Virus record (IMG/VR): IMGVR_UViG_3300045922_000840
Coordinates: 1 to 32,101 of that record
DNA: 32,101 bases
Origin: a virus
Reading direction: 5' to 3' (one strand)
Shown: piece by piece, positions 1 to 32,101 of the stretch
How the letters are laid out: the number at the start of each line of letters is the position of its first letter
Numbering within the stretch: position 1 is the first letter of the stretch
Notes under the pieces: generated by a model
Seen by the model: only the letters and a program-made list of their open reading frames with translations
Database searches by the model: none
Told to the model about the DNA's origin: nothing
Made by a program: the position numbers and the translations under genes

Positions 1-49
1 CCGCAACCGAGGCGGGCGCTCAAGGCAGTAACCGTGCTTGATCGATAAT

Positions 50-73
50 CCCGCTGCCGAGGGCGGGCCTTTT
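50..73 (+). terminator. Rho-independent-like terminator
   Basis: CCCGC at 50-54 pairs with GCGGG at 63-67 across an 8-base loop, and CC plus a run of four T follow. A second, similar hairpin (CCGC...GCGG) lies at the very start of the window, about 1-16. The pair looks like the 3' end of a + strand transcript that began left of the window. The stem is short and the T-run brief, so efficiency is uncertain. Confidence 0.45.
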
Positions 74-99
74 CGCGCAGGTGTGACAGGAGGTGCTTT

Positions 100-276
100 A
101 TGGGGAACCGTCGTCGTAACAACTCTCTCCATTCTCCCGGAGTGGTAAGCGCCGCAAGGCATTGGATGACAATAAGTTGCACTGGCGAGGCGGAGTTCGA
201 TTCCGGAGTGAAACAGGTCGCGAAATCGACTCGAAATGTCCACCGCGGCGCTCGCCACGTCGCGCCGATCTGGTAA
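100..276 (+). CDS. Possible 58-residue protein of unknown function
   Basis: ATG at 100 is preceded by AGGAGGT (88-94) with a 5-base gap, one of the best ribosome binding sites in the window, and the frame stays open to TAA at 274-276. The product is about 58 residues and basic. It has an Arg-rich start (MGNRRRNN) and a C-terminal half rich in Lys, Arg and His that ends APIW. I see no signal peptide, membrane segment or known motif, and I do not recognise the family. It sits just after the terminator-like hairpin at 50-73, so it could be its own transcript. Support comes only from the start signal, and a chance reading frame remains possible. Confidence 0.4.
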   Translation: MGNRRRNNSLHSPGVVSAARHWMTISCTGEAEFDSGVKQVAKSTRNVHRGARHVAPIW

Positions 277-766
277 TCAGATTGTCGTTGGTTCGGGCGG
301 CCGATCAACCCAACACGTCGGTTCACAGGCAAGCGCAATGCCGAGGTGACACCACTAGCTTCTCCCTTCGGGCCGCTCCGCTGCTCCACCCGGCCATCGT
401 CCGACACCCGCCGACCGTGCGGATCGCCGGACATCGATCCCGAAGCGCCGAGCCGGCTGACTACTCCTGGCCATCGCAGCCCTGGTCAAATACGACGTCT
501 TCTCTCAGCGCTGCAAACCGTGATAGGCGATAGGCGATAGGCTCATGAAAAAGCTCTTCAACTCCCTCCTGCTGCTGTTGGCCACCGCCACCGATCATGT
601 CCTCGTCCTCCACGTTCGTGAACTGGTCCTTCGGCTGGACCAATGTCTCACCTCGATTTGTGCTTTGTAGAGCGGAAAGCTTTACAAATCAATAGGTTGC
701 GTCGTTCACCCTTCACCCGTCATTGTGCTGTTCCCTTGGAACGGTGTTTCGGTCGCTAAACCCTAA
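277..766. other. Probably non-coding stretch with a short tandem repeat
   Basis: No reading frame here has a credible start signal or protein-like composition; the longer ones are Arg/Pro/Ser-rich products of high-GC sequence. It contains three exact tandem copies of the 7-mer GATAGGC at 522-542. Just after these, ATG at 545 opens a 41-residue frame ending at 670 with a Leu-rich stretch, but there is no Shine-Dalgarno in front of it. I see no tRNA, CRISPR or clear promoter. Confidence 0.5.
522..542. repeat. Tandem 7-mer GATAGGC x3
   Basis: Three perfect head-to-tail copies of GATAGGC at 522-528, 529-535 and 536-542 in non-coding sequence. The block is too short to be called a CRISPR or a plasmid iteron array. 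It may be simple slippage or a small protein-binding site. Confidence 0.6.
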
Positions 767-943
767 CCAAAACCCGCCACGAAAGAACGCCGCGATCCGC
801 TCAAATTGGCCCATTATCGCCAGTCGCTTATGGACTTTGCCAAGTTCGAGAGCCGGGCCGCGCTTGCCCGCTACGTGGGGTTCAGCCGAGCCAGGGTGAC
901 GCAGGTGCTGCGGCGGCTCGAGGCTGGGTCGGCGGTTCCGTGA
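767..943 (+). pseudogene. Remnant of a helix-turn-helix protein
   Basis: The frame is open from after an in-frame TAA at 764-766 to TGA at 941-943. It encodes a convincing DNA-binding helix-turn-helix segment (AALARYVGFSRARVTQVLRR) preceded by KERRDPLKLAHYRQ. This layout resembles small HTH proteins often found beside site-specific recombinases in high-GC bacteria. There is no ATG until 830, after the conserved-looking start, and only a TTG at 806. No ribosome binding site is seen, and the N-terminal part expected of such a protein is missing. I therefore read it as the 3' end of a decayed gene, possibly left by a mobile element. A 45-residue protein starting at TTG 806 cannot be excluded. 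Confidence 0.5.
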
Positions 944-1162
944 GTTCGTGAGTTTCCGTGACCCTACCCAACAGGGCCGTCAGTCGGTAAAATAAAAAAT
1001 TCAATTGCGAGCTTGCCGAAGAGACAACCCGGTCTACAAGGAGGCTCTCCGGGCGGGGCAAGCGTGTTGTTGCAGTGACCGACGTGCTCGCCCCAAGGAC
1101 TATAGGGCTCGTGCCGCGGACAAGTAGTAGATGATCGTCATTGTCACTTATCGACGTAGCGT
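944..1162 (+). promoter_or_regulatory. Leader region of the seven-gene operon
   Basis: This 219-base gap lies directly upstream of the large operon, so its promoter is probably here. An A-rich tract (AAAATAAAAAATTCAATTG, about 989-1006) stands out from the GC-rich surroundings and could melt easily. Another possible -10 is TATAGG at 1101-1106. Neither has a good -35 box at 16-18 bases, so I do not assign a promoter. A purine-rich AAGGAGG near 1039 has no start codon after it. Confidence 0.3.
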
Positions 1163-2749
1163 GTGCGTCAACCTCACCGAGCGCGCCAAGGGGGTGTCGT
1201 GGCCGAACGCCTTAAGCAAAGGAACGAAGATCGCGGCGAGGACTCCTCGGCCGTGTCGAGGCGGAATCGGCCTGATTCGCTGAACAGGACCGCGCGCGCA
1301 AAGGGGGTAAGCGTCAGTTTCGCCAGGAACGGCACGGATGTCGATGCTGTCAAGTCAATCGCCGACGCATACCGCGCCGAACTCGGCTTTCATACGCGGC
1401 AATCTTTCCTGGAGAGCCTTTCTCGCCGAGAACTGCTCGTCGCAAGAGTGGAAGGCCGCATCGTCGGGTTCTTGCGCTTTCACCATACCCGCGCGGGCCA
1501 CACAACGCTGCAAGAGATTGCCATAAGCGCTGCGGCGTGCCGCCGAGGTGTCGGCCGGCGCCTAGTCAGCGAGTTGCTCAATGAATGCCGGAGTCGGGGT
1601 TCACATGTCATCCGGTTGAGCTGTCCAGTCGAGCTTCCGGCGAACCGGTTCTACGCGAGTCTTGGCTTTCGCCGGTCGCATCGCCGAAGCAAGGCGGGGA
1701 AATCCCGCCCGCTTTATCAATGGGAGCTGCCTCTGCTGACAGCCCGGGCGCTCGCGTTTGTGGCCTCGCTCACCAATGCCGCGAACGACCTGCGAAACCT
1801 TATTCCCCTGTGGGAGAAGGAAGGGCCAGGCCCGCGCCCGTTTGAGCACTGCATCGTCACGCCGCTGTTCGTCGAGCCGCGTACGCTCTCCTACGTGCGC
1901 CACATGCGGGAGAGATGGGGCGTTCATATCTGGTTTGACTCCGGCGGGTTCTTTGTCCAGCAGGGCAAAATCCGCTACGAGGATCTCTTTGCGAGGCTGC
2001 TGGCCTTCTACCGGGAACACGATTGGGCGACCGCCTATGTCCTCCCCGATTACGTGCCCACGTCGAAGAACAGCCCCGCAGAGGTGGAAGAGCGGGTGCG
2101 AGTAACCGCGGCTGAAGGGGCGAAGTTCCAGAAGCGGCTGCCCGAGGCGATCCGATCCAGGACGCTCGGCGTTCTCCAGGGGCATGATCCACAACACCTG
2201 CGCCTTTGCCTGGAGAGTTACACTGCCGCCGGAGTACGGCGACTCGGATTTGGCAGTTTCGATACAGGCGGCGGCAATGGCGAAATCAACCTGCTGACGC
2301 GGGAGGCGACGCTTCGGCTGGACGCCGTTCGGGAACTGCTGGGCGAAGCGAACGACGCCGCCCCATTCGACGCGGAAATGGACCTGCACCTCTTCGGCGT
2401 CGGCTCGCCCAATCTCGTCGCCCGGTTCGCCGGGTATGGCGCCAGCAGCTTCGACAGTTCAGGGTGGATGCGGACGGCCGGGTATGGGAACGTATACCTG
2501 CCCTTCCAGGGGCGGCGCAACATTACGCACGGCGCTTCCGCCGTGACATGCGGTTCTGGTCTTTCCGCGCGCGAGTTCTACGCACTCTGCGAGCAGACCG
2601 GACACGCCTGCCCTTTTTGCGCCGACTATCGCCGGCTCCAGACAAACCGCTACGCCCGGATGTGGCATAACGCGCTCGTCTTCGGCGAGATGACTCGCGC
2701 CATCAACGCCCGGTTTGCGCCGCTTGAGCAAGGAGGCGAGGATGGTTAG
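1163..2749 (+). CDS. GNAT acetyltransferase fused to DpdA-like transglycosylase
   Basis: Two domains in 528 residues. Residues about 48-190 form a GNAT N-acetyltransferase: an acceptor-side segment ending VGFLRFHH, an EIAIS strand, then the acetyl-CoA loop CRRGVGRRL near 126-134 and the late NRFYASLGF motif. Residues about 215-520 look like a tRNA-guanine transglycosylase (TGT) fold: DSGGF at 259-263 (general-base Asp in TGT), GFGSF at 362, HLFGVGSP at 409-416, FDSSGWMRTAGYG at 430-442 with D431 in the place of the nucleophilic Asp, and a zinc site CPFC 483-486 with H502 and either C463 or C476. TGTs swap guanine for a 7-deazapurine; the DpdA branch does this in DNA. The GNAT part could acylate an amine on the base or a partner, which is inference. 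GTG 1163 gives the longest frame; GTG 1199 behind AAGGGGG is an alternative. It overlaps the next gene by 8 bases. Confidence 0.8.
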   Translation: MRQPHRARQGGVVAERLKQRNEDRGEDSSAVSRRNRPDSLNRTARAKGVSVSFARNGTDVDAVKSIADAYRAELGFHTRQSFLESLSRRELLVARVEGRIVGFLRFHHTRAGHTTLQEIAISAAACRRGVGRRLVSELLNECRSRGSHVIRLSCPVELPANRFYASLGFRRSHRRSKAGKSRPLYQWELPLLTARALAFVASLTNAANDLRNLIPLWEKEGPGPRPFEHCIVTPLFVEPRTLSYVRHMRERWGVHIWFDSGGFFVQQGKIRYEDLFARLLAFYREHDWATAYVLPDYVPTSKNSPAEVEERVRVTAAEGAKFQKRLPEAIRSRTLGVLQGHDPQHLRLCLESYTAAGVRRLGFGSFDTGGGNGEINLLTREATLRLDAVRELLGEANDAAPFDAEMDLHLFGVGSPNLVARFAGYGASSFDSSGWMRTAGYGNVYLPFQGRRNITHGASAVTCGSGLSAREFYALCEQTGHACPFCADYRRLQTNRYARMWHNALVFGEMTRAINARFAPLEQGGEDG

Positions 2750-3593
2750 GTCAGCGGCGCACACGTTCCACACCCGGCATGACTTCACCCCCGAACTTGG
2801 GTGGGCGGCGTTTCAGCTCGTCTACGAGATCGGCCGTGCCGGCGCCGATTCAGCCGCTCTCAAAGACGCCGCGCGAGCCACTACGTCGCCGCTGGCCCGG
2901 CGGTCGGACCTGACCAAAGTGCTCGCCTCGCTGGAGGACTTGGGCCTGCTGGCCCGTGACGGCAAGGCGGTGGCCCTCACCGATTTTGGCCAGGCGCTCG
3001 CTGCCGGAGTCGGAGCGTATGAAACCGGCTTTCGGGCAGCGGTCCACTGCATCTACGCCTGGCAATGGCTCTGGGTAGGCGACCGAGAGCACGCAAGTCC
3101 GTCCTGGAGCTATCGGGAGGTTTGCCGCCATCTCTTGTCAAGTCCGCCGGCAGGAATCGCATCGGATGACTTGGTGCTGCGCGTGGTTGACGCCGCGAGC
3201 CTGTTCAACGCGCAGCGCGTGTCATTCAGCCGGTCGAGCGTGTCCGGCGTGGTGAACTGGCTCATGGCCCAGACGCCGCCGCTGGTCGGGCAAGTGGGCA
3301 AGAAGGTAGCACGGGTGCGGGGGCAGGCCCCAGGCCCGACTTCACTCCGGCTGAATCTGGCAGCCGCCTGTGCGCTCGAAGGAGGACGCGTCAGCCTCGA
3401 TGGCGATGTCCTGAATTTGCTTGCCGAAAGCATGCTGATTCCTCCGGATGAGTTATGGTTGCCGGTGGTCGAGTATGCTCGTGACTCGGTCGAATTCAAA
3501 TTCATCCCCGGCGGGCGAGGAACGGTAGTTTTCGACCACGGAGAAGACGCGTTCGTTCGCTGGGTGTCAAACGCGGCGGGAAGGAGGGGTTGA
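2742..3593 (+). CDS. Winged-helix protein, DpdG-like by position and size
   Basis: A 283-residue soluble protein. I chose ATG 2742 because AGGAGG at 2731-2736 sits 5 bases ahead of it. The start lies inside the end of the transglycosylase gene (ATGGTTAG overlap), so translation is probably coupled. Residues about 14-85 look like a winged helix: helical segments, then LASLEDLGLLARDG as recognition helix and wing, then VALTDFGQALAAG. The rest is helical with no catalytic motif I can name. A protein of this size next to a large ATPase matches the DpdG-DpdH pair of 7-deazapurine DNA modification clusters, and that match is the basis of the label; I cannot confirm homology. It may bind DNA or act as an adaptor for the ATPase. 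Confidence 0.6.
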   Translation: MVRSAAHTFHTRHDFTPELGWAAFQLVYEIGRAGADSAALKDAARATTSPLARRSDLTKVLASLEDLGLLARDGKAVALTDFGQALAAGVGAYETGFRAAVHCIYAWQWLWVGDREHASPSWSYREVCRHLLSSPPAGIASDDLVLRVVDAASLFNAQRVSFSRSSVSGVVNWLMAQTPPLVGQVGKKVARVRGQAPGPTSLRLNLAAACALEGGRVSLDGDVLNLLAESMLIPPDELWLPVVEYARDSVEFKFIPGGRGTVVFDHGEDAFVRWVSNAAGRRG

Positions 3594-6500
3594 TGGCGGT
3601 TCGAGCAAAGCCGGCCGATGGCCCGAAACAAGACGACCAGGCGATACGCCTTCTTCCGATCTCGGACACGGTGAACGGAAGCCACGCGCGGGAGCGCCCC
3701 GCCGACGTGCTCGCGCACTACGAGCAGCTGTCTGGTCGGCTCTGGTTGCCTCCTCAACTGGACGCCTTCGGCAAGGCCATTTTCGACGGCATTGGCGGGG
3801 GCCGAACGAAATGGGCCAGCCTCACCGGACCCTACGGTTTCGGCAAGACGGCGGCTGGCATTCTCCTTTGGCAGCAAGCGCGCGAGGCGGACTTTCTCGC
3901 AATTCCGCCGCTTTCCTGCACGAACTACGACGAATTCGCCGCAGGTGTGGCGGCGCTCGCAGCCGCACAATTGCCGAAAGAGAAGAACCGAATCGAGAAG
4001 CTGTACGGGGAGATATGGGCCGGCGGCATCGAGCGGATCGCCAAGGCAGAGGCGGAGCGACACGACATCCCGGTGCGGAAACTTCGGAAGATCCTGGAGG
4101 CGCAGCTTGAGCACGGCCGGTGGGCTCCCGATGGGCACTCCCACCGCTTGGTCGAGTTTTTGGCCCGCTTGGGCCAACTTTCCGGCCGCTCGTCGCGTGG
4201 CCTGGTTGTCATCGTCGATGAACTCCAGCAACTCCTCGGCCCACTGGACGTGAGTTCGTTAAGCCGCCTGCGAGAGCTTGTCTGGGGCATGCGGACCGAA
4301 CAATCCCCATGCGCGGTGATTCTTACGCTGGATACGCAGCTCGAAGCTCGCCTCGCCCATTGGGCAGCCGACCTGCTCCATCGCGTTCGGGAGGACAGCC
4401 CGGCGCTTCAGATGACTGCGGTGTTCAACCGTGATTTCCCGGTCTGGCTGTGGGAGCGCCTTTCCACTCCCAACGGGAGGTCCGGCAAGACGCTTCCGGC
4501 CTCGGCAGTGAGCAGTGAGGTGCTGGAGTCGCTGGGGCAGTTCGTCGAGCGGCCGGACCTCGCCAACGGGCCGCGCACGGTGGTTGACGTGTTCAACCGT
4601 GCCGTGGATCACTTCCGCGAAACCGGAAAAAGCTATGGCGTTCTCGATTTAGTGGATGACATTCACCAGGGCCGGTTCAAGTTTTTCGGAGAGGGTTCAC
4701 CGGTTCAACGAATCCTGACGCAACTGCTCTCCGATCCCTGGATTGACGCAGACACAGTGCGGCGGTCCCTAGTGCGAACGCTGGCCGCCTACCCGCGAGG
4801 CTGCCCCGACGCGGTGGTCCATGCCCATGTCGGCAACGGCCGAAAACTCAAGGCTGCTCGCGACCAGCTGTTCGGGCCGCTGCTGGTCGAGCTTCCGGGT
4901 GGGCTTGCCCTGGAGCAGCTCCAGCAAGTCTCGCGCGGCGGCAGTTTCTGGGAGAACGCGCTCGCGCGATGCTGGGACTCCATGCCTGGGGTGTCCGCGC
5001 TCGCCGAGATGGTGCCGGAGCTGGTCACGCGGGTTCTATTGCCCAGGCTGTTTACGGGGCTCGGCCGTCCTGCCGGCGAATGGGCGGTGCTCGAAAGCGA
5101 TGCCCGCGCGGCGGTCTCTGGCTTCCAGATTCTCCGGGGCAGTTTCGACCCGGCCTTTCCAGGCCGCGAGGTTGCGGTGTGGGTCGGCCAGCGGGAGCCG
5201 GCGCAGTGGCCCGAGGACGTTGACCTGTGCATCGGCTTCGTCTGTGGGCCGGAAACCGATCCGAGCACGCAACCTTCGGCCGAAGTCGCGAACCTGGAAG
5301 GCACGCCGCGCATCGTCTTTAAGATGCCGGCACTGGTCCCGATGGACTCAGCAGTGCCCGAGGAGATCGCGCGCTATCAGAAGTACATCCAGCCGGAACC
5401 TTTGCGGCCCGCTTATGTGCTCCTGGGGCTGCGAGAGCTTCAGGGATTGGACGAGGCGCCGCCGAGTGGCTCGGCATCGAGCAATGGGCGGGCGCGTAAG
5501 CACCTGCACGCGGCTGATACCATATCGACCGCCGAGCGGAGGAAACTGGCTGGCTTCCAAGAGCTTTGCCTTGACCACCTGATGCGGTTTCTCCTTCAAG
5601 GGGAGATCGACGCGGGCGTAGGCCGGCCCGTACGCCAACGTGGTCCCGAACTCCTTCGCGCCCTTTTTTCGGTCGCATGCCGAAAGCGATTCCCTTCCTA
5701 TCAGACGTTGATTACCGTTCGCCACTGGAAGGCATTGATGGATGTCTATCGCACCGCGCTCGCCAGCGAGCGCCTGAGTCTGGCTCAGCGTCGCGGCCAG
5801 GAGGACGTGACCATGCCCAAGGCGGACGCCTACCGCCTGTTCTTCAACCAGTTGAGTACCGCAGCTGGTGACAGCTTCGTCCGATCCCTGGGCCATCTCG
5901 TCAAGGCGGCGGCCAAGGGCGATGCCTGGTCGTTTCGTTTCCCGCTTCATCCGGGCGAGTCGTCGCTCTTGGAGTATCTTCGCGGCTGTGCGCGTTCCCG
6001 GCCTGTGCCTTTGTCTGCGGCGAGGGAATACCTGCGGCATAAGGGATACGTCGAGGAGGAGGCAACCCAGATCGTCTCCCTGCTGGAAGCGCGGGGGCTT
6101 CTGACCATGGACCGGGGCCGCAGCGTGCGGCTGGTGGCCGGACACGCAGGTATGGAGGAGGAGGCCAGGAAGCGGGTCTTCGCAGCCCGCGATCAACTGG
6201 CTCGTCTTCTCGTTGCGCCACGCCTGCCCGAACCCTTGCCCACACGGGCAAGCGAACTGGCTCGCTTGGCGGACGAATTGGAGTGCCAGCTTCAAGATAA
6301 GATCGAAGCCTGCCGAACCATTCGGAAGGGCCAGCTAGACGACGTGCGTGCCGCCATCGGCAGCGTCCGAGCCATCGCGCTACCAGCAGAGTGGTTGAAC
6401 ACGGGCTTGAGTACGCATCTTGCGGGCATCGGAGACACGCTCGGGCGCACACAGACAAAGCTTGTCGATTCGCTGCGCAAGGAGGCGGAGTCTATCCAGG

Positions 6501-7327
6501 CGGAGTTGGCCGCGTCGGACGATGATCGCTTTGGCTGGGCGGTGCGGTGGGTGCGCAGGTGCGATTCGGTGAATGCTCAACTGGAAAAGCTGAGAAGCCG
6601 GGTTGCCGAATTTGAGGTCCAGTCCGCGGCGTTGTCAAGCTGGGTGCCGGTTAACCAGGAGCTGTTCGCCGTGACGACGCTCTGCTCGAAGATTAGTACC
6701 ACCGATCCTGCTCCGGTTCACGAACTGGCTGAGCTCCTGGCTCGAACGCGGGAACGGTTCTCCAGAGAATCCTGGGAGCCGCTTGGTGCGGCACCGGAGT
6801 TCAGGGGCGAGCTACGGTCAATTAGCCAGGCACTCCAGGGGCTTATGTACAGCCAAGCCCGCGCTTACTTCGCCGAAGTCGAGATTCTGCGGCAACGGTT
6901 CGCCCCGCTTCTCCCGAATACGCCTGCACCGACGTTCGAGGAAGAGCATGGAGGGCGGAGGAAGGCTCGCAGCGGCTACGATGCGTTCGCGGCGCTTTAC
7001 CGTTGGGCCTTGAGCGGCTTCAACGATGCATTCGCACGGGCTAAACGGTTGAAGAACCGCAGACAACCTTGGACGGACCCACGCAAAAAAGGCCGAAGCT
7101 GGAACGAACTTTCCGGCAGCCTTGAGTGCTTGCTTGAGAGGAAGGCATCAACCCAGACCATCGAGTACGTGTTGAAGGTAGGTGAGCAATTAAGTGAACT
7201 CCTGGGGGGGTTCGCTGGGATTGGCACTTGCGTGTTCGACACTCCGGAAGTCCCTCCGGACTTCGACTTGTTGCGAGAACGGTTTCTCCGGGGTGAAGTG
7301 GTGATCCGTATTGAGCCAAAGCAATAG
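3593..7327 (+). CDS. Large P-loop ATPase, DpdH/BrxC-PglY type
   Basis: A 1244-residue protein starting at ATG 3593, which overlaps the previous stop as TGATG and follows AAGGAGGGG. A Walker A motif GPYGFGKT is at about residues 79-86 and a Walker B strand VVIVDEL at about 205-211, so the N-terminal third is an AAA+/P-loop NTPase. Residues about 850-1150 are charged and helical, with likely coiled coils (for example LARLADELECQLQDKIEA). Length, early Walker motifs and the long helical C-terminus resemble BrxC/PglY ATPases of BREX and the DpdH ATPase of Dpd systems. The winged-helix partner upstream favours DpdH. By analogy it would form a nucleotide-controlled scaffold that recruits the modification or restriction enzymes. 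Which family it belongs to needs a profile search. Confidence 0.72.
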   Translation: MAVRAKPADGPKQDDQAIRLLPISDTVNGSHARERPADVLAHYEQLSGRLWLPPQLDAFGKAIFDGIGGGRTKWASLTGPYGFGKTAAGILLWQQAREADFLAIPPLSCTNYDEFAAGVAALAAAQLPKEKNRIEKLYGEIWAGGIERIAKAEAERHDIPVRKLRKILEAQLEHGRWAPDGHSHRLVEFLARLGQLSGRSSRGLVVIVDELQQLLGPLDVSSLSRLRELVWGMRTEQSPCAVILTLDTQLEARLAHWAADLLHRVREDSPALQMTAVFNRDFPVWLWERLSTPNGRSGKTLPASAVSSEVLESLGQFVERPDLANGPRTVVDVFNRAVDHFRETGKSYGVLDLVDDIHQGRFKFFGEGSPVQRILTQLLSDPWIDADTVRRSLVRTLAAYPRGCPDAVVHAHVGNGRKLKAARDQLFGPLLVELPGGLALEQLQQVSRGGSFWENALARCWDSMPGVSALAEMVPELVTRVLLPRLFTGLGRPAGEWAVLESDARAAVSGFQILRGSFDPAFPGREVAVWVGQREPAQWPEDVDLCIGFVCGPETDPSTQPSAEVANLEGTPRIVFKMPALVPMDSAVPEEIARYQKYIQPEPLRPAYVLLGLRELQGLDEAPPSGSASSNGRARKHLHAADTISTAERRKLAGFQELCLDHLMRFLLQGEIDAGVGRPVRQRGPELLRALFSVACRKRFPSYQTLITVRHWKALMDVYRTALASERLSLAQRRGQEDVTMPKADAYRLFFNQLSTAAGDSFVRSLGHLVKAAAKGDAWSFRFPLHPGESSLLEYLRGCARSRPVPLSAAREYLRHKGYVEEEATQIVSLLEARGLLTMDRGRSVRLVAGHAGMEEEARKRVFAARDQLARLLVAPRLPEPLPTRASELARLADELECQLQDKIEACRTIRKGQLDDVRAAIGSVRAIALPAEWLNTGLSTHLAGIGDTLGRTQTKLVDSLRKEAESIQAELAASDDDRFGWAVRWVRRCDSVNAQLEKLRSRVAEFEVQSAALSSWVPVNQELFAVTTLCSKISTTDPAPVHELAELLARTRERFSRESWEPLGAAPEFRGELRSISQALQGLMYSQARAYFAEVEILRQRFAPLLPNTPAPTFEEEHGGRRKARSGYDAFAALYRWALSGFNDAFARAKRLKNRRQPWTDPRKKGRSWNELSGSLECLLERKASTQTIEYVLKVGEQLSELLGGFAGIGTCVFDTPEVPPDFDLLRERFLRGEVVIRIEPKQ

Positions 7328-7359
7328 CCAGACTAGTGAAGAGACCGAAGGACGCTGGC

Positions 7360-9351
7360 ATGATCCGTGTAAGTGGTACGACCGAAGGACCAGAAGCGAA
7401 TGCGGCGCGGGACTTGTGCCGCATTGTGCTTGCTTCCTGGCCCTGGCTAGAGGACGACTCCCAGGCGGCCATCGAGATTGTGGCTGGAGTCCAGTGCCAC
7501 GGGCAATCCACCCGTGACCTCGACATCGTTCTGCTTGCGACCCTTCCTACCCGCGCCCGGTACGTTCCATTCCTCAGCTTCCAGCGCCGGGGCGATCGCC
7601 AGTGGATGAAGCCTACTGAGGTGCGAGTTGCGAGCCTTTGTATCATTTTCGAAGTCAAAGACAATGACCCGGCGGATGTGCGTTTCGAGGGCACCAGGCT
7701 GGAGGTACGCTACCGCCACGATGGCGTCGAGCACTGGCACGGTGCATCGGAACAGAGCTTCAAGCAAGTGTTCGCCCTGCGGAATTACCTCGCTTCGCAC
7801 CATTTGGACGTTCCTTTCATCACAAACCTGATTTGGCTGCGCCAGGTTCCCAATGCGCAGCTGCCGCACCGCCCGCACAACCTTCTCGGCGGCAATCCGA
7901 CATGGGAGTTGGTGCTGAATATCGTCGGCCAGCTCGATCCCCCGCACGAGCATGATGGGGAATGGACCCTGGAAGCCTGGCGGGAAAGGGTCCAGCCGAA
8001 CTTCCAGTCCATCGTCCGGCTCCTGACGCTGCGCCTTCAGCCAACGCGGTTAGACAACGTACGCATGGCGCGGCTCGTCCGCTCAGCCCTCGATGCCGAT
8101 TGGTTGCGTGATCTCGGGGTCAAGCAGCTCATCTTCCGTGGCCGCGGCGGCACCGGGAAAACGATGATCCTCCTTCAACTCGCATGGAGGCTCTACGAGG
8201 AGAAGGGTGCCCGCGTTCTGGTGCTGACCTACAACAAGGCTCTCATGGCCGACCTGCGGCGCCTGCTCACCTTCGTGGGCGTGGGAGATGTGGCGGCCGC
8301 TCGCAGCATCCAGGTGCAGACGGCCCACTCCTTCCTCGGTTCGGCCTTGCGCGAATTGGGCCTGCTTGGGCCGGATGAGGACTTGCTTGCGCGCTATGAC
8401 GCGCTGAAGAGCGAAGGGCTCGCGCTCATACGCGGAGGCGGGCTGAAGGCTGAGGACGTGGAAAAGTTGCTTCGCGAGCGCCCGGAGGCGTTCGGTTGGG
8501 ACTTCCTGCTGATCGACGAAGGGCAGGATTGGCCGGAGGACGAACGCGATTTGCTAAGATTTTTGTACCCGGCGCGGCAGTTCGTGATCGCGGACGGCAT
8601 GGACCAGTTGGTCCGATCGGAGTCAGCCTGCGACTGGAAAAAAGGACTCGCGAGTAACGAAGTACAGGTGATCGCGCTCGCGCGGTGTCTGCGGATGAAG
8701 GCTGCGCTGGCGCAGTTTGCTAACGCGCTGGCAGAGGAGCTGGGCTTCGGAGGATGGCATGTCGAGGCGAATCAGGATGCCCCCGGAGGTCGGGTGATTG
8801 TGGTCGAGGGCGATTACTTTGCATCCCGTGAACTGCACGATCGGTTGATGCGGGCAAACGAGGCGGATGGTAACCAACCGGTGGACACACTGGTCTGCGT
8901 CCCGCCGGCCCTTGTCGTTCGGGAGGACGGGAGGGGAATACGCTCCGTGCCAGCAGAGAAGCTCGCGGGCTGGGGGCATGTTGTCTGGGATGGTGTCTCG
9001 ACAGAAGTGCGCGACAGTTACGCCACCTCCACACAGCAGATGCGGGTTGTTCAGTACGACTCTTGCCGCGGGTTGGAGGGCTGGATCGTCATCGCGCTCG
9101 GGATCGATGAGTTCTTCCGATACAAGGATCATTCCTGGCAACCGGCGAGCGGCCAAGAGACGCCGTATGGCGACGATCCCGCCGCCAGGAGTCGATTTGC
9201 TTCGCGCTGGTTGATGATCCCCCTGTCGCGGGCGGTCGATACGTTGGTGTTGGAAGTGGGGGCCGGACGGTCGCGGCTGAAGGAGGCGCTTCAGCATGTC
9301 GCGGATCGGCATCCTGACTTCGTGGAATGGTACAAGACTGCTGGGCCGTGA
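7360..9351 (+). CDS. NERD-like nuclease fused to UvrD-type helicase
   Basis: A 663-residue protein. ATG 7360 follows GAAGGA with an 8-base gap; GTG 7336 would add 8 residues. The N-terminal ~150 residues resemble a NERD/PD-(D/E)xK nuclease: an Asp in the strand LDIVLL (about D55), then FEVKDN with E98 and K100 as the E-x-K pair. A superfamily 1 helicase follows: Walker A GRGGTGKT at 261-268, motif Ia VLVLTYNKAL, motif II DEGQD at 386-390, YDSCRGLEG as motif V and RAVDTLVLEV near the end as motif VI. The role would be to unwind and cut DNA, possibly the nuclease of the system since no other nuclease gene is in the operon. It lies 32 bases after the ATPase gene. Confidence 0.78.
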   Translation: MIRVSGTTEGPEANAARDLCRIVLASWPWLEDDSQAAIEIVAGVQCHGQSTRDLDIVLLATLPTRARYVPFLSFQRRGDRQWMKPTEVRVASLCIIFEVKDNDPADVRFEGTRLEVRYRHDGVEHWHGASEQSFKQVFALRNYLASHHLDVPFITNLIWLRQVPNAQLPHRPHNLLGGNPTWELVLNIVGQLDPPHEHDGEWTLEAWRERVQPNFQSIVRLLTLRLQPTRLDNVRMARLVRSALDADWLRDLGVKQLIFRGRGGTGKTMILLQLAWRLYEEKGARVLVLTYNKALMADLRRLLTFVGVGDVAAARSIQVQTAHSFLGSALRELGLLGPDEDLLARYDALKSEGLALIRGGGLKAEDVEKLLRERPEAFGWDFLLIDEGQDWPEDERDLLRFLYPARQFVIADGMDQLVRSESACDWKKGLASNEVQVIALARCLRMKAALAQFANALAEELGFGGWHVEANQDAPGGRVIVVEGDYFASRELHDRLMRANEADGNQPVDTLVCVPPALVVREDGRGIRSVPAEKLAGWGHVVWDGVSTEVRDSYATSTQQMRVVQYDSCRGLEGWIVIALGIDEFFRYKDHSWQPASGQETPYGDDPAARSRFASRWLMIPLSRAVDTLVLEVGAGRSRLKEALQHVADRHPDFVEWYKTAGP

Positions 9352-9423
9352 TACCCGGGTAACTCACGCAGCGGTCAAGGAGGATGCAGGCGTTCCGGGC
9401 GGCCCAAGAGAGAGGGTTCGCCA

Positions 9424-11199
9424 ATGCAGACACAACATTCGGCACAGGGCTGCGGTAACGACTACGATCGCTGGAATCGCGCGTTGGCACGCTGGGCGGT
9501 TCACGGCTCCTCAGAGGGCACACCAATCTATCTTTCGGTGGACGAGCCGGCGCTTCTGACTGTAGCACGTCTCTTCGCTGGGCTTTCATGTGCGACTGTT
9601 GAAGAAGCATGCAATGCGTTCCAGCATGCGCTCATTTCTCGGTGCGTGACGGGCACGGAAGCTCGCGTTGACCTGAGCACGTTGGGTGGGACGGACAGCG
9701 ATGGCATTCCTCGGTCGGTCGGCTTTCTCGCCGGGATGGTTTTCGCTGCGTACGAAATGCGGGACGACGAGAATGCCGATGATAGCACCTACTTTTACCG
9801 TCTCCGCGAATTCTTAGGAGTCAGTGCCGCGCCGGGAAATGTGCGCCCGCGAGGCATGGTCATTCCAGTCGGAAGGCCGGCCCCGGAAGAAGCTCTCTGG
9901 CAGCAATGGAATTGCTGGCTGGTTCAGCAAGGGTTTCAGCCTACCGCGTGCCAAGGGAACGGGCTGAAAAACAAGTATTCCAACTACGCCATCTCGCAAG
10001 CGCTTCTGCGGAAGGGCGATAAAGTGCGGCTCGCCCGCTGGTTCAGGGAGCCGAAACAAATCGAGGCGCTAGGCCACCACTCATGCGACCGTGATATTCT
10101 TGCCGTTCGCTTGCCTGAGCTAGGGCGGACCATCAGTTCGGCACGCCTACGCCAACTTCTCCAGGATATGGAGGATGACCGCCGTTTCCAGGCAATCATT
10201 GACGCGGCTTCAGAAGTGTATGACTCAATCGACTGGGACCAACCTGCGAACGTCTCCGATGCGGACATCATCGGCCCTCGCCGGTTGCGGGCGGGGCTGT
10301 ATCGAACGGAAAACTTCATCACGGGAGCCATTGAATACTGGCTGTATCCGAAGATGCCGCGTCGTTGGCAGGGCGGAGCCTTGGCCGTCGAACACGCCGG
10401 GTGCAGCCACAGACTCTGGGAGCAGCGCCCAGGCTGGTTCATGCCTCTTTGGCCCGTCACGCTGAACAGCGAACAGCGGTATCCGATCACTGGAGCCGAC
10501 GATATCACCGAACTGATTCTGCCGAACCGGGACTTCTGGATTCTGGTGCATGATCCGGATGACGAGGCGTCGAGCATCCTGGCCAGCTGGTCCGTGCCGG
10601 CACCCGGCCAAACCTTCCTGCTCCTTTGCCAAGAGAAGCACGCGCGGCAACTGCAAGTGCTCCGCGAGGAGCAACTCCTTAGCTGGGACGAGATTGTTCA
10701 ATTCCCGCAGGGCGACCGTCTCTGGCTGGAGTATCGCGAGTGCCAGGTCGAGTCCTCCCGCTGGTCGCGGATGCTCCCGCAGCCAGGCTGCGAGGACCTG
10801 CTCGACGCCCTGCGTCCGGTGACGCGAGTAAACGTGGTTCTCGAAGGCGGATTGCGAGTCCCGGGGCAGCCGGTATGGATCGAGGGGCACCAGCCCGACC
10901 TGAAGCTATACCAGTTCGGGGGAGCGGTGCAGTTGCGGATTGTGGAAGCACACGCGCCAGATCAGTCCGTCTTCGAGGGACCGGCGGTAGTTAACGACCG
11001 GGTTTCCCTCCCGCAGCTTGCACCGGGAGAGTACGTCATCGAAGCCCGTGGTGCGGGCAGCGTCGCTGTCCGCAGGCTTCGGATTACCTCATGGAGCCAA
11101 CTGGAGGCCCATCCGCCTACCCGCGACTATTCGATACCGGTCAACGGCTTCTGCCTGCGAGGCGCATCCTTGCTCCCGGTCAGCGGAGAAAGGAGGTAA
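9424..11199 (+). CDS. Unrecognised 591-residue operon protein
   Basis: I do not recognise this family. ATG 9424 follows GAGAGGG after a 72-base gap, the largest in the operon. The protein is soluble, with no signal peptide, P-loop or clear metal motif. The first ~270 residues are mixed helical; residues ~280-480 are rich in Trp and aromatics (for example IEYWLYPKMPRRW and NRDFWILVHD). The last ~100 look like a beta-sandwich, with VPGQPVWIEG and LAPGEYVIEARG. It is separated from the next gene by only 3 bases, so the two products probably act together. The tail could be a binding module for DNA or a partner. In Dpd clusters DpdD is an uncharacterised protein of comparable size, but I see no sequence basis to equate them. 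Confidence 0.6.
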   Translation: MQTQHSAQGCGNDYDRWNRALARWAVHGSSEGTPIYLSVDEPALLTVARLFAGLSCATVEEACNAFQHALISRCVTGTEARVDLSTLGGTDSDGIPRSVGFLAGMVFAAYEMRDDENADDSTYFYRLREFLGVSAAPGNVRPRGMVIPVGRPAPEEALWQQWNCWLVQQGFQPTACQGNGLKNKYSNYAISQALLRKGDKVRLARWFREPKQIEALGHHSCDRDILAVRLPELGRTISSARLRQLLQDMEDDRRFQAIIDAASEVYDSIDWDQPANVSDADIIGPRRLRAGLYRTENFITGAIEYWLYPKMPRRWQGGALAVEHAGCSHRLWEQRPGWFMPLWPVTLNSEQRYPITGADDITELILPNRDFWILVHDPDDEASSILASWSVPAPGQTFLLLCQEKHARQLQVLREEQLLSWDEIVQFPQGDRLWLEYRECQVESSRWSRMLPQPGCEDLLDALRPVTRVNVVLEGGLRVPGQPVWIEGHQPDLKLYQFGGAVQLRIVEAHAPDQSVFEGPAVVNDRVSLPQLAPGEYVIEARGAGSVAVRRLRITSWSQLEAHPPTRDYSIPVNGFCLRGASLLPVSGERR

Positions 11200-11202
11200 G
11201 CG

Positions 11203-12579
11203 ATGGCCCGGCAATTCTTCAGCATCCAAGCCGTGGGAACACCGAATGACGTGCTCCGTTCAATCCAGTCGAAGGTGCGCGCGCTGCAGTGCGGGCACAT
11301 CGTGCCGGTCGTGTATTTCGAGAAAAAGGCACGGGGTGGGCAGTTCTACGTCTTCCTTGGGGTCGAAGGAAACCCCGGCGGGAAAGTGCCGGACGAAGTG
11401 AACGAACTCTGCGATCGCGTCCGGTATGAAAAAGGCGTCACGTCGGGAGGGTTCGTCGGACAACTCCTCGGCCCCTGTTCCTTCGAGCAAATCCGAAGCT
11501 CGCTTGATCCGCAGGAGTTCGATACTTCCGGCAGTGACCGCATTCCCTACTGTTCCCGCTGGGTACACGATCCGGGAGACCTCATCGATCTGCTCGACGT
11601 GGGCGTTTCAGCTGCTCCCGATCCCGAGCTTACGGCCCGATTTGATCATTTGCTAACTTGGCTTTCCAGCGCCGGGGAAGGGCGCTGGGAGACTTTCCTT
11701 CGCGCCTGTCAGACCCTCGGCGTCGCCGACGACGCCACTGCGACCCGGAGCGTCTTTCGCCGCCTCTTGCTTCTCGGGCACGTGGAAGCCTCGCCCGATG
11801 GTCGCGAATGGGTGATCTGCCCGCCGGTGTTCGTCCGTCCCCCGAACCGCCCGACTCAATGCTTCTGGTGTGGCCAGCGCACCGATCGGTGGCTGGGGCG
11901 CCTTCGAGAAATCAGCGAGATCGTCCCCGAACATCAGCCTGGGAGCCTGGCTCCCTCCCGAGTCACCATCGAAGTCAGCGATCCCCTCCGAACGGCGATT
12001 GCAGCGGATGCAGAAGCCTCGCGGTTCGAGTGGCAGGAGCAACCACTTTCCGATGTGCTTGCCGCTCACCTGCCCGATCTCGGCGGCTGGCAAAGATCGC
12101 TTCAACCGATCGTTGGCCTCACCAACCCTCGCACTGTCGAGCGCTGGGAGGGCCAAGCATTCGTGGAGGATACCTCGTTCTACATTCGCGATGGGCGGTA
12201 TCACGGACAGTCAGGGTTTTATCGCGTCACCCGCGGCGAGGGGCGAGGCCAGTCGAAGTTGATGTTTTACTTCGATGAAGAGGGCCAGCAGCTGCTGCGA
12301 GGAGACTGGTATGGCCTGCGGTTTCTCGCGCTGCGGAAGGCGGGGCATCGCTGCGAGGCGCTTTGGGAGGGGCAAGACGGAAACGGAAGTACGCTCGTTC
12401 TTCGGGCCAGCGAGCGCTGGCCCATGATCTACGAACGGACGCTCGTACTCGCCTCCGGATTGCTGCCGGAACATTCGTCGGGCAGCAAGCTGCTCCGCTA
12501 CCGGGACGTTCCTCTTTCGACGGCAAAGGCCCTCGCCGGAAAGCTCGGGGTCGAACTGGAGGTCCACAACAATGCATGA
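11203..12579 (+). CDS. Unrecognised 458-residue protein with CxxC and winged-helix-like part
   Basis: ATG 11203 has an excellent site, AGGAGGT at 11191-11197, and the gene starts 3 bases after the previous stop. I do not recognise the family. Residues about 160-205 could be a winged helix ([11 protein letters not shown], then [18 protein letters not shown]). It is followed by CFWC at 220-223, half of a possible zinc site; further Cys lie at 30, 70, 92, 117, 169 and 206. The C-terminal half is beta-rich with many aromatics ([20 protein letters not shown]). Its stop overlaps the start of the giant helicase gene by 8 bases, so it is likely a partner or loader of that helicase, the slot DpdI holds before DpdJ. 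That comparison is positional only. Confidence 0.6.
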
Positions 12580-15500
12580 TCTTATCGGGACTGCCGAGCG
12601 CATCCGGCGCGTGTACCGCCTCTATGTGGAGAGTGCGTTTCCGGTACGCTCGGACGCGCTGAGCCAGGAGCGCGACCAGCTCCTCGCCCGCAGCGGAATG
12701 CCGGGAGACCCGGGGACGCTGGCCCAGCCGCCCGTTCTCGAAACAGTCCCGGTGTATCAGCGCACTCAGATGAATCTCCAGCAGGCTAGCCAGTTGCTCG
12801 TGGCCCAGCATGGGCTGCCTGCGGCATACGGGGACCTTCAGTTCCTCGGCCAGCAACTCTTCCAGCTGGCCGACCGCCTCTACGATCATCAATGGCAGAG
12901 TCTGGAGGCGGTTCTTGCGCGGGGTAATGACCTGGTTGTTACGACCGGAACCGGATCGGGCAAAACTGAATGCTTTCTATTGCCTCTCTTCGCCGAACTC
13001 GCGAGTGATTCTGCCTCCTGGCCGGCCTGCCCGCCACCAGCCGACCCTCTTGCCCGCCGCTGGTGGGAACGGGATGGGGCACGGGTTGGGCAATGGGCGC
13101 ACTCACAGCGACCCCATGCGATGCGAGCGATGATTCTTTACCCCCTTAATGCGCTGGTGGAAGACCAGCTTCGTCGCTTGCGAAAAACGCTCGATTCACC
13201 TACGGTCCACAACTGGCTTGACATCCAACGCGGCCGGAACCGCATCCTCTTCGGCCGCTATACGGGACACACTCCCGTATCTGGCCATCCGAACCAGTCA
13301 GCGGCCGTGCGACGGTTGCGCGACCGGCTGCGGGACATGGGCCAGGAGCACGCGGACATCCTCCAGCAGCTTAATGATCCGAGTTTATCAGCAGATGAGC
13401 GCGATCTGCTAGAGCGGGAGGTTCGTTACTATTTCCCCAACATGGACGGTGGGGAGATGTGGTCGCGTTGGGACATGCAGGAGACACCGCCCGACATTCT
13501 CATTACGAACTACTGCATGCTCAACATCATGTTGATGCGGAGCATCGAAGCCCCGATCTTCACCCGAACTCGAGACTGGCTTGCTGCGGACCCGTATCGG
13601 CGGGGACAGTCGGCGAAGCCGACCCGTCGGTTCTTCCTGATTGTGGACGAATTGCATGCTTACCGCGGAACACCGGGAACCGAAGTCGCGTACATCCTGC
13701 GGCTGCTGATCGAACGGTTGGGCCTTGACATCGACTCTCGTCAACTCGTCATTCTTTCCACCTCGGCCAGCGTTGATGAAAACGACCCGCGCTCGCGCGA
13801 CTTCTTGCGCCAGTTCTTTGGGCGGGATCGATTCGAGATCGTAAGCCGCCCCCAGGTTCCTCCTTCTGCCGGTGCCCGCTCGCTTCTTGTCTCCTTTGCC
13901 GGTCCCTTCGCCGCGTTCGCCAATGCGGTCCAGGCCGATCCATTCACCCCAATGTGGGGGCCTGACCCGAATACCCCGGCCAACCAGCAGGCCATGACTA
14001 CCCTGAGTGCGGCACTCATGTATGCAGGTACAGAGACGCACCCGCAGCGCATGCTGGGCGAGGCGCTGGTACAGCAGCAGGCTCACGAAGCGCTTCGGGA
14101 TGCCTGCGCCGCATGCCACGGCGGGCAAGTGCGTCCGACGGAAGTGCCTCGGCTGGATGCGATCTTGTTCCCAGGGGCGGCGCCGACTGGGCAGATGTCA
14201 CCCTCCATGCGGGGGCTGCTGCTTGCCCTGGCGATGTCGGAGCTGCCAGCCACGCGATCCGCGCCACAGCCGGTTCGAGGCCACCTGTTCTTGCACAACC
14301 TACAAAATCTGTGGATTTGTGCGAACCCTCAATGTAACGATTCCCGCTGTGCCACGACGCTACGCCAGCAGGAGTCGGCGGCCGGTCGGCCGGTTTCCGC
14401 AGGCGCGCTTCACGCTCGTCATCAGTTGGCGTGCTCGTGTGGGGGCCGCGTTCTTGACCTCATCGTCTGCGAGGTGTGTGGAGAAGTGTACCTCGGCGGG
14501 TTCCGGGCTAGGCAACAACTTCATGGTCGCGGCACTATCGAAATCCTGACGGCAGACCAGCCGAATCTCGAAGACATTCCGGACCGCATTACACCTGGTA
14601 AAACCTACGAACAGTACGCGGTCTTTTGGCCCCTGCCGGAGCAGCCGGCCTGGGTGACGCAGCCACAAGACCTTCAGTACGACATGAACCGCATTACAAG
14701 GCGCTGGGTCCAGGCTAAGCTCAATGTCTATTCGGGCGTCCTTCTCCGCGAGGCGACGCCACCGACGCAGGATGAGGTACCGGGGTGGCTCTATGTGATT
14801 GCCGGCAACCACCCGAATGAGTCGCCCATGCCGGGGAAATGTCCGCGATGCGATGCGGACTACCGCCAGAAAAATATCCCGACTCCTCTACGCAATCACC
14901 GCACGGGTTTCCAAAAGGCGTGCCAGGTGATTGCCAGCGCCTTGTGCCGAGAAATGCCGGTCATGCGCGGCCGGAAGCCGGCCCGGAAGCTCGTCATCTT
15001 CTCGGACAGCCGGCAAGATGCCGCGAAGCTCGCCGCAGGCATGGAGCGCGACCACTTCCGCGACATGGTGCGGCTCGCGCTCCTGGGGGCGCTCAATACA
15101 TATTGGCGATCCTTCGAGGCGTTTCTCCGGACGCGACTCCCGCTGTTTCCGGCTGCGATTCCAGCACTTCAAGCGTCTCACCCCGCCGTCGCCGCGGTTG
15201 GGATGCAGCCGCAGCAACCCGATGATCCCCGCTTGGCGGCGGATTTCCAGGCTGCTTACCCACGGATGGTCCTTGAGTTCATGAACCGCCTCATGAATGT
15301 CCCGCCCGCTGATCCGCCCGCGCGCCAGCAGCTTGAGGAATTGCTGGCCCGCTACCCCGATCGCGTGCCTCTCCCGGAACTTCGCCGTATCGTCCATCAA
15401 ATCCTGCTACAGCTAGGCATCCCCTCGGGTGGTCCTGTCTTTCGGCTGCTTGGCTACTGGGTCAATAATGAGCGGTCACCCTGGTATGGCTGCTACGACT

Positions 15501-18358
15501 GGGGAACTCCGGTTCCGCGCGAGCAGACGGGCCTCCCACCCCAGGCAACGCGCCTGCTTGGCAACATCGACGATGCGATCATGGCCGAGATCATGTACGC
15601 CCTTTTCCCCCATCGTGCGCGCACCCTGGAAGGACTGGCCCAGGGGACCGTGACGTACCAGCCGGTCGGCGTTCCGGCGCCCATAATCCGCGAAGCAACT
15701 CTGACCGTGATACGGCAGCTCGGCATCCGGCGTTCCTACCGGCACGCCGACTTCTTCCGGCCAGGAAACAATGACACGCTTCCGCCATTCGTGCAGGAAT
15801 ACCTCGCAAACCTCGGCATCGCGCCGGTGAACATCCAGCAACAGCTACTCCAGTCGGGCGCTGGTATTCCGGCCCTTTCCCGAATCGCGCTTGATCCCGA
15901 CCGACTCTCGCTCTCCCCGCCACCTCCGGAAGTCACCTTGCCGGATGGGCGTCGTGCCCGACCTGGCTGGCGGTGTCCGACGTGCCAGACCTTCTATTTG
16001 CAGCCGGCCGGTGGTATTTGCCCGGACTGCGGCGATCCGCTTCAGAACGACTATTCGAGCCAGACGTTCGATTACTACGTCTACCTTTCCGAGCAATCCG
16101 GCCAGCCATTCCGGTTCCGAAGCGAAGAACTCACCGGCCAGACCGATTTTGCTGACCGGCCGAGGCGACAGCGGTGGTTCCAGGAAGTGTTCGTCCAGGG
16201 GGAGGAACGCCGGCCACTCGGCGTCGATCTCTTAAGCGTCACGACGACAATGGAGGCTGGCGTTGACATCGGCTCGCTGCAAGCCGTGATGATGTCCAAC
16301 ATGCCGCCCCGGCGCTTCAACTACCAGCAGCGCGTGGGCCGAGCGGGCCGGCGCGGCGCAGGACTGTCTCTTGCCGTCACTTTTTGCCGCGGGCGGAGTC
16401 ATGACGACTTCTACTACGCCCGGACGGAACAGATGACGGGCGATCCTCCTCCGCTTCCCTATGTCGATTTGCGGCGGGAGTCGATCCTTCAGCGCGTCCT
16501 CATCAAGGAAGTCCTGCGGCTTGCCTTCCTGGATGTGAACCCTGCGGCCCTCGCCGGCACGGGGAACACCCTTCTTGACAGCGTGCATGGGGAGTTTGGT
16601 CCGGCTGCTTCCTGGCCGAACGTTGCGCAGGATGTGGCGAATTGGTTGAACGACCCAGCACACCTGGCGGCGATCCGCCGGGTTATTGATGTCCTCCGCG
16701 TGCAGACTCAGTGGCAGGGAACCACTCCTGCCGCCCAAACATTCTGTCAGCAGATGCTCGCGTTCCTCCAGAACGATCTCGTGCCGCGCATTACCGCGGT
16801 CGTAAACGATCCGCGGTACACTCAAGACGCGCTCAGCGAGCGGCTGGCGAACGCGGGTCTGCTTCCGATGTTTGGTTTTCCCACGCGCGTCCGGCTCCTC
16901 TACACGCAATGGCCGTACCGAGGAAACCCTTGGCCACCGGAACACGGTACCGTGGACCGGGACCTCGACATTGCGATCAGCCAGTTCGCGCCCGGCTCCC
17001 AGACTGTGAAGGACAAGGCGGTCCATAAAGCGTGTGGCGTCGTGGAAGCGTACCCTCAGGGCAACGGGGTCGCGTTCAACGATGGTCTCTTCCCGCCTCT
17101 ACCAGGCGGCAACCCGGCGCCTGTCGGAATTTGTGGGTACTGTCAGGCAGTGGACATACTTCCCGCAATGCCGAGCGCAGCACCTGGGGGTGTCGTGCCT
17201 CAACCAGTCCTTTGCCAAGTCTGTCAACGTCAGGAGATGCGGCCTCTTGACGCCCGCGAGCCAAAAGGATTCTTTACAGACCTTGATCCGGAGGACTTTG
17301 AGGGAACCTTTGAGTGGACAGCCTGTTCCACCCGCCCCACGCTCAACATCGGGACCCAACCGACCCAAACCCTTAACGTCGGAAATGGAATCGTCGGCAC
17401 GTTGACTGAAACCGACATCACGTCGGTGAACGACAACGGTGGCCAGGGAGGCTTTGACTTCCAAGCCGCCATCGTGGACGGCCGGAACATCGGGGGTGCC
17501 TATGCAGCGCTGGCCCAAAACGCGCGGCGGGTGAGCATGAGCGGCCCTCCCTTCCGAATTGCCTTGCTTTCCCGGAGGCGAACGGATGCTCTATTGGTTG
17601 ACATGGCGCAGTGGCCACAAGGTGTGAGCGCCGATCCGACGACGGTCGCTGGGCGGGCGGCATGGTATTCCTTGGCATTCTTCCTTCGGGTCGCTGCTGC
17701 GGCAGAACTCGACGTGGACACACTGGAACTGGACGCCGGCTTCCGAACATTCGGCCCTGCCGGGCAGCCACAAGCCCAAGCGTTCTTATGCGACAAGCTG
17801 GAGAACGGCGCCGGCTACTGCCGCTGGCTCGCCGAGCCGGCGCATTTCACTCAGCTTCTCAACCAGGCCGACCCCGCGCAACCCGGCTCAATCGCCGCAC
17901 GGTGGCTCCTTCCTGGGCACGCAGGCGAGTGCGATACCTCCTGCAACTTGTGCCTGCGGGATTTCTATAACCTTCCCTACCACGGACTGCTCGACTGGAG
18001 ACTGGCCTTGGACATGGGCCGGTTGTTGCGATCCGCAACCGTGACCATCGATCTCACGACTCTGTGGCCGACGACCGCAAATCCTTGGGACCGGCTGCTT
18101 GCCGGCACCGGCGCTCCAGTGCCCGCGCTCCTGCAACGCCTCGGCTACGGGCCGGCGCAGTTGTTTGGTTCCCTACGAGGCTACGTTCATGCTAATCCGC
18201 AGCGCCGCGTCATTTTGATCGAATCCCACCCCCTATGGACCGATCAACACCCGACGTTCATCGCTGCCAGCGGGATTGCGCTCCAGCACCATCCAGGGTT
18301 CAACGTGCGCCCCCTTGATCCATTTCTTACTATCCGGCGTCCGGCGGAGTATGTCTGA
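12572..18358 (+). CDS. Giant DEAH helicase with zinc clusters and DUF1998-like end
   Basis: A 1928-residue superfamily 2 helicase; ATG 12572 follows GGAGGT. Motif I is TGTGSGKT at 125-132, motif II DELH at about 359-362, and motifs V and VI ([22 protein letters not shown]) are near 1225-1260, so about 700 residues separate the two RecA lobes. That insert carries Cys pairs: CANPQC, CSC, CEVC, then CPRC; CPTC and CPDC precede lobe 2. Later CGYC...CQVC and a C-terminal CDTSC..CL followed by [10 protein letters not shown] resemble the DUF1998 cysteine signature of MrfB and DISARM DrmB. Helicases of this kind (DpdJ, DrmA/DrmB, MrfAB) track or remodel DNA in defence or repair. It is last in the operon and 8 bases overlapped with its neighbour. 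The exact family is open. Confidence 0.8.
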
Positions 18359-18661
18359 ATCGGCATTAACGTGAACTCTTCCCTGAAAGAGCGAATTTCT
18401 CCACGGTTTTCTGGGCCACGTAAGGCGGACCCGCTTCACCTGTCGCGCGACTTCCCTGACCCGCTGTCGTTCCTACGGCCCCCCCTGAGGCGGACGGCAC
18501 TGTGGCCTGTCATAAGCTGCCGCCTCCGCTCCCTAGGCATGTCCCTCCTGCACTCAGCATGCGATACTTGGGTCTTCTTAGCCGGGTTGCGCGCCACATG
18601 ATCCATCGGCCCACTGCAGCTGGCACCACACAACCAGGAGCGCCTAATGACTATTACGCGG
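18359..18661. other. Convergent intergenic boundary between operon and prophage
   Basis: The defence operon ends at 18358 and the prophage operon, on the other strand, ends at 18662, so this ~300-base gap must stop transcription from both sides. I see one imperfect inverted repeat: GAGGC..GGCA at 18487-18499 with TGCCGCCTC at 18518-18526, with a 4-base bulge and an 18-base loop. It has no T-run. No tRNA, attachment-site core or gene could be identified. Any prophage end would lie here or further left, but nothing in the sequence proves one. Confidence 0.4.
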
Positions 18662-19495
18662 TTAACCACGTAACAGCCACAGCGTCCAGTGCTCCTGCGG
18701 CTGCGACAGGATCGTGTCGGCATCGGCCGGCACGACCTCTCCCTCGTAGTTGATGGTGCGGAGAAGGTAGCCGGCGCGTTCGACCTGGTGCAGAAGGTTG
18801 ACGGCTTGCGGCGGGTCGCGTTGCATGTGCAGTTCCAGGACGACGGCAGCGTGCGGGAAGCGACGTAGGGTTTCCTGCATGCCTTCCCAGACCAGGGCCT
18901 CCGCGCCCTCGGCGTCGATCTTCACCAGGTCGAGCCGCGGCCAGTCGGCACAAAGGCGGTCGAGGGTGATCGCTGGCACTTGGACCGTGCCGCAGCGGTG
19001 GGCGTAGGCCCAGCGCTCCAGCGAACTCGTGGCGAAATCGCCGTCGTGCAGGACGAAGTCCACGGTGCGGTCGTCGAGGTTGCCGATGACTTTCGGGCAG
19101 ATTTCGACGCCGTGGTGGAAGCCGTTGAGCGCCAGGTTCTGCGGCAGGTACGTCCCAGCCAGAAGCGGGTTCGGCTCGCAGGCCACGACGCGGCCCTCGG
19201 CACCGCAGGCGGCAGCCATGAGCAGCGTGTAGTAGCCGTAGTTCGCGCCGACATCAACGCACCACATGCCGGGCCGGAGATGGCGGGCGACGGCCAAGGT
19301 GACCCAGGACTCCCAGAAGCCGTCCAGCACCAGGCGCGGCCCGAGCATCAGGTCGCGCGTGTCCACGAACGCCAGGAAGTCGCCGAGCAACCGGCATAGC
19401 AACCGGTGTTCGCCGTAGTAGACGCCGGCGGCCTTGCGGCGGCTGGCCTCTTCCAGCTCGCCCCGGCTGGACAGCGCGTGCGACGGCAGCGGCAT
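18662..19495 (-). CDS. FkbM-family methyltransferase
   Basis: A 277-residue S-adenosylmethionine-dependent methyltransferase. Motif I VDVGANYGYYT is at 80-90, the acidic end of strand 2 ACEPNP at 105-110, and the FkbM signature VKIDAEGAE at 191-199. FkbM enzymes usually O-methylate sugars or natural products. ATG 19495 was chosen because GGAGGG lies 6 bases ahead; a TTG at 19501 overlapping the previous stop is less likely. It follows the glycosyltransferase gene with a 2-base gap, so it may methylate the glycan which that enzyme builds, possibly on the virion. It is the last gene of the prophage operon in this direction. The family call is firm; the substrate is inference. Confidence 0.85.
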   Translation of the reverse strand: MPLPSHALSSRGELEEASRRKAAGVYYGEHRLLCRLLGDFLAFVDTRDLMLGPRLVLDGFWESWVTLAVARHLRPGMWCVDVGANYGYYTLLMAAACGAEGRVVACEPNPLLAGTYLPQNLALNGFHHGVEICPKVIGNLDDRTVDFVLHDGDFATSSLERWAYAHRCGTVQVPAITLDRLCADWPRLDLVKIDAEGAEALVWEGMQETLRRFPHAAVVLELHMQRDPPQAVNLLHQVERAGYLLRTINYEGEVVPADADTILSQPQEHWTLWLLRG

Positions 19496-19497
19496 GA

Positions 19498-20808
19498 TCA
19501 ACCCTCCATCGGAATGAACTCGATGGGCATCCGCTCATGTTCGAGCCATTGCCCGTGCCAGGAACCATCGCCGTTGCGCCGCAGATGACAGGTCGGCCGG
19601 TCCAGCCGGCCCAGCGTCAGGATCGCCCGGCCGCCATCGATGTTCACGTCCCAGCGCCGCTCGCACTCGGCCGCGCCTTCGCCCACCTTGGCCCCCCGCT
19701 CCAAGCGCATCAGCCGCTCGTCATGGCCGACGCGACGGTAGAGGAAGCGCCGTCCACAAAGCGTGGCAATGATCTCTTGTTCATCCGGCGTCGGGTCGGG
19801 GTTGTGCCAGAGGACGCCGTCCCAGCGCTTGCGCAGTTCGACCATGAGATTGAAACAGAGTTCCTCATTGGCCAGCGAGTTGTTGCGGCGGTTGCCGCCA
19901 CCGAGCTTCCACTTGTCTTGACAGCGGTGCTGGAAGACGATCCGGCCGTCGAAGTCGTATTGCACGATGGTGTGCTGGTTCCAGCCAGGCCCCTTGGGTG
20001 GCATGGCGTATTCAGTCCCCAGGAACCGCCAGGCGAGGTGGAAACACTCCTTATCGCCGTAGACGATGCGAAAGACGTAATCGGAATGCTCGGCGTACCA
20101 GAGGGCCATGCGGAGTTCACGCCAGCAGCGGGTCTTGTTGATCAAGTACTGGCCCGACTCGAAGGCAATCTCCCTCTGGGCCTCCGGCACCATCCAGTCC
20201 ATGCCGAAGATTTGCCAGACGTCGGGCTTCAACGTCCAGCAGGCGTAGTCGGGCCAGAAGATCGCGCCGTGTTCGCGGAACTGCGGCGTGTCGAACAGGT
20301 AGGTCACGTCCCGCACCGGGCCGTTGTCCGCGTCGAGGAACAGCACCTGGGCGAACGGCGAGTGGAGCGTCGAGTACGGCTTCAGCTCCCACCCGCACAG
20401 GATGCGGCAGGGGATGTCCTTCTCCAGCTTGCGGGCATCGACGCACTCGACGCCGAGCGGCTTGAGCAGCCGCTTCATGTACGGATCGCATTCGCCGTCG
20501 CCGAGATACCAGAGCTGGATCGGCAGCTCGCAGCCGAAGTGCCGGACCAGGTGGACGTTGACCCAGACGCTGGGGAAGTACTTCAGCCCGCCGCCGGCAA
20601 TGACGATGCCGCGCTCCTGGGCGTAGGCATGCCGGCCCGGCTGCAGGTTGTCGGCGAAGCGCCGGGCCATGACGCGGTGCGCCTCATTGACGTTGGGCCA
20701 GGACGCCCACCCGGACGGCCAGGGGCCGGGCGGGGCGTTCTCGATCAGATGGATCATCTCGTCCACGGTCATGTCTTGACGTGCTGAACCTGGATTCAGG
20801 TTTGCCAT
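19498..20808 (-). CDS. GT71/mannosyltransferase-like glycosyltransferase
   Basis: A 436-residue protein resembling the alpha-mannosyltransferase (MNN1/MNN2, GT71) group. It has a donor-binding start [18 protein letters not shown] near 68-85, LPIQLWYLG at 95-103, and the metal-binding DxD in FLDADN at 157-162, then an acceptor region with conserved aromatics. The last ~90 residues form a separate small beta-rich part. ATG 20808 follows AGGAGA with a 6-base gap. It lies between a Ser/Gly-rich gene and an FkbM methyltransferase gene in the prophage structural operon. A role in adding sugar to that Ser-rich protein is an inference from context. Sugar and acceptor cannot be read from the sequence. 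Confidence 0.72.
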
Positions 20809-20825
20809 TGGTTTTCTCCTGTCGT

Positions 20826-20847
20826 CGCGTTCCCGCGAGAACGCGGG
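20826..20847. promoter_or_regulatory. Two overlapping alternative hairpins between genes
   Basis: Two perfect inverted repeats share bases, so only one can form at a time: CGCGTTC 20826-20832 with GAACGCG 20839-20845, and CCCGCG 20832-20837 with CGCGGG 20842-20847 (4-base loop). They lie directly after the stop of the Ser/Gly-rich gene and before the ribosome binding site of the glycosyltransferase gene. There is no T-run. Possible roles are RNA stability or tuning of downstream translation. Confidence 0.4.
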
Positions 20848-22467
20848 TTATTGGTCGTCGATGCCGGTCTGTTTGGGTTTGCCGGTTGGTGATCCGATTA
20901 CGCTGCCGGGAAGCGGGCCGCTGGGTTGGCCGCTGCTGCCTCCCGGAGTGGAAGCCCCCGACGGGCCAGAAGTCCCGCCAGATGCGCTTCCACCGCCACT
21001 ACCGGAACCGCTATCGGCCCCTGAGTCGCTTCCGCTCCCGCCGGTCGCGCCACTCGAACCCCCGGACGCCCCAGGCACACTTCCGCTTCCCGGCGGAGGA
21101 ACTGACCCTGAGCCAGGGGCACTTGCGCTTCCGGGAACCGAGCCGCCGGTAGCTGAACCGGACGCGGGGACCGAACCACTTCCCGATGCCGAAACGCTGC
21201 CCGAAGGAGGCCCGCTCACACTGCCTGCCGCGCTTCCGCTCACGGAGCCGGAAGCGCCTGATCCCGATGCTTGGCTGCCGTTGGCTGATGCGGACCCCGG
21301 CACAGAACCGCTGGCGCTTGCTGACCCGGAGGCTGAGCCAGCACCGGAACCTGAAAGCGATCCAGACCCCGAAGGGCCGGAACCGGACGCTGAACCGCTC
21401 GCGCTGCCGGCCGCCGAACCGCTGCCCGAAGAACCTTCGCCAGAACCAGAGACCGAGCCGGAACCGGAGACCGAGCCTGACCCCGAAAGCGAACCGGAGC
21501 CAGAAGCGCTCCCACTGGCCGACCCGCTCTCGCTGCCCGAGCTGCCGCTTCCCGACGACCCACTCAATCCGGTCGAGCCAATCGAGCCGCTGCCGCTTTG
21601 CGACCCGCTCTCGCTGCTGCCCGAGCCGCTGAGCCCCAAGCTTCCCGACGCGCCGCTTTCACCAGAACTCCCGCTGAGTCCCGAAGTGGCCCCGCTGGAA
21701 CCACTGGCCCCCGAACTTTCGCCGGATGATCCGCTGAGACCAGAACTCTGGCCCGAACCGCTCATGCCGGAACTTTCGCCGGACGATCCGCTCATGCCAG
21801 AGCTTTCTCCCGATGAACCACTTCCCGACCCGCTGAGGCCGAAGCTTTCGCCGGAGGAACCACTTGCCCCCGAAGACCCGCTGATCCCCGAACTTTCTCC
21901 CGAGGAGCCGCTGCCTTCGCCGGACGAGCCGCTTTCCCCGGACGACCCGCTGACGCCCGACCCCGACGATCCGCTTTCGCCCGACGAGCCGCTGACGCCA
22001 GAGCTTTCGCCCGACGACCCACTCATGCCGGAACTCTCGCCGGAGGAACCACTCATGCCTGAGCTTTCACCCGATGATCCGCTTTCCCCTGACGATCCGC
22101 TGAAGCCCGAACTCTCGCCCGACGACCCTGAGCTTTCCCCGGATGATCCGCTCTCGCCCGAAGAACCACTGGAACCTGACGAGCCGCTCGAACCTTCCGG
22201 GCAACAGCCGACCGCATAGACCGGCACGCCGTCCGCCGTCATGCCCACGAAGCGCATCAGGTAGCGGCCGATCTTCGGGAATTCGCAGGTCGCATAGCCG
22301 TAAAGCGGCTCGCCGTCGGCCAGCCCCAGGAACCGCGCAAGCACTCGCGGCACAGACGAGTGAATCGCCGCCGGCCCGGACCCCGATCCAGGACAGCCGA
22401 GCGCGTACAGGGGCACGCCGTTCTTCGGCCCCACGAAGCGCGCCAGGTATCGCTGCTGCAGGATCAT
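20848..22467 (-). CDS. Ser/Gly-rich low-complexity phage surface protein
   Basis: A 539-residue protein. I chose ATG 22467, which overlaps the previous stop as ATGA. The first ~95 residues hold three related ~30-residue units ([56 protein letters not shown]), each a short beta-like motif ending in Cys. The rest is almost only Ser and Gly with Glu/Ala/Pro (GSSGESSG-type repeats), a flexible stalk with many possible O-glycosylation sites, ending PKQTGIDDQ. Its place after the tail genes and before a glycosyltransferase suggests a tail-tip or decorated surface protein. The opposite strand is open too, but this is only the Pro/Glu/Leu mirror of the repeat. Confidence 0.65.
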
Positions 22468-23162
22468 TGGTTGATGTCCACCACCTTGCACTCGAAGAGC
22501 GTCTGCCAGGCCTTCGTCGCCACGTCGTAGCGCTGCACCTCGCCGGGGTAGTAGCCGTCGTCGTCGGGCACGTTGCTGGTGATCAGCACATGGGCCTGGT
22601 AGTCGCCGTCGTCCAGCCGCACGACGGCCCAGCGCAGGTACTGCGTGGTCGGGTCCGACGGGTCCGGTTCCTGGACCCACAGCACCCGCGCCGAGCCATG
22701 CGGCAGGTTCTGGAGTTTCTGCGTGTCGCCGTTGATGATTTCCGCGCAGTCGTAGAGCTGTTCGGGATCGACCTGCAGGCGCGCCGGTGTCACGCCGGCG
22801 ATGACGGCCAAGCCGATCTTGCCCGTGGCGATCGGCTCCAAGAGCACCGCGAACTTTCCCGTGTGAACGTTCTTGACGGGCACGGTGCCCTCGAACGTCA
22901 CCTGTCGCTTGAACTCGTCGAGGTTGTCCGGCGGCAAGATGATCGGCTCGGTGACGCCCAGCACCGCAAACCGTGCTTGGTCCGAACCCGACACATTCTT
23001 GACCTTGATGATGCCGCTCTGCCGGAAGAACTGCGACGCCTCGGTGCCGAACTGCTTGTGTTCGCGCACGGCGCGGGCCGCGTCGAGGAATGCGTTGAAT
23101 GCCTCGGCGGAGATCTCCAGCCGCTGGCCCGGCTGGACCTTCTTGAAGGCATCGCCGGCCAT
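22464..23162 (-). CDS. Probable tail-associated protein of unknown function
   Basis: A 232-residue soluble protein. The start at ATG 23162 shares one base with the previous stop (TGATG) and opens MAGDAFKKVQPGQRLEISAEAFNAFLDAAR. An upstream extension in frame would run through the neighbouring gene and has unlikely composition. After an N-terminal helix the protein is beta-rich, with segments such as ITNVPDDDGYYPGEVQRYD-like aromatic and acidic turns (near the C-terminus). I know no named family for it, but its place between tape measure and Ser/Gly-rich genes fits a baseplate, tail-tip or fibre component. The next gene starts inside its stop codon. Confidence 0.6.
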   Translation of the reverse strand: MAGDAFKKVQPGQRLEISAEAFNAFLDAARAVREHKQFGTEASQFFRQSGIIKVKNVSGSDQARFAVLGVTEPIILPPDNLDEFKRQVTFEGTVPVKNVHTGKFAVLLEPIATGKIGLAVIAGVTPARLQVDPEQLYDCAEIINGDTQKLQNLPHGSARVLWVQEPDPSDPTTQYLRWAVVRLDDGDYQAHVLITSNVPDDDGYYPGEVQRYDVATKAWQTLFECKVVDINQ

Positions 23163-23953
23163 CAGGTGCCAATCCCCAAAAGCGAGAAATCCCCATACGG
23201 GTAAACCTGCTCCACGTAGACCGCCGCCGGTTGCTTGACCAAGACGTCCTCGTCCTCGGCGTCCTGGTAGCGGACCCAGAGGTATTCCCACCCCTTCTTG
23301 TCGATGCCCGTGATCTCGCCCATCGTCAGCCCGGTCGCGTTCGGGCTGGCGGCGAAGCTGAAGGTGATTTCCCAATCGTCCTGGCCGCGCTGCGAGCCGG
23401 AAGCGCCCATGAACAACACCTCGCCGGGCGCAAAGCCCTTGAATGGCGCGGCATTGACCTTGCCCGTGAGGTAGAAGAGAGTCGCCTTGTAAGCAGGCGT
23501 GATCAGCGCGACCGGGATGTAATGCGTTTCCTTGAAGTTGTAGACCGGGATGGTGATGTCGGTCCCTTCGACCGAGTCGTTGTTAACGCCGATGGCCCCC
23601 TGGAAGTCGGGCGGGTCCTCGCCGGGCGGGGCATAGCTGTTGACCGTTTGCAGGCTTTGCGTGATGTGCGTCGTGCCGCCGCCGGTGTCGAAAGAGAAGG
23701 ATGACTCGCCCGGTTCCTTTGGCTCCTTCTTGCCGTAGCGGACCGACACCTCCCACAGGCCGCTGCCCTGGTGGGAGATGTGGTAGTTCTGAAAGACCAG
23801 GCCGGCGTAGATCGCGGGGATCGTGGCCTCGACGATGGCGCGCACGGCCACATCGTCCTCGGTGCCATCGACGACGTAGAGAAGCTCCACGGACGGGTTC
23901 TCGACGCCGACCGTGGTCTCGCGACTGTCGTATTTCTCGATGATCACTGCCAT
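23162..23953 (-). CDS. Probable tail structural protein after the tape measure
   Basis: A 263-residue protein; ATG 23953 follows a GAGGAA element. It has alternating beta strands and many Asp/Gly turns, no signal peptide and no membrane segment, as in virion proteins. The start (MAVIIEKYDSRETTVG) leads into a domain resembling beta-sandwich tail proteins, but I cannot name a family. It directly follows the tape measure gene (8 bases after that stop), the usual place of distal tail or baseplate genes in siphoviruses. Its stop overlaps the next start, so the two are co-translated. Confidence 0.6.
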   Translation of the reverse strand: MAVIIEKYDSRETTVGVENPSVELLYVVDGTEDDVAVRAIVEATIPAIYAGLVFQNYHISHQGSGLWEVSVRYGKKEPKEPGESSFSFDTGGGTTHITQSLQTVNSYAPPGEDPPDFQGAIGVNNDSVEGTDITIPVYNFKETHYIPVALITPAYKATLFYLTGKVNAAPFKGFAPGEVLFMGASGSQRGQDDWEITFSFAASPNATGLTMGEITGIDKKGWEYLWVRYQDAEDEDVLVKQPAAVYVEQVYPYGDFSLLGIGT

Positions 23954-23963
23954 CGATCATTCC

Positions 23964-25946
23964 TCACGCGAAAACCAATCCGCCGTTCTGGGCTTCCCGC
24001 ACGAGCTGCCCGGTGTTGCGCGCGACCTGCTCGCTGGCGCGGGCGGTGCGCTCGGCCAGGCTGTCGGAACCCAGGCCGGCCACGGCAAAGGCGCTGAAAG
24101 TGCCCTTCACGTCGGTCTTAGCCTCGGCCTCGTCCAGGCCTTCCAGGTCGAATTCGGGGCGGCGCCGCCGCTGGTCCGCACGGTCCATCGCTTCCAGTGC
24201 GCGCTGCATTTCCATTTCCTCGCGCTGGGCCGCAAGTTCCGCGGCGCGTTCCTCCAGTGCGCGTTGCGCCGCGGCCACGCGCTCCTGGTCGGCGGCGTTG
24301 GCCGCATCGATCTCTCGCCGCCGCTCCCGACGTTCCTCTTCTTGCATCTGGTTGAGCGCTTCCTCGCGCTGCCGGCCTGCGTCGCGGGCTTGATCGACGC
24401 GCCGAGCGCGTTCCTGCACCCGGCGGTCAAGCCGCTCGCGGGCCTCGCGGTTCTGCTGCTCGACCTCGCGGTTGATGGCCTCGACCTCGCGCCGGGCCGT
24501 CGCCGGGCTGAAAAGGTTCCGCACCCGCGCCCAGGCACGGCGGAAGAAGCCGACGAACTCGTTGAAGGCGATCTGCAGGCCCGTGCAGAAGAGGTCCCAG
24601 CCATCGGCCAGAGCATTGACCACGGTCCAGAAGGCGACCTCGATTCCCGTCCAGGCAGTGTTGAAGGCGCGGGCCACGGCGTAGACCGCGCTCCAAAACA
24701 GCTCCACGAAGAACGACTTGAAATTCCGCCAGGCGGCAGTGATGGCAGCGATGCCCGCTTCCCACACAACCTGAATGCCCAGCCAGGCGACCTCCATTGC
24801 CCCGGCCAGGTCGCCGGCGGCGATGGCGTCTTGAATGCCCTGCCACGCCGTGCCCGCCGCGCCCAGAAGCTGGTCGAACCCCTGGCCCAGCGATTCCAGG
24901 GCCATGTTCCCCTCGTCGGTTGCGAACAGGACGGCGGCAGCGATGCCCCCAACGGCCGCGACGACCAAGCCGATCGGAGACAGCAGAAATCCGATGGCCG
25001 CGCCAAGCAGGCTCACGGCGGTCGTGGCCGCGGAAATGGCAAACGTCACGAGCCCAATCGCCGAGCCAACCGCCGAGATGAGCGGACCGAGAACCATCAG
25101 GGCCACGCCGACGCCGACGATCCCGGCGATGACGGCGGCGATGACGGTAATCACCTCGCGGTTCTCGTCGATCCAGCCGGCGAGGTTGGCGGCGACGCGC
25201 GTGATCCACGCGGCGATCTGCTTGAGCGTGGGCGCCAGCGCCGCTCCGACCATGAAGGCCACCTGCTTGAGCGACCGCCACAGCGTCGAGAGCGCGTCGC
25301 CGAACGCCTCGGCCGCCTGGGCGTCTTCGGTGCTCATGGTCAGGCCAAGGCCGTTCGCTTCGCGGCGCAGCTCTTGGATGCCTTGCGCGCCAGTGGACAA
25401 GAGCGGCAGCAAGCTCGCCCCTGTGCGCCCGAAGATCTCCATTGCAATCGTGGCGCGGTTGGCCGGGTTCTGAATCCGCGACAGGCGGTCGGCGATCAGC
25501 TCGAATTGCTGGTCAGGCGACAGACCCGTGAGATCGGCAATGGTCAGGCCAAGCCGGCCGAGGTTTCGCTGCGCCTGGACAGACCCGCGGGCAGCCTCGA
25601 TGATGTTGCGGCTCATCGTGCGGAGGCCTTTCTCCAGGTCCTCCGCGCCGGAACCGGACTGCTCGGCGGCGTAACGCAGCTCGGACAGCGCCTCGACCGC
25701 CACGCCGGTGCGCTGCGACATGTCGAGCATGTCGCTCCCCATGTCCGCAAACAGCTTGGCCGCGCCGAGAAACGGCAGAGCGAGGGTGACGCCCAGGCCG
25801 GCGAGCTTTGCACCCAGCGCCGTGATGCTCGCGCCAAAGGCCTTCAGCCGAGCGGACGCGGCGTTGAGCCCCTTGACGAGCCGACTGTCCTTGACGAACA
25901 GCTCGACATAGGCGGCACCGGCGCGAATCCCCGAGGCAGCGGCCAT
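23964..25946 (-). CDS. Phage tail tape measure protein
   Basis: A 660-residue tape measure protein, which sets tail length and is ejected during infection. The N-terminus (AYVELFVKDSRLVKGLNAAS...) and the following TMP-type region, with AVEALSELRYAAEQSG and LPLLSTGAQGIQ, match phage TMPs. Residues about 265-345 are strongly hydrophobic and Ala/Gly-rich, as expected for a membrane-crossing segment. Residues about 440-620 are Glu/Arg-rich coiled coil. I prefer ATG 25946, because GGAG lies 6 bases ahead; at ATG 25952 the same GGAG directly abuts the start. The short length suggests a tail of perhaps 100 nm (inference). Confidence 0.88.
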   Translation of the reverse strand: MAAASGIRAGAAYVELFVKDSRLVKGLNAASARLKAFGASITALGAKLAGLGVTLALPFLGAAKLFADMGSDMLDMSQRTGVAVEALSELRYAAEQSGSGAEDLEKGLRTMSRNIIEAARGSVQAQRNLGRLGLTIADLTGLSPDQQFELIADRLSRIQNPANRATIAMEIFGRTGASLLPLLSTGAQGIQELRREANGLGLTMSTEDAQAAEAFGDALSTLWRSLKQVAFMVGAALAPTLKQIAAWITRVAANLAGWIDENREVITVIAAVIAGIVGVGVALMVLGPLISAVGSAIGLVTFAISAATTAVSLLGAAIGFLLSPIGLVVAAVGGIAAAVLFATDEGNMALESLGQGFDQLLGAAGTAWQGIQDAIAAGDLAGAMEVAWLGIQVVWEAGIAAITAAWRNFKSFFVELFWSAVYAVARAFNTAWTGIEVAFWTVVNALADGWDLFCTGLQIAFNEFVGFFRRAWARVRNLFSPATARREVEAINREVEQQNREARERLDRRVQERARRVDQARDAGRQREEALNQMQEEERRERRREIDAANAADQERVAAAQRALEERAAELAAQREEMEMQRALEAMDRADQRRRRPEFDLEGLDEAEAKTDVKGTFSAFAVAGLGSDSLAERTARASEQVARNTGQLVREAQNGGLVFA

Positions 25947-25948
25947 TG

Positions 25949-26149
25949 TCATCTCCGATCCACGAACACCCGCTTGAGCACGTCAATCGACGCCTTGCGC
26001 ACCGGCAGCTCCCGCCGGCGGTGGTAGGGATTAAAGTCCGCCGGCTTGTAGGGCGCTGGCTTTTTCCGATGATCTCGATGGATGTTGGCGGTCAGCGCCA
26101 GTAGCGCCGAGGTGTGCGCCCAGCGCTCGCGGCTCCGGGCCTCGGCCAT
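25949..26149 (-). CDS. Tail chaperone C-terminal part, possibly reached by -1 frameshift
   Basis: ATG 26149 overlaps the stop of the previous gene as TGATG and gives 66 residues (MAEARSRERWAHTSALL...NPYHRR...). The same frame is open further upstream, and the protein-like sequence LIWHCAGVLGIDPGPFSLRE lies before this ATG, with no ATG, GTG or TTG to start it. That segment reads like the front of a small tail assembly chaperone (W..AG.LGIDP.PF.LREL). Relative to the upstream gene it is in the -1 frame, as in the lambda gpG-gpGT arrangement, and it lies just before the tape measure gene. Either re-initiation at 26149 or a frameshift fusion could make the product. Confidence 0.6.
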   Translation of the reverse strand: MAEARSRERWAHTSALLALTANIHRDHRKKPAPYKPADFNPYHRRRELPVRKASIDVLKRVFVDRR

Positions 26150-26649
26150 CAGGCAGAGTTCCCGGAGGGAGAAAGGGCCGGGGTCGATTCCGAGGACTCC
26201 GGCGCAATGCCAAATGAGCGTAGCAATCTGTTCGCTTCGCGGTCGGCGTCGAACGTCTCCAAGACCTTCTCGGCCTGGCCCAGGAGCCGGTCCCGCACCT
26301 TCCGGCTTTCGGCCACGATCTTCCGCAGGCTGCTCCGCGCCCTCGCTTCGGGGAAAAAATCGATCAGTTCCTCCAGGAACGCGTCCGTGGCCAACGTGAT
26401 TGCATCGCCCGCCAGTGCCCGGCCGAAGTCCTCGTCGCTGATCTTCTTCGCGTCCGCTTCCTCCTTGCACAGGCAGTACAGCACGTCGGCGAGCATCACC
26501 GGATCGCCGACCAGCGCGCCCAGCGGCTTGAAACCGTCGTCCACCAGCTTGTACAGATCGACGTTGAGCAGGCCCCGGACGCGCTTGATCGCCGCCACGT
26601 TGATGGCGATGGTCCAGGTCCGCCCCGCGTTGTCGGTGAAGGTCCGCAT
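26149..26649 (-). CDS. Tail assembly chaperone (gpG-like position)
   Basis: A 166-residue protein. ATG 26649 follows GGGAG with a 6-base gap; the longer frame to 26706 lacks this signal. It starts MRTFTDNAGRTWTI, has a helical middle (VMLADVLYCLCKEEADAKK, ADAFLEEL-type helices) and ends in a Ser/Pro-rich tail that looks less constrained. Its place between tail tube and tape measure genes is where tail assembly chaperones lie, and its size fits. These proteins coat the tape measure during tail assembly and are not in the virion. The -1 frame continues beyond its stop (see next gene to the left). Confidence 0.65.
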   Translation of the reverse strand: MRTFTDNAGRTWTIAINVAAIKRVRGLLNVDLYKLVDDGFKPLGALVGDPVMLADVLYCLCKEEADAKKISDEDFGRALAGDAITLATDAFLEELIDFFPEARARSSLRKIVAESRKVRDRLLGQAEKVLETFDADREANRLLRSFGIAPESSESTPALSPSGNSA

Positions 26650-26666
26650 CGAGGACTCCCGGTGAA

Positions 26667-27695
26667 TCACTTGGCCACACAAATCGGAATCGGAAGGGGC
26701 TGCCACTCGTCGTCAAATTCCGCTGGCCAGGACCGCAGCGGAATTGGAAAAGGCATCCAGGTCTCGTCGGCGTCGGATGCCTTGGGGCGGGTTCGCTGCG
26801 CCACCTCGGCCGAGCAGCCCCACATCGACACCTTCCGCCCCATTCCGCTCGTGCAGCAGACGACGGAGATCAACTCGTTGGTGTCGTCGCGGAAGATGCC
26901 GCCGCCGGAGTCTCCCGACGAAACGCTCAGCGTCATCCGCAACTGGCCCTGGGCGTTCTCGCGGTCGGCGACGGTGCCGTCCTCGCGGTTGCCAGGGTGG
27001 TCCACGCCGTAGCCCATGTGCCAGATCGCCGTGCCTGGCTCGGGGTTCTTGGCGGCGATCAGGGCGTAGGGCAGGTCCGCGACTTGCTCCTCGGTCACGC
27101 ACCACGCCACGTCGGGCGTCTTGTGGTGGGCCACGACGCGAATCCCGAGCGTCCGACCGTCCTTGAGCGTGAGAGTGCCGCGAGCCCCGACGCCTGAGAC
27201 GCAGTGGGCGGCGGTCAGCACATCCCACTTTCCGTCGGAACGACGTGGACCGATCACCGTAGCCGTGCAGCCGGCGTTGCTGAAACGGATGCGGCCCAGG
27301 GCATTGACCGGGTCGAGCTTTCCGTCGCCCGGCGGCTTGGGATCGGGCTTGGGCGGCACTGGTGGAACTGGCGTGCAAGACTCGATGGTGACGCCGACGC
27401 GGGTCTCCTCGACCGTGAGGTTGCCGTCGGTATTGCTGATGACCAGCAGTTCGACTTCGTAGGTGCCGGGATGGGCGGCGAACTCCAGGACACCGCGCGG
27501 CGAGGTCGCCCGTTGAACGTCCTTGGACGGATGGATTCGCCACAAGATCGCGGCCTTGGCATCCACGCCCTCGGCACGGAGGCGGACCAGGGAATGGGGC
27601 TTGTACTTCGTCTCGCCGACGATGCGGATCGCATCCGCTTGCGCCGAACCGGGCATGAAGGCAAGGACCAGACCAATCAACAGAACCGAACGCAC
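26667..27695 (-). CDS. Secreted trypsin-like serine protease with beta-domain
   Basis: A 342-residue protein starting at GTG 27695, with GGAGGAA 5-6 bases ahead. Residues 1-20 form a signal peptide (RSVLLIGLVLAFMPGSAQA, cleavage after Ala20). Residues ~21-105 look like an Ig/PKD-type beta-sandwich, then a Pro-rich linker (~109-124), then a chymotrypsin-fold protease with H164 (TAAHC), D195 (PDVAW) and S263 (SGDSGGG). Eight or more Cys in the mature part suggest disulfides. It lies between tail tube and chaperone genes, 18 bases before the next start, where tail genes are normally uninterrupted. Such exported proteases are host-like; it may be a moron acting outside the cell. The protease assignment is strong, the function is not. 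Confidence 0.85.
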   Translation of the reverse strand: MRSVLLIGLVLAFMPGSAQADAIRIVGETKYKPHSLVRLRAEGVDAKAAILWRIHPSKDVQRATSPRGVLEFAAHPGTYEVELLVISNTDGNLTVEETRVGVTIESCTPVPPVPPKPDPKPPGDGKLDPVNALGRIRFSNAGCTATVIGPRRSDGKWDVLTAAHCVSGVGARGTLTLKDGRTLGIRVVAHHKTPDVAWCVTEEQVADLPYALIAAKNPEPGTAIWHMGYGVDHPGNREDGTVADRENAQGQLRMTLSVSSGDSGGGIFRDDTNELISVVCCTSGMGRKVSMWGCSAEVAQRTRPKASDADETWMPFPIPLRSWPAEFDDEWQPLPIPICVAK

Positions 27696-27715
27696 GATGC
27701 TTCCTCCAAGTAAGA

Positions 27716-28156
27716 TCAGGGAACGATGAGCCAGGCCGGCGGGTTGATCGAGTACGTCGGCTTCACAGTCACGCTCACCGTGATGGCTTCCTCCAGCGCC
27801 TCGTTGCGGCTGAAGTTGGTGACCATGCACGTCGCCCGCAGGCCCTGCGAGCCGGCGACGGTGATGTCGCCGTCCATGACCGCGAACTCCATCGCGCCGC
27901 GATTGAGGAAGGTGTCTCGAATTGCACCGAAGTCGTCGTCGGCCGTGTCCCAGACCATCTCGAACTCGATGGAGCCGTCCTTGAGCGTGGCGACCGTGGC
28001 CCGCCAGCCGGCATTGCCGCGCGTGGTCACGTCGGCTTCGCCCGCTTCCAGGTTCAAGGTCACGTCCTTGACGTTCTTGATCTCGTTCCACACCGGGACG
28101 GCGTAAGTGCCGGTGTTGCGATAGAGCCGGGCATCGAGGCCGAGTTTGACTGCCAT
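27716..28156 (-). CDS. Phage tail tube protein
   Basis: A 146-residue protein with ATG 28156 after AAGGAG (8-base gap). It is beta-rich with a central helix-like segment, and has the typical content of siphovirus tail tube proteins: an N-terminal MAVKLGLDARLYRN, then strands with KNVKDVTLNLEAGEADVTTRGN, and WDTADDDFGAIRD in the middle. These proteins stack in hexameric rings to form the tail tube. Its place after head-tail joining genes and before the chaperone and tape measure genes supports the call. Only the intruding protease gene separates it from the chaperones. Confidence 0.82.
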   Translation of the reverse strand: MAVKLGLDARLYRNTGTYAVPVWNEIKNVKDVTLNLEAGEADVTTRGNAGWRATVATLKDGSIEFEMVWDTADDDFGAIRDTFLNRGAMEFAVMDGDITVAGSQGLRATCMVTNFSRNEALEEAITVSVTVKPTYSINPPAWLIVP

Positions 28157-28168
28157 GAGCGTGTCTCC

Positions 28169-28600
28169 TTAGCGAACCGAATCGCGCCACAGCGCCGAGA
28201 GCTTGGGCTTTTCCGCTTCAAAAGCCGGCTGCATGAAGGGCCGGGGGCGGTAGCGCGCGTGCCGCGCCTTGCCGCGATCCTCGATCACCGCGTCGCCGCC
28301 ATGCTCCAGGAGGCGAGGCGCCGGCGAGCCTTCTTTCGTCAGCGTCGGGCCGATGACGACGCTCTTGCGCTGCGGGTCGTAGGCGAACAGGATGAACTTC
28401 CGCAGCAATCCCACGTGCGAATAGGGCGGCGACCCTGGCGGGCTCGTTCCCTTGCGCTTGCGGATGGAGGTCTTGGCCCGCTGCCGCACGAACGCGCCGA
28501 ACTTCGAGAACACCCGTCGCGTGCCGGCATCGACCGACCGCTTGACCTTCTCCCGGTCGAAGAAGCCGCCTTTCGCTGCCTGGAAGGTCATGCCGATCAT
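28169..28600 (-). CDS. HK97 gp10-like head-tail/neck protein
   Basis: A 143-residue, Lys/Arg-rich protein. ATG 28600 follows GGAGGT with a short gap. The sequence RKRKGTSPPGSPPYSHVGLLRKFI and the C-terminal RPRPFMQPAFEAEK are typical of HK97 gp10-like proteins that act at the head-tail joint or as minor tail components. It overlaps nothing; the previous stop is 3 bases upstream. It acts in virion assembly rather than as an enzyme. The family call is moderately strong. Confidence 0.75.
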   Translation of the reverse strand: MIGMTFQAAKGGFFDREKVKRSVDAGTRRVFSKFGAFVRQRAKTSIRKRKGTSPPGSPPYSHVGLLRKFILFAYDPQRKSVVIGPTLTKEGSPAPRLLEHGGDAVIEDRGKARHARYRPRPFMQPAFEAEKPKLSALWRDSVR

Positions 28601-28603
28601 GCT

Positions 28604-29032
28604 TCACCTCCACACGCGAAAGGTCAGCGTGATGACGCTGGTGAACTGCCGGAATTCGTCCAGGTGTTCCAGCGAGTAGACCGGCTCGTTCTTCACTTCC
28701 GTGCAGCGGGCATTCGGGAAGCTGGCCAACGGCTGCGTCCGAAAATGGTCGGCGATCTCCTCGACCAGCGTCATCAAGGCGTCGAGCGATGCCTGGCTCA
28801 TGTCGGTTTTCTGCTGCACCGCCACGTCGATCAGGTAATCGAACGTGTCGCGGTTGCGGTCGAGCGTCTTTGAGGCCAGCGACCGGGGCACCACGCTGAC
28901 TTTCAGCTCCGTCATCTCGGACAGCTCGAACTTCGGCTGGTAGTGCCGCTCGGCGGTCACCGGCTGGCTGAACGTGGTGCCGTTCAGTTGGGTAACCACG
29001 GCATCGGCGATGGCGAGGATCGTGGCGGGCAT
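28604..29032 (-). CDS. Tail terminator-like protein
   Basis: A 142-residue protein (MPATILAIADAVVTQLNG...). It starts at ATG 29032, 3 bases after the previous stop. It has a helix at the start, then strands with LKVSVVPRS and FDYLIDVAVQQK, a helix (LDALMTLVEEIADHF), and a C-terminal strand pair (FTSVITLTFRVWR). This fold order fits tail terminator or tail-completion proteins, which cap the tube at its top. The gene lies in the expected place between connector and gp10-like genes. I rely on fold pattern and position, not on a unique motif. Confidence 0.6.
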   Translation of the reverse strand: MPATILAIADAVVTQLNGTTFSQPVTAERHYQPKFELSEMTELKVSVVPRSLASKTLDRNRDTFDYLIDVAVQQKTDMSQASLDALMTLVEEIADHFRTQPLASFPNARCTEVKNEPVYSLEHLDEFRQFTSVITLTFRVWR

Positions 29033-29035
29033 CCG

Positions 29036-29221
29036 TCACTCCTGGGGGACGAGTGCCCGCACGATCCGCAGGATGAGGTCGTCCACCGGCGACTTCGTGG
29101 CGCGGACGGCTTCGGTCAGCGCTTCGCTATGAATGATGGCGCGAAGGATGGGAACGACCTCGCGAAATCGCCCCTGTTCCTGACTGAACAAACCGAGCAG
29201 TTGTCGCAACAGTTCGAGCAT
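29036..29221 (-). CDS. Small 61-residue helical phage protein
   Basis: Starts at ATG 29221, whose first base is also the last base of the previous stop (TGATG), giving MLELLRQLLGLFSQEQGRFRE... ending RALVPQE. The frame also runs further upstream, but through the neighbouring gene. It is wholly helical and amphipathic. I know no family. Tight coupling on both sides (one shared base before, 3 bases after) makes it a likely real gene among head-tail joining genes. Confidence 0.6.
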   Translation of the reverse strand: MLELLRQLLGLFSQEQGRFREVVPILRAIIHSEALTEAVRATKSPVDDLILRIVRALVPQE

Positions 29222-29601
29222 CACTCGACCCTCACTTGTTTGGCGTGAATCCGCAGCACCTTGCGAAACACGTCCGACCAGCGCCAGGGCGGCTCCTTGC
29301 CCGGAGCCATGACCTCGTAGATGAAGGTCTTGGTCCCTTGCGTTTCCCGGATCAGGTCGCCGCGCTCGGGCAGGGCCGGCGAGCCGCCCAGGATCAAGTC
29401 CGCCGCCTGAATGAGGAAGTCGCGGTCGGTCCATTCCATGCGCACGCCGCCGTAGCCGTCGTCGAGCTTGAGCAGCGTCCGGCCAACCGTGGCCGCAACC
29501 GCGACTTCCAAAGCGCCGCGTCGGTAGACGACTTGGCGGGAGGCGTGCGTCTTGAGCTGATCGGTCAGCCAATCGGAGCCGGTCTGGAGCAAGTCGGGCA
29601 C
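29221..29601 (-). CDS. Probable head-tail connector/head completion protein
   Basis: A 126-residue protein that starts at GTG 29601, with GAGGA 5 bases ahead. After a helical start (PDLLQTGSDWLTDQLKTHAS) it has beta strands (VYRRGALEVAVAATVG) and ends RKVLRIHAKQVRVE. Its place between the capsid/DUF2190 genes and the tail terminator is that of a head completion or stopper protein. No motif settles this. The stop overlaps the next start by one base. Confidence 0.55.
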   Translation of the reverse strand: MPDLLQTGSDWLTDQLKTHASRQVVYRRGALEVAVAATVGRTLLKLDDGYGGVRMEWTDRDFLIQAADLILGGSPALPERGDLIRETQGTKTFIYEVMAPGKEPPWRWSDVFRKVLRIHAKQVRVE

Positions 29602-29608
29602 GGTGTCC

Positions 29609-29944
29609 TCACTGACTGAGCTTCACGCGGACGGTCGCGTCGTTATCGCCGGCGGCGCGCACGCACTTGCCGAGCTGCTTGTTGCCCGTCGCCGAGGTCG
29701 TCGCCTGGTTGGCCGTGTCGTTCCAGTAGACGATGGCCCCGACGGCGATGGCCGTACCGGCGCCTGTCGCCTTGGCGAAGTCGCAGACGCCCTCGACGGC
29801 CAGCGCGCCAAGCTGGCTGGCCTTGATCGGTTGCTTGGCCACACCGACCAGGTCGCCCTGCACAACCACATCGCCAGCCGCGACATCTGCTGCGGGCGTG
29901 TAGTCGATGGATGCCCCTTCGTGAACGAAAACGGCTTGTGCCAT
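29609..29944 (-). CDS. DUF2190-family capsid decoration/head protein
   Basis: A 111-residue, Ala/Val/Gly-rich protein (MAQAVFVHEGASIDYTPAAD...) with the DUF2190 pattern: short strands, a VVVQGDLVGVA segment, GVCDFAKATG, and GAIVYWNDTANQATT. DUF2190 proteins lie next to capsid genes in many prophages and are thought to be small head-decoration or fibre proteins. It is 18 bases downstream of the capsid fusion gene. Family call is good; the precise role is known only by position. Confidence 0.8.
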   Translation of the reverse strand: MAQAVFVHEGASIDYTPAADVAAGDVVVQGDLVGVAKQPIKASQLGALAVEGVCDFAKATGAGTAIAVGAIVYWNDTANQATTSATGNKQLGKCVRAAGDNDATVRVKLSQ

Positions 29945-29962
29945 TGGTTGGTCCCCCTGGGG

Positions 29963-31951
29963 TTACGCCTCGCCCTTCGCCTTCACGCCGCCGCGGTAGT
30001 CCTGCAAAGCAACGCCGAAGTCGTGGTAACCGCGCATCTGCACGCCCAGGACGTTGAAGTCCGCGTCGGCCGTCTCGATGGTCGGTGCTTCCTGGCCGTT
30101 GAGGAACGCGACCTCGATCACCGGCAAGTCGGTCGGCTCGGCCAACAGATACCAGGCCTTGGTCGAGAAGCCCGCGTACTTGCTGTTGCCCAGGTAACGG
30201 CTCACCTCGACGCGGAACTTGCCCTGGTGTGGGTTGGTGATCGGGTACTTGACGTTCGAGGCGTTGTCGCGCAGCTCCAGCGACTTGAAGAGCTGCGAGC
30301 CGATGGCCGATAGCGCCGTGGGCACGAGCAAGATCGCCGGCATGATGCCGATCGGCTTGCCGTCGCTGTCCACCTGGTCCATGAAGGCGACCTCGGCCGC
30401 CGTCAGCCCGTCAATCCCCAGCGCCGTGGCCGCGCCGGTCAGGTAGTTGTTGCGCGCCGCCGTGAAGAAAGTGCTGTTGTTCAGGAACGTGGTCCAGAAC
30501 ACATCGTTGATCTTCAGGCCCGAGCCGCGGCCGAGTTTGCGCGGCACGGTCGTGATCGCGCCCAGGTCGTCGTTGATGATGTCGCGGCGGTCAATGGACA
30601 GCAGTAAACCGTAGGTGTCGGCCCGGTTTTCGTACTTCTCTTCGCCGAGCGTGCCGTGCTTCAGCTCGCCGCCGGGCGCGACCAGCTCGTACTGGTCCTT
30701 GCCGATGAGGCGGTAGCTGGTCACGGTCTTGAAGTCGCTGACGTTGCGGACGGCGGTGATGTTCCGCCAGGTGCGCTCGACCGAGAAGAAGCCCTCCAGC
30801 AGGAACTTGTTGGCGACGTTGGACAGGATACCGCCGATATCGATGGTCGAGAAGGACGCCTCAATGCCGCGGCCGAAGGCGAAGCGCAGGACGGCCCGAT
30901 GGTCGCGGAAGTTGCGGCCGGTGTAGCCGTTGGCCCAGGCCGCCTCCAGGAGCAACTCCTGCAAGCCAATGCCGCCGCGGAAGCGCCGGCTGGCCAGGTC
31001 GAGCGTTTGCGGCTCGTACAGCTCTTCGACCTGGCCGAGCTTGGCCGTCAGCAAGCAGGCTGCTTCGAGCACCGTGGCGGAGATGGTGTTGTCGGCGACG
31101 TGGACGGCTGGGGAGCGCGGGCGGTCGGCGCGGAGGATTTCCAGCTCGGTGCGGGTCGCGTCCCAGCCTTCCTGGATGGCCCGCGCCTCGATGTCCGCGT
31201 GTCGGCCGGCGCAGACCCGGCGGATGGCAGCGATGCGGCTGGTTTCAGCCAGCGCCTGGGCGCGAACTTCCTCGGCCGTCGGCTGCGAATCGGTCGGAGG
31301 TGCCGGCGCTTGGGGCAAGGCCGTGCCGGTGCCCTCGGTGTTGGCGTCTTGGTTGTTCACGGCTGCATCTCCCGGCGGGTTGGTCGCGGCGACGGTCGCG
31401 CTGGTGCGGCCGTCGGCCCCGAGATCGACGAAGCTGATCTCACCGAGCGTCGCCTTGCGGACGACGTTGAGTGGGCCGGTCAGCGCCCGGCCGTTGACCA
31501 CGACCTTCTGGTTTTCCTTGATGAACTCGAACTCCTCGACGCCGGCGCCGACCGACGCCTGCCAGGGGAAGCCGTTCTTGGCCGAGATGACAATCTCGCG
31601 AGCCGCGGCCGTGTCGCGGGACACCACCCCGGTTGCCGTGAGCTGCCCATCCTCGATGCGGATGGCATCGGTGTGCCCCACGCCGGACAGCGGGTCGTGC
31701 CCGAAGCGGATCGGCCGCGATTGCGAGGGGATGGTCAGCCCCGCCAGGTCGAGAACGACCGGGTAGCGCCAACCGGCGATCCGCATCGGCGCGCCGGTGT
31801 AGGCGACCATGCGGAAGCGCGGCAGCGCCTTGTCGGCATCGGCGCCGCCGGCGGCTAGCTCAATCGTCGCGGTCGCGGCCAGGTTGAGCAGGCTGGGCAC
31901 ACCCGAATCATGCGGCTGCCCGTTGGGCTTCCGACTCGTCGGCTTCATCAT
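29963..31951 (-). CDS. Prohead protease-major capsid protein fusion
   Basis: A 662-residue protein. ATG 31951 follows AAGGAG with a 7-base gap. Residues ~40-190 are an HK97-type prohead protease: H85 (RFGHDP), S133 (WQASVGA) and E171 (LGEISFVDLGAD) match its catalytic residues. A Gln/Ala/Pro/Thr-rich linker (~190-230) follows, then an HK97-fold major capsid region ending with DFNVLGVQMRGYHDFGVALQDYRGG. The protease normally trims the scaffold domain and then itself; here the protease is itself the N-terminal part of the capsid precursor. Its start overlaps the end of the portal gene by 44 bases in another frame. Confidence 0.85.
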   Translation of the reverse strand: MMKPTSRKPNGQPHDSGVPSLLNLAATATIELAAGGADADKALPRFRMVAYTGAPMRIAGWRYPVVLDLAGLTIPSQSRPIRFGHDPLSGVGHTDAIRIEDGQLTATGVVSRDTAAAREIVISAKNGFPWQASVGAGVEEFEFIKENQKVVVNGRALTGPLNVVRKATLGEISFVDLGADGRTSATVAATNPPGDAAVNNQDANTEGTGTALPQAPAPPTDSQPTAEEVRAQALAETSRIAAIRRVCAGRHADIEARAIQEGWDATRTELEILRADRPRSPAVHVADNTISATVLEAACLLTAKLGQVEELYEPQTLDLASRRFRGGIGLQELLLEAAWANGYTGRNFRDHRAVLRFAFGRGIEASFSTIDIGGILSNVANKFLLEGFFSVERTWRNITAVRNVSDFKTVTSYRLIGKDQYELVAPGGELKHGTLGEEKYENRADTYGLLLSIDRRDIINDDLGAITTVPRKLGRGSGLKINDVFWTTFLNNSTFFTAARNNYLTGAATALGIDGLTAAEVAFMDQVDSDGKPIGIMPAILLVPTALSAIGSQLFKSLELRDNASNVKYPITNPHQGKFRVEVSRYLGNSKYAGFSTKAWYLLAEPTDLPVIEVAFLNGQEAPTIETADADFNVLGVQMRGYHDFGVALQDYRGGVKAKGEA

Positions 31952-32101
31952 CGTTGGTCTCCTTCGGTTCCGTTGGCTGGGCCTGCGCCGGCGTCAGCCC
32001 CAGTTCCTGCATGAGCGCGACTTCCTTGGCCCGCTGCCGCAGGGCTTCTTCCCAGTCCCGGCCCTGCCGGGCATACTCGTAAGCCAGCGTGGTCGTGTGA
32101 T
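31908..32101 (-). CDS. Phage portal protein, C-terminal end (partial)
   Basis: The last ~63 residues of a gene that begins beyond the right edge of the window. They read TLAYEYARQGRDWEEALRQR followed by AKEVALMQELGL and an acidic, Ala-rich tail to TGA at 31908-31910. The motif EYARQGRDWEE..LRQRA is typical of the C-terminus of lambda-family portal proteins. The following capsid gene starts inside this one at 31951. The portal forms the dodecameric DNA entry channel of the head. Confidence 0.78.
   Translation of the reverse strand, partial: HTTTLAYEYARQGRDWEEALRQRAKEVALMQELGLTPAQAQPTEPKETNDDEADESEAQRAAA

Follow-up and report, generated by a model that had tools for sequence, protein, structure and literature searches.

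An operon of a virus record joining a GNAT-transglycosylase cassette to Druantia type IV genes

The seven-gene operon of the complete IMG/VR virus record IMGVR_UViG_3300045922_000840 (32,101 bases, analyzed whole and called the window here) is better described as a hybrid of a BRC-type (BREX-Related Capture) modification cassette and Druantia type IV. Both halves are already known, and what is new is their stable union and the exchange of effectors around the cassette. The initial annotation had placed a DpdA/TGT-type modification enzyme in one operon with defense helicases, and had seen in it a mixture of BREX-like and other parts; both points are supported, with a BrxC-like ATPase found beside Druantia IV genes. 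Among the papers that could be searched, none combines Druantia with DpdA, or Druantia with a transglycosylase.

Operon architecture and gene identities

All seven open reading frames lie on the plus strand in a single direction (1163-18358), and their coordinates agree with the earlier count of four of six junctions that overlap or are 3 bases apart (-35, -4, +8, +72, +3 and -8 bases, from gene 1 to gene 7). The operon joins a cassette (genes 1-3) to Druantia type IV (genes 5-7), and gene 4 is an accessory. Four Poribacteria genomes keep this gene order minus gene 4, and an Acidobacteria genome carries genes 1-5 in the same order followed by DruE; the arrangement is therefore not a product of chance. 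The other half of the window (18662-31951, minus strand) is filled by tailed-phage late genes, including a tape-measure protein (phrog_8462, E 8e-45) and a capsid-protease (phrog_4523, E 2e-75), on account of which we read the operon as either prophage cargo or sited at a prophage border. No integrase or attachment site was identified in the window. An FkbM-type methyltransferase, a mannosyltransferase and a trypsin-like protease are found among the late genes, and a 45-residue helix-turn-helix-like ORF (ALARYVGFSRARVTQVLRRLEAG; 806-943) upstream of the operon may be a regulator or what is left of a recombinase.

Gene 1 (1163-2749) encodes the GNAT-transglycosylase fusion described earlier, as confirmed by Pfam, PADLOC and model superposition. 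Its GNAT acetyltransferase domain spans approximately residues 48-190 (Pfam Acetyltransf_1, E 9.5e-13) and its TGT/DpdA-like transglycosylase domain approximately residues 193-528 (PADLOC DpdA, E 1e-6). A model with a mean pLDDT of 80 superposes over residues 193-528 on archaeosine TGT 1iq8 (Z 24.9), and the best PDB sequence relative of this part is the DNA preQ0 insertase DpdA (7ui4, E 1e-4), followed by archaeosine TGT; against the DpdA family NF041059 the protein scores 33 bits, below the curated cut-off of 200. In the archaeal TGT, D249 is the counterpart of D431, and C281, C284 and H307 are those of C483, C486 and H502, while D259 sits in a DSGG motif; the archaeal positions are nucleophile, general base and zinc ligands. 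D259, D431, H481, C483, C486 and H502 are invariant in 14 of 14 sequences, and the domain retains both catalytic Asp residues and the metal-binding residues typical of the archaeosine-TGT/DpdA lineage. The C-terminal, tRNA-binding half of archaeosine TGT is absent. Where gene 1 starts is uncertain, since its first 45 residues are modeled with low confidence and missing from relatives, and the GNAT motif in the window, CRRGVG, is one residue off the usual R/Q-x-x-G-x-G. GNAT and TGT are separate genes within the same clusters in Chloroflexi, and the tie between them is therefore independent of fusion.

The two partners of the transglycosylase are a winged-helix-like protein and a large ATPase. 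For gene 2 (2715-3593), the winged-helix assignment carries over in weakened form: the Pfam wHTH match is weak (E 0.006), and it is position that marks the protein as a cassette partner, with a winged-helix gene immediately 3' of TGT in all complete cassettes, where it occupies the DUF4007/BrxA position of BRC loci. Gene 3 (3590-7327) is the large ATPase anticipated from its sequence, with an AAA_16 match (E 2.5e-5) and intact, invariant Walker A (GPYGFGKT) and Walker B (VVIVDE) motifs, and its Haloplanus homolog scores above the Pfam BrxC_BrxD cut-off. Kinship with SspC was considered for this ATPase and rejected, the only match being a single weak P-loop one. Pfam DUF6079 and DUF4007 matched nothing in the window or in its HerA-bearing relatives, and a DUF6079 search in cyanobacteria gave zero matches, controls included, and so carries no information. 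A Chloroflexi locus (L068, 9771-14651) holds a second winged-helix/ATPase pair, without TGT, convergent with a full cassette.

Genes 5-7 are DruF-, DruL- and DruE-like and constitute Druantia type IV. Genes 5 and 6 had been regarded as unplaceable; PADLOC instead matches them to DruF (E 4e-18, 63 bits) and DruL4 (E 1e-18, 65 bits). The DruF match of gene 5 (9424-11199) covers residues 12-208 of 591, the N-terminal third only, and a family HMM links the protein to the DruF of at least 20 Druantia IV loci, with a full-length match to the DruF of other type IV loci. Folded in search of a nuclease, it gave a low-confidence model (pLDDT 67) with weak Ig-like matches alone. In gene 6 (11203-12579) the DruL4 match spans residues 148-454. 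Gene 7 (12572-18358), correctly seen from the outset as a giant DEAH helicase, carries DEAD and Helicase_C domains (Pfam) and is a DruE of the YprA family, matching PADLOC DruE4 over residues 2-1892 with 1481 bits, against 50 bits for DpdJ; it is 43-57% identical to DruE of Druantia IV in other phyla and matches the solved relative 9wae with E 1e-248. Neither DruM nor DruG found a PADLOC match among the seven operon proteins.

Between the two halves, gene 4 (7336-9351) encodes a PD-(D/E)XK/NERD-like nuclease domain and a UvrD-like helicase, upholding the NERD-UvrD reading of the initial annotation through PADLOC similarity to NERD+UvrD and a PD-(D/E)XK motif. This motif (D61/D63-E106-V-K108) is conserved in the homologs from the Acidobacteria locus (L005), L022 and L088, in an alignment that left out L023, which makes the protein a candidate nuclease. 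Homologs lie directly 3' of DruE on two alphaproteobacterial plasmids (L022, L023) and a cassette-free viral contig (L088), and the Acidobacteria locus has its homolog between the cassette and DruF. In Druantia I and II helicases, the C-terminal nuclease has been predicted to be inactive by Bell et al. (PMC12458937).

Recurrence of the cassette and choice of effector

The survey of gene order called for by the initial annotation finds the set elsewhere, in Poribacteria, Acidobacteria, Chloroflexi and Cyanobacteria. A tblastn search against plasmids returned two gene 1 relatives, one from Oscillatoria and one from Haloplanus. The cassette of the Oscillatoria plasmid adjoins DruE, DruL and DruF in opposite orientation; that of the Haloplanus plasmid adjoins queC, queE and queD and is followed by PglZ-like, HerA and GNAT genes. 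A scan of 84,980 genomes added 14 further loci, and phylum surveys others. Some cassette loci reside on plasmids among further defense genes. Scans of viral contigs with TGT and ATPase revealed no viral carrier besides the window, and a DruE scan of viral contigs found three carriers. One of these, a second viral record (L088, IMGVR_UViG_3300048834_001178), holds DruF-DruL-DruE followed by the NERD-UvrD homolog at 6523-17816, without a TGT cassette.

Cassette loci were sorted into effector classes by family HMMs on the flanks that were read. Fifteen pair the cassette with Druantia IV and no BRC effector: the window, Acidobacteria L005, Poribacteria L004, L056, L063 and L064, Chloroflexi L062 and L068, and Cyanobacteria L002, L007-L010, L013 and L015. 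Ten others (L003, L011, L012, L057-L060, L065-L067), two of which are truncated by contig ends (L012, L060), carry BrxB-like, PglZ-like and HerA genes and no Druantia, resembling the composition of BRC; PglZ and a STAND/BrxB NTPase occur together in L003, L011, L057-L059 and L065-L067, with PglZ identified through weak matches to NCBIfam (E 3e-4 and 4e-3). Both effector sets are present at one locus (L069/L070), so that BRC effectors are missing from 15 of the 16 Druantia IV-linked cassettes, and neither set was found in the flanks read of L006 and L017. Judged from these flanks, the choice between Druantia IV and BRC-type effectors is near-exclusive. Relative to the cassette, the Druantia genes are collinear in Poribacteria and Acidobacteria, whereas those of Chloroflexi and Cyanobacteria run divergently or convergently. 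Three cyanobacterial loci share a conserved three-gene set between cassette and DruE (L008, 16323-19759; L013, 16547-19808; L015, 16359-19642), whose members are an unknown protein, an AAA ATPase and a PRTase-CE, the last in L008.

Linkage was quantified in a by-phylum sample of 628 genomes (292 Cyanobacteria, 251 Chloroflexi and 85 Poribacteria), counting a locus as linked where a cassette lay within approximately 25 kb. With type IV DruE defined as scoring above 2000 bits, a cut-off chosen after the scores had been seen, a cassette is linked to 8 of 14 type IV loci, compared with 0 of 33 among the remaining DruE-like loci, the latter tallied by hand from tables (Fisher p 1e-5). By phylum, the linked fraction is 4/4 in Poribacteria, 2/2 in Chloroflexi and 2/8 in Cyanobacteria. 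Two of the eight linked genomes (G001, G008) were the centers of draws, picked for carrying the cassette, and without them the same formula gives 6/12 versus 0/33 (p ~1e-4). In the DruE tree the window clusters with full support with Acidobacteria and Poribacteria, all cassette-bearing; the TGT tree recovers the same groups in the same branching order, with weak support for the placement of the window (86/0), and requires a minimum of two effector changes. Seven Druantia IV loci lack the cassette, and the ten neighbors tested there include no modification enzyme; type IV DruE therefore seems able to do without the mark of the cassette. Other Druantia loci have a cytosine methyltransferase in place of the cassette.

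Relation to described defense systems

No complete known system matched: features of Dpd, BRC and BRIGADE are lacking, and the cassette lies outside published Druantia IV. The window shares a DruF-like protein, DruL and DruE with Druantia type IV in the same order (PMC8565338), with DruE matched end to end and DruF over its N-terminal third, whereas the published definition is without a GNAT-TGT/winged-helix/ATPase cassette. BRC, published in January 2026 (PMC12839542), resembles the window in its TGT and GNAT (sometimes fused) and probably in its winged-helix protein and BrxC-like ATPase. HerA/FtsK is stated to be universal in BRC; by contrast, the window has Druantia IV instead of HerA/FtsK, PglZ or a BrxB-like NTPase, and BRC membership was rejected as the HerA HMM, PglZ and BrxB match no ORF in the window. 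Supplementary-table neighbors aside, the main text of the BRC paper does not mention Druantia.

The "Dpd-like" label of the initial annotation has to be given up. Dpd likewise pairs a DpdA-like transglycosylase with a YprA-family helicase, but the window lacks DpdB-DpdF, DpdG, DpdH and DpdK, and its helicase is DruE rather than DpdJ. Membership was rejected by profile-profile comparison, in which genes 2 and 3 are unrelated to DpdG and DpdH (hhalign probability at most 0.5, against 96.9 for TGT versus DpdA as positive control); there was no NCBIfam match either. The nearest conceptual precedent is BRIGADE (PMC12458937, 2025), in which a deazaguanine pathway is tied to a YprA helicase related to ARMADA/Druantia. 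BRIGADE has been described only from halophilic archaea and has two YprA helicases and PLD or PD-(D/E)XK nucleases, whereas the window has one YprA-family helicase, no que gene and a PD-(D/E)XK-like motif in gene 4; DruF/DruL and the BrxC-like ATPase, present in the window, are not mentioned for BRIGADE, nor are TGT and GNAT mentioned in the text of that paper.

A proposed modification-gated reading of the operon and its alternatives

We consider it somewhat probable that the operon encodes a composite restriction-modification-like system, in which host DNA would carry a 7-deazaguanine mark and Druantia IV would attack DNA that lacks it. The host would supply preQ0, and the TGT domain would swap guanine in host DNA for this host-made 7-deazaguanine (preQ0 or a derivative), aided by the winged-helix protein and BrxC-like ATPase in choosing or remodeling the DNA. 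The fused GNAT may acylate the 7-deazaguanine or its precursor, and the Druantia IV effector (DruF, DruL and DruE, here with the PD-(D/E)XK-UvrD protein) would engage and degrade DNA without the mark. We infer DNA as the substrate, the chemistry of the mark, the target of the GNAT and the gating of Druantia by the mark. The proposal is supported by the intact TGT residues and fold, the missing tRNA-binding half, DpdA as nearest PDB relative, and que genes beside some cassettes: in Acidobacteria queD is directly upstream of GNAT-TGT and queC 9 kb away, and in Oscillatoria HE19RPO queD is 2.6 kb from the cassette. It is weakened in that, with Haloplanus, these are the only three cassette loci with que genes nearby, and in that the GNAT motif of the window deviates by one residue. 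Further support comes from the collinear operons, from the exclusivity of effectors (15 loci versus 10), from the linkage to type IV DruE, and from the methyltransferase at other Druantia loci together with a review that lists Druantia as modification-based (PMC12904381). According to the same review, Druad1 promotes phage DNA methylation, by which type I Druantia is evaded. The cassette-free Druantia IV loci of cyanobacteria argue against gating, and the proposal is also weakened by Druantia III, for which replication intermediates containing ssDNA, and not modification, are what is sensed and engaged (PMC13192584).

A broader form of this proposal, which we hold more tentatively, is a modular family wherein one GNAT-TGT/winged-helix/BrxC-like machine would write a new acylated 7-deazaguanine in DNA for interchangeable effectors (Druantia IV or PglZ-HerA), giving Druantia IV a modification-gated discrimination of self from non-self. 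The cassette-free loci, the opposite orientation of the two halves in cyanobacteria and the synergy with neighboring defenses documented for Druantia III would also suit a rather unlikely alternative, namely separable cooperating defenses in which a BRC-derived marking or sensing cassette acts in synergy with a self-sufficient, structure-recognizing Druantia IV, with no gating of DruE. The compact operons of the window, Poribacteria and Acidobacteria, whose genes are collinear and overlap, argue against such independence, as does the loss of BRC effectors from nearly all Druantia-linked cassettes.

Relatives of TGT act on tRNA, and the GNAT-TGT might accordingly use tRNA, a nucleotide or a protein, for instance in a signal or conjugation step, in place of DNA. 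Other defense systems have been reported to contain TGT- and QueC-like proteins. We regard a non-DNA substrate as improbable: the tRNA-binding C-terminal half is absent, the sequence is nearer to DpdA than to tRNA TGT, and the operon pairs it with DNA helicases and a winged-helix protein. Least plausible is a mere neighborhood in a defense island with no functional link, for although defense genes do cluster and some loci sit on plasmids with other defense genes, the cassette is linked specifically to DruE of type IV, does so across four named phyla, and elsewhere carries BRC-type effectors.

No explanation was found in the literature for how Druantia IV discriminates self from non-self, and a recurrent base-exchange partner, replacing the methyltransferase found beside other Druantia helicases, bears on this question. 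The modification-gated reading suggests that a modification cassette can swap its whole effector module, as in phosphorothioate systems, and raises the possibility that DNA contains an acylated deazaguanine base.

Two TGT relatives with neither winged helix nor ATPase occur in other contexts (L061, 14267-15415; L014, 9938-11068) and were left out of the cassette set; perhaps they belong to a different modification system.
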